From Chloranthus sessilifolius (lineage: Eukaryota > Streptophyta > Magnoliopsida > Chloranthales > Chloranthaceae), in contig CM037593.1 of NCBI GenBank assembly GCA_021018995.1, positions 4,244,088 to 4,308,087 of the forward strand: a stretch of 64,000 nt of DNA. The letters are read 5' to 3'. The notes under the pieces were generated by a model. That model made no database searches, was not told where the DNA came from, and saw nothing but the letters and a program-made list of their open reading frames with translations. A program made the position numbers and the translations under genes. Positions 1 to 64,000 of this stretch are shown in pieces (the stretch's first letter is position 1; every line of letters starts with the position of its first letter).

Positions 1-779
1 GGGGAAATCCCAAGTCTAAAATAAAATTAAATTCTTACCTAGAGTCAAGACTGCGGGGAGGAATCATCGGAGATTCGGGGGTTTGAATCTCGAAATCATA
101 ACTGGGTTGCTCTATGGATTCGTCCTCGGAACTCTTTGGTTTTGAAACTTGCCGTCTCCTTTCTCAAAAATTGCAGCCTCTTCTTCGTCATATATTCGAA
201 GAGGATGCTATGGTTTAAAAATCGGAGTCGGGCTGTGGAGAGAAATCTCGGAGTTCGAATCTTAAAATCATGACTAATTTGCTCTAAGAGTTCATTCTCG
301 GGACCCTCTGGTTTTGGAATTTACGGTCTCTTCTCTCTGAGTTTCACAGCCCCTTTATCTCTCTTCGAGAAACAGAGCCTTTATAGGTTTTCCTTCAATT
401 ACGTGCCTATTTAAGGGCGTTTAATTGAATTACGCACCAGTTTTCTGGAACTTAATCGCTTTGAGTCGGTCACCAACTCAGCGAGCGACGGGCTGACTTA
501 CTCAGCAGGTTTTCCAGTCCTAGCGAAATTAAGGCTAATTACGCGCGTGTTGGGACGTGCGTAATCCAATTAAGCGTGTTACCTGAAGCGCTTAATCAAG
601 GAAACGTAGGCGTCAAGGGTAGTAAGACTAGGTCGGGCATAGGCCAATTGCACGCAGGTGGTGTAGCGCTCAATCCGATCGCGCGTCTGCTTCCAGGCGC
701 GTAATCGAGTCTCGAAACGGTCTATAAAAGGAAGTTTGGTCTGAAAGGAGACTGATCGCGCACTTGTGGTTGTGCGCAT
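1..779. other. Unplaced repeat-like DNA, no gene
   Basis: No convincing coding region. An imperfect direct repeat is visible: about 73-190 and about 245-360 share the order 'aatct(c/t)gaaatcat', 'gttcgt/gttcat', 'ctttggtttt', 'ggtctc' with a period near 175 bases. From 410 to 700 there are several GCGTAATT-like stretches, and a TATA-like TCTATAAAAGG sits at 719-729, about 50 bases before the LTR at 780. This could be the end of an unrelated LTR element, but no boundaries or target duplication were found. A short GCGCGTAATTCG stretch of similar character lies just left of element A (about 10478-10489). Confidence 0.35.
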
Positions 780-2484
780 TGATGAGTACTGAAATATGAT
801 GATATTTCACCCCTAAATACCTATATTTAGTTGTTCGATGAAGGCTATCTGATGATAATTATTAGATTTAAAGTGTTTCAGGTAAATACAAGCCAAGTGT
901 GGAAAACAGCCCAAAAATTCTGAAAATAATGTCAAAACACTGTAACTTTGGGTCATCGAGAACTTGGTGCGACTTGCAGCTAAATTTTTACCTTCAAGAC
1001 GACCGAATTATGAAATTGTCAAAACACAAAAGTTGTAGATCGTTTCGTCAGCTTTCCAACGGGGTAAGAATCACCTCAATCTGAGTTCGCGACAGAAAGT
1101 TATGGCTGAAATACCGAAATAGTGTCTAATACAAAAAGTGTGCTAAAATTTACGGATTTATGGGGGTCGATTAATCGAGGAGAAGGTGGGTCTGACACGA
1201 AATTGACTACTTTAAAGCTGATTTTGACCCTATTGGGTCGATTAATCGACCCTAAATTGGCGGCTGGGGAGACTTCTGCGATCGGAAATCTATTTAAAGC
1301 GACTCAAACACTTCGAGGGAGAATGAAGAATTAGAGAGATAGGAGATTAGAGTTTTTAGTTTTAGTCTTTTATTTTTAGACATAGAAATAGAGAGTTTTT
1401 ATTTATTCCTTTTTGAGAGCTTTGTTCCTTTAATTTCCAGTACTCATTCCTCCAGTTTATTATATTTTTGCTCAAGTTTTTTCCTGCATTATTCTCGTTT
1501 CTGAAGACCATCGTACTTTTGGATCAAAGTAATTTCTTGTGAAGTTGAGGTATTTTTAATTCATTAAATTTATGTTATGTTTCCTTCCTTATTTATTTAT
1601 ATCATTTAATTACAAAATGTGTGGCTAAATTCATACGGATAGGGATCTAATGATTCCCATTCGAGGGATGTACTTTTAATAATATAAATTTAGGATTAAA
1701 ATATAAGATCTTATTTTATGGTTGTTGTGCTATCATGAACAGATGAAATCCCCGCCACTAACCGGGATCGCGTGTGCCGAGCCATGCCCGGGATCTCAAA
1801 TCTGTGACGGTAATTTTATCCTATTATTGTTATGGTCTTTTTGCTTTCATCGTGTGGATCTAATTACGATTATGATCCGGGATCGAGTGTGCCGAGCCAT
1901 GCCCTGGATCTTGGATCTGTAATGGTAATTTTATCTTAATTACTCCATAATCTGAAATCGAGTGTGTCGAGCCATGCCCTTGATTTCAGATCTATGGTGG
2001 TATTATTATTGAAATTTTTACCCACTTTGGGGATGATTTTTATTTGAACCTGAGATTAAGTGTGTCGAGTCATGCCCTTGATCTCAGATCTATATATGAA
2101 AATCATCTAAGTCCTGATTGCAGGGATGCAACGTGGAACCTATCGGGGTTTTTGACCATTTATCTTCCATAAAAGATATTTGTTCTCAATGATATATCTC
2201 ATAGTTTAATCCGTAGATTTGTATTCTGGGAAGAACGGACCAAAGATGGGAGGATTTAGTATCTTCATCTTTATCTTTATTTGTTAATTATCAGTTAAGT
2301 TTTAGTTTGTAGTCAGTAATTATCATCTCATCAAACCACCTAAATCATAAGACTGGTAGAATACTGTTAGATCTTAGTAGATTTCTGGAATTGCTTGTCT
2401 TTTTAGATCTTTCAAAATTAGTCCTCGTGGGAACGATCTCGTACTCCGCACCCACTATATATAATCCGATTCGTGCACTTGTTT
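780..2484 (+). repeat. Athila-type LTR (family A), 3' end missing or diverged
   Basis: Starts with TGATGAGTACTGAAATATG, as do the other family-A LTRs read on their own strand. It is collinear with the LTR at 10497-12230 (minus) through to CGATTCGTGCACTTG near 2484, where the last ~30 bases of the full LTR are replaced by unrelated sequence. It contains two TCGATTAATCGA palindromes (near 1169 and 1237) and a run of related units with the core GTGTGCCGAGCCATGCCC at about 1770-2090. No primer-binding site follows, so this is a solo or truncated LTR. The sequence ACTTGTTTAAAGAAAT occurs at 2479 and again near 2535, a short duplication at the broken end. Confidence 0.85.
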
Positions 2485-3397
2485 AAAGAAATCACTGCAC
2501 CTTTATTTATTATAGTTGTAGATAAACAAATGGTCAACTTGTTTAAAGAAATTACGACCCTGTTTGGCAATCGTTTCCAAAGAAACACTTTTCAAGTGTT
2601 GTAAAGAGGTGTATCACATTTTGTTTCTCAAATGCTCCTTCTCGAAAAGGTCTAACACATGTTGAAAATTATGTTATGTGAGAAGCAGCAAAGGGCAGCT
2701 TTTCAATTTTCAGCTATAGTGATGGTCAGGTCCTTGGCGAAATATACTTTTGACCATGTGTTACATCTTGGGCCTTAGGAAGGTCATTTGATGCGGTGGA
2801 GCACCGAATCCCGTGTGAGTTCTCCACACTCTAATTCAACCCACACACACACAATAAAGAAACTTTACAATTTTAATTGGACTCGGTTACCAGCTTGCAA
2901 TCTGGTGCCTTTTAGGAAACTAAAACTAGCCATATAATGACCCACGATCAATGAGATCAAATTGCCTTTGTGGGAGTATGCTCGGTTGTTTCCCTCTAAT
3001 TTTGGAAGGAAATTTGGGTCTTTGGGACTCTTGCCTTCTCGGCAAACCTTGCTCAACTTAAATCTCTACCTTCTCTCTATAAATCCTTATATCCCCAGCC
3101 TTCTTCCGCCATCTATCTTCTCCTCTCGTTCCTTCTCTACCATCATCTCGGCACCACCATATTTGCAATAATTTTCTTCTTCTTCTCGCATCCAACAAAC
3201 CTAGCACCATGCTTTTCCACCACCGAAGTCGCATCGCCGAATTGACGCGTGGGTAGCCGCATCGCCGATTTAACGCGTTGGCTCAAAGCTACTCGATTTG
3301 AATTATCCTGAAAAATCACATACATGCTCCAACAGGTGGGTGACCGTTGATCAATCTTAAAATATTTTGTTTCTATTTTTAAAAATAAAGAAAAAAC
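2485..3397. other. Intergenic DNA without a supported gene
   Basis: Nothing here codes convincingly. From about 2556 the text CCCTGTTTGGCAA resembles the ends of small plant DNA transposons, but no matching second end was found. At about 3070-3150 a TCTATAAATCC box is followed by a pyrimidine-rich leader, which looks like a decayed promoter with 5' leader. At 3220-3290 a short unit containing CGCATCGCCGA(A/T)TT(G/A)ACGCG occurs twice. Confidence 0.4.
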
Positions 3398-3599
3398 TTT
3401 TTTTTTTCGATGGATAATTAAGGTTGGAGGGTCCTCACCCCTTTCAATAAAAGAAAGAGAAGATTACAGAGGATAGAAGATTTTAATTATATCTTCTAGT
3501 AAATGAGAGAACAATGGTAAAGGAATCAAATCAGCATTGTTTGCATTCCATCAAACAACAGAAGCTTCATTTAATCCATGCTTGGCAAGGTAATCAGCA

Positions 3600-4537
3600 G
3601 TTTGGTTGGTTTCCCTCCAAATGTGAGAGAACTTGATGGCTTGAAACTTTCAACTCATATTTCGGATCTTCTCAATAACTATGCAATGCTTCCATTGAAT
3701 ATGGGTGGATCCAGTGACAGTATTAGAAATGGCACCAAGAGAATCCGATTCTACATGAAGCCTCAAGATGGCTAAATTATTGGCCACTTGTAGCCCATGA
3801 AGAATATCAATGAGTTCAACATGGGTTATGTCATGGGTAGTAATAGGACCATGGAACAATGTGATAAATTCACCATTAAGGTCTCTCAAAATTCCTCTAA
3901 TAGCATAGTCATTGTCAAGGCAAGAGGCATCCGTATTCAGCTTGATTGTATTAGTATCTGGTGGCTTCCACTGGCAATTCTTAGGGTGAAGGTTCTAAAC
4001 CGGTTGGAGATTCCAACTCTTCTGAACAAGCTCATCAAAGCAATTAGGGTGAACACTAAAGGTAACATAATTGATTTTGATGGAGATATCTTCAACTACC
4101 TTTCTAAGGATCAACCTTTTGTGAGTAGTCTTATCTTTAAAAATTCTTTGATTACGTTCATGTCATATGATCACAGAAAATGCTATGAGCAGCATAGCTG
4201 ATCTTCGAGATTTTTCTTTCCAATTTTCAATGACGAAGAGCATCTCATCCTCGAGACGGTTCTTACCACTGTAAGAACCATCCATTTAGAAAATGGGCAA
4301 CAGAAGAAAACATGATCACGGGATTCCTGAGCCGTCCAACAAAGAACGCATCTTGATGGGATTTGAATGCCTCTCTTCATAAGATTGAGCAAGAGTTGGG
4401 CCTTTCCAAAGGAATCTAACAAGGAGACCTTCGATCTCCTTTATGACTCTCCGAGGAAGAAAGAAGACCCCGAACCAATAAAAATGGTAGCTATTGAGGA
4501 CCGTTTTGATAAGTTCAGGGCGGCTGGCATAAGACAA
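3600..4537 (-). pseudogene. LINE zf-RVT and RNase H-like region, frameshifted
   Basis: Continuation of the LINE polyprotein in shifted frames. At 4183-4422 a zf-RVT-like segment reads RGIQIPSRCVLCW followed by a CxxC-type pattern and CCPFSKWMV. At 3650-3889 an RNase H-like segment of the RVT_3 type reads ELIDILHGLQ and LRLHVESDSLGAI, the latter holding the conserved Asp. The order and spacing match plant L1 ORF2 C-termini. Several frame changes and the lack of a long frame make it non-functional. Confidence 0.75.
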
Positions 4538-4557
4538 TAAGCTACTTTTCCATCCTT

Positions 4558-5937
4558 TCAGTAGTTGCGGATTGTATCAATGAGAGGGGTACAAAGCTTA
4601 TACGACATCCGCATAGAGAAAAGGGGAACTCCGAGATACCGCAAGGGGAGCGATCCCTCTTTAAACTTTAGATTTGAAAGAACCCTAGCTTTGTCATTGC
4701 AACTTGAGATGAATATTAAAGTACTTTTTGCTGCATTGACCTTGAGACCCGAGAACAAATAAAACTTGTCCAGAATATCCCTTAATCTGGCAGCAGAAGA
4801 AGGATTATCTTGGGAAAAGATAAGAAGGTCATCGGCAAAGATCAAGTGAGAAACTTCTGGGGCATCTTTGATTTTACGAGGCTTGAACTTTCCGGCAACA
4901 ACGCTTTCATCAATAGTACAGGTGAGTGCCTCCATAACAATGGTGAATAATAATGGCGAAAGAGGATCCCCCTGTCTAAGACCACAATTACTAGGAAAAA
5001 ACCCATGAGGCAAGCCATTAATCAATACAAAAAACTTTGGTGAAGTAATGCACAGCTTGATCCAGTTAACCCACATAGGGTCAAAGCCAAGTTGAAGGAG
5101 GATGTTAAGAACAAAATCCCATCTAACTTTGTCATAAGCCCATTGAAGATCAGTCTTCGCACAGAAGGCTTTCGGTCCAGATAGAAGGTGAAAATTTCTT
5201 ACAAGTTCATGCGCCAATAGTCTGTTTTCTGTGATTTTTCTGCCTTTAATGAAAGCAGACTGATTCCCACTGATAATGGAAGGCAATACCAAAGCAAGTC
5301 TTTCAGACAAAATTTTTGTGATAACTTTATATAAAAAGTTGCACAAAGAAATCGGCCCAAATTTATCGAGCGTAATAGTTCCATTCTGCTTGGGAATCAA
5401 TTTGACGAAAGTAGGATTAACTGAATCAGGAAGCTTATTCTTGCTACAAAAAGTACTTACGGCCTTGATGAGCTCGCAGCCAACGATGTCCCAATGATCT
5501 TGAAAGAACTCTGCCGAGAAGCCATCAAGTTCAAGAGCCTTATTTCGAGGAGAATTAAAAACAATACTCTTAATTTCCTCTGCTGAGACAGCCGCATAGA
5601 GGGTCGTAGCCTGAGAGGAACTAAGCTTCTTCTTAAAGGGGAGTTGAGGGATGTCTTGACTCCCCGAGGAAGAAAATATTTGTTTGAAGTATTGGATCCC
5701 TTGAATCCCAATCTCTTTCTCATCTATACTGCTTATGCCAGAAGGAACCTGCAACTCGAACATACTATTTTTTGCAATATGAGAGGCAATAGAAACATAA
5801 AAAAATTTGGAGTTTTTATCACCACTATTAAGCCATTGAACACAAGCTTTTTGACGCATAAACATTTCTTCAATTTGCAGCTCCTTACGCAGCTCAAGAG
5901 AGGCTTCCTTCTCACGTGTGGCCAACCCATGGTTCAA
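4558..5937 (-). pseudogene. LINE reverse transcriptase (ORF2 fragment)
   Basis: A 459-codon open frame holding the reverse transcriptase that copies LINE RNA at nicked chromosomal DNA. Recognisable blocks in order: QSAFIKGRKI near residue 227, KTDLQWAYDKV near 261 (first catalytic Asp), LRQGDPLSPLLF near 320, and the FADD active-site motif at 367-370, then RYLGVPL near 434. These are the normal landmarks of plant L1 elements. A family member would have about 400 more residues upstream with an endonuclease; those are missing. The downstream zf-RVT and RNase H parts are in other frames, so the element is inactive although this piece has no internal stop. The frame begins inside the family's normal reading frame, so its first ATG is not a real start. 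Confidence 0.88.
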
Positions 5938-6150
5938 TTAATCGTTATCAATATCTGCCTAAATTTGTTGAAGATTCCTTCTCATTGCATCTGTACGGGC
6001 ATGAACAGAACCAAATGAAGAAGAATTCCAAGCTTTAATCCTTACTTTAAGGCTTCGAAGCTTTTGTTGGAGACAAAAAATGGTTGCCCCTCGAAAATAA
6101 AGAAAATAAAGAAAAATAAAGAAGAAAAACTCGAAAATAAAGAAAAACTT

Positions 6151-6233
6151 CATTAATGGAGCTCCTGTGTAGTTAAAGAAGAAAAATGAAAAGGAAAATA
6201 TATTTATAGATATATAATATTTATATAAACAAC

Positions 6234-6277
<44 letters not shown>

Positions 6278-6465
6278 ATAAATTCATATTGTGATGACTG
6301 CACGGCAGAAGAGCCCAACCTCTTCATCAACTCCCCTCCATCTTCTCCCCTTCCCCATGATTTTACACGTCTCTGTAACAATCTCTGTAACAAAGATTGT
6401 TCAAAAAAAAATATTGTTTATATACTGTTTTATAAATAGGATATTTATAACTACTGTTATATATA
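6151..6465. repeat. AT-rich spacer with (AT)n microsatellite
   Basis: About 20 AT dinucleotides run from 6235 to 6274. The remainder is AT-rich and holds no gene. The spacer separates the LINE from the inverted family-A LTR fragment. Confidence 0.8.
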
Positions 6466-7829
6466 TATAGATCTGAGATCAAGGGCATGGCTCGGCACAC
6501 TTGATCTCAGGTTCAAATAAAAATCATCCCCAAAGTGGGTAAAAATTTCAACAATAATACCACCATAGATCTGAAATCAAGGGCATGGCTCGGCACACTC
6601 GATTTCAGATTAAGGAGTAATTAAGATAAAATTACCATTACAGATCCAAGATCCAGGGCATGGCTCGGCACACTCGATCCTGGATCATAATCGTAATTAG
6701 ATCCACATGATGAAAGCAAAAAGACCATATAACAATGATTGGGTAAAATTACCGTCACAGATCTGAGATCCCGGGCATGGCTCGGCACACGCGATCCCGA
6801 TTAGTAGCGGGGATTTCATCCATTCTTGATAGCACAACAACCATAAAATAAGATCTCATATTTTAATCCTAAATTTATATTATTAAAAGTACATCCCTCA
6901 AATGGGAATCATTAGATCCCTATCCTTATGAATTTAGCCATACATATTGCAATTAAATGACATTAATAAATAAGGAAGAGAAAATAAAATAAATTTAATA
7001 AATTAAAAATACCTCAACTTCAAAAGAAATTACTTTGATCTAAAAGTACGATGGTCTTCAGAAACGAGAATAATGCGGGAATAAACTTGAGCAAAAATAT
7101 AATAAACTGGAGGAATGAGTACTGAAAATTAAAGGAACAAAGCTCTCAAAAAGGAATAAATAAAAACTCCCTATTTCTATGTCTAACTATAAAAAGAAAA
7201 GCAAAAAACTAAAACTTTAATCTCCTATCTCCCTAATTTCTAATTCTCCCTCGGAGTGTTTGAGTCACTTTAAATAGATTCCCGGTCGCAGAAGTCTCCC
7301 CAGCCGCCAATTTAGGGTCGATTAATCGACCCAATAGGGTCGATGCATCCACCCTAAAAAAGAGGCTCAAAATCATCTTTAAAGTAGTCAATTCCGTGTC
7401 AGACTCTCCTTCTCCTCGATTAATCGACCAAAAGGGTCGATGCATCGACCCAAAATCCTCAATTTCAAAGACACTTTTGTATCGAGACGATACGGTATTT
7501 CAGATATAACTTTCTGTCCCGAGTTCGGATTGAGGTGATTCTTACGCCGTTGGAAAGCTGACGAAAAGATCGACAATGTTTGTGTTTTGACGATGTCATA
7601 ATTCGGCCGCCCTGAATGTCCAAATTTTGCCGCAAGTCGCACCAAGTTCTCGATGACCCAAAGTTACAGTGTTTTGACATTATTTTCAGAATTCTTGGGC
7701 TGTTTTCCACACTTGGCTTGTATTTACCTGAAATACTTCAAATCTAATAATTCTCATCAGATAGCCTTCATCGGACAGCTAAATATAGGTATTTAGGAGT
7801 GAAATATCATCATATTTCAGTACTCATCA
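6466..7829 (-). repeat. Athila-type LTR (family A), partial, minus orientation
   Basis: Reads on the minus strand from TGATGAGTACTG (ending at 7829) to a break at about 6466, where homology with the LTR at 10497-12230 stops next to an (AT)n tract. The terminal ~400 bases of the LTR are missing. It keeps four GGGCATGGCTCGGCACAC-core units (6486-6795) and two TCGATTAATCGA palindromes near 7319 and 7416. No adjoining internal region is present, so it is a solo or broken LTR. Its orientation is opposite to the copy at 780. Confidence 0.85.
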
Positions 7830-10496
7830 CCTGCCACACGAGATCCATGTGTAGATAACCATCTAACCTTCGTATCATATCGTATACTACTATCCTGCTC
7901 GATGAGGTTGCATGCATTTAAATCATTATCCCTTTATGTTCGGGACACTGTTGTATCGTATATTCCTTAAGATCCGTCTTAGCTACAGACGTTGGATCTT
8001 GCGGTGGCTTGCAAGACATGACACGTGTAGAAACTTATTTCATATTTTGTTGGCTTTCACAACGTAACTTATCTGTATTCGTATCTTATATATCATTCTT
8101 TATCATTTACTTATCATTTAATTTTGAGTGAGCCACGGTACGATAAGATTTATAAAATCAGGTTTTTCAAGGGATGAGTTTCGTAGTAATCTGGATGTAC
8201 TTCATGTGGCAGCCCATAGTCCTATAGAGGTGTTTCATCTGTACATGGATGCCTACATTTCAAGTTTCACATTACTGTGAAGGAAACCCATTATGATGAT
8301 GAAGGATTAAGAGTCGTGTGACATAGCTTATTCCTTTTTAATCATGTGTATGCCTTATCGTAGTTTTCGATGTGATGTATGTTATATGATGGAAGGACTG
8401 ACCTGACTAAACAAAATCATTTCATACACCGTACATGTTTGTGATCATAATATAATGATTAAAATATGAAATGAACAAACATTTCCTACATAACTTTGGA
8501 AAATTTTTATGGGCCATTAGATTGCTTATGGAGTGATAAAGTGTGTTGTTCTTAAAGTTTTGTAAGATTTATGTGGTCTCTTTATCGGGATCTTTTACTA
8601 GTTTGACCCAAGAGTGGGTCGACGGGACGGGTCAAACAACCCCACTATCTTAGTTGTACAAGGGCTCATACTCCTTAATTTTTTAAACGTTCGGGCCTCA
8701 AATTTTTAATGACTGTTCTCCGATCCACTCGATCATACTATATTATCATCGAGATCAATTTGAAGTTGGTCCTATGGGCCATTCTGGCCCTTATTCTCAA
8801 AAGTTAAGGGGTCAAACGTAACCCATGGCATTATTCTTTGTAACACACAGGGTTGCAATAACAAATGAACTTCGAACCATCCATCATCTAATCTGGACCA
8901 TTAGATGGTCGAATAATATAATTTTACCTAAGGTTGGGTGTTTTCTCCCGATCCTGATCCGACGTCTAGCATACTAGATCCTCTCTAGTCAATATTTTAC
9001 AAGATCTAGGAATTACGTGCACAATTAGGGTACCCATTATGTGACAATCAAATTGAACGAACCTGACCCATCAGATACTTAAGAAAGATGATTTTGACGT
9101 GTTAGGTCATTGGGCCCAATTTATTTCGGCCTCTAAGGCCTCATATCTAAGGGTTAATCCCTTCATGATCGATGGTGTCCAAATGGGGTTCCAATTTCTT
9201 GATTTGTGAGTTGATTTCTCGGGTTCTGAACCGTAAGATGTCTCGAGAATTTCAATTTGTGGAGACTGTCCATCTCTGCACCATTTCTTGGGTCAGGTCC
9301 ATAAGGTCTAACTGTGAATCTATTTTGTTTGAATCCAGTGGTGCTAAGGGATGTTTGCACCAAATTAACCACATCAAGTAAGTTCTCTAATGCACCCATT
9401 ATAACACCTTGTGCTCATAAACTCTTTGGAACAATCGGACATCGACAACGCTTGATCGGGATGGTCGCTGGTGTTCGTTTGGTGTCGGTATGGCATCCAT
9501 CCGATCAACTCTGATGGCACACCGGCGGCTCAAAATTTTCCGATTTTGACCTCCTTTCCTTTGCTTCTATTCCTGTGTAATAGAGAGGATGAGGAAAACC
9601 TTTGATTTTTCTCTCTGTCTAGATCTCCCTCTCTTCACTTCCTTTTACTTACTCTCTGATCATCTCTTTTTTTTTTCTTTTTTCCTCTCTAATCACTCCT
9701 CTTTCTACAATTCAATCCTCTTTTATTTTTGTTTTGCAGTATGTGGGTAGAGAAGGTTTGGGGAAGAGGACAACCAATTGAAGTTGAGCTGCTGTATAAC
9801 TCACCTATATATATATTATCCCTATTTAGTTTTAAAGAGTCTCCCTCTCTAAATTTCAGCTAAAAACCATGGGCCTCTCTTTCTAAAGACCATTGGTCCC
9901 TCTCTCTCTCTCTCTAAATTTCAGCTTAAAACCATGGGTCCCTTTCATCTCTCTCTCTCTCTAGATTTTTAGTTTGGTCTCCTCTCTTCTCTCTCAATTT
10001 TTAGTTGGATTTTCTCTCTCTTCTCTCTCTCTAGATTTTCAGTTGGGTCCTCTCTCTCTAAATATCTTAGTTGAGTCTTGTCTCTCTCTCTCTAAATTTC
10101 TGTGCAATATATATATAGGCCCGGGGATATGCGCTCGGACATAGAGATATCTATACGCCAATTGATACGAGCACGAGACGTAATGTCCTTTTTGTGAAGA
10201 AGTGGGTGACAATGGTGTAGACACCCTCATTTCACCCTCTCGGAGTACACGAATTCGTTTGGTCAACCATTGACCTTTCTAACCCTCGACACGGGACCAT
10301 GCAACAGTACATGACTGAACACAGGCTGAAACAATAGCTCTGTGGCTCAGATCTCGACGTTAGGAGGCTATATATTAAACAATAGAATATAGTCAAAATG
10401 CAGACTAAAATAATAGTCATGCATTCCATTCTTGAGACCATACCCGGACGACCTTGAATTGAGCGCCTAAAAGCTGGCGCGTAATTCGATCATGTG
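7830..10496. other. Long intergenic stretch, no recognisable gene
   Basis: Short open frames here (for example 9163-9399 minus) resemble nothing I know. From about 9830 to 10110 the sequence is a pyrimidine-rich minisatellite: units of (CT)n followed by AAATTTCAG or AGATTTTTAG and then TTGGGTCC or CCATGGG recur at irregular spacing of 45-75 bases. The left target duplication of element A would be ATGTG at 10492-10496, but its partner on the right was not found. Confidence 0.4.
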
Positions 10497-12230
10497 TGAT
10501 GTGAATTTTAATTGTGATATTTTTCTCGCAAGTGCACGAATCGGATTGTATATAGTGGGTGCGGAGTACGAGATCGTTCTCACGAGGACTAATTTTGAAA
10601 GATCTAAAAAGACAAGCAATTCCAGAAATCTACTAAGATCTAACAGTATTCTACCAGTCTTATGATTTAGGTGGTTTGATGAGATGATAATTACTGACTA
10701 CAAACTAAAATTTAACTGATAATTCAAAAATAAAGATAAAGATGAAGATACTAAATCCTCCCATCTTTGGTCCGTCCTTCCCATAATACAAATCTACGGA
10801 TTAAACTATCAGATATACCATTGAGAACAAATATCTTTTATGGAAGATAAATAGTCAAAAACCCCGATAGGTTCCACGTTGCATCCCTGTAATCAGGATT
10901 TAGATGATTTTCATATATAGATCTGAGATCAAGGGCATGACTCAGCACACTTGATCTCAGGTTCAAATAAAAATCATCCCCAAAGTGGGTAAAAATTTCA
11001 ACAATAATACCACCATAGATCTGAAATCAAGGGCATGGCTCGGCACACTCGATTTTAGATTAGGGAGTAATTAAGATAAAATTACCATTACAGATCCAAT
11101 ATCCAGGGCATGGCTCGGCACACTCGATCCCGGATCATAATCGTAATTAGATCCTCATGATGAAAGCAAAAAGACCATAACAATAATAGGATAAAATTAC
11201 CATCACAAATTTGAGATCCCGGGCATGGCTCGGCACACGCGATCCCGGTTAGTGGCGGGGATTTCATCTGTTCATGATAGCACAACAACCATAAAATAAA
11301 ATCTTATATTTTAATCCTAAATTTATATTATTAAAAGTACATCCCTCGAATGGGAATCATTAGATCCCTATCCGTATGAATTTAGCCACACATTTTGTAA
11401 TTAAATGACATAAATAAATAAGGAAGGGAAAATAACATAAATTTAATGAATTAAAAATACCTCAACTTCACAAGAAATTACTTTGATCCAAAAGTACGAT
11501 GGTCTTCAGAAACGAGAATAATGCAGGAATAAACTTGAGCAAAAATATAATAAACTGGAGGAATGAATACTGAAAATTAAAAGAATAAAGCTCTCAAAAA
11601 AGAATAAATAAAAACTCTCTATTTCTATGTCTAAAAATAAAAGACTAAAGCTAAAAACTCTAATCTCCAATCTCTCTAATTTCTCATTCTCCCTCGAAGT
11701 GTTTGAGTCGCTTTAAATAGATTCCCGGTCGCAGAAGTCGCCCCAACCGCCAATTTAGGGTTGATTAATCGACCCAATAGGGTTTAAATCAGCTTTAAAG
11801 TAGTCATTTCCGTGTCAGACTCTCCTTCTCCTCGATTAATCGACCCCCAGAAATCCGTGAATTTCAGCACACTTTTTGTATCAGACACTCCTTCGGTATT
11901 TCAGCTATAACTTTCTGTCCCGAACTCGGATTGAGGTGATTCTTGCGCCGTTGGAAAGCTGACGAAAATATCTACAACTTATGTGTTTTGACAAGTTCAT
12001 AATGCGGCTGGATTGAAGGACCAAATTTAGCCGCAATTCACACCAAGTTCTCGATGACCCAAAGTTACAGTGTTTTGACATTATTTTCAGAATTCTTGGG
12101 CTGTTTTCCACACTTGGCTTGTATTTACCTGAAACACTTCAAATCTAATAATTCTCATCAGATAGCCTTCATCGGATAGCTAAATATAGGTATTTAGGGG
12201 TGAAATATCATCATATTTCAGTACTCATCA
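10497..12230 (-). repeat. 3' LTR of element A (1734 bp)
   Basis: Bounded by TGATGTGAATTTTAATTG on the left and CAGTACTCATCA on the right, i.e. TG...CA on its own strand. The adjoining internal sequence TACCCCCAAACCT is the complement of a G-rich polypurine tract, as required at a 3' LTR. It holds the same GGGCATGG...GGCACAC-core units (10927-11250) and TCGATTAATCGA palindromes as the other family-A LTRs. Confidence 0.92.
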
Positions 12231-14413
12231 TACCCCCAAACCTACACTTTGCTAGTCCTCGAGCAAAGCAAACTAAAGAAAATAAATGTCACTTTCGTAG
12301 GGAACACGATTGCACTTAGCATGTGCAACAAGCCTTTAAACCCCTAGGTGATCCCCAGTGGAGGAGTTGTGTCTCCTGAGGGTTTAGAGTGAAGTTACCC
12401 ACAAACTTCAATATATTTTTGAAACCATCGATAAAATTGAGTTTTCAAAATATGATTTTGATAGCATATATATCATTCAAAACTCAAAATCATTAATCAA
12501 TTCAACATGCGAATTCTCAATTTTAAATAACAATGTTATACTAATCATACTAGTATCCATTCAAATTAGTCTAATGCTCAAATCGTTAGATAACTCATCC
12601 ATTCATGCTTAAACGTGAAGTGTGTGCATACCCAAACCAAAATTCATCCATCTCAGAACTAGTTCAAACGAGAAATCGTCGGACCTGTTGTTTAGACTCA
12701 ATCCTCACTTTAGGTATACTCTTAAAATAAAATCACTCCGATGATAGGTAAGTTTTTGTACACATGTGAGAGATCAATACAAAGCAAATAAAAAGTTCTC
12801 ACATGATAAATGAAACACGATGCAATCAATGAACAAAAATAAATCTCATAAGAAGATACTTGTATATCCTAAGCATGTCATATCAAGTGTCATAAGTATC
12901 ACATATTCACTCTCCACAAGGCAGTTACCAATGCAAGATCAGATTATGAAGGTCTTTTTGTAGGGTTGTAATGGGGCTCAGGAAAGGGTAAGAAAGAAAG
13001 GGAAGTTGGGATTCAAAATTTCTGAGAAATCGGAAAGGAAACACCTTTTTTATTTTTCTATTTCTCTTCTTTTTCTTTTCTAATCTCTCACTATTTTTCT
13101 CAATATTCTTCTATTTTTCTCAACTTTCTTTTTCTTTTGAATTTTCTTTTCTTGAAGCACCTCATATTTTTCATTATTTTTCACAATTTTCTTTTTCTTT
13201 TATATTTTTACCATACACTCTCAGTAAACACCACAACTCAGTAACTCTCCACTTACTCTCTTTTCGTTCACTCTCATTCCTCGTTCCTAATTTCTCAAAA
13301 ATAAGAAGGGTAAAGCTTGAATTTTCAAAAATGGTGAAGGGTTAAAGGTTAATGTGGGTTATCAAAAAATGTATAAAGGTAAATTTTTCAATAGGCTCAA
13401 AGGGGTACTAGAAGGATAAATTAATATAAGGTGAGATATTTTAAGCACAAATGAGCCAAAGATGGCCTTCAATCATATCCTTAAAAGATGATAACCTTAC
13501 CTATTTGTCTCGAGTAGATATACAGTACATTCTAACATAATGATATGAATTTGATTTCATGCAAAGTCACAAGCCAAAATAAAATGTATGAGATTATACA
13601 AAGTAATTCGTATTCAAAGAAAACTCCGAGTTTATGTATTCACTCATCAATGATGAGAAATTAGCTCTAAAGCTTCCTGGGTTTAGTCTCCACTAAGAAC
13701 CTAAGATTCAACATTCAAAACAGTTCATCGATTTCTAAGTCTTAGCTTGGTATAAGTGTAAAAATTCTAAGCATGAATATCAAAATTATTCACAAAATAT
13801 CACATTAAGCTTCATCATCTTAGATACAAGTAATCAGAATATGACATCAGTATTCTCAAAATTAAATTCACATGCATCATCAACTAAAGTTTGAAAACAA
13901 TCGTAAAATAATGGGCATGATGACTTCAAAGATAAAAAATTTCTTTTCTTTTTTTTTTAAAATTTTTTTTTTTTTTTGTACTGTCGATTAATCGACTCAA
14001 CGGAGTCGATCGATCGAGAAAAAGCTAATTTTTTTTTTTTTTCTAATAGAAAAATAAGTGACGCAAAATAGATAATCATACCCCCAAACCGAAAGATGAC
14101 AATGTCCGCATTGACTGAAAGAAGTAGCGCACCCCCAAACCTGTTTGAAAAAGTACCTCAACACAAAGACCAGGTGCAGAGAATATGTGCATCAAATTGG
14201 AGCATGACCAAAAATTTATTGAAGGGAATATGGTTACACTATTTTAGGGAATTAAAAAAAAAACAACCTAAACTAAAGAAATAAAATGCTAGAAATAAAC
14301 ATGAGAAAAAAAATAAAATAAAATAAAACCTAAATCCTAAACAGAAACTACACAATTGGGTTGCCTCCCAATGAGCGCTAGTTTAAAGTCGATAGCTCGA
14401 CCTTGTGAATTTC
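12231..14413 (-). other. 3' non-coding region and polypurine tract of element A
   Basis: The tract TACCCCCAAACCT lies at 12231-12243. The rest has no supported coding frame; an env-like gene was looked for and not seen. The region is recognisably homologous, in inverted orientation, to 24100-26197 of element B: both share the GAGGACTAGCAAAGTG motif near the tract and the segment around GATGATGCATGTGAATTT. A TCGATTAATCGA palindrome occurs at about 13983 beside TCGATCGATCGA. Confidence 0.75.
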
Positions 14414-16277
14414 TCAATCAGGGTGAGCAATTGGATCACTCAAAGGAAGAGTGTCAGAGAATGCAATTGCATTCTCAAGGAACGGTTTCAATCGTTGACC
14501 GTTAACTCGAAAAATATTCCCGTGTTTCGGGTTGATAATATCAACTGCCCCATTGGGGAGTATGCGAGAGATTTTGAAAGGGCCACTCCAACGGGTTTTT
14601 AGTTTCCCCGGAAATAGATGAAGTCGGGAATTATAAAGTAGAACCTGTTGACCAACAACGAAAGATTTTCGTAGAATAGAGTGATCATGAACCCGTTTCA
14701 TACGGTCCTTATCTTGTAATGATTTAGCATACCATAGGCATCATGGATTTCTTCTAATTCATTTATTTGGAAACCCCTTTGGGCACCAGATTACAAGAGA
14801 TCAAAATTTAATGACTTAATGGCCCAAAATGCTCGATGTTCCAGCTCAACCGGGAGGTGACATCCTTTACCAAAGACCAACCGATACGGCGACATGCCAA
14901 TCGGAGTTTTAAACACCGTTCGATACGCCCATAGAGCGTCATTCAACTTTAGCGACCAGTCTTTACGGTTCGGAAGGATTGTCTTTTCTAAAATCCGCTT
15001 AAGTTCCTGATTAGAGACTTCAACTTGGCCACTTGTCTGAGGATGGTATGGTGTAGCGACTTTGTGCGTGACACCATATTTCTTCATTAATTGGGTGAAC
15101 ACTTAATTGCAAAAGTGCTTTCCACCATCGCTGATTATCGCCTTTGGAATGCCAAAACGAGAAAACACTTGATCCTTGAGAAATTTGATCACTACTCTGT
15201 GATCATTCGATTTACACGCCACAGCCTCTACCCATTTCGAGACATAATCAATACCGACAAGAATGAACGTATTTCCAAACGAATTCGGGAAAGGACCCAT
15301 AAAATCGATCCCCCAAACATCAAATAATTTAACTTCTAAAATTGGATTGAGCGGCATCATGTTGCGCTTTGAGATTCGGCCCAGCATTTGACAGCTGTGA
15401 CAAGATTTGCAATGCTGATGACAATCCTTAAAGATCGTCGACCAGTAAAAACCACTTTGGAAGATCTTTACGGCAATCTTTTTGGAACTAAAGTGACCTC
15501 CACAAGGCAACTCATGACAGAACGAGATGATTCGTGGTTGCTCAGATTCAGGAATACATCTTAGTATGATTTGATCAGGACAGTATTTGAATAAGTACGG
15601 ATCTTCAAAAAAATAGTGTTTCACCCGAGCTAAGAAAATGGATTTCTCATTCTTCGACCAATGGTGAGGTAATTTCTCGGTGACTAGATAATTGACAAGA
15701 TCCGCATACCAAGGTGGACAATCAATCCTGAACAACTGTTCATCCGGGAAGTGGTCCAAGATCAGAACAGGCTCGTCAGATCTCTCAATAATAATTCGTA
15801 ACAAGTGATCCGCCACCACATTTTCTGAGCCTTTCTTGTCCTTGATCTCCAAATTGAACTCTTGCAGCAACAAGATCCATCTAATTAAACGTGCCTTAGC
15901 GTCTTTCTTAGCGAACAGATAACGCAGAGCAGCGTGATCTGTGAATACCACGACTTTAGATCCTAATAAATAGGATCGAAATTTATCCTATGCGAAAACT
16001 ACTGCCAAAAGTTCCTTTTCAGTGGTCGAATAGTTCAACTGGGCATCGTTGAGAGTACGACTCGCATAGTAGATTACATTCGGTAATTTTTCCATTCGTT
16101 GTCCCAGAACAGCTCCAATTGCATAATCAGAGGCGTCGCACATTATTTCGAACGGGAAGTCCCAGTTTGGAGATTGAATTATTGGAGCTTTTATCAATTC
16201 GGCCTTAATGGTTTCAAAGGCTCGCAAACATTCATCATCAAAAACGAACGGGACATCCTTGGAAAGTAAACTGCATA
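14414..16277 (-). pseudogene. Element A RNase H and integrase (pol 3' part)
   Basis: Downstream half of the polymerase polyprotein. RNase H: MCDASDYAIGAVLG, then [24 protein letters not shown] and ENVVADHLL give the acidic active-site residues. Integrase: an HHCC zinc finger (HELPCGGH, then CKSCHSC), core Asp in [10 protein letters not shown], second Asp in IISDGG, catalytic Glu in [11 protein letters not shown], and a C-terminal [15 protein letters not shown]-like block ending near 14414. Damage is light: an in-frame TAG near 15988, a stop near 15103 just after HFCN, and a frame change at about 14700-14790. Upstream it is cut at 16278-16282 by element B and continues at 27597. Confidence 0.9.
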
Positions 16278-16282
16278 GCGGT

Positions 16283-17659
16283 TGATGAGTAGTGAAATAT
16301 GATGATATTTCACCCCTAAATACCTATATTTAGCCGTCCGATGAAGGCTATCTGATGAGATTTGCTAGATTTGAAGTGTTTCAGGTAAATACAGTCCAAG
16401 TTTCTAAAACAGCCCAAGAATCCCGAAAATAATGTCAAAACACTGCTATTTTGGGTCATTGAGAACTTAGTGCGACTTGCAGCTCAATTTGGACCTTCAA
16501 GACGTCAGATTCAGGAAATTGCTAAAACATAAAAGTTGTAGAGCTCGTCGTCAGCTTTCCAACGCTTCAAGAATCACCTCAATCCGAGTTCGGTACAGAA
16601 AATTATGAGCAAAATACCGAGGCAGTATCTGATGCAAAGCTAGGCGGGAATTCACGAAAATTACTCTTAGATGTCAATCGAGAGAGGTATTAGGGTTAGG
16701 CTATTATAAAAAGGGAAGCCTCGAGTTTCTTAGGGGGATTATTATTTTTTGCAATTAGAATATTAATCATTCTTTCTTTTAGTTTTTAGGGCTCTTCACT
16801 TTGGGGAATATTTTCTTCATCTTTCAAGTCTTCTTCTCTCCTTCTTCTGGGTTTATTCAGGGGTAGATTGTACCTAGGATTTGCATTATTTTCTCCGAGA
16901 AATTCATAGATTGTATTTAGGAAAACAATTGCAAATATCTTTTGGAAGAAATAAAGAGGAATGACTTTGAAAGAAAAAGGAGATCAAACACCAAAGATGA
17001 GCGTAAATCAAGAGATCGGGAAGATGCGATCCCAGATAAGTACCTATGTTTATGATTAATACCACGCCTATTATTGTTATCATGGAATCGTTTTGAGTTT
17101 GTGTGATTGAAAATATTTTAAATGCTTTGTTATGACCGTTGATTTGCGTATCAACGTAATCGCTAGATCTGGACTGGTGATCTATAGAAGCGATTATGTC
17201 TTGTCGTGATCTAAATATCATGAGATACGCTATGCTTTTTACATGACTCATACCGCAATGTTAGGGTTGAGTCATTGTTTTTAGATAGGGTATCTTGGGA
17301 TTGATGATCATATTTTATTTCAAGCCATCTTTCTAGCTGTATGATGGTGTGAATGATGATTTAATGTAACTGTGGCTTTTAATGATAGAAAAGTGCGAAT
17401 GGGGCAGTATATTCCTTGATCTCATTTTAATATTGTTCGTAGATTTATCGGAATTAATTGTTTAGATTAATTTATTTTTTTCGCATTTAGGAAAAGTGTG
17501 TTAAGTTTTGGTAAAATTGAATCGCCTTTGGTACTTCCTTAGGGACGTTTTAAAATCTCTAAAGAATTAATTAAAATTCACGTTTCCTGTGGGTTCGACA
17601 CCGTTCTTGCCATCTGATAGATCTTGTGCACTTGGGAGGGTTACATTCTAAATCGATCA
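16283..17659 (+). repeat. 5' LTR of element B (1377 bp)
   Basis: Starts TGATGAGTAGTGAAATATG and ends AATCGATCA. It is a close copy of 26198-27591; differences are mainly short gaps, for example around 17140-17190 and 17608-17640. A TATA-like CTATTATAAAAAGGG at about 16701-16715 is a candidate LTR promoter, since it lies roughly 420 bases into the LTR. The LTR is followed directly by the primer-binding site. Confidence 0.93.
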
Positions 17660-17664
17660 AGTTT

Positions 17665-17681
17665 TGGGCGCCGTTGCGAGG
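17665..17681 (+). promoter_or_regulatory. Primer-binding site of element B (tRNA-Asp type)
   Basis: TGGGCGCCGTTGCGAGG lies 5 bases after the LTR. It resembles the Athila primer-binding site TGGCGCCGTTGCCGGGGA, complementary to the 3' end of plant tRNA-Asp, with one inserted G and later changes. The tRNA would prime minus-strand DNA synthesis. The imperfect match agrees with the decayed state of the element. Confidence 0.75.
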
Positions 17682-18065
17682 GAAATCGGTGAAATTTTGA
17701 TTAATTCGGATAGGGATTTTTCTGTTTTGAGTGTTTAAAAAAAAAATAATAATAATAATAATTTCCCTTATTTTTCTCTCTTTGATAAGATTTTGTGGAG
17801 TCTTTTTAGGAAGTTTAGATTTTTAGGATACCTTCCTTAGGAAATTTAGGAAGTAGAGATTTTTAGGACTTCTTATTTTAGATTTGGTAGGACTCTTTTT
17901 CCTTATTTTCCTCTTTTAGATATTTTTAGGATTTTCTAAATTTAGTCATTAACTTTTGTGGGACTTTTGTTTTAGGATTTTTAGGAATCTTTCATTCTTC
18001 TCCTTATTTTTCTCTTTTAGGAAAGATTTTATAGGATTTTCAATTTTAATTTTTAATTTTCGAAT

Positions 18066-18096
<31 letters not shown>

Positions 18097-18483
18097 TTTA
18101 ATTCGAATTTAAAAAAAAAAAAAAAAAAGAAAAAATTTAATTAATTTAAATTCGAATTTTAATTTTAATTTGAATTTAAAAAAAAAAAAAAAAAAAAAAA
18201 ATTTTTTTAATTTAAATTCGAATTTTAATTTTAATTTGAATTTAAAAAAAAAAAAAAAAAAAAAATTTTAATTAATTAATTAATTAATTTAAATTTTAAT
18301 TTAAATTTTAATTTGAATAAAAAAAAATTAATTTAAATTTGAATTTTAATTAAAAAAAAAAAAAAAAGAAGAAATCTTTCCTGCTGATATTGGCTACTGT
18401 TTATCATCTTTGTTTAAATCGTTTGAAGCAGAATTTTGTGGGTTTGTTGTGGATTCTTCAACCCTGTTTGTGAGTGTTGGTGT
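17682..18483 (+). other. Element B leader with A-rich minisatellite
   Basis: Non-coding leader between primer-binding site and gag. From about 18070 to 18370 it consists of repeated blocks of 15-25 A residues separated by units of the form TTTAAATTCGAATTTTAATT and TTTAATTTGAATTT, about 60-65 bases per unit. Before that, TTTTTAGGA motifs recur at 17810-18010. Such tracts are prone to length error in assembly. Confidence 0.8.
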
Positions 18484-19560
18484 ATGAGCTTTACTCGTTC
18501 TCATCACCCACATCTGCTACCGTTTAATCTTGAGATCGAAAGAGCTTGTAGAGAGAATCGAAGAGTCCAGAGGAATCAATATCAACAAACTGAGACCATG
18601 GCAGACCAAAGGCAAGAGAGAGATGAGAATAACAACAATGGGAATGTCAATAATGGAAATAATAGGAACAATAATTTTGATGAGGGCCCTAGAACACTGG
18701 AGTATTATAACGATCCTGGTTTTTACGAGGATCAGGAATGTATTATGCATGCTCCCATTCCGTGGAACCACTATGAATTCAAATCGTGATGATTCAAATG
18801 CTACCAATTTTCCATGGGTTAGCAAATGAAAATCCGCACGTTCACTTAAATGAATTCACGGTATGCAAAATGTTCGTGAGTCACAATGTCACGATGAGAT
18901 AGCGAAGCTCGACTCTTTCCGTTCTCTTTAAGAGATAAAGGCAAAAACATGGTTCTATTCCTTAGAACCACAATCTATTCAGAGTTGGGCAGGGCTGCCT
19001 CGCCAGTCCCGTAAAAAATATTTTCCCATGACTAAGGCCATTGAATTGCGTCAGAAGATCCAGTTCTTTTCCCAACAACCTACAGAAACATTCCATGAAT
19101 GTTGGGAGCGTTTAAGGAATTGATCGAAGTTGCCCAAATCATCAAGTTCCAAGGTGGCAACAAGTCCAAAGTTTTACAATGGATGATTCTCAAGAGAGAC
19201 GCATGGTTGATGCATCTTGTGGTGGATCTTGTGCCACGAAAGAAGGCTGAATTGTGGGCATTGTTTGAAAAGTTATATCAAACTTGATACAAAGTGAGAC
19301 ACCGGGCGAACCAACTTGAACTCGCACCTAAATCTCATGTGTTGACAAAAGCGGATTGTACGATGTCAACAATAATGCCTCGAATCTCTCAACAAAGTTT
19401 GACATGTCCAAACAGATGAACATGTTGTTAGCTACCAAGCAAGCTAAAGCTCTATCACCCCACAGTGTGTTCAATTTGTGACCACCCGGGTCATATGGCT
19501 AATGAGTGCCCTACTACCTTGTCATTCTTCCACGATGAACCTAATCCTCAAGAGCGGTAA
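18484..19560 (+). pseudogene. Element B gag, frameshifted
   Basis: The capsid/nucleocapsid gene. The first ATG giving the family N-terminus is at 18484 (MSFTRSHHPH, then LEIERACREN), matching element A (SEIERACRSN). The frame ends at 18789. Later pieces in other frames include FHECWERLRN near 19095, typical of the retrotransposon gag core, and a CCHC zinc knuckle CSICDHPGHMANEC at 19468-19509 (CX2CX4HX4C). Several stops and frame changes make it non-functional. The zinc knuckle would bind the element RNA. Confidence 0.82.
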
Positions 19561-19689
19561 ATGTGACTCAATCTTATCGGTAGGGTAGAAACATATACTC
19601 CAATACCTACAATCCGAATGGAAAAATCACCCCAACTTAGGATGGGGTGAATCGAATCAAATCGCCGGTAAACCAAAGAACATAGAGCC

Positions 19690-20960
19690 AACACAATGGG
19701 TGGACAACAACCTTTTCAACCAAATTTTCAACACAATTTTCGTCCACAACAATTTCCAGTGAATTCTAATTTCCAGCAAATTCAATTTCCAACAGAATGC
19801 TCAGATTATCATCCAAATTCGACTCAGAAAAATCGAATTTCAATCGTAATCTTAATCAATCTCATGCCAAGATTGAAGATTACGATCTGGAAGAAAAGCT
19901 TATCTCGAAGCATGCAATCTTCAGATGATAATGGACCAAGTCGATCAATTGGCCAATCAACTGAGTCGTGAGAGGAAGGTAGGCTCCCAACCCATCAATA
20001 ATCCTCGAGGCCAAGCACCATCCGCGGGACCATCGAATAGTCAACAGGTTGAAAACATTGCGGTCTTTGAAGTGGTCGAGAGGTTGATAATCAAGTGGAA
20101 ATGCCTGTAGAAGCTGATGAAGAAAGAGAAGCAGTAGAAGAAAAAGAATCAGAAAAAAGAAAGAAGAAAGGAAAAGGAAACGAGAAAGGAAAAGGTAAAG
20201 AGAAAGAAAGAGACAAAGAGACAGAGATAAGGGAAGTGCAAGAGCAAGGAAAAGCAAAAGTAATAGAGGAAGAGTTTCCTTCAACCGTCCAACAAGGACG
20301 TGAAAAAGAATCGGAAATGGAATCTGCACCTTATGTCCCAAAGGCACCATTCCCTCAATGCCTAACTCCTCCATCTAGAATGGGAAAGGGACCGACAAAA
20401 ATGGAAGAAATTTTCGAAACATTCAAGCAAGTAAAGATAAATCTTCCATTACTTGAAACAATCAAACAAGTTCCGAACGCCAAGTTTTCAAAGATTTGTG
20501 CACCCGGAAGAGAAAGGCACGTACACACGTTTCAAAGAAAGTGTCCCTAACAAATCAAGGCAGTGCGATATTGCGATTGGAAACCCCACGAACCGAAGAC
20601 CACAGGTCCCAAGCTGTTCCATGTATTGGTGGGCAACCAATTGGAAAGGCGTTATTGGATTTGGGAGCAAGTGTTAATCGATCCCATACTCAATGTACGA
20701 AACTCGGATTGGGTGAATTGAAACCCACGATGGTCACACTCCAATGGCGGATAGATCGGAGAAAGAAGACCGAGGGTGTTATCGAGGATGTTTTGGTTGG
20801 AATAGACAAGTTTGTCTTTCCGGTGGACTTCGTTGTCTTAGACATGGAACCACCAAATCAATCCATCAAGTCCCAATTATTCTTGGGCGTCCGTTTCGCC
20901 ATACGCCAACGCTTGCATTAATTGTCGAGTCATGGGCGTTTCTTTTGGAAACATGAAAGT
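19690..20960 (+). pseudogene. Element B gag-protease linker and aspartic protease
   Basis: A Gln/Phe/Asn-rich segment (19700-19790) is followed by a highly charged Lys/Glu linker (20095-20270), then a retropepsin-like protease with DLGASVN at 20658-20678. DLGAS in place of the usual D(T/S)GA is normal in Athila elements and is also seen in element A. The domain runs on to about 20900 (FPVDFVVLDM) in a neighbouring frame. Frame changes prevent a single protein. The long Lys/Glu frame is part of this linker and not a separate gene. Confidence 0.78.
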
Positions 20961-21499
20961 CGGGCTTAACATATTCCATGCGATGAACCATTTCCCTAAT
21001 GAGGATGAGGTCAATGTTTTACATCGATCGGATGATGAAGTGGTGGATGAAGCATTACCATCAATGCTCACCAAAGAGGAATTTGAAACCGCTTTGTTAG
21101 CCATCTATGAGGACAAAGGGCTTGAAAGGAAGCGGTCGGAAGAGAAGCATCAAATTCATCATGTCAAGATGATAACTTATGTGAAGTTGTGACTAAGGTA
21201 GAACCACTACTCATCGAGGTAAAGGATGTCTTGACTCCATCAATTGAGCTGACCACCAACTGGAATTGAAACAATTGCCTAAGTCCCTCAAATATGCTTT
21301 TACGGGACCTCGAGAAACACTTCCGGATAATTTCATCCACATTATCGGAAGAACAAGAGAATGATTTGTTGAAGGTCTTTGAAAGAGCACAAGGAGGCCA
21401 TCGGATGGACCTTAGCGATCTCAAGGATTGACCCATCGGTATGTATGCATAAAATACATCCGGAGGATGAGAGTAAACCATCGAGGGAACCACAGAGGC

Positions 21500-24091
21500 G
21501 ACTTAATCCGAACATGCAAGAAGTCGCTTTAAAGGAAATCATTAAACTCCTCGATCTGGAATCATCTATCCGATCTCGATAGTGAATGGGTTAGTCCGGT
21601 ACAAATCGTTCAAAAAGTCCGGAATTACAATGAAAGAAACTACGGAGGAGAATTGGTGCCCACTCGTGAAACTCTTTGGATGGCGTGTGTGCATTGATTA
21701 TCGAAAATTGAACACGACCACGGAAAGATCATTTTCCTTCCGTTCATTGATCAAATTCTTGAGAAGTTAATGGGCAAGAGTTTTATTGCTTTCTTGATGG
21801 TTATTCGGATACAATCAAGTGCCCGTTTTCCTGATCAAGAGAAGACAACATTCACGTGTCCATATGGTACGTTTGCATATCGAAGGATGCCATTAGGCTT
21901 ATGTAATGCTCGCCACGCGTTTCAACGATGTATGTTGGCCATATTCTGGACATGATCGACAAATTCATCAAGTCTTCATGGGCGACTTCTCGGTTTTGCA
22001 AAAACATCTAATTCTTGTTTGAATCATCTTTCACAGCTGTTGCAACGTTGTGTAGATTCCAAACTTGTTCTCAGCTGGGAAAAGAGCCATTTTATGGTTC
22101 AACAAGGAATTGTGTTGGGGCATATTGTTTCAACGAAAGGAATTGAAGTTGATAAAGAAGGTCGACTTAATTGCAAATTTACCACCTCCTAAAAGTGTTC
22201 GACAAATTCGATCATTTTTGGGGCATCTTTGGATTTTATAGAAGATTCATTAAGGATTTTAGCAAGGTGGCTAACCCATTGTGCACTTTGCTTGGCAAAG
22301 ATGTTCCTTTTGATTTTGATGAGGATTGCATAAAGGCATTCCTAAAATTGCGTGAACTCTTATCAAATGCACCAATAATCCAACCACCGGATTATTCTTT
22401 ACCATTCGAACTCATGTGTGATGCATCTGATTATGCGATCGTGTCTTAGGGCAAAGGGTGAATAAATTACCTCCGTAATTTATTATGCTAGAAGACATTA
22501 ATTGATGCCCAACTGAATTACACCACCACCAGAAGGAATTATTACATGGTGTATGCTGGACAAATTCCGTTCCTATTTGCTTGGATCGAAAATAGTGGTC
22601 TTTTGAGACCACTGCGCTTTGAAATATCTTTTAGCAAGAAGGATCACGAAACCAAGGCGATCCGTTGGATCACCTTCTCCGAAATTCAACTTTGAGATTA
22701 AAGATAAAAGGGGTTGAGAACGTTGTTGTGGTGATCATCATCTAGAATTCTCACTGAAGAATCATCTATACCGAGACCATCCGTGACACATTTCCGGATG
22801 AACATTTGATGGCAATTGATGTAGGTGCAAAAGTTCCGTGGTTTGCTAACATCGTGAATTATCTCGGTCATCGGCGAATTCCCTTGAGTGGGGTAAGAAT
22901 GATAAGAATCTCTTTTCTCCCAAATAAAATACTATTTACGGGATGAACCATATTTGTTTAAATTACTGCTCGGATCGGATCATTAGGAGATCGTGCGGAA
23001 GGCGAGCAACTAAGCGTCCTAAATTTTTGCCATCTTTGGGGCTGTGGAGGCCATTTGAGACGAAGACCGCCTGAAAATCCTTCAAAGCGGATTCTCTTGG
23101 CCCTCAATCTTCGTGTGCTCAATCAATCGCAAGGAATGCCAGCGGTGTCAACGACTTGGCAATATTTCCTGACGAAATATGATGCCTTAATCCAATTGAT
23201 TGTTGAAATTTTCGATGTTTGGGGATTGACTTTATGGGTCCTTTTCCACCATCCTTTGGGTATTCATATATTACGGTGGTATTGACTATGTCTCCAAATG
23301 GATTGAAGTCTGTGTACCCGATCAAATGATCACAAGGTTGTGGTCAAATTTACGAGAGAACATGTGTTTAACCGATTCGGGATCCCAAGAGCAATCATCG
23401 TGATGGCGGTTCGCATTTTTCAATAGCCATTTTGCCACTTTAATGAAGAAGTGACGTCACTCACAAAGTCGCTTTCGTACCATCCAGACTAGTGGTCGGT
23501 GGAAGTGTCTAGCAAAATCAGCGAATTCTAGAAAAGGCGGTAAGGACCGGATAGAAGAGATTAGTCAAACCGCTGCTATCGATGCTTTGTGGGCCTATCG
23601 TCGCATTCAAGACACCGATCGGAATGTCTCCCTTGAAATTGTCTACGGGAAGGCATGTCATCTTCTGTCGAATTGAGCATAAGGCATTACAGGCGATCAA
23701 GCGATTTAATTTCGATATGCAAGCAGGTCGAATCGAAGGTTCTGATTGAGTGAATTAGAAGAGTTACGCTCGATGCGTATGAAAATTCAAAGATGTACAA
23801 GGAAAGGTACAAAAGTTGCACGATAAATTAATTTCTCGGAAGGAGTTTCATGTTGGCCAAAAAGTTTGGTTATTCAATTCCCGACTTAAGCTCCATCCTG
23901 GGAAATTGAAATCTAGATGGGAAGGCCCGTTTCAGGTTGTTTCCATTAGTGAGCACTTGCAATTGAAATTCAAAGCCTTGAGGACAATCGAGTTTTCAAA
24001 GTGAATGGGCAAAGACTCAAACCAATGTTTGAGCCGATGACCCGATTTAAGATTGAGGCGATGCACCTTAGTGATCCGATTCTTGATCAAT
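21500..24091 (+). pseudogene. Element B reverse transcriptase, RNase H and integrase remnants
   Basis: Pieces in all three frames follow the family order. RT: WRVCIDYRKLN near 21690, TFTCPYGTFAYRRMP near 21850, LGLCNA near 21900; the FMDD active site is corrupted. RT connection and RNase H: FGFYRRFIKDFSKV near 22230 and LMCDASDYAI near 22410. Integrase: CHLWGCGGHLRR near 23030, EIFDVWG near 23205 followed by a damaged DFMGPF, and the C-terminal VWLFNSRLKLHPGKL near 23860, ending about 24091 with HLSDPILDQ. At least a dozen frame changes are needed, far more than in element A. Confidence 0.85.
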
Positions 24092-26197
24092 GAAGAGGTG
24101 TATCGACACTTAAACTCGGCTTCACGGGAGGCAACCCGGTGTGTTTTATTTAGGAGTTGGACACGAGTTTAGTTTAGGATTTAGGATTTATTTCTCTTTT
24201 TCGTATGTTTAGTTCTAGAATATTAGTTTTAGTTTAGTTTAGGTTATTTTTAATTTCCAAATTAGTGTAGACATTACCTTCAATCTATTTTTGGTCATGT
24301 TCTAATTTGATGCCCATATTCTACACTTTTTGATCTTTGTGTTGAGTGCTTTTCAACAGTTTGGGGGTACCTACTTATTTCAAACAATGAGGACATTGTC
24401 ATTTTTAGGTTTGGGGTATGTATGATTATCTATCTTTCATCACTTATTTTTGATTTTCTTTGAAAAAAAAAAAAAAAATTTTTGGAACCATCATACATGA
24501 TTTACTTTGCAATAGTTTTCAAACTTTAGTTGATGATGCATGTGAATTTAATTTTGAGAATATTGATGTCATATTTTGAATACTTGTATCTAGGATGATG
24601 AAGCTTAATGTGATAATTTGTGGATGACTGAAATTCATGCTTAGAATTTTGCACTTATACCAAGACTTAGAAATCGATGAACTATTTTGAACGTTGAATC
24701 TTAGGTTCTTAGTGGAGACTAAACCAGTAAGCTTTAGAGCTAATTTCCGTCATTGATGAGTGAATATATAAACTCGGAGTTTTCTTTGAATCTGAATTAT
24801 TTTGCATAATCTCATACATTTTATTTTGGCTTGTGACTTTGCATGATATCAAATTCATATTATTGTGTTAGAACGCATCAGATATCTACTCAAGACAAAT
24901 AGGCAAGGTTACCATCTTTTAAGGAAATGATTGAAGGCCATCTTTGGCTCGTTTGTGCTTAAAATGCCCCACCTCATATAAATTTATCCTTCTAGTACCC
25001 CTTTGAGCCTATAGAAAAATTTACCCTTATACATTCTTTGATAAGCCACGTTAACTTTAACCCTTCACAATTTCTGAAAATTTAGCTTTACCCTTCTTAT
25101 TTCTGAGAAATTAGGAACGAGGGATGAAAATGAGCGAAAAGAGAGTAAGTGGAGAGATAATGAGTTATGGTGTTTACTGAGAGTGTATGGCAAATATAAA
25201 AAGAAAAAAAGGGGAGAGAAAAAGAAAAAAAAAAAAAAAGGAATGAAAAATGAGGTGCTTCAAGAAAAGGAAATTCAAAAGAGAAGAAAGAATGAGAAAA
25301 GAAAAATATTGAAAAGAAAAAAAATGGTGAGAAATTAGAAAAGAGAAATAAAAAATAAAAAAATAAAAAAAAATAAAAAAAAATCAGAAGTTAGTTCCTT
25401 TTCCAATTTCTCAGAAATTTTGAATCACAATTCCCTTTCTTTCTTACCCTTACCTGAGCCCCATTACAACCCTACAAAAGACCTTCATGATCCGATCTTG
25501 CATTGGTAACTGTCTTGTGGAGTGTCAATATATAATACTTATGACACTTGATATGACATGCTTAGGACGTTCTTATGAGATTTATTTTTGTTCATTGATT
25601 GCATCGTGTTTCATTTATCATGTGAGACCTTTTTATTTGCTTTGTATTGATCTCTCACATGTGTAAAACTTACCAATCATCGGAGTGATTTTATTTTGAG
25701 AGTATACCTAAAGTGAGGATTGAGTCAAGACAACAGATCCGATGATTTCCCGTTTGGACTAGTTCGAGATGGATGAATACTTTTGGTTTAAGCATGAATG
25801 GATGAGTTATCTAACGATTTGGAGCATTAGACTAATTTGAATGGATATTGGTATGATTAGTGTAACATTGTTATTTAAAATTGAGAATTTGCATGTTGAA
25901 TTGATTATTGATTTTGAGCTTTGAAGTTAAATATATGTTATAAAAATCAGATTTTGAAAACTCAATTTCTACCGATGGTTTGAAATTTTTGGAAGTTTGT
26001 GGGTAACTTCACGCAAACCCTGAGGAGACACACCTCCACCACTAGGGATCACCTAGGGGTTTAAAGGCTTGTTGCACATGCTAAGTGCAATCGTGTTCCC
26101 TACGAAAGTGGCATTTAAATTTTAGGATGTTAGTTTGATTTGCTTTATATTTCTATCATTCTTTGCTCGAGGACTAGCAAAGTGTAGGTTTGGGGTG
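24092..26197 (+). other. Element B 3' non-coding region with polypurine tract
   Basis: No coding frame. It is homologous in inverted orientation to 12231-14413 of element A. A purine-rich GAAAAAGAAAA-type tract lies at 25190-25390. The polypurine tract GTAGGTTTGGGGTG lies at about 26184-26197, immediately before the 3' LTR, and would prime plus-strand DNA synthesis. Confidence 0.8.
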
Positions 26198-27591
26198 TGA
26201 TGAGTAGTGAAATATGATGATATTTCACCCTAAATACCTATATTTGTCCGATGAAGGCTATCTGATGAGATTTGCTAGATTTGAAGTGTTTCTGTAAATC
26301 TGGTCAAGTTTCTAAAACAGCCCAAGAAGCGCGAAAATAATGTCAAAACACTGCTATTTTGGGTCATTGAGAACTTAGTGCGACTTGCAGCTCAATTTGG
26401 ACCTTCAAGACGTCAGATTCAGGAAATTGCTAAAACATAAAAGTTGTAGAGCTCGTCGTCAGCTTTCCAACGCTTCAAGAATCACCTCAATCCGAGGTCG
26501 GTACAGGAAATTATGAGCAAAATACCAAGGCAGTATCTGATGCAAAGCTAGGCGGGAATTCACGAAAATTACTCTTAGATGTCAATCGAGAGAGGTATTA
26601 GGGTTAGGCTATTATAAAAAGGGAAGCCACGAGTTTCTTAGGGGATTATTATTTTTTGCAATTAGAATATTATTCATTCTTTCTTTTTAGTTTTTAGGGC
26701 TCTTCACTTTGGGGGAATATTTTCTTCATCTTTTCAAGTCTTCTTCTCTCCTTCTTCTAGGGTTTATTCAGGGTAGATTGTACCTAGGATTTGCATTATT
26801 TTTCTCTGAGAAATTCATAGATTGTATTTAGGAAAAACAATTGCAAATATCTTTTGGAAGAAATAAAAGAGGAATGACTTTGAAAGAAAAAGGAGATCAA
26901 ACACCAAAGATGAGCTAAATCAAGATGATCGGAAGATGCGATCCCGGATAAGTACCTATGCTTATGATTAATACCTCAGTCTATTATTGTTATCATGGAG
27001 TCGTTTTGCTCAAAGTTTGTGTGATTGAAAAGATTTTAAATGCCGTGTTATGACCGTTGATTGCGGGTATCAGCGGCCGTAATCGCTAGATCCGGACGCA
27101 GATCTAGGTAAAGCGATTATGTCTTTGATTGTCGTGATCTAAATATCATGAGATACGCTATGCTTTTTACATGACTCATACTGAGTCATTGTTTTTTTAG
27201 ATAGGGTATGCGGATTGATGATCATATTTTATTTCAAGTCATTTTTCTAGATGAATGATGGTGTGAATGATGATTTAATGAAACTGTGGGTTTTAATGAT
27301 AGAAAAGGGGTACGAATCTGGGGTAGCATATTCCTTGATCTCATTTTAATATTGTTCGTAGATTTATCAGTAATTAATTGTTTAGATTAATTTATTTTTC
27401 TGCATTTAGGAAAAGTGTGTTAAGTTTTTGGTAAAATTGAATCTGCCCTTTGGTACTTCCTTAGGGACGTTTTTAAAATCTCTAAAAGAATTAATTAAAA
27501 ATTCACGTTTCCCTGTGGGTTCGACACCCCTGTTCTTGCCATACTGCAATAGATCTTGTGCACTTGCAAGGGTTACATTCTAAATCGATCA
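26198..27591 (+). repeat. 3' LTR of element B (1394 bp)
   Basis: Starts TGATGAGTAGTG after the polypurine tract and ends AATCGATCA, followed by the GCGGT target duplication. Slightly longer than the 5' LTR because the latter lacks several short stretches. The first ~30 codons of an open frame that enters from element A (27503-27596 on the minus strand) are LTR sequence and not protein-coding. Confidence 0.93.
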
Positions 27592-27596
27592 GCGGT

Positions 27597-28352
27597 CGCG
27601 CTATCTTGCTAAAATTTTTAATAAAATACCGATAAAAATCGGCGTGTCCGAGAAAAGATCTGATTTCTTTCACTGTCCTAGGTGGTGGTAGATTGGCAAT
27701 TAAATCAACTTTTGCCTTGTCGACCTCGATACCCTGGGACGATATGATATGTCCCAAAACAATGCCATCTTTAACCATGAAGTGACATTTTTCCAAGTTA
27801 AGAACAAGGTTCTTCTCTTGGCATCGTTCAAGCACTAGTGATAAATGATTCAAACAGTCAGCAAAACTGTTTCCATGGATCGAGAAGTCGTCCATGAAGA
27901 CCTCGAGAAATCGCTCGACCATATCTGAAAAAATACTCAGCATACATCTTTGGAATGTAGCTGGTGTATTACAAAGCCCAAACGGCATTCGTCGGTGGGA
28001 GAAAGTACCAAAAGGACATGTGAAAGTGGTCTTATCCTGATCCTCAGGTGCAATGACTATTTGGTTATACCCGGAATAGCCATCGAGGAAGCAATAGTAC
28101 GCATGCCCAGTGAATCTTTCCTACATCTGATCGATAAACGGAAGAGGAAAGTGATCTTTCCTCGTCATCAAATTTAACTTTCGATAATCAATGCACACTC
28201 TCCACCCTGTTTGAATTTTTGTAGGGACTAGTATATTTTCCTCATTCTTCACCACTGTGACTCCCGATTTCTTAGGGACCACTTGTGTGGGGCTGACTCA
28301 TTTACTATCAGAGATGGGATATATAATTCCAGCATCTAGAAGTTTGATTACC
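27597..28352 (-). pseudogene. Element A reverse transcriptase
   Basis: RT finger and palm: a WRVCIDYRKLN block at about 28165-28200, TFTCPFGTFSHRRMPFGLC at about 27970-28025, and the active-site FMDDFSIHG near 27880. It runs on through GHIISSQGIEVDKAK and ends at YRYFIKNFSKIARPL, where element B cuts in at GCGGT. An in-frame stop lies near 28122. Apart from this the domain reads clearly, in contrast to element B. Confidence 0.9.
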
Positions 28353-29664
28353 TCATTTCAGACCACGTCTTGCATTGTCTTCCAAATGGATTCGATGCAT
28401 ACAAATCGTGGGGCTAATGCCTTTGATATCTTTTATCGACCAACCGAGGGCACTTTTGTGCTCTTTGAGTACATTCATGAGTTGGCCTTCTTGATGCGCA
28501 TCCAATGTTAATGATATTATAACGGGTTGAGTTTCATTCTCCCCCAGGTAGACATACTTGAGATTTTTCAGAAGAGGTTTAAGTTCTAAGGACACTTTCT
28601 CCTCCTCTTTCGGCTTTTCCTTGATTAATTCAATTTGAGTTCCACGCTCTATTTCCTTTTCTTCTCCCAGACGTGGTGTGGAGTCCAACATGTGATTCAC
28701 TTCTTGGATCAATTGATCCACATCAAAATTCTCTCCGAAATGCGCAAGACAAGCTGCTAAAGGATCGTCAGTCTCAGATGCATGAAATATTTCTTCTATG
28801 ATTTCATCGAGTATGCATGCTTCTGCATGTTCATCATCCTCCATGGGCTGCTTGGCAATATTAAAAATGTTGAGTTCCACTGTCATATTCCCGAATGACA
28901 GATTCATGATCCCGTTGCGACAATTAATCAGCGCATTGGAGGTTTGCTAGGAAAGGTCTTCCTAGAATCACTGGAATGTTATTCTTCAAATTTGATGCTG
29001 GTTTAGTGTCGAAAACAACAAAATCCACAGGAAAGTAGAAAGAATCCACCTTGATGAGGACATCTTCCACAATTCCTCGAGGGATCTTTACGGACCGATC
29101 AACTAACTGAAGGGTCATCGCAGTGGCCTTAAGTTCTCCCAATTCGAGCTCCTTGTACACAGAATAAGGCAACAAGTTGACACTTGCTCCTAAATCCAAA
29201 TGGGTCTGATCAATACGGTTATCGCCAATGATGATCGAGATTGTAGGACAACCTGGGTCCTTGTATTTGATCGGGAGCTTTGCTTGTAACACTGAACTAA
29301 CTTGCTCGGCTAAGAAAGCCTTTTTCGGAATATTTGTCTTTCTTTTAATTGTGACCAATTCCTTCAAAAATTTAGCATAAGCCGGCACTTGGCGGATGGC
29401 ATCTAGGAAAGGAATATTAATTTTTAATTGCTTGAAAATCTCATTTATTCCTTCCTCATCGCGATTTTTCAGTGGTGCCATCAATCTTTGCGGGTACGGT
29501 GCTTTAGGAACAAAACTTCTCTTCTGTTCACTCTTTTCTTCTGATGTTTCTTTTGCTTGTACTTTATCATGAATTTCTTCTTTCTCCTCAGATTTCTTCT
29601 CTCCATCAGACTTTTCCTCCTCTGGCAACACTACTTTGTTATCGATATGCTTTCCAGATCTCAA
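28353..29664 (-). pseudogene. Element A aspartic protease and flanks
   Basis: Two consecutive open segments (28924-29664 and 28353-28907). The first starts with a Lys/Glu-rich linker, then FVPKAPYPQRL near residue 51, and the retropepsin active site DLGAS at 157-161, followed by NLLPYSVYKELELGELK and, further on, FPVDFVVFD and VILGRPFLA, the family's flap and C-terminal hydrophobic-Gly motif. The second is the spacer between protease and RT (NLSFGNMTVELNIF at its start). A stop at about 28910-28923 separates them. Confidence 0.88.
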
Positions 29665-29689
29665 TGTTGTGATCGCCCGAATTTATTAT

Positions 29690-31342
29690 TGATCATCCTC
29701 TTGTGTTGAAGTTGATATTTGTTCAACAACCATTTGGCCCCTTGGGTTAGGAACTGGTTGGCTCGGAAATGATCCTTTTTCTCTTTCACAAAGAAAAGTG
29801 GCCAATTGCCCAATTTGGGTCTCTATTTTAGAGATTGAGGATGTGTGAGAATGAATGAGTTTCATCAGGTCCTCAGTAGAAGGAGTTTGTGTATGAGGAC
29901 GTTGGGCAGTATTTCCCTGTGGAATGTTAAATCCAGGTGGTGGAAATATTGGCACAAAATTTTGCTGTGGTTGGTTTTGATAACCTCCCATTGGTTGTGC
30001 AAACTGAAAATTCTGGTTCATTTGCCTTGGGCGCCTTGATTACGATCGATTGTATTGAAATTGATTCGGGTTATTGAACCCTTGCTGCTAAAATTGCCCT
30101 TGACCGTAGTTCTGCTGCGGTTCTTGATTAAAATTTTGTTGGGGATAAAAGTTCGTCCCCTGCTTCCTGGGCTGTATTCTTTGATTCTCTTATTTCTATG
30201 AGAAATTTGGATGGTTTCTCCAGCTATTTGGGTTATTCTTATTAAAAACGTTTCCTTGATTCCGCCCATAATTATTTACAACATTTAGTTGTTCAGATGT
30301 GTCTTCATGATAGTTCTGCATTGAAGGACAATCATCTGCCATATGCATTGGACTTGCACAAATTGAACATGGCTCAGGTTGTGTATTTACCATATGCACA
30401 ATCTTCTTTAATTTCAATTCCTCCACTTGTTGAGTGAGGAAATCAATTTTAGCCATCAAATCCGGGGAATCCTTTACTACGTATAGTCCTTTCTTGGTTA
30501 AACTCCCGGCTTGATCACGGGCTTTGACTGGTTGTTCCCGAGTCTTTGTGAAATCTCAGTGTTGAGAATCCTCAGCAAGCTTTTCTAGGAAAGCATAAGA
30601 TTCAGTTTCCTTAAGACTCAGGAATCCTCCGCCATTCATTGACTCCACCAGATGTCTATTTGGTTGACTCAGTCCATTGTAGAAACACTGAACCAGTCTC
30701 CACTTTGAGTATCCATGGTGTGGACATTTGAATAAGAGATCCATGAATCTATCCCAAGCTTCATATAATCTCTCATCTTCCTCTTGCGTGAAATCCGTGA
30801 TTTCACGTCTAAGGACATTAGTCTTCACCATAGGGAAGAACTTTGACAGAAACTTTTTAACCATCTGATCCCAGGTGGTTATGGATCCCGATAGTAGAGA
30901 GTTTAACCAGGCTTTTGCTTTATCCTTTATAGAGAAAGGAAACAAGCGTAGCTAATGATTCTTATTTGAAGTTTTGGTAAACAGATGAGCAGACTTCGAC
31001 AAAGTCTTTGACGTGCTGGTATGGATCTTCTCTCTCCATGCCATGAAAGATTGGAAGGATTTGAATAACATTTGTACGAATTTCAAACCGGCCACCAGGT
31101 GTGGCGGGGTATACAATGCATGATGGGGTATTTGTAGTGATCGGAGAGAACAGTTCTCTCAATATTGGTTCTTCCTCTTGTTCAAGTTGCCCATTCATGT
31201 TGTCAGTCATACTGACTTCAGTGGATGATTCCCTTAAAAATTTCTGCCTTGATCTAGCGTCCTTACGATTTGACCGACAAGCACGTTCGATCTCTGAATT
31301 TAAAGGATCTAAAGCTCTTTCTTTAGAAGACCTAGTGTGCAT
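29690..31342 (-). pseudogene. Element A gag
   Basis: Starts at 31342 (MHTRSSKERALDPLNSEIER). A frame change at about 30950 splits the capsid; the second piece holds FSIKDKAKAWLNSL and YEAWDRFMDLLFKCPHHG, the classic Ty3/gypsy gag core. A CCHC zinc knuckle CSICASPMHMADDC lies at about 30324-30366. The C-terminus is Gln/Asn/Pro-rich (29686-30021). It is non-functional as read because of three or more frame changes, but most of it is present. Confidence 0.87.
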
Positions 31343-31479
31343 GCAAATGACGCACAGAGCGGAGGTTTCGGGCAGGAAAACCTCAAGAAAATTAATTTTT
31401 TTTTTTTTTTTAAAAGCAGAAATACTATTTTAATCTCCGAAAATTCCTAAAATTTACTGTCTACCAAAAATTCAAATTA

Positions 31480-31944
31480 ATTTTAATTGTGATATTTTAC
31501 TACATAAGTACACGAATCGGATTGTATATAGTGGGTGTTGATAGGTTCCACGAGGACTAATTTTGAAAGATCAAAAGACAAGCAATTCGAAATCTACTAA
31601 GATCTAACGATTCTATTATCTTATGATATTTGGTGGTTTAATAAGATGATAATTCGACTACAAACTAAAACTTAGCGATAATTTAAAAATAAAGATAAAG
31701 ATGAGTATCTAAATCTTTATCTTTATTTTTAATTATCGCTAAGTTTTACAAATCTCGGATTATCATCTCATCAAACCACCTAAATCAAATATCTTTTATG
31801 GAAGATAAATGGTCAAAAACTGATTTCACGTTGCATTGTCTTTTAGATCTTTCAAAATTAGTCTCGTGAAAATCATCTCGATTGCACCCACTATATATAA
31901 TCCTATGGGCACTTTTGAAAATATCACAATTAAAATTCACATCA
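31480..31944. repeat. Foldback built from family-A LTR ends
   Basis: The left half (about 31480-31702) carries the terminal part of a family-A LTR in minus orientation. The right half (about 31712-31944) carries a similar part in plus orientation, ending AAAATTCACATCA, the normal LTR end. The centre is AAAGATAAAGAT, a short loop, then ATCTTTATCTTT. The arms are imperfect: each lacks different short blocks, and the right arm includes a patch at 31790-31840 (ATCTTTTATGGAAGATAAA) inverted relative to its surroundings. The structure stands where the 5' LTR of element A should be. Confidence 0.75.
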
Positions 31945-33073
31945 GCAAGCTCGAGTAGCAGCCTTGACACAGGTCGTATATGTAAATTAAGTAAGATGTG
32001 AAGTACGTTGTATAGACGTATGGAGCTATATTAAGTTTTAAGATATGCCACGTAGAATAAGTCGATAATGTAGATACAATAAGACAGTAGAAACTGGTGC
32101 ATCATATTCATCTCATTTTATGCTATGTCTTTCAGCTTCGTTACGATATGTATGAGATTTCAGATATTATTGTAGTCATTTTTAGTTATTGGATTTTATT
32201 TTCATAAATCACTGCTACTCAAGCGATTTCACATACAATCACCTGGGTATGTTATGGTGGATCAATTGTGCAACCCACTGAGTTTACGGAACTAAGTAAA
32301 CTCACCCCCTCCCAAATATAACAATTTCAGGTAAAGACTCTGATCATCCTGTTAATGATGACGTGGAGACAGCTGTGCCAGAGGCGGCATACGTAGACGA
32401 GGACATTGGCTACCACTTGGATGAGGGAGTTGATCCGGCGAATTTTTATGAGCCTTGAGAGTATATTTAGCTCTAACCATTATTATTTTTATTGAGAGAA
32501 GTGTTATTTATTGAGTTTATGTTTTTGTACATCTTATGATTTACGTTTGGGATAATTTTACCCTACGTAAAACCTCAGTTTATTTTTATATCCTAGATGC
32601 ATGATTAGGATTAATCATTTTATTAATATCATCTACATTTTTTATTGTTAATTTATGAGCCGTTTATCTTTAAATGTTAGTTAAATGTCTCGATTCATAT
32701 GCTAAATCGAATTAAGGATTATATATATGTCTGCTTATCGTCTTAACAAGCGTGCAGTGTCGTAACATGGAATTCTAGGCCCTTAAGATCGGGTAAGAAT
32801 TATGTGTCATGACACCACGCTTTCAAATATCGGTATCGGTCACTCGAATTGGGCGATCCCAACGCCAAAAAAATTGAGGGCAAAATTGGAATAATTAAAT
32901 ACATTTTACTGTAAGCTGCTAAAAAAGTTGTTCAAATCAGTCGTTAATAGTTTGTTTTTAATTCCACACAACACAAATTTCAAAAGAGTGACCCTAAACT
33001 CACATGGCATACATCAAACTAAAACTTAGTTTTTGGGCTACTTTTTAAAATATATGCCACATGGAATAAAAAA
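31945..33073. other. Unplaced DNA, possible LTR remnant
   Basis: No gene. The stretch at 32270-32460 has GCAACCCACTGAGTTTACGG, then CTCACCCC, then a CAG acceptor-like site and a 42-codon acidic open segment ending NFYEP-stop at 32457. Such blocks occur inside long LTRs of Del/Tekay-type chromoviruses as far as I recall, so a remnant of that kind is possible. From about 32985 a dispersed repeat family begins, which is interrupted by the foldback element at 33074. Confidence 0.3.
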
Positions 33074-33754
33074 GGAAATTTTCCCAAATCGATCCTCGCA
33101 GATTCACCTTTTCCGTCAGAGACCCTATAATTTCACCTTTCACTAAATCGACCAGCTCCAAACGGAGCCAGTTCCAACTAACACAAAAAATCTCAAATAC
33201 CCCTTACACTTTTTTTTGTTTTACATAGTTTAAAAGTTTAAATATTTGCACTTTTTTATATTTACGCAATGTGAAACAACAACTATGTCGTTTGATTTGA
33301 AGGCCACAATATAAAGATTGATGGTGTTAAAGATTGACACGAAAAAATGGCGATACTGCCTTTTAAAAAATTTAAAAAAAAAATCGGCTATTTTTTCTTT
33401 TTTTTATTTATTAATTTTTTTCCTGATTATTTAAACAGTCAAATTTTATTTTATTTTTTTAGCTAGCGGTATCATTATTTTTTCGTGTCAATCTTTGACA
33501 CCATCAATCTTTATGTTGTGGCCTTCAAATCTGATGGCATAGATGTTGCTTAACATTGCGTAAATATAAACAAAATATAAGTATTTAAAACTTTAAACTA
33601 TGTAGAACAAAAAAAAGTGTAAGAAGGGGCATTTAAGACTTTTTATGGTAGCTGGAACTCGCTGCGGTTGGAGCTGGTCGGTTAGGAGAGAGGTGAAACT
33701 ATAGAGTCTCTGGCGGAAAAGGTGAATCTGAAGGGTCAATTTGGAAAATTGACC
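33074..33754. mobile_element. Foldback DNA element 1 (Mutator-like MITE)
   Basis: Two long inverted arms (about 33074-33365 and 33455-33754) surround an A/T-rich centre. Ends: GGAAATTTTCCCAAATCGA on the left and TCAATTTGGAAAATTGACC on the right, imperfect inverted repeats. Flanks AATAAAAAA (33065-33073) and AATAAAAAT (33755-33763) agree at 8 of 9 bases, the 9-bp duplication usual for Mutator-like elements. A related uninterrupted site reads AATCAAAAT at 44955-44963. It has no coding capacity, so it is non-autonomous. The superfamily call is inferred from duplication length and long inverted repeats. Confidence 0.8.
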
Positions 33755-33763
33755 AATAAAAAT

Positions 33764-33878
33764 TGACAATTTGATGGTAAGCCCATGATCTCAAGATTCC
33801 TTATGTAGAAGATTTTGGCAAAAAATAATTTTTATTATTTGATTCAAAGTAGTCAATGTTTTTTTTAAATAATAAGTA

Positions 33879-33956
<78 letters not shown>

Positions 33957-34438
33957 TGAGGATCCTAAAAAAAATAAAAATTATTTGAGGATGCTTGGTT
34001 TCAAGGATGAAATTATCGGCCGAATTTTATCGGTTTCGGCCGGCACCGAAACGAAATTGAAATTCAAAATTTCGAGTATATTAATGTATGGATCGTTGTT
34101 GGTGGGTGAATTGGAGCGAATGGAAGCCCGAACCGGTTCACACCGAACCAATACCATCCGATCAATATACAAATATTTAAAAAGAAAAGAATAAAAAAAA
34201 AGCTGTGAGGTTATAACATGCCCAAATTTATTAAAAGATCACTAAAGGAAACATAACAAAAGACACTTGAAATTATAGAATGTTTTATGCTTTTGGGCGT
34301 CGTATACAAATAAGCATAACGCTTGAGATCGTATTGATTATCTTCTTTTTAAACTTTGTTATTTATATTCGATATAAAGTATAACATATTCTTTGTGTAT
34401 AAGTTTCTCGTATCGGTAGATTGGCAATACTAGCTAAA
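33764..34438. repeat. Dispersed repeat remainder and (AT)36 microsatellite
   Basis: 33764-33860 continues the dispersed repeat family interrupted by foldback element 1 (CCCATGATCTCAAGATTCC). A pure AT dinucleotide run spans about 33881-33952. The short frames at 33952-34194 are not supported as genes. 34080-34170 contains ATACCATCCGATC-like text related to other dispersed repeats in the window. Confidence 0.7.
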
Positions 34439-34579
34439 CACTACAAAAATAAGGAGTTTCAGCGACACTTGCTATTAAAGCATTTTTTTGTAACGGCAGG
34501 ACTAATAACGGTTCTTTTTTGTAGCGACAAGATTAATAGCGGCAATTTTTACCGCTGATAGTCTCATTTTTTGTAGTTG
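34439..34579. mobile_element. Small CACTA-type MITE
   Basis: Left end CACTACAAAAATAAGGAG and right end CTCATTTTTTGTAGTTG form an inverted pair. Between them lie ATTAATAGCGGCAATTTTTACC and similar, with a GCGGC/GCCGC-like motif also present in the element at 37823. The length of 141 bases leaves no coding room. The flanking triplets AAA and AAT agree at two of three, so the duplication is weak. Confidence 0.6.
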
Positions 34580-35230
34580 AATGTTGTTCAGTATCAATCG
34601 ATCTAGAGTGATGTGACTGATCCACATCGGATGCCCATATATAAATGATCCAACCCAAGGATTTGGGATTGTTTGTGCCAAAGCCAATCTGGATCGGAAT
34701 TGCTGGATATTTGAAACCATGCTTTTGATCAAATATTTTTCATTCTAAAAAGTGCTTTTAAAAAGGATTGCACAACATGGAGAAATTGGCGATGAGGAGT
34801 GCTTATCGGTCAATTTTTAACGTCTGACAGTGAGGTGACCACAATTATAATTTATTTGTTTCTTTTTAAAAAAAAAAAATTTGTTAGATTCGATTGCTAC
34901 GTAGGTGATGATAGTTATTCAAGAAAATTTAGAGAAAAGAAGAGGGATGATGACCTAGTCATCTTCGTAACTAGGTGGATTAAAAAAAGGAAGAAGCTGG
35001 TGCTTTAGGTGATTGCATACTTTCGTAAAAAATGATAAAACATATGTGGTTGCTTTCGGCACTTTGTAAATAATAAGCCGGGCTTTCAGCGGTCCAAAAA
35101 AAATAGTTATTTTCCGTAAAATGGGAGAGTTTGTTATTTCAGCCATTCGGTAGGTGCTAATAGTAACAGAGGTACCCATAAAGAGCCAAAATACATCATA
35201 TTCATAAACCACAGACAACTACCTTCATTT
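34580..35230. other. Intergenic DNA downstream of the germin-like gene
   Basis: AT-rich and without a supported gene. On the minus strand an AATAAA at 35228-35233 lies about 105 bases past the germin-like stop codon and is a plausible polyadenylation signal. Confidence 0.5.
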
Positions 35231-35336
35231 ATTGTATTATTATTCGAAGATACAAACAAATAGTATCCTTATTTAAAGAAACTAATTGAAAAAGAAAACG
35301 ATAGAATCATGGGTTGTCTGTTGTTGGCCGTTTTCT

Positions 35337-36304
35337 CTAGTTCGTCCCGAACTTGGCCTGCAGATCATCTACTATTTTCTTGTCCAGTTGGAAACCCAAG
35401 GCAAGAACATCGTCGGAGATGGGCGGGTTCGACCCGAAAACTGCTTCGGCTATGTCGATACGACCTGGATTTTGGCTACCGAACGAGGCAAAAGCTAAGG
35501 CATTGCCGCGACCCACATTTAATTGGAAGTGAATGAGACCTTGCGGGAACACGAATATCTCTCCCTTCTGAAGGGTCTTCGAAAAGAGTCTGTTATCAGA
35601 GCTAACGAAGCCGACATAGAGAGTGCCCTCAACGAGGTGCAACATCTCCGAGGCTAGTGGGTGGGTGTGTGGTTGGTTGAGACCATAACGCGCAAAGTCG
35701 ATGCGACCCATGGCGACACCGAGAGTGTTGACCCCTGGAAATTGGGTCACAAATGCTAATGTGACAGAAGATCGAAGCCTGTTTGAAGTATTCCCTGGCA
35801 CACCAAGCCCTGAGAACAAGAAATCGTCGGCATTCACTTCCCTTGGGTTCTTGCAGATTCTCCCGTTCACGAACACTACAAAAGAGAGAGAGAGAGAGAG
35901 AAGAAAGATAAAAAAAAAAATTGTTTAGATCAGGGTTTTAAATATCCTGCACCGATACATCTAGGCCGATACGTATTGGGTTAACCCCGACTTGATCGAT
36001 TCGATATAAGGTGAAATCGGCCAAATTTTGGGTCATATCAGCCATATATATATATAGGCTCATATTTATCCAATATGAACCTACCATAACACGAATAAAA
36101 TGCCCTTTAGTAGGCCAAAAAAATTATTATTTTAAATTATTTATAAAATATTTTAATATTTTAAAACAAAAGAAGTAAACATTTACCATTGGGGTTCTGG
36201 ACAGCGACACAAAAGTCCTGCAACTGACTAGGATCAGAAGCAAAACTAAGAGAGGAAGAAGTAGCTAGGACCAGAAGAACAAGTAGAAAGATTTGAACAC
36301 CCAT
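35337..36304 (-). CDS. Germin-like protein (two exons)
   Basis: A secreted cupin of the cell wall; relatives have superoxide dismutase or oxalate oxidase activity, which sequence alone does not decide. Exon 1 is 36304-36187, intron 36186-35876 (GT...AG), exon 2 35875-35337, giving 218 residues, normal for the family. Residues 1-22 are a signal peptide. Cys32 and Cys47 fit the conserved disulfide. Cupin motif 1 ([11 protein letters not shown]) supplies metal ligands His109, His111 and Glu116; motif 2 ([17 protein letters not shown]) supplies His155. An N-glycosylation site NTS is at 68. In motif 1 the usual Gly before GLN is Tyr ([10 protein letters not shown]). The intron has a GA-repeat at about 35881-35903. 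All catalytic residues are kept and no lesion is seen, so it is probably functional. This is the only intact host gene in the window. Confidence 0.95.
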
Positions 36305-36388
36305 TTTGATGCTAACACTTAGCTAGAGTCTAGAGAAGAAAAGATGCTCAATGAACAAGGTGGTGGCTTTTAATGCTTAGCAAGTTTG

Positions 36389-36398
36389 CTATATATAG
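36389..36398 (-). promoter_or_regulatory. TATA box of the germin-like gene
   Basis: CTATATATAG on the minus strand, about 85 bases before the start codon at 36304. This spacing leaves room for a leader of roughly 50-60 bases. No other promoter element was identified. Confidence 0.65.
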
Positions 36399-36399
36399 A

Positions 36400-37822
36400 G
36401 ATAAATGTAAGTGAAATATGTAGATGCATTGAATTGGTAAATGAAGCCAAGCCAATCTATCTTTGTAACGTGTTTATGAACCTAACTATTACACCCCATT
36501 AAAAAATGGATTTTGTAGTAATAATAGTAATTATTATTATTATTAGAAGCCTGTGGGCAACACGTGGGCACTCATAATACTTTTTGAATTCGGTATCAAC
36601 TAGTGCACTCATAATACTTTTTGAAAAAAAAAAAAGCATTAAAAAAAAAATCACAAAATATATATTTATAGCTTCCGTCAAAGTTTGACTGATTTCTTGA
36701 TTCGTATTTCAAGGGTCCAAAAATACATGGTGGTATTGAATTTTCAAAACTTTATTTTTTTTAAATATAATCTAAGTGGTGCACATGTACTCTATATATC
36801 ATCAATTTGGTTTTGTGTTGTCAATTAAAGATTTTTTTCAATCTTTGTGGACGTTTGAATATCTTACAAGAACAAAGGAAAGCCTTTTTCCTATTATTAT
36901 TATTATTATTAAAATTAAGATTATTAGCATCAATTTTTTTAATAATAATCCCTCGCTATCAAAATCTACCACAATTAGTTCATTTGTTACCAAAATTTAT
37001 CTTAACAGTAAGCACAATTAAAACACCTTATTTTTATGGTGTTATTATTATTATTAATATTATTTTAGTTAAGTTGAGATTAAGACTGATAAAACATTCA
37101 TGATGCACTGTCGGTATCAAAGCAATCATTTCTTCTAATTTAGATAAATGGCAAATAAGATCTACTGCTTCAAAGATACCTACTATTTAAATAATATATA
37201 AATTGCGTAAGCAGCTAACGCAGTGACTTATTCTAATTAAAGGATGCCTACCTGCCCCAATGTCAAATCATCTACAAGTGACGCTAGGTGTATAGGCCTA
37301 GCCAAGATTTTCTTCTATTAATGGTGGCTAAGAATTTTCTTTTTAGTGGTGCTAAGAAAAAAAGTTAACAATGCACACAAAAGACGAATCCAAATAAGGA
37401 TCAAAATATCGAGGATCATTTTAGTTTTGGAGGGGATCAAAATCGAAATTTACTCTAAAAATTTCAATCTCATACAAAATCTAACCGAAATTCTGATCTT
37501 AAATTATTGTTTCGCTGGAGACCGAAATCGATAATTTCAATCAAAATTTTGATCAGTTCGGCTGAAATTTTAATCCTTGATTCAGATCAAACCCCTAGCC
37601 GATCAATATTATCTAATCAAGTTCAAAAGCTACATAGAAATCATTGCCCTCAAGCTTATGATGATAATGAGCCAAGATGGTTGGCATATGTTTATGATTA
37701 TTTTACCATATATTTGGTGGCTTCGTCGGCATATGTTTATAGTTATTTTACCATATATTTGGTGGCTTATATACATAATATACATATCTGTGATATATAT
37801 TGGTTTTCTAACTAACTAATAC
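36400..37822. other. AT-rich intergenic DNA with short repeats
   Basis: No gene supported. ATT/TAT trinucleotide tracts lie at 36525-36545, 36891-36915 and 37043-37065. A 52-base tandem duplication is visible at about 37680-37770: GGCATATGTTTATGATTATT and GGCATATGTTTATAGTTATT each precede TTACCATATATTTGGTGGC. Confidence 0.6.
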
Positions 37823-38013
37823 CACTATAAAAAATAAAATTATTAGCGGCAATTAAAATCTGTCGCTGTTGACAAAAAATCTGTTGTTAATACTTTGACG
37901 CTAATAGTCTTAATAGTCATTTTATTAATAGTGTCAGGTTTTGGACAGTCAAAAATTATCCGTAATAGTCTTTTATATATATATATATATATATTTATTC
38001 TTTTTTGGTAGTG
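37823..38013. mobile_element. Small CACTA-type MITE
   Basis: Left end CACTATAAAAAATAAAA, right end TTCTTTTTTGGTAGTG, an inverted pair of the CACTA type. Just inside lies ATTAGCGGCAATT, nearly the same as in the small element at 34439, and the two may be one family. An (AT)n tract sits near the right end (37975-37993). Flanking triplets TAC and TAT agree at two of three positions. Confidence 0.62.
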
Positions 38014-39697
38014 TATGTATTATCCAATTTATAGCCCTTCCATTTTATGGAAACCAGCGAATTTAGAACATATTTTAGAATTTTTTGATGATTTACTAGA
38101 TGTGGAATAAAAAATTAATATGAAAATCTTTTTTGGTAGATGGTCGGGGAGAAACAGATCTCCATTATCTTATCTAAAGTAATCAATTGGTTTTAAGAGA
38201 TCCGAAATATTAGTGCTTCCACAGTAACCGCGTTGGTGCTTTTGGAGAAACCAAACAAAGCAACCAGCTGCTACTTTTTGTTTGATGTAACAGCTTATAA
38301 TGCAAACGACGGCTGCTTTTATTTAATTACAGCTTGTCAATAATTATAGGCAGCCACATTTGACATGCAAATGATGCCATAAATGTATTCAATGGACGGT
38401 TAAGATCGTCCAAAACTCCAGACCCATCCGTGCAAATACTTTGGATACGGATATCATGCCCTGTCATTCTTACCCTTCACAATAATAATAGAATAGTCAT
38501 AATTCACTATTCAGTAATATGTTTTAAAAGAAAAAGTCATATGTATTGGATCGATCCTTCATGAACCGATGGTCAAGTCGTATCGGTCTTCTATGAACCG
38601 ATGCATGAGTCCAATATCAATTTTGACGCTTATACATTAAAAAAGGTTATACAAAAAGCATACGTTGGTTGGTACAAATAGGGTGGATTCCTTTATACTT
38701 TTGGTTGGTTATGTGGCTCGGCCCTTAAATAGGGTGGGTTCCTTTATACTTTTGGTTGGTACAAATAGATGCACGTTTTGGCAAAGTACGGGTTTTCTAT
38801 GTTGGTTCAGTAAGAGAAAGAAGAATTTTGACTCTGAGGTTTGAGAAAGGATTTCAGCCTTTCGGGTGCTTAGTTTCTAGGTTCTACCAAAAACTATGTT
38901 TGATGTATAACTACCAAAGGTCTGGGCTCAGCCTGAACTTGGCCCAGGTAAGTTTGGATTTCGGCTTAAATAAAAAAGCTTGAGCCCGGCTTGACTTTCT
39001 ATCCGGGCCGGGTTCAGGCTTCATTTTTAACATATAAAAAAAAAGATTTGGTCGGGCCTAAATGAAAAGCTGGTGCCCGAAAATATTAGGGCTAAGCCCG
39101 GCCTAATTCTAGATCCTGGATGGGAACGAGTCTTATTTCTTATAGTAAAAAACTAATCTGACCGATCAAAAGCTCAACCCTAACCTTAGATCCCGGTCGC
39201 AACGTGAAAGTTGAGAAATGCAAGGACTTAAAGGGGACGGAGATCTGCATGTGCCTCAAAGTCAATGAGGGCAATGATTTGCACAACGTATTTCACTGTT
39301 CGGTTTTGTCAAATAGACGAGTTGCACCCATTCATAGCTCATGTTTTACTAGCGGCCTGAACAGGACGGTCTTAAGCCCGGCCTAGCCATACCCGACCCG
39401 CAATGGGCAAGGTATAAGCTAAGGTAAATAAGTCCGATATATAAATGGGCTGGCATCAAGGATCAAAATATCAGTTTTCCAATACGTATCGTCCTAGCCT
39501 CCGGGACGATACGTATCGGGTATCGTCCAATACATTCAATGTATCACTTTGATACATTCAAATTTTTTTTTTCTAAAAAATTCTCAAAAAGCATTTAAAA
39601 AATCAGAAAAATTAGATTGTACACTATCAGGTCACACCGGGCACTTGTACAACTAAAATATTTGCCTGACCCGACCCGACCAGACCCATGGACATAC
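38014..39697. repeat. Dispersed repeat copy and GC-palindromic repeats
   Basis: 38060-38500 is a copy of the dispersed repeat family also seen at 44850-46270, and holds the empty site TTTATTTAA for foldback element 2 at about 38308-38316. From 38530 to 38640 and at 39465-39550 occur CGATACGTATCGG-like palindromes. At 38930-39440 the words CCGGGCC, GCCCGGC and AAGCCCGG recur. No coding region is supported. Confidence 0.55.
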
Positions 39698-42258
39698 TGT
39701 GACAGCCCGGATTTCGGCACCCCGAAACCCGTGCCATCAGCACGATCATCTTGACCGTGCCCTTAGCTAAGCACGGAACACTGGTATATCAAGCATCAAA
39801 AGTACTATAAATGAATTTACGGAATTTAAATCTATATTAATTAACTTTCCAAAAGACAGTTCTACCCTCATGCCCCTACATGAATGGAGAACCGATCCGA
39901 ACCATCGATGATAGAAATCATCACGGATGGTTCGTCCCAAAAGAATAATCCAAAACCTTATATACATGGTTTTCACAAAATCAAGGCTTGACATACCAAG
40001 CCGTACAAAACTCTTTGTAAAATCCCTCAAAGTGGCACAGTGGAGTCCTCTAGAAGAAGTCCTCTGGAGGTGGCTCCAACTAAATCACCGGTACCAAGGT
40101 CCGATTCGGGATCGTCTCTGAAGCATGGCGATTGCTAATAGTGGACCTGCGACGTATAGTCTATAGGGTGAGCTACATCCTAGCTCAATAGGGAACAAAC
40201 ACTGTTGAACATATAAATTATAACTCACATATATTCTATGATATGTCATGCATGATGTATCTATGCAGTTGTTGATGAAACAGTTAAAAACAAACATTTC
40301 GTTTTACTGTTGATTACTTATATTTTCATTTGCTCATGAATAATGCTGAAAAGGCCTAAAGCAAAACTTAAACTTTCAACTTAAGTAATCCCCGAGCAAT
40401 ATAGCATCCAGCCCCGATGAGATACCCTTCATCGTCATCTATATAGACAGTTTTAATGTATTCCCTGGGAATACCATATAGTACCCAAGCCCCTTTCCCC
40501 TGGGGATTGGTGGCGGGGTTTCACTTGTCTCAATCAACACCCCTGGGGTGTGCTTACTATGTACGGATAAGCCTCACGCCTACGGTTTCGCTACCGTATC
40601 GTCACTTGGATATCCTGCCGTGTCAGTCGTGGATATCCCGCCACGTCGGTGGGGTAACCTATCAAACCTCAAATAACAAAAATATCGGTGCCTTACATAT
40701 AGTTATTCACCGTGTAAGTGTGCTATCTTATATCAGTTAGGCCCTATCAAACATGATTCAATCTTTGGATACATCCCTGGGATGTATCCATTTACTTGCA
40801 TCACACCTGATGCTCTTGTCTCTTTACTTCTTCATCCCCTGGGGATGGCTCATTCGTTTACTCTTATGAATATCACGCACGCACGCTTTTCACAATTCTT
40901 TAAGCAGTAAAAATGATTGAATTGAAATCTATATCACTACATACATGCTCTTGTAAAATAAAGTACATGTTCAAGGTGTTCCCTACCTCAAGTCTTCACT
41001 TGATCAATGCATCAAGGTCCCACGTGACTCCTTGTGCACTAGTCCACACGTACCACCTATGGTACCACATAACAGGTAAAACACATCGCAAAGGATGCAA
41101 TAAGGAAGGCATAAGATCCCCCAAGAATCTTAAAGTCAAACCAAAAGTCAACATAGTTTACTACAGTCGATTAATCGAATTCCAAAATCGATTAATCGAA
41201 TCTGATTCGATTAATCGATTTCCAAAATCGATTAATCGAAGGTCAATATCGATTAATCGAAGCAATTTCGATTAATCGAAATTCTCCTTTTCGCAAAGTC
41301 CATTCTCAGTTCGAACAGTCGAGTTTTCATTCGATTAATCGAATCCAATTTCGATTAATCGAAATTCTTCTTTCATAGTAGACCCTCGAGTTGAACGATT
41401 GAGTTTCAAAGATTAATGGATTCCAAATCGATTAATCGAAAACCAAAATCGATTAATCGAAATCCCATTTCGATTAGTCGATTTTTCCTCAAGTCATTTC
41501 CTTTAACCCCTGGGGTCCACTGGAGGTTCTCAGTCGATTAATCGATCCCCAAATCGATTAATCGAAATCCAAGGTCAATTAATCGAAATCAAATTCGATT
41601 AATCGAAATCGGGGTCCTCAGACCTTTCAACTTCCTGGCCAATTTCGATTAATCGAAACCCAATTTTGATTAATCGAAATTGTCAGATTCAGCCCCTTTC
41701 GAGCTATTCTTCCCAATCTTTTTCCATACTTTTTCTTCTATTTTTCTAAGCCATTATCCTATGATTTAACCCACATTTTACTGCAACTTAACCCCTATAA
41801 TCTATGCATCTTATTTACAAAAATTTTACCTTAACTAGATCTCGAGTTGATTTCAAATCAAATGGTTGGAAGGCTAGGGTTCCAGCTTTGGTTTCTAACG
41901 GATTCCTAAATCAAATCCGGCCTCTTTAATGCTTGAATCCTTCTTCCAATCACCCACAATAACTCTCTTACTCTCTCTTTCTCTCTCTTCTTTACTTCTC
42001 TCAACCACCAAAACATGAAAGTTAGGGTTCTCAACCCTTTTTATCTTATCTCTTTTCTCGGTGTGGAGCACATACACACCCATCAGTGTATGCCACTCTA
42101 CACACTCTTCTATCTCTCCACTCTTCTACACTGGTTCACGCATCACATCCGCTCACCTCACCCTAAGTTCATCAATGAACTATCTCATGGTCAAACCTAA
42201 GACCAATCGGACACGAATCCCGAGGTCATAGTTCAACGAGATTTTTCGGGCTATTACA
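39698..42258. repeat. Solo LTR with 5-bp duplication CATAC
   Basis: Begins TGTGACAGCCCGG and ends CGGGCTATTACA, so it has TG...CA ends within a longer inverted pair. It is flanked by CATAC on both sides (39693-39697 and 42259-42263), exact. There is no internal coding region. The length of 2561 bases and the TGTxACAGCCCG...CGGGCTxTTACA ends fit LTRs of Del/Tekay-type chromoviruses; the clade call is inferred. About 20 TCGATTAATCGA-type palindromes lie between 41164 and 41680. The orientation of the parent element cannot be fixed from the LTR alone. Confidence 0.82.
41164..41680. repeat. Cluster of TCGATTAATCGA palindromes
   Basis: Roughly 20 exact or one-off copies of the 12-base palindrome TCGATTAATCGA, often as TTCGATTAATCGAA, at spacings of about 16-40 bases. 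The spacers between copies are not conserved, unlike in a true satellite. The same palindrome appears singly or in pairs in every family-A LTR of this window. Confidence 0.9.
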
Positions 42259-45196
42259 CATACCCATTACTTACATGTGCACCTTCCATAGTACACGTGG
42301 CATGCCTCCCATTAAAGATAGACAATACCAACCCACGTCTCATCTTCCACCATCTTAAACCCACCCATTAAAGATAGACAATACCAACCCACGTCTCATC
42401 TTCCACCATCTTAAACCCACAATACCAACCTCCTCCCATTAAAGATAGACAATACCAACCAACGTCTCATCTTCCACCATCTTAAACCCAATAACTAACA
42501 AACAAAAAAGGTTGAACAAAATTTGTTAAACTAAGAAAGAAAAGAAAGGAGCGGGAAATGGCTCAACTAGTGGATAAGGCAGAGAACTTAGTGATAGGGA
42601 AGATAGTTCACATAGATTGGTGAAGCACGTTAGTAGAGATCTGTCACGAATCTCTATAATCATGATATCCCCGTCTGCAAGATCTCATAGAATACGTAGA
42701 ACACGCACCTTCTCTAGGTTATTCGGCGATTTGGTGGTGATCCTGCACCTTTCGGTGTCGATTCGGTGTTGATCCGGCTTCAAAACAACAACTATGTGCT
42801 CTCCGGTGAAACCACAACGACAAGAAAAGGGAACAAATGGGTTGCTGTAGAACAAAACCCGAAAAAAGAGGGTTTTAAACCCTTTTTGTGCTTTAAATTT
42901 GAAGAGAGGGCCCACACACAAAATTCAAATTATCGGATGATAATTTGAAATTATCGGACGATAATTTGAATGTATCGTCAGATACGGGCGATAAATTGTC
43001 CATATCGGACGATAATTACTATATTATTAAGGGGGTACGATTCAAGGGTATTGTATTGTACGGCCGAGGTCCAAAACCGATACGTATCGGTATCAGACGA
43101 TATTTTAACCCATGGCTGACATGGCCTAGCACAATTAGTGAGTCAAGCGGGGTACGGGCTAGCTCCAAAGGCCCAATTAAAAATAGGCCCATTTAAGTCC
43201 TACCCAAACCCGGACTTAATAGATCAAATGAGTTCTTTTATATAAAAATTTATGGGCCAGCCTACAAAGAGCCCGATGTGAGCTAAGGAAATTCATAATG
43301 AGCTGGCCCAGCCCGAACTAATTAGTAATCATGGGCCGGGGTCGGATATCAGCTTTCTCCAAGAGACTCGATTATAAAGTCACCTGGCACACATTACGCT
43401 CAAACACGATTTTAGGGCCACATTTTTTAGATCTATGTCATATGAAATTGAAAATTGATCATCTGATGGTACATTCATAGCCTCAAATTAAATCCTTCGC
43501 GTGAAAGATTGTAGCGAAACATGATCAACATCGTTTGATTTAAAACAATCAATAATTTTTAGAATGAAATTTTCTAATGGGCCCTTTTCAAGATTTCGTG
43601 ACATATTTAAAGGTAACCTGATACAATTTTATCACACTTCTGGCTCCACCAAATGTGAAAGATGATAAATTCAACGTATAAGGTTTTAGCATTGTAGCTA
43701 ATAAATATGATATATATTGGACAGTTACCCGATTTTTTAAATGTGAAAAAGAGATGATCCCATGTCATGTTGTTATTAAATAATATAAAAAATTAAATTT
43801 GAAATGACAAATGATATAATACCAGTCACACCACACAGTACAAAAACGCAGCCAGCCATTTCCTTTCAATCGGATACCTCTATTTGCGCCCACCTCGGAG
43901 ACTCCATGAAAACCGTTGATTACATCATATCAGATGATGGAGGTCAATTTTCACAAAGATCTTCTAGACAATAGATCCTGAGATCATAGTGTATCTATCA
44001 AACGGTAAGTTACGGATTACACATATCACAAATCTCAAAAATTGGCTTTAAAATCATGTTTAATCATGATGTATGTCACGTGATCAAGGGCACTATTTTT
44101 TGGGGATTTATGACACATTTAATCAAATACTGACCGTCCAATGTGTTTCCCAAGATCCTAAGATCTATTGTGTGAAAGATATAAGTGAAATATGACTTTT
44201 ATCATCCGATCCAACACAATCAATGATGTTAAAGGAGCTTGGGATGTGAGCACTTTCAGTAAATTGATAGGCGTGCAAAGAGTTTCCATTTCCTTTCACT
44301 TTGATTGTGTTTTGGCAGTTGGCTGGGACTTTGCGACACTATTAGTCATTAGGACCGTTACAGTAAAAGCCGAAAAAATCGACTTATAATAAATTGTGAA
44401 TCTAATTTTAAATTTCATCTGCCAAGTCAATATGTATATATCGATATTGGCCGATTATTTATACCTTAAATGTCAATATGGTAGGTTATATATTGAACTG
44501 AGAGGGCTCATAAATCATATTGATCAGGGGATCTGAATTGTCCAATTTTCAAAACGCACATAAGGCATCACACTCGTTCAATATGGTAGCTCGCGTGAAA
44601 ACAACAGAACTTTTGGTCTCTCTTGACATGTTTTTAGTGGTAGAGTTGCTAATCTTCTGTTCTCTATTATATTTTGAGGGCGTGGGAGCCTCGAAATTAA
44701 ATATTGGCTGATACTGATATGTATGGGTAATATCTATCGGTTTCTTGCTAACCGATACGTATTGGCCCCAATACGTGTATTTTTTATGAGAAACAAGTGA
44801 ATTCAAAACGTCTTTGATGATTGACAACTTGATCTAAGGCGCCGGTTCAATAGGGTGTCACAAATTTTAAAAAAATGAATTTTAAATTCTTTGGCAAACC
44901 ATGACACACTCAAACAGATTTTAGTGTTATATTTTGAGAATCTGTGGCATGTGGAATCAAAATTATACCGTTTGATAGGTGAGATATGATTTCAAGATCC
45001 TTCTGGTAGAATATTTGGGCGAAACACAATTTCCATCATCATATATAAAGTAATCAACGGGTATTAAGAGGTCCAAAATATTGGTGCTTTCACAATAAAC
45101 GTGTTGGTGCGTTTAGAGAAACCAAAACACAGCCACTGGGGGCTGCTTTTTGTTTGACGTAACAGCTTATCAAAGCAAATGGATGCTTTTATTTAA
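42259..45196. repeat. Intergenic DNA: tandem repeat and dispersed repeats
   Basis: A ~56-base unit (CCCATTAAAGATAGACAATA ... CATCTTAAACCCA) occurs three times at about 42308-42490, the last two separated by a short spacer. 42920-43100 has TCGGACGATAATTTGAA-like and GATACGTATCGG repeats. 43040-43350 has GGCCCA/GGGCC words. 43380-43620 and 43900-44240 are diverged copies of the dispersed repeat family with AAATGATCTCCATC-like text. No gene is supported in this stretch. Confidence 0.55.
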
Positions 45197-46182
45197 AGGA
45201 AATTTATCATATCGACCCTCTCAGATATACTTTTTACGTCAAAGGCCCTATATTATCACCTTTATCCAAACCGACTCCCTAAGAGCATAGCCGATCCTAA
45301 GGAGAGTAATATGTCCAAATTATCCCTTTCTTTAACGCACAAAAATATCATCTTCTTCCTCATTTTAATTTGCTACAGTTTTTAAAAGTCATAGCGAATG
45401 TGACGGCATCTTCTCCTCAATCCAATCTACTCCGATCTGTTATTTGGATCGACTCAGATATATTTTTTTTGTTAGAGACTGTAACAGATCAAAATAAAAA
45501 AGAAGAGGATACACCTATGTAATTTAAAATTTTAAATATTTACATATTTCTATATTTACGCGATGTGAAACGAGATCTATACCGTTTGATTTGAAGACTA
45601 TAATATAAAATCGATAGTGCCAAAGATAGATATGAAAAAAATGTAATATCGACTCTACACACAATCGATATCGACTTTGTACACAGTCGGTACCGACCAT
45701 TTTAAGAGTCATCAACGACTTTGTATACGGTCGCTATCGACTTTGTACAGAGTCGATGATGACTCTTAAAATGGTCGGTACCGACTGTATTAAGAGTCGC
45801 CAGCGATTATTTTAAGAGTCGCCAGCGATTATTTTAAGAGTCGCCATCGATTGTTAAATTATTATTATTATTTTAATTTTTTTATTTTAAAGAGGCGATA
45901 TCGCTTTCTTTTCGTGTCTATCTTTGGCGCTATCTATTTTATCATGTGACCTTTAAATCAGACGACATAAATTCAGTTTCACATCGCATAAATATAAAAA
46001 AATATAAATATTTAAAATTTTAAATCATGTAGAATGAAAAAAAGTGTAAGAAGGGGTATATTGGACTTTTTGTGCTAGCTGAATATGACTTAGCTAAAAG
46101 TTGGTCGGTTTGAATAAAAGTGAAAATACAAGGCCTCTGATATAAAAGGTGTATCTGACAGGGTCGATCAAGCAAATTTCCC
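45197..46182. mobile_element. Foldback DNA element 2 (Mutator-like MITE)
   Basis: Same family as the element at 33074: ends AGGAAATTTATCATATCGACC and GGTCGATCAAGCAAATTTCCC (inverted, imperfect), inverted arms of about 300-400 bases and a spacer between. TTTATTTAA is duplicated exactly at 45188-45196 and 46183-46191. The related site without the insertion is at about 38308-38316 in the other copy of the host repeat. The centre (45640-45860) carries a local array of GAGTCG/CGACTC units. It has no coding capacity. Confidence 0.88.
45640..45860. repeat. GAGTCG/CGACTC array inside foldback element 2
   Basis: Units of the form TTTTAAGAGTCGCCAGCGAT and TATCGACTTTGTACA recur in both orientations, including GGTCGGTACCGAC twice. 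The array is absent from the sister element at 33074, so it is private to this copy. It would add secondary structure to any transcript. Confidence 0.75.
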
Positions 46183-46191
46183 TTTATTTAA

Positions 46192-47134
46192 TGATGCAAT
46201 AAATGTATTCAATGGACGTTTAGGATCGCCCAGAACTCCAGTTCCATCTAGCATACGGACACCAATGTTTTAAAAAAAGGTCGATATGTATCGGTATCGG
46301 CCGAGTCGTATCGGTCTTCTATGAACTGATACCCAAGTCGGATACCCATTATGACACCTTGGCGGAGGCTCCCTCCCTATGAGTTGCTATAAGGTATCCA
46401 ACCCAATAACCGCCCACGGTGTGCAGGTAAAACTCCTTTCATAATGATCAATCCTCATGAGGTACATGGCAATTTAAGGGCCCACAAAAATTATTGCACT
46501 GATTTGCTTGCTTACTAATATTTGTGCACCGCCCAAAGCTTTAAGATTTTGTAGGAGGGAGATTGACCCATGCACCTCCCTTGGTGTATGTGTTACAAAC
46601 TAATACACATGGTGTAAGGAGAGAGATATGTATCATTAGAAATGTATCGGTTTCAGACCAGACCAGGTCAATACATTGAATGTATCGACCCACATATTTT
46701 GGTATTTTTGTATATATCGGCTGATAGATACCAATGTATCTTTTGGAACCGATACGCATCAGAGGATATGTATCGATTTCGGTGTTGGGCGATACGTACT
46801 GGAAAACCGACATTTTAATCCGATGTCGCTCAATCATGGCAACTTGATACCTAGGTATGATACCTTACAGCATAGTGACAAACATCGCCGACTTCTTCAA
46901 AAAATCTGCGATAGTCTTCAATTTTAAATATTTCGATACATTGGTGGTTAGTCGGTCAAATTGTTGAATCGACGCTATGTCGGCGATGAATCGGCGAGTC
47001 GGCAATTTGGCCTACTAACCGCTTTCTTAAAAAAAAAAAAGACGACTACGATTTTCTATTTGTTTTATGCCCCCAAACACCATTCGATGCGCATGTGCTC
47101 TTCGCAAGAGGTTCGCACCCGTGTAAACAAACAG
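46192..47134. repeat. GATACGTATCGG-type dispersed repeats, no gene
   Basis: The host repeat of foldback element 2 ends near 46270. From 46275 to 46350 and 46640 to 46990 the words ATCGG, GATACG, CCGATAC and GTATCGG recur, often as local palindromes. No coding region is supported. Confidence 0.55.
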
Positions 47135-47442
47135 AATACCTTTAAATTCACCCACCGAATCTTTAAGTTCACCCACGTTGAAACCCGTTGACTGCTTTGA
47201 ATCAGACGATGCAGATCATTTTTCATCCCAATCTTTCACATGATGCATCTTGAGATCATACTCTTACCATCCATCGTAGAATTTTGATTTCGCATGGTAT
47301 CGTCTGATAGCATGCCCATGATCTCAAAATCCACTATGTGAAAGATTGAAATGAAAAATGATCTCCATCGTCGGATTCAATTCAGTCAATGGGTTTTAGT
47401 GTGGGTGAACTCAAAGATTCAATGGGTGGAATTAAAGGTACT
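47135..47442. mobile_element. Inverted-repeat MITE
   Basis: Nearly the whole 308-base element is two inverted arms. Left AATACCTTTAAATTC...TTCACCCACGTTGAAACCC, right GGGTTTTAGTGTGGGTGAA...GAATTAAAGGTACT. The sequence CAAACAG is repeated on both sides (47128-47134 and 47443-47449), which would be a 7-base or longer target duplication. The inner arms are related to the dispersed repeat family elsewhere in the window (ATGAAAAATGATCTCCATCG). No coding capacity. Confidence 0.75.
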
Positions 47443-47670
47443 CAAACAGAAAATCCAAACCCCTACTAGCTAGGGACCACATCATCACCGCCCACCCAAG
47501 GCACTCCACTACCTCACCCAAATAATTTCGACAGCTCACCACCTCGAACAACCACTACAAAAAAGCATCTTTTAACCGGCAGATATTCAGGGCGGTTTCA
47601 AAAACTGCCAGCAGCAACTTAATATAATTGGGTCAACAGATCTGCTTAACCCACGACCCACTCTACCTGG

Positions 47671-47685
47671 TGTTTATATATATCT
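47671..47685 (+). promoter_or_regulatory. TATA box candidate of CACTA-1
   Basis: TGTTTATATATATCTC lies about 120 bases inside the left end, followed by a pyrimidine-rich leader (CTCTCGCTCAAAC repeats) and, at about 48126, a CCGTAAGT splice-donor-like site. Its position fits a promoter for the transposase transcript. Confidence 0.45.
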
Positions 47686-48884
47686 CTCATTTTCCAATCG
47701 ATGACCCGTCTTCTCTCCATCGCTCTCGCTCAACTTCTCTCAAACCCTAAATATATCTCCGCACAACCAAAGCTCTCGTTCAAACCCTAATATGATCCAT
47801 CAATTTGGCGTTCAAATCCCTCTTGCTCTCGCTCAAACAATCATATAATCGATCAGGTTAATGTTCAAAGCTCAAAATCCCTCTGGCTCTCGATCAGGTT
47901 GAGGGTCCATCCTCTTGCTCACCCCATCCTCTCGCTCCACCCATAAATCCCTCCAATTCTGATTTGAGTTTCAATTTTCAATCAGCAGGACCTCAGACCC
48001 GTACGCATTGATTCTCTTGTTATTGTGAATGATCTGATCACCCCTATTGATGTGTTAGGGTTTTGATCTAAGATTGAACCATACTTGATCGCAGATTAAG
48101 ATTGCTTCGAATTCATCGATAACCGTAAGTATGAGAACTAAATCTAGCTCAATTCCAGTTTTCTAAATTTGATTTTACATTTCAATAGCTTTTGAGATAT
48201 TATGCTCAGATCCATAATTTTAATTTTTTATTTAACAGCTTTTCTAACTTTGATAGCGACGTTTTTGTCGACGAATCAGAGCAGCAGCTTAAGGACGAAG
48301 GTTAGTATATCGCCAATCTCAATAAGTCACCACTCCTCAGTTCCCTCACGTTGCTACCAACGTTTTTATTGATGTTACCTGCGGTACAACTTTAATTTCA
48401 TCATATATATATATATTATGTATATTTTTGTTATATTTTTGTTCTTTATTTGGGGGTTTTGGTATATTTCTGTTTTTTGTTTATTGTCGTCTTAGCATAA
48501 TCTTCAATTTTTCATTGTACTATTTTTTGTGGTTCAATTGATTTCAGCTCATTTCTCTTCCTTACATGTTCTTGAAATTTCCTGTGAAGTTTCTTGACAG
48601 CTAGTCATACATATAATATTGATACAAAATTATCTAATTAAATAACTTGGTTGCGATCCTTTTAACTTGTGCACCTGAGCGTTCAATACAATTGTTGGTG
48701 AGTACCATCAAGCATAAACTATGGAAATAAATCATAAGTAGGAGAAATTGGGAATTGTTTTCCAACAAAAAGAAATAAAGATTGTCTTTGGTACAATGCA
48801 GATATATTGTACGATTCTCTCTGTTATACCTTAAAATGTAAATAATAAAATCAGTATCCTTCACTGAATCAGATCATGGTCGCT

Positions 48885-48950
48885 TTTGTACACTTGAGTG
48901 CTCTGGAAGAGGACTAATGATACTTGTAAAAAGTGAAAATCGATACAAAT
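48885..48950 (+). pseudogene. Inverted partial copy of the epsin exon
   Basis: GTGCTCTGGAAGAGGACTAA at about 48899 and the bases following it repeat, on the opposite strand, the segment of the epsin exon at 49053-49131 that encodes [11 protein letters not shown]. The two lie about 180 bases apart and are inverted, so a transcript through both could pair over roughly 35 bases. Between them, GTCTACAAG(G)TACTGTG occurs twice in direct order, so the locus was rearranged after capture. Confidence 0.7.
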
Positions 48951-49052
48951 GAGAGAATAACTCTGCACAGTACTTGTAGACATACAGCAAAGTATAAACA
49001 TGTTATAGAACATATGACTACAACTCAATAAAACAAGGACTCTACACAGTAC

Positions 49053-49131
49053 CTTGTAGACATGCCGCCAATTTTTACCAGTATCATTAATCCTCTTCCA
49101 GAGCACCGACATGTTCATTTGGTATTCATGA
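49053..49131 (-). pseudogene. Captured epsin (ENTH domain) exon
   Basis: A 79-base exon with AG acceptor (CTGCAG before 49131) and GT donor after 49053. It encodes [20 protein letters not shown] and then WRHVYK, a segment of the ENTH domain of plant epsins, which bind membrane lipids and help form clathrin-coated vesicles. The rest of the ENTH domain is missing. It lies antisense inside the 5' intron region of CACTA-1. Assignment is by recall of the conserved [16 protein letters not shown] motif, which is highly characteristic. Confidence 0.82.
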
Positions 49132-49212
49132 CTGCAGATAAATAGACTCCAAAATAACTATGATTATAAGTATCATTTAGTCCAAAATGAAATTTTGCAA
49201 GCAATAACTTAC

Positions 49213-49266
49213 CTTCGGCTCTATTCCAGTCACCTTAAGCACTTTCTTGTTAACCTCGCGCTTGTT
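49213..49266 (-). pseudogene. Captured epsin first ENTH exon
   Basis: Encodes KREVNKKVLKVTGIEPK followed by a GTAAGT donor at 49212-49207, matching the start of the ENTH domain (KREVNKKVLKVPGIEQK in plant epsins). It precedes the other epsin exon on the minus strand in the correct order, 81 bases upstream, but the coding sequence normally joining them is missing. Two ordered exons with a splice site between indicate capture of genomic DNA, not of mRNA. Confidence 0.8.
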
Positions 49267-50799
49267 GCAAGATATCAAACAACCCAATATGATGTAGGCA
49301 TAATCTGATTGCCAAAATATTTTCAAACAACTTAAGGGTATAAGGTTTGGACGCATTCCAATGTCATCTATATTGTATCTATTTTCAATCTTTTGGCACA
49401 CATTGAAGAGTTGGTATCGATGCTTGGCCCATTTAAGAGTGAAAACCAGTTGAATCAGATACTACTTAGCTGATTCTAGTACTCCCCAAATGTTAATTTT
49501 TGTCCATTTACATATGATTTTGTTGAGTCGTATGTCTGAGAGACTCTTTTTGTCTCTACTCATATTGACTCTGTAAAACTTGTTTGACCTAAGCAATCCA
49601 ATAGTCTGGTTACCTCTTGAAGGATCCATGGTTAAAAGATCAAAACAGATGGAAGGTCAAAACCATTGGATTGATCAGCTAATTTGGAAGTCTGGATGGC
49701 CTTCAAAGTTATCAGCAACAGTACATGAAAATATGGGCTGATTCTAACCTAGATTTTGGTGCTCAAGCGTTGATTTAAGGCGATTAGAGGGAGAACAGAC
49801 AGTATAAGCTCATGATGGAATAATTACATTTTTTACAAGGCAACCTTACTTTCAGATTTTAAAAATACACTTTAATCTGTATTGTCAATTATGACCATCT
49901 ATGAGTGTTTTTACTCTTAACACAAGATTTTTTTCATGGTTGTCACATTTTTCTTTTCCTTCAACATAGACAAGTTTTCCAGGGATAACAGATAAGTTTA
50001 CTTAGTAATTTCATATAGATATATAATTATATTTGTTTGTTATGAATATTACCTTGTTGAAATATAATTATAAATTTTAATACTCAAGCTAACATATCTT
50101 TGTCTTTGCAGCCTTTCTATACAAGGAGTCAACTATTCATTAAGGTATTTCTGGAAGCCCTTTTTCATTTTGAGATTCTTACTAATTGTACAAGTAAAAT
50201 GTATAGTAGATGAAAGAATTCTCTTAGCCTTGGTGAATATGATGTTGTTGAATCAATTTATTAATGTAACTCACTAGGATGATGAACAAACAAAAGTGAT
50301 ATAGTTTACAGTAAAGGACAAATTTGCAAGATCCATGGTAGGTTAGACGCCAGAGTCTAGACATAGAAAACCTAGTCCCAACAGTTTCTACTAATTATTA
50401 GTTAACAAAACATTGATCATTCTGCCCTTATTTATTTACGGTTTCAAAGTAATTCCTACTTTAGAAAAGAAATTCTTGCTTTCAAAGGAACTATAACTTT
50501 TTTCCTGAACCAAACCTTTAAAATGTGTCCAAATTTTCGAAAGGATGAGAAAAGAGAACAGTGTAAACAGCCTCTTAATAAAAGTATCTCTCCCAATATT
50601 ACTTGTAAACTTCTATTGAATGTCTCTAAAAGCTAATTCCTTATTTGTTATCTCTTACTTGTAACCTTTTTACATGATTTTTAGAGATTAACAACAAAGA
50701 AGTTGGAGATTGTATATCTAGTCTCCCACATGATGGATAAAAGTTAGATTCAGAAGCCTAGGTATTTTATATTCCTTTATGTTCATGTGTTTTGAGTAG

Positions 50800-53700
50800 C
50801 TCAAATGTTGGTATGTTGTTTAAATAAGAATGTTATTTTTGTATCTGGATGGAGTAGAATTTCTCCAGAGTATCTTCAAGGCGCGAAAGGATTCATCGAG
50901 CTTGCAATAGCTCGAGGAGCAACTGTAAATGGGAAGTTGAAGTGTCCATGTGTCAGATGCAACAACAGATTATATCAAGATAGAGAAACGACATACGATC
51001 ATATGGTATACAACAGGTTTTTTCAAAATTACACCAAATGGTTTTTTCATGGGGAAGACATATCTCAGACAAGTTCAATGAGGATTGATTTGGTTGATAG
51101 TGGACCGGATGAGCATGAGATGGGTGACGATATGAGTGCTTTGTTGTGTGATGCGTTTGGGATCCAGAATCCAAAATGAGGTTCGGATGGTATGACACAG
51201 AAAACCAATGATCTACCTAATGCAGATGCTGCTAAATTCCACAAGTTAGTGCAAGATGCCGAACAAGATTTATTCCCAGGGTGTAAATTACATACAAAGT
51301 TATCGTTCATTGTTAGGTTATGGCATATTAAATGCATTAGTGGATGGAGTAATAAATCATTTACAATGTTGCTTGATTTGTTAAGAGAGGTACTCCCTGA
51401 GGGTTCAACGTTGCCTAGTTCTTTTTGGCAAACAAAAATTTTTTTTTTTTGATATAGGACTTGATTACAATAAAATTGACGTATGCCCAAATGATTGTAT
51501 GTTATATTGGAAAGAGTTCGTTGACAAACAATCATGTGATGTTTGTGGTACTTCACGATGGAAGGCTCATGATGATCATTTAGAAGGCGATAGAAAGAAT
51601 AGACCGGCAAAGATTTTGGGTCACTTCCCTTTGAAACCACGATTATAAAGGTTGTATATGTCGTCAAAAATTGCATCTGACATGAGATGGCATGCCGAAT
51701 GTCGCACTAGAGATGAGTTTTTAAGACATCCCGCTGATTCTCTTGTATGGAAGCATTTTGACATCATCAATCCAATCTTCGCATCTGATTCTCGCAGTGT
51801 TAGACTTGGGTTAGCAAGCAATGGCTTCAATCCTTTTGGCACAATGAGCATCGCACACAGTACATGGCCGGTGACATTAATTCCTTACAACTTGCCACCA
51901 TGGTTATGCATGAAAAAGCCAAGCATAATACTGTCATTGCTTATACCGGGTCCATCTGGCCCTGGAAATAACATTGATGTTTACTTGAGGCCTCTGATTG
52001 AAGAACTTAAAGAATTATGGGAATTTGGGGTAGAGACATATGATGCGTCAAAGAATGAGGTATTTCAATTATGTGCCGCCTTGCTTTGGACAATTAGTGA
52101 CTTTCCAGGGTATGCTATGTTGTCGGGTTGGAGCACGAAAGGGAAGTTGGCATGCCCTTCATGCAATAAGGACACATGTAGCAGATACTTGATCCATGGG
52201 AGGAAGCAATGTTATATGGGTCATCGTTGATTCTTACCATCGAATCATAGGTTCCGAAGAGATAAACATTCTTTTGATGGTACATGTGAGTTCAGAACAG
52301 CTCCAACTCCTCTATCTGGATCAGATGTGATGAATCAATTACAAAACAGTTCACATGTATTTGGAAAACAATCTGCCAAGAAAAAATCAAAAATTATGGA
52401 TGAGGTTAGCATGCCATATAACTGGAAGAAGATGAGCATATTCTTTGAATTGCCATATTGAAAACATAATTTACTCAGACACAATTTAGATGTAATGCAC
52501 ATTGAGAAAAATGTGTGTGATAGTGTGTTAGGAACTTTGTTGAATATTGAAGGTAAAACAAAAGATAATTTGAAGGCGCGTCTTGACTTGGTCCACTTGG
52601 AGGTGAGACATGAGCTACACCCACAATGGTAGAACGGTGGAAGTAAAGCTTATCTACCATCCGCATGCTACTCTATGGACATAGGAGAGAAAGAGATATT
52701 CTGCAAAGTGTTGAAGAGTTTGAAGATTCCGGAAGGTTACTCGTCAAATATTGCAAGGTGCATTAATATTAAAGAGCGCAAGATATATGGCCTTAAAAGC
52801 CATGATTCACATGTCATAATCCAACAATTCATGTCATTGGCTATTCGAAAAATATTACCTAAGAACATAGCTTATCCATTAATAGAATTGAGCAACTTCT
52901 TTCGTGAGTTATGTTCAAAAGTTTGTCGGATTGAAGATTTGAGACATCTTGAGAATCGCATTACAGTGGTGCTTTGTCAATTAGAGCGAATTTTTGCACC
53001 TGCATTTTTTGACGTTATGGTGCACTTACTTATACATTTGGCATCAGAGGCACAGTTGGGTGGACCTGTCCATTATCGATGGATGTATCTTATCGAAAGG
53101 CATGACCCATTTTACCTGAAGTTATTTATGGATTTGAAATTAATTATAATTTCATTCATGTAAATGGAACATTTTTCAATGTAGATACTTGTTTACGCTG
53201 AAGTCATATGTGTGTAATAAGGCTCAACCCAAGGGTTCTATTGCTGAAGGATATGTGGGAGAAGAATGTCTAACATTTTGCTCGAGATACTTAAACGATA
53301 TTGAAACAAGGTTAAACGACCCGCAAGAAATCGTGACGTAAATGAGATCAGGGGTGTTGTGCCATTTAAACTTAGTGAAATAGAATGGACCCAGGCACAT
53401 CGTTATGTGTTGTTCAACGATGTTAAGGTTAAAGATTATCTATAGTAAGCCTTTAAATTACTAAAATTTTAAATGTGATTAACAATTTTATTCAGTGTTG
53501 GAGTTTCATATGACATGAAATTCATGTAGGCAACACAATCGGATACTTTGGTTGAAGCACCGCAAAGCAACTCTCCATGAAAGACAAAAAATGCACCACA
53601 ACCAATTCATTGGCTGGTTTAAGGATTATGTAAGTTACGAGAGTTTGCATTTTAGGTACCTTTTTAGTTGATGAATCTTGGTTAGTTATTTAACCTATTA

Positions 53701-53852
53701 TTTAACCTACTTGCAAATGTCAAATAGGTTCGAATGTTGAGCGATTCAAATAGTACATTGGCGGAAGAAGTTACTTTCCTTGCGGAAGGACCACGTTCCC
53801 TTGCTAACAGATTGACCGCCTACACTATTAATGACTATAAATTTCGAACTAT
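50800..53852 (+). pseudogene. CACTA-1 transposase (TnpD type), decayed
   Basis: Excises and inserts CACTA DNA in intact relatives. N-terminal Transpos_assoc region at 50840-51070 (GKLKCPCVRCNN, then WFFHGED). Transposase_21 region from 51190 to about 52600: GCKLHTKLSFIVRLWHIK, WKHFDIINPIF, LWTISDFPGYAMLSGWSTKG, and LDVMHIEKNVCD near 52490. DUF4218-like part 52675-53110 (KSHDSHVIIQQFM, GGPVHYRWMY). DUF4216 start 53740-53850 (YTINDYKFRT), where CACTA-2 interrupts. Several in-frame stops (near 51646, 52228, 52459, 52630) and the missing C-terminus make it non-functional. Confidence 0.9.
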
Positions 53853-53867
53853 CACTACAAAAAAAAA

Positions 53868-54185
53868 GACTTTTAGAGACCAGTATTGGAGACGGCTTTT
53901 CGAAGTCGTCTCCAATAATCATATATTAGAGACCGCCATTTCAAAAGCCGTCTCGAAACCTTTTATTAGAGACGATCATTGAAAAGCCGTCTCCAATAAC
54001 CATTTATTAGAGACGACCTTTTCAAAAGCCGTCTCCAATAATTACATTGCATTCGAGCCATAAAATGACATACCGTCTCCATATATTTCTGATGGTGAAC
54101 CTTTATAGACGACTTGAAAGTCCGTCTTTAAAAGTCTCCTTTAAGATCAATAGAGACGGCTTAAAGGATTAAAGGCCGTCTCTCA
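53868..54185 (+). repeat. Subterminal repeat array of CACTA-2
   Basis: Copies of AAAAGCCGTCTCCAATAA and its complement-like ATTAGAGAC(C/G)G occur about eight times in the first ~200 bases, with looser copies to 54185. Such subterminal motifs bind the TnpA-type protein in the maize En/Spm system. Many are paired inverted, so short hairpins form. The array would help define the missing right end, which should carry the same motif. Confidence 0.85.
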
Positions 54186-54390
54186 AATGCACACCAAAAT
54201 ATCATATGGATAGCTTTATATGCACCTTTTTATTTGTGAATTACAATGATGGGAAAGCATGTGTTCTTCACAGAACAAATGGGTGCATATAACGCCTCCC
54301 TGTTTGTAATTCTCACTTGACGCCAGCCTCTCTCTCTCTCTCTCTAAAAATAGCATCTCAGCCCACCGATGGGCCAGCTCTCTCTCTTCC

Positions 54391-54400
54391 TATATAAACT
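54391..54400 (+). promoter_or_regulatory. TATA box candidate of CACTA-2
   Basis: CTATATAAAC follows a CT-rich run (54329-54390) and precedes a pyrimidine-rich leader. It lies about 540 bases inside the left end. It is the best candidate for the start of a transcript spliced to the transposase exons from about 57920. Confidence 0.5.
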
Positions 54401-55339
54401 CAGCCATTTCGTTGAGAGAAACTCAAAAGTCATTTCATCTTCTTGGCTAGTCTCTCCTTTCTCTTCCTCAGAAACTGAGTAAACTCGATAATCCTTAGAT
54501 TTTGCTTCTATTCTCAGCTTAGATCAGAGCATTTTCACTTCGATTCGTGCTCCCATACAGAGATTTCAGCATTTTTCACCTCGATCCGTTCTTCGACAGA
54601 GATTTCAGCCTTTCCGATACATTTTCTTAGGGTTTTGTAAATTTTTGGAGCTTTTTTGGTGTGGAGAACTCAAGGAGACGTCAGATTTCGGGAATGCGAT
54701 TCGTGATTCATGAAGGCTGCATCGATTGAAGGTCCCTTAGATTGAAGGTCCCTTAGATCTATCAAATTACATCATCACGGAAGGTTAGATCTCATGTTTA
54801 TCTCGAGTTCCGATTCGTGATTCGTGATTCGTGATTTCTGATTTCTGATTTTTAATATTTAATATATTCATAGATTTGAGATCTAAATTTTTCTTACTTT
54901 TTTGGGGAATTTTGTCAATATATTTTAGAGTAATTCATATATTTGAGATCCGTTCTTCAATTTTGCTTTATTTTGCTAATTTTCAAGCTATAGCGCCTGC
55001 GAATTGCATCATAACCTTTTTTTTCTTTTAAATTATTTACTACTACACCTTTTCTATTGATCAACGACACTTATACAATTTAGTACTAAATATTCATATT
55101 CATATTGGTCAGATAGCTGCTGTCCACTTTTAAGCTTAGAAAAATTAATCAGACATGCTCCAGAACCTAGAGAACACAGTGATATCAGATACACCTTTTT
55201 TCGTTCAGACATAAAATTCATCTGAGGTTTCAATAGTTTGGATGCTACTCTGCACCTGAGAACTCTGATTGGTTGATGATTCTGAGATGAGTATTTCAGT
55301 CTCCTGTTTTCCAAAGAACTTGGAGGAATATTGGAATGG

Positions 55340-55449
55340 GAGGAATCGACAACTATTATTCCCTCCAAAGTTGAACAACCTGCATCATTGATGGCCTACA
55401 TGTCTCATCATCTTGTATGCACCAACAAGCAACTCTGCATGCTATTTTG
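55340..55449 (-). pseudogene. Captured receptor-like kinase C-terminal piece
   Basis: On the minus strand it encodes ACRVACWCIQDDETCRPSMM then QVVQL, and after a one-base frame change EGIIVVDSSH. CRVACWCIQD(D/E)E...RPSM.QVVQ(I/L)LEG is the kinase subdomain XI region of G-type lectin S-receptor-like serine/threonine kinases. Only ~35 residues are kept. It is antisense to the transposase within the upstream intron region of CACTA-2. The frame change shows it is not functional. Confidence 0.75.
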
Positions 55450-57573
55450 AAATCTTGCGTATATTTTTATTATCAACTTTGGTTTATGGTAAAAACAATT
55501 ATTCATTATTTTAGAATGCAAAAATATGCATGCACATAGTATATAAACAATTAGTTATAACAGGCAACCCTTTGATGAGATAAAAGAATAAGGCAATATA
55601 CAAGCATATAGTATATAAACACATCTATCAGTTAGTAAAATAAGTTTTGCTAAGAGCAAAGCAATGGGTGCATACCGCATCAACTTGAACTGCTTTATTT
55701 TAAGATATTTTGTATGTGACTGTCAGCGGTTAACAAGTTTTGATGGGCTAAAGTGTACTTCATAAGCTTGATAACCTTATGATGATGTTGACACCCCTAA
55801 TAATTTGTCTATAAAAATGCTGGTATAACGTATATATCATGTGTACGTGTTTTTTTTAATTGGTCAGCAAAATAGTTTTTCTTTGTCCCATGCCCATCAA
55901 AATAATACTCCTTTGCCACACTCTAGACTCTGGCATTCGCCTCATTCTCTATGTCAATTAACATTGATTTTCAACTTGGTGATACAGACTAGTCTCGTGT
56001 TTTATTTGAAGGTACATGTCGTATATACCATTTTTCCATATTGTCTCATTTGGCTTATCTTAGTTTGCATCTGATGATAAATATTGCATTTTTGAATGGC
56101 ATAGTTACTAGGCAACATAGGTTTCCCCTTGCTAATGCCTAAGTTTCACCCCTTTTCAGTCTTTATAATGCAACATTATATTTGCATTTTGTGTTTTTTT
56201 GTCGTTTTGATAGTGTTTTCATAACATATTTTGCACGTTCTGTAGGATGTCCATGGAAATTCATAATATTACATTAAAATCTAAGGGTTGAAGTTAACCT
56301 TTATAGCAATTATTGTTATTGGGATGCTGTAAGTGAGAAAAGTCTTTGATATATATTTTTAGGTCCAATCTATTGAGGATGTATCAGAAGAATAAAATAT
56401 AAAAGAAACCCTATATCAGCATCATGATCATCATCATAGCCTTATCCCATCTATTTGATGTCAGCTTCCAAAGCCTATATCCATTCTACACAAATGGGAA
56501 GAAAAGCAAACTAAAATACCTAAGATGTAGAAAATGACTCATGATGCCACAAGTTGGAGGCACAGGTATTCTAGTGAGTGTTAGCCTTTTATGACTACTG
56601 ATGAATATGGTTTAAGGTTTTTGGTCATACTGCCTTGGGCGTGGACCGCACACTGATATGAACATAAGCTGCAACCTTTCTTCAAGAGAAATAATCGACA
56701 TCAGTAAGTATTGGATAAAGAACACCACATACTAATGAACTAGTAAAGAAAATACTCAAAAATCAACAACCCCGAGAACTCAGCTTCCAAATGAATAAGT
56801 GAATACATTAAGATGTAACACAAAAACTAAGAATTTGGGAGGACAAAATACTAGTTGTATGCAGCACACAGCATTGTAGGCAGTCATACCATTTCTACAA
56901 TAATGAGTACGGAAACAGTTCAATCAATGATAATCTTAGTACTCAAAAGGATATGCTTATGATAATTATAGACTCAAGAATTAGTTCCTAGTGTATTTTT
57001 GTAGTTCTGATTCTCATTGTTAAATATATAGATATTAGATGGACAGCTAGAATTGGTTTGAACAAAAAAGTACAAAAAAAGAAAAGAAAAAGAAATTTCT
57101 TTTTTTATACCTGAATCATCTCCCCATTGTCAAATGTTCTTTATGTTCCTCATTTATCTACACAAGTCAAATGTTCTTTATGTTCCTCATTTCTTTTGAA
57201 TCGTTATACATGAAAAAGGATCTTAGTGTAGGTCTTCTGGCTAACATTTCCAATTTTCTTTATTATATAGATGAAACTAGATTTATTATATAGTTGTGGT
57301 AAATGTCATGTTAATATTACTATGCTTTCACTAGCTCGGTTTCTTAGGAAACTACGCTTTTTCACATCTCATTTATCAGCTGATTAAAGTGGTCCGCACG
57401 TCCTTTCATTATTCAGCTGATTAATCTATAACTTTTGTTATAGATTAATGGTCACTATATAGTTGAATACATATGAATATCATCATACAAAATAAGTGCC
57501 CGTCTGAAAAGTTATATGTCGAATTATTGACATATAACCTTTCGGATTATCTATCCGAGGATAGATAGTTTGG
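55450..57573. other. Intron-like DNA of CACTA-2, no gene recognised
   Basis: AT-rich, without a supported coding region. A stretch at about 56438-56470 (CATAGCCTTATCCCATCTAT) resembles a short motif common in plant intergenic repeats. Other captured pieces may be hidden here but I could not recognise any. Confidence 0.4.
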
Positions 57574-57823
57574 GAATATCATGTACATTAGTTGTTCACT
57601 AATATGATTTTTAGAGTTTTCTCAAATGATTTCGACATATTTCTCCTTTGTTCTTCGGATACGTACTTTCATATATTATTTTGTATTTTTCATTGTCCAT
57701 TGTGGATAATGAAAAGTATAAAATAGTATGAAAAGTCTGCGATTTGAAGAACTACGTGAGATGTCAAATTTTTAGAAAACTCGAACTCATATTATGTGAA
57801 CAACTAAATGACTTGATATTCTG
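57574..57823. repeat. 250-base foldback in CACTA-2
   Basis: Two ~120-base arms pair imperfectly around a loop at about 57697-57702 (TTTTCATTGTCCA ... TGGATAATGAAAA). The ends GAATATCATG...ATTAGTTGTTCAC and GTGAACAACTAAAT...TGATATTC also pair. No target duplication was found. It could be a small MITE or a hairpin source of small RNAs; it lies just upstream of the transposase coding region. Confidence 0.75.
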
Positions 57824-57921
57824 CAAAACTAATGAATATGGTACAAGAAATATAAACCTTTATCATTTTAAAAATATTAAAGCTACATTCCTTATACTTT
57901 TAGGGGTTTGAAGCTTTTATA

Positions 57922-60900
57922 TGATGGAAAAGAGTTGGGTAAAAAGTCGAGATATTCTAGAGAGTATGGCGAAGGGTTGGTGCATTTGTCGATCAGGGTT
58001 TAGCCCATGGAATTACTTGCAATGGGAAGCTCAAGTGTCCTTGTACAAGATGTTGTAATTGTGTTTACTTAGAGCCCGACTTATTGAAGGAGCATTTGGT
58101 AATAAACGGGATGATGAAAAGTTATGTTGTATGGACTTATCACGGAGAGAAGAGAGGGCCCTTTGCCTAGATATGAAACTATGGTAGATATTAGAGCCGA
58201 TGACAACGAGAATGTTTGGTTGATGACATCAGGGGGATGGTGCAAGATGCTTTTGGATTTCCGGACCCAAATGAAGACGCAGATGGTTTGGAACAGGAAC
58301 AAAGTGATGTACCCAATGCTAGTGCTTCTGAATTCTATAAATATGCGCATGATTTGGGGAATCCCTTGTATCCTGGATGTAACACACATACGACGTTGTC
58401 TTTCATTGTGAAACTTTGGCATATCAAGGCCCTTGGTGGATGGAGCAACAACTCTTTTACGTTGTTGCTTGACTTACTAAGGGAGGTTTTGCCTAAAATT
58501 CGACGCGTTGGAGAACTTCTCACAAAGCAAAAAGATTATTTCGGGCTTGGGACTAAATTACAATAAAATCGGCGCATGCCCTTACGATTGTATGTTGTCT
58601 TTGGAAGAATGTCGAGAAAAAGAAAAATGTGACATCATGGGACACCGCGATGGAAAAATCATGAGATTGAGGATGACAAGAAGACTCCTGCAAAGATTCT
58701 TCGTCACTTCCCTTTAAAACAACGATTGCAACGTTTGTATTTGTCATCAAAAACTGCAGCTGACATGAGATGGCACGATGAGAAACTCACTAAAGATGGG
58801 GTGTTAAGACATCCTGATTCTCCGACATGGAAACACTTTGACAAGATCAATCCAACATTTGCGAGAGGAAAATCGCAATATAAGATTGGGTTTAGCAAGT
58901 GACGGTTTCAACCCATTCGGACAATGAGTATTGCGCCGACACATGGCTGTACTTATCCCATATAATCGCCTTAGTTTGTGCTTGAAAATGAACACATGAT
59001 CCTCTCATTGCTTATACCGGTCCGACAAGTCCCGAAATGACATCGATGTATACCTGAGGCCTCTAATAGATGAGCTAAAGGAATTATGGGAAGAAGGGTT
59101 GGAAACATACGATTCATCAAAGAGGGAGGTTTTCAAATTGCGAGCGGGCTTGCTTTGGACAATTAGCGACTTTCCAGGATATGCTATGCTTTCAGGTTGG
59201 AGCACTAAAGGATATAAAGCGTGTCCTTATTGCCATGAGAATACATGCAGTGAACGGTTGCCAAATTGTGGGAAGCTTTGTTATATGGGTCATCGCCGAT
59301 TTTTACCTTTAGATCATAGATTTCGAAAGAATAAACGGTGGTTCGATGGAAATATTGAAGAAAGAGAAGCTCCAACCCCACTAACCGGGAAGCAAATTTT
59401 GGAGAATTTAAGAAATTATCAACATACCTTTGGCAAGATCCCCAAAACTGACTATTCTGTGAAGAAACCAAAGAAGATGAAGAAAAAAATGACAAAAAAT
59501 GCACCTCCTATGCCAACAATGCCAAATAACTGGAAGAAGTTGAGTATATTCTTCGAGCTACCATATTGGTCAGAAAATTTACTAAAACACAATTTGGATG
59601 TTATGCATATCGAGAAAAATATATGCGACAATGTGGTTGGTACACTACTGGACCTGGAAGGAAAGTCAAAGGATGGTTTGAAAGCACGTCTTGACTTGAT
59701 GACAATGAACATAAGACATGAGCTCCACCCAAAAGAGCATGCAGATAAGAGTAAAGTGTATCTACCATCTGCATGTTACTCTATGGATAAAAGTGAGAAG
59801 GAGATGTTTTGCCTAATCCTGAAGAGCATGAAGATTCCTGATGGTTATGCCTCTAACATTTCAAGGTGCGTTTACGTCAAAGATCGAAAAATATCCGGGC
59901 TCAAAAGTCACGACTCACACGTTATTATGCAACAATTTCTACCTCTTGCTATTCGGAAGACCGTGCCAAAAACTGTCAGTTCTGCTCTAATAGAACTAAG
60001 CACGTTCTTTCGTGAGTTATGCTCTAAAACATGTCGAGTTGAGGACTTCAAATGTCTACATGAGCGCATACCATTGATTTTGTGCAACTTAGAGCGGATT
60101 TTTCCACCTTCATTTTTTGATATTATGGTCCATTTACCCATACACTTAGCATCAGAGGCAATGCTTGGTGGACCTGTCCATTACCGCTGGATGTATCCCA
60201 TCAAAAGGTATGATCCATACAATCTCTGCAATTATCTTTACTTTTATAAATTATGTTTGATTTCCCTTAATGGAAGTACATTCATTTCTATGTATGCAGA
60301 TACTTGTACACACTTAAGTCATATGTACGCAATAAAGCCTATCCCCAAGGTTCCATTGCGTAAGGATACCGATGAGTGTCTCACATTTTGCTCAAGGTAC
60401 TTACAAAATATTGAAACACGATTGAATAGACCCGTCGGTATGCCGAGGACTTGCAATTGGAGGTGCCGAACAATTCATTCTCACCAATATCGACGTAAAC
60501 AAATGCATAACTATGTATTGTTCAATGATGATAGCGTCGCTCGATATGTGAAGTAATAACTCCCAACCTCTTTATATTGTCGGCCCATTTGAATTCAATC
60601 TATTATACTCACCTCACATCCATTTAATGCAGACAGCATAAATCATACATTAACCTGAAGTATCGTAAGCGGAAAACTGATTACGAGAAACAAAATATAT
60701 ACAAAGAGCAGTTTAGCGATTGGTTTAAATCACATGTAAGTGTGAGGAGATAATTATTTTTATACACTTAAAAGAGGCACTAACTTTGTTATCCACATCT
60801 AATAGATTAAATCAATGATTGAGGCCAATAGTACGTTGCCGGAGAGACTCGATTTACTCGCTGATTTTCCATACACTCATGCAAGAAGATTCACTGGATA

Positions 60901-61516
60901 CACTATCAATGGTTATAAATTTCGAACAACTAATAAGGAGAGGAAGGCTACAACACAAAATAGTGGTGTGATGGTCATTGCAAGCACTCCAAGCTATTCA
61001 AGCGCAAAGGACAAAAATCCAGTTTCAGGGGAGATCACATATTACGGACGTCTCGTGGACATAATTGAGTTGACTTATCGCCAAGGGCTGAAATTAGTGC
61101 TATTCAAGTGTGACTGGGTTGATGTTGGACAACGCAAAGGTATTAAAACAGACCAATTAGGGTTCACGCTTGTGAATTTTACACATTTATCTGCATCTCA
61201 GAAAGACGAACCCTATGTGTTGGCATCTCAAGTAAAGCAAGTTTTCTACGTCGAAGATCCAACCGAACCAGGCTGGCATGTTGTCATCAAGAACAAGCCC
61301 AGGGACACTTTCGATATGAGTGGAGGAGACAATATACTACTAGACAGTGAGCCATATGGTAGCCAAGTTCAAATTGGTACCCGAGAAGATGATAGTACTT
61401 TCAATATCGTGAGGGAAGATGTGGTTGGAGCAATTGTAGATGCACCTTTCCAAGCCCCTTGTACCCGAAAACGTCCTTCCGATGGATTCATTGATGACGA
61501 AGAAGATGAAAATTGA
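57922..61516 (+). pseudogene. CACTA-2 transposase (TnpD type), decayed
   Basis: Start at 57922 (MEKSWVKSRDIL) with a frame change soon after, then GKLKCPCTRCCN of the Transpos_assoc region. Transposase_21 from 58216 (CNTHTTLSFIVKLWHIKALG) into a 485-codon frame at 59099-60556 with WTISDFPGYAMLSGWSTKG, LDVMHIEKNICDNVVGTLL and a DUF4218-like part (KSHDSHVIMQQFLPLAIRK, GGPVHYRWMYPIKR). An intron with AG at 60300 follows. DUF4216 is 60815-61516 (YTINGYKFRT, YYGRLVDIIELTY, LFKCDWVDV). Frame changes near 57960, 58570-58920 and 60360 inactivate it, though it is better kept than CACTA-1. Confidence 0.9.
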
Positions 61517-61938
61517 TTTTAGATTGATATGTAATGATTTCAATTCTATATAGATGGAGTTTTCAATCCTTTCGCCTATTTGATTCTAGTTGGTATTTCT
61601 ATGAGTAAATTAGGTAAACCTTAACTTATCATTTTAATTATGCTAATGATTATGAGATTCAGTTTTTAATAATTATTTGCGTCATTTTGCTTATATTTTG
61701 AACATGTTGAGATTTAATGAGATTATTTGATATTTGTATTTGTGTCAGATGACCGACGTAGATCCACCTCTACGTCGTACTCTGGTGATGTCATGCTGGT
61801 GCCTTTTTTCTATTCATGAGCAAAGCCATCAAATTAACATGTTTTGGACTGTACCTAATGCACACTAAGATTTTGAGAAGGAATTTTACAGTTTGGAAAA
61901 AATTGTAGGATTCTAAATTTTTTAATTCTCCTGATCAG

Positions 61939-62046
61939 ACCGTTCAACAAAATGCTTACCATCGAGATCCTTTTGCTCAAGAGTTTGGAATCAAAATTAG
62001 TGAGAGACTTGCTTCAGTTGAAGCACGCATTTTACCTGCACCTAGA
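61939..62046 (+). pseudogene. Captured ARGONAUTE1-type exon (linker before MID)
   Basis: Exon of 108 bases with AG before 61939 and a GTAAGT donor at 62047. It encodes [20 protein letters not shown] then [16 protein letters not shown], the end of the PAZ domain and the linker in AGO1/AGO10-type proteins, the slicers that use microRNAs. The family usually has Trp where this copy has Arg as the last residue. It continues correctly into the next exon at 62152. No other part of AGO1 is visible, so no functional protein is expected. Confidence 0.86.
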
Positions 62047-62151
62047 GTAAGTAAAGTGACGTATGCGATTTCATCATTCCCTAGTTGCCACCTCTGCTTT
62101 TGAGTGCTTTATAGTGATGTCTGTAAATTATCCTTATGGGTTAATGTGCAG

Positions 62152-62223
62152 CTCAAATACCATGACACTGGTAGAGAGAAGGATTGTTTGCCTCAAGTGG
62201 GTCAGTGGAATATGATGAACAAG
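62152..62223 (+). pseudogene. Captured ARGONAUTE1-type exon (next in order)
   Basis: A 72-base exon with GCAG acceptor and GT donor (62224). It encodes [20 protein letters not shown] and then MMNK, the conserved AGO1/AGO10 segment at the start of the MID region. Together with 61939-62046 it gives 60 contiguous residues across a 105-base intron with intact splice sites. Frame and splice phase are kept, so the two exons could still be joined in a transcript. Confidence 0.88.
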
Positions 62224-62825
62224 GTATTTTGTGCTTTAAGTTTGTCTTTTCAATTTAATGTGTATTTTTTATTTAATATAAAATAAAACTGAGAGTAGGT
62301 ATCTGAAATCGATCAACTTTTAAGTTAGTTATTTTATTTTATTATTATTAATTTTTTTTGAAACTGGTAAGTTTTATTCACAGAGGGTGCGAATAGAGGT
62401 ACCCAAGGGAAATAAGGTTTTATGTCAGACAAGAAAGTAGACTAAGGTGCAAGCTGGGATGAAGTAGAAGCTGAAAGAAGAGTGAACTAATTGAACTAGG
62501 AATAAATCAGTGATGGAAAAAATTTACCTCATATCTCAAAATTTGGGAAATTAAGCTATCGGAACTGTGGCATGACTCAAGTCAGATCTCAAGAAGGCAA
62601 TAAGGCGACTTTAGAAACATCATAAAAAATGGCTAGTTGTCTTTGCTTTTCCGAAGTCAAGGTTACTTAAAGGATTATTCTTGAATCATAATTTGATTGT
62701 TAGAATTTAGGGATCTTCCATTGATCCCAATTTCCATAAATTACATCCAGTACCTTTAGATTTGTTTTTAGTTGTGATTTGCCCTACTATGTTATTATAT
62801 AGAGATCAAAATTTCTGTTTTGTAG

Positions 62826-62941
62826 TTATCTCAGAAGACATGGTGAAGGATGGGTATGAAGATATAATGAACATTGACATATCAGCAGTTGCCATTGACA
62901 TGATGAAAAGGAAATATGCAGAAGTTCCTCAGTTGAAATGT
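62826..62941 (+). pseudogene. Captured METTL13-like methyltransferase exon
   Basis: After a TGTAG acceptor-like site it encodes ISEDMVKDGYEDIMNIDISA then VAIDMMKRKYAEVPQLK. GYEDI.NIDIS is motif I/post-I of the S-adenosylmethionine fold in plant METTL13/EEF1A-lysine methyltransferase-like proteins; the acidic D in NIDIS contacts the cofactor ribose. The downstream sequence departs from the family directly after QLK. Single-exon piece in transposase orientation. Identification is from recall of the family and is less certain than for AGO1 or XLG. Confidence 0.72.
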
Positions 62942-63239
62942 ATCCTCGTCAAATGAAATCTTGTTGTTGATTTCAAGTTGTGTTGGAAACAGTCTCATAA
63001 ATGCACAGAAGCGCGATGATAGGATGGTTTAAATTCTGCGATCAGCATGTCCTTTAGGCCAAGTCCCATCTACAGATGACCTGTCACTTGGACATCTCAG
63101 ATTGATGACAGTGCGTGCCATATGTATGTATAGTTGGTCCAACAACCACAGCTGGTGCTTGGTGCTGAGTCTCCTGACACCTACTCTGATTCCTATATAT
63201 ATGTTTACATAGGTGTGCACATGCATGTGTGTGTGTGTG

Positions 63240-63535
63240 CATGCGTTCACATAATCACGTTGTAGCTGCTAAGTCACATTGGGACCAGAATTGGCTGAGC
63301 TGGTTTCCAATATTGAGTAATCTGTAAAGTAATGTTAGCACTGTCTTTTTGCCCTCATAGGAAGCAGGGAAATGCTAACAAAATTGTGTGTATCAAATTA
63401 TTTCATTAATTTTTCTAACAAACAAGGTTCACATAATCACATCGTGACTTCTAACTGCTAAGTCATGTTAGAACCTGTAAACTTATGTTGGTAATGTCTT
63501 CTTGCTCTCATAGGAAGCAGGGAAATGCTAAAAAA
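63240..63535. repeat. Tandem duplication before the XLG exon
   Basis: Two ~110-140-base units, from about 63247 and about 63430, both begin GTTCACATAATCAC and both contain CTCATAGGAAGCAGGGAAATGC near their end. They lie in the DNA directly upstream of the XLG exon at 63552, so the duplicated part may be the original XLG intron. Confidence 0.75.
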
Positions 63536-63551
63536 TTGTGTTGTATGACAG

Positions 63552-63692
63552 GAGGGATCAGAAAAACCAGATAAAATCATTAGTTCAAACTTGAATTTCT
63601 CTGGGAGGCTTAGTTCTGAGGCAAGCAATGGAAACACTGATGTTTATATTAATGGCCGAGAAATTACAAGGATTGAATTGAAAATTCTAAAG
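63552..63692 (+). pseudogene. Captured extra-large G protein (XLG) exon
   Basis: A 141-base exon (47 codons) with ACAG acceptor and a GT donor at 63693. It encodes [20 protein letters not shown], then [20 protein letters not shown] and IELKILK, a segment of the plant-specific N-terminal half of XLG proteins, the atypical G-alpha subunits that signal with G-beta-gamma. Splice sites and frame are intact. No other XLG domain is present up to the next exon. Confidence 0.86.
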
Positions 63693-63833
63693 GTAGACCT
63701 ATTAGTCCCCTTAAGCTGGAACTTTGCTCTCTCTCTATAGATACGATATTGTTTGAAATTTTATTTATTTCAATCTGTTATCAACGTGAAATAGAGATTG
63801 ACAGGTTATGTAATGTTTTTTTTCCGCTTTAAA

Positions 63834-63929
63834 GTGCAATGTCCACGTGGAACACATTTCTGGGTCTATGATGATGGTAGCTATGAGGAGGAAGGTCAGA
63901 ATAACATCAGGGGGTACATTTATGAAAAG
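63834..63929 (+). pseudogene. Captured XLG exon (next in order)
   Basis: A 96-base exon ending at a GT donor (63930). It encodes [20 protein letters not shown] then [12 protein letters not shown], which follows directly on the previous segment in plant XLG proteins. The intervening intron is 141 bases. Phase and order are right, so capture of a genomic segment with its introns is the simplest reading. The window ends about 70 bases later. Confidence 0.86.
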
Positions 63930-64000
63930 GTACAGACAACTATCACTTAGGGATTCAAGCTTCGACCCGAAACCGAACCAAAAACCGAGCGAACCTAACA

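Follow-up and report, generated by a model that had tools for sequence, protein, structure and literature searches.

The window, that is, the whole stretch of 64,000 nucleotides of nuclear plant DNA from Chloranthus sessilifolius at C10:4244088-4308087, was analysed together with the genome to which it belongs (2.17 Gb in 32 contigs). It holds part of a CACTA transposon, CACTA-2, which carries exons of AGO1, methyltransferase and XLG type downstream of a transposase gene. The features located in the window and in the adjoining C10 sequence, where the window numbering is carried on beyond position 64000, were as follows.

53853-69303 (53853-64000 in the window), plus strand: CACTA-2, with CACTAC/GTAGTG ends and TAT on both sides
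53889-54182, no strand: 5' subterminal repeats GCCGTCTC/GAGACGGC, from exact motif positions
59000-60556, plus strand: tnp2-type transposase gene, open stretch (Transposase_21, 9.5e-54; DUF4218, 5.4e-33)
60806-61516, plus strand: transposase gene, 3' open stretch (DUF4216, 4.2e-25)
61773-61774, no strand: scar of a 1.56-kb deletion of the second CACTA gene, from alignment with the copies C2 and C15
61783-62281, plus strand: AGO1 segment, two exons (61939-62046 and 62152-62223) and intron, 96.2% and 97.5% identical to the likely C12 AGO1 donor
62282-62387, no strand: filler X, with 96-97% matches at C2:42365936, C12:27826709 and C12:16395840 (two loci read)
62382-62979, plus strand: methyltransferase segment, one exon (62826-62939), 96.5% identical over 599 bp to the likely C1 donor
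62977 to about 64608, plus strand: XLG3 segment, exons 63552-63692 and about 63827-63929, 94.6-98.9% identical to the likely C12 XLG donor
63948 to about 64339, no strand: hAT-like insertion in the XLG intron, with duplication CTATCACT, read from the sequence
68437-68672, plus strand: AFB-type (TIR1/AFB) auxin-receptor exon (TIR1 2p1m, 4.3e-16)
68993-69280, no strand: matching GCCGTCTC/GAGACGGC repeats before the right end, from exact motif positions

Ends, transposase genes and sister copies

The copy of CACTA-2 in the window (HOME; the other two complete copies are referred to as C2 and C15) was 15,451 bp long, with CACTACAAAAA as its left end at 53853 and GTAGTG as its right end at 69303. 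CACTACAAAAA was present at both ends, as in CACTA terminal inverted repeats, and short subterminal repeats of the EnSpm/CACTA kind were found at both ends as well, being clustered in HOME solely at these two places. The original prediction had placed the exons inside the element, downstream of its transposase gene, and expected a right end formed by GCCGTCTC repeats and then GTAGTG with a TAT duplication; this was the end found at 69303. The right end did not lie before 61939, and the exons were not those of intact neighbouring genes, which were ruled out by the ends of a single element enclosing the cargo. The four identified cargo genes (AGO1, methyltransferase, XLG and AFB) had the same orientation as the transposase. 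When the flanks of HOME were rejoined with a single TAT, the reading frame of an older CACTA became continuous again, indicating that CACTA-2 is nested inside this older element.

Each of the three complete copies was flanked by a 3-bp target duplication, which was TAT in HOME, CAG in C2 (15,435 bp) and AAT in C15 (10,885 bp). The tnp2-type gene was split over several frames in HOME, and it was without 59234-61365 in C2 and without 58538-60880 in C15. The 1.56-kb stretch deleted from HOME was still present in C2 and C15, and in C2 it encoded Transposase_24 (2.6e-07). A tnp2-type transposase gene and a second gene of Ptta/En-Spm type were both found, and no single copy had the two of them complete.

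C15 carried the cargo without the XLG exons, in the order AGO1 4078-4820, filler X, methyltransferase, 190 bp of XLG intron and then AGO1 from 9503. A pattern spanning the methyltransferase|XLG join (3 mismatches at most) was found at three places in the 2.17 Gb, namely HOME, C2 and C15, and the reversed pattern, used as control, gave 0 matches in the same 2.17 Gb; these are three elements that were inserted separately, each with the methyltransferase|XLG mosaic. A rearranged copy, C13, had AGO1 8921-11084 and an identical 3' end in the part of its locus that was read.

Captured exons and likely donor genes

The five exons predicted within the window were all real and correctly placed, they were approximately 97-100% identical to exons of host genes, and 9 of their 10 splice sites were intact in HOME. 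The prediction that every splice site and frame had been kept did not hold for the second XLG exon, in which the acceptor was damaged (ttccag in the donor, ttccgc in HOME) and 2 nt of the exon were gone; both the acceptor and the 2 nt were retained in C2. This damage corresponded to one of the scrambled patches described below and is hence a possible assembly error.

The two AGO1 exons, with canonical sites, encoded linker-2 (Pfam ArgoL2, 6.7e-14) and matched residues 485-544 of plant AGO10 (7sva) over all 60 aa (2.5e-28), in agreement with the AGO1 type proposed for them, and they differed from the donor at 0/108 and 1/72 sites. The methyltransferase exon differed at 3/114 sites, and the XLG exon at 63552-63692 was 3 nt longer than its donor counterpart. 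The translations of the captured methyltransferase and XLG exons alone matched no Pfam family, so that these exons were identified by their agreement with the donor genes. The hAT-like insertion predates the capture, since the alignment with the XLG donor runs through it.

Host DNA coding for AGO1, XLG, methyltransferase and AFB lay inside the element ends, with a likely donor gene for each elsewhere. For the first three, parental genes with matching introns were found, as the original prediction had proposed to look for, and their sequences suggest that an AGO1 gene and an XLG3 gene of C12 and a methyltransferase gene of C1 are the likely donors (positions are numbered in the reverse-complemented donor stretches). 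The AGO1 donor (C12:16523000-16536999) had exons from PAZ to the C-terminus, and 658 aa aligned end to end with AGO10. The XLG donor (C12:114278000-114317999) contained XLG exons of the XLG3 class, the best relative being 70% identical; the name XLG was taken from the relatives of these exons, and a 404-aa join of them gave no Pfam match. The methyltransferase donor (C1:83859000-83868999) contained the captured exon and downstream exons, and the donor exons (66 aa) matched 2pxx (MGC2408) at 4.2e-10 and Methyltransf_11 at 1e-7. The METTL13 label of the original prediction was therefore right as to a methyltransferase, and judging from these matches the gene would be better called METTL13/EEF1AKMT4-like, EEF1AKMT4 being presumably the name for this type. 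A repeat unit of several kb at three loci on C6 and C14 carried part of the methyltransferase exons, and it is possibly another capture.

Introns were kept in the cargo, which ruled out a retro-copy origin. The three genes predicted were all present, and the cargo had been undercounted: AGO1 PIWI exon pieces and the AFB-type exon followed beyond the window at 66126-68672. The cargo of HOME began with AGO1 4242-4819, with a 70-bp gap inside (the piece starts at 4078 in C2 and C15), followed by filler X and methyltransferase 5057-5655, by XLG 19716-21309 and 22394-22530, by about 20 bp of unmatched sequence, and then by an AGO1 scrap (7615-7656) and piece Y (64668-66125). Then came AGO1 8012-8870 (reaching 9103 in C2), a 100-bp methyltransferase filler found in HOME only, AGO1 9644-10475 and 10628-11084, AGO1 2697-2761, and the 3' end of the element with the AFB-type exon. 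The 65-bp AGO1 intron piece at 68380-68444 (donor 2697-2761) was in permuted order, as it comes after the piece ending at 11084. Piece Y, of about 1.46 kb, had relatives of 86-91% identity at four places on C12 (3.6-5.7 Mb), and the long frames at three loci where it occurs yielded no recognisable source gene.

The AFB-type exon, which gave no Pfam match, adjoins the CACTA 3' end and is common to many relatives of the element; an open exon at C3:51686901 is its probable donor. Of 36 genome matches to this piece, 6 were in frames of 253-274 codons and 30 were outside gene-like frames, so the same CACTA family has spread an AFB-type exon. When 15 of these 30 were aligned as element copies, pN/pS was 0.92 and a stop or frameshift was present in 4. 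This value ruled out that the exon is kept by selection; it evolves neutrally and is apparently a passenger in the element family.

CACTA-2 is most likely a gene-capture CACTA like Tgm-Express1 of soybean and the Pack-CACTA elements. Tgm-Express1 has been reported as a 5.7-kb CACTA, located in the intron of a gene, that carries pieces of five unrelated host genes with exons and introns kept; RNA evidence showed the pieces to be joined as cassette exons into chimeric transcripts (PMC1947982). It is the direct precedent, both being CACTA elements with several unrelated host gene fragments that retain exons and introns, but CACTA-2 is 15.5 kb long, keeps a split transposase gene, is nested in another transposon, and was studied at the level of DNA sequence, where sister copies were found and donors mapped. 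Pack-CACTA elements, reported to hold the most distinct loci in maize (PMC8903248), likewise have CACTA ends and host coding DNA of several loci. Pack-TYPE elements are, however, described in the cited accounts as non-autonomous and without transposase (PMC8903248, PMC13317346), whereas HOME retains a transposase match in split frames and C2 and C15 keep part of it, and for this reason CACTA-2 was filed as a gene-capture CACTA and not as a strict Pack-CACTA. Capture of AGO1 by a CACTA was found in none of the titles and abstract openings listed for papers on CACTA with argonaute and captured fragments.

Assembly of the cargo

Gene capture by transposons is already known, and the steps of capture are seldom visible in plant DNA transposons. 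Here the likely donors can be compared directly with the sister copies, and with these donors and three complete elements in one genome, template switching and merged insertions could be compared join by join.

Without a chance control, the shared bases computed were 3 at the methyltransferase|XLG join, 5 at the internal XLG join and 3 at AGO1|Y, and those counted by eye were 4 at AGO1|X, 3 at X|methyltransferase and 3 at filler|AGO1. The transposase deletion of C15 had 11 shared bases with one mismatch (by eye), the scar of the 1.56-kb deletion in HOME had 0, and the AGO1 11084|2697 join had at most 1. Small inserts of 2, 4, 4 and about 20 bp were present at four joins. In 19 tests by exact extension, representing 16 distinct joins, two joins had 3 bp and one had 0; at the others substitutions or short insertions stopped the extension, and shared bases there, if any, are those seen by eye. 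The filler at 66984-67083 of HOME showed 0 differences from the methyltransferase pieces of HOME or C2 and 1 from that of C15, as compared with 1 from the C1 locus, 1 from the C6 locus and 2 from each C14 locus, which makes an element its probable source.

We consider it probable that CACTA-2 is a gene-capture CACTA whose mosaic of unspliced genomic pieces was assembled by template switching in repair. The captured host DNA lies downstream of the element's genes and before its 3' end. A break inside the element would have been repaired and each piece copied in during the repair, as the copying end switched from one template to another where short sequences were shared; later deletions and fillers would have made the copies differ. 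The cargo would most likely be a passenger, and any transcript a variably spliced chimera of little coding use. For the animal Pack-TIRs, short shared sequence at the joins, template switching and subsequent transposition of the chimera have been reported under the name FoSTeST, and the authors suggested that extending the model to plant Pack-MULEs merits study (PMC8277862). CACTA-2 resembles these elements in the shared bases at the joins and in the template switching proposed, and differs from them in having several donors within one plant element.

Alternatively, a pair of CACTA copies lying next to or within AGO1 may have moved as one element and taken along the AGO1 sequence between them, the rest being added later by repair. 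This is the published model for Pack-CACTA (PMC13317346, PMC8903248), and the main AGO1 pieces do lie in gene order and would derive from a single stretch of about 7 kb (donor 4078-11084); however, the subterminal repeats of HOME cluster at the two ends only, and neither the position of AGO1 2697-2761 behind 11084 nor the three other donors, on other contigs or far away, would be explained, which makes such an origin rather unlikely. We prefer repair with template switching over merged neighbouring insertions. As a speculation, a circular AGO1 intermediate could account for AGO1 2697-2761 following 11084.

Coding potential, selection and differences among copies

The phase is 0 at the end of the second AGO1 exon but 1 at the start of the methyltransferase exon. 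When the five window exons were chained, 66 of 179 codons were open, and the full chain of HOME, made of six usable exons (without the damaged XLG and truncated AGO1 exons), was open over 66 of 211 codons, which ruled out a single continuous frame over all exons. The longest open stretch in the full chain of C2, with eight exons, was 89 of 257 codons. Chains that skip exons were open in HOME over 107 aa (AGO_a, AGO_b and XLG_a) and, with AGO_f added, over 152 aa, and one of 177 aa was open in C2, so that a chimeric peptide may be possible. The chimeric open frame of the original prediction would then survive in these shorter chains and not in the chain of all exons; as a whole, what it had observed was confirmed in part and its interpretation supported in part.

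Exon and intron change was compared in six aligned blocks covering HOME 61783-68370, with C15 in four of them and columns within 3 of a gap dropped. The donors differed from all the copies at 6 of 829 exon sites and 107 of 3404 intron sites (Fisher, 1.9e-5), and at 3/715 and 93/2926, respectively, when the methyltransferase was left out. With 45% of the change taken to be neutral and to have occurred on the element, the expected number of exon changes is 13-17.5 (P 0.0015-0.024), and with 25% it is 8.5-14.3 (P 0.012-0.26). A constrained donor explains part of this contrast, and either a divergent donor allele or exons that were once constrained may be behind it. The donor-element differences comprised 31 C>T/G>A, 24 T>C/A>G and 58 transversions, and these types of change gave no branch for them. 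Present constraint is opposed by the neutral AFB exon and by exon damage, which affected an XLG exon in HOME, one exon in C15 and two AGO1 exons in C2 (a scrambled patch and a 27-nt deletion).

These data bear on the idea of a functional cargo, in which a chimeric transcript, or small RNAs matching AGO1 and XLG, would benefit the element or the host. It is favoured by the 9 canonical splice sites out of 10 in the window, by the skip-exon chains that stay open (in HOME over at most 152 aa, in C2 over at most 177 aa), and by a donor-element change much lower in exons than in introns, but it appears improbable to us, given that different exons were damaged in different copies, that the AFB exon had a pN/pS of 0.92 with a stop or frameshift in 4/15 sequences, and that a constrained or divergent donor could also yield the exon/intron contrast. 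Perfectly matching 21-mers relative to the donors were possible at 323/520 positions for AGO1 (seven exons), 192/203 for XLG (two exons) and 72/94 for the methyltransferase; all were sense and none antisense. Transcription of the AGO1 and XLG3 pieces, if it occurs, could produce small RNAs that match a silencing effector and a G protein. Even less credence is given to a selfish counter-silencing device, in which the AGO1 exons would yield small RNAs matching AGO1, or else a truncated transcript of AGO1 type, and so lower or decoy the silencing machinery that restrains the element; were this true, the near absence of exon change relative to the donors would be a trace of selection. That the exons are part of intact neighbouring genes or of a separate element beside CACTA-2, as the hAT-like element at 63948-64339 and the repeat unit with methyltransferase exons at three other loci might suggest, is hardly believable, since the cargo is enclosed by the ends of a single element and is found again with other copies of that element, and the hAT-like insertion was already in the donor XLG intron.

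Besides single changes, scrambled patches of approximately 3-20 bp distinguish HOME, C2 and C15 (at 54831-58537 and in cargo exons); possible causes are errors in the assembly or local switches of template. Along 61366-63239, HOME and C2 were 99.5% identical, as compared with 95-97.7% elsewhere (gaps counted), perhaps as a result of exchange between the copies.
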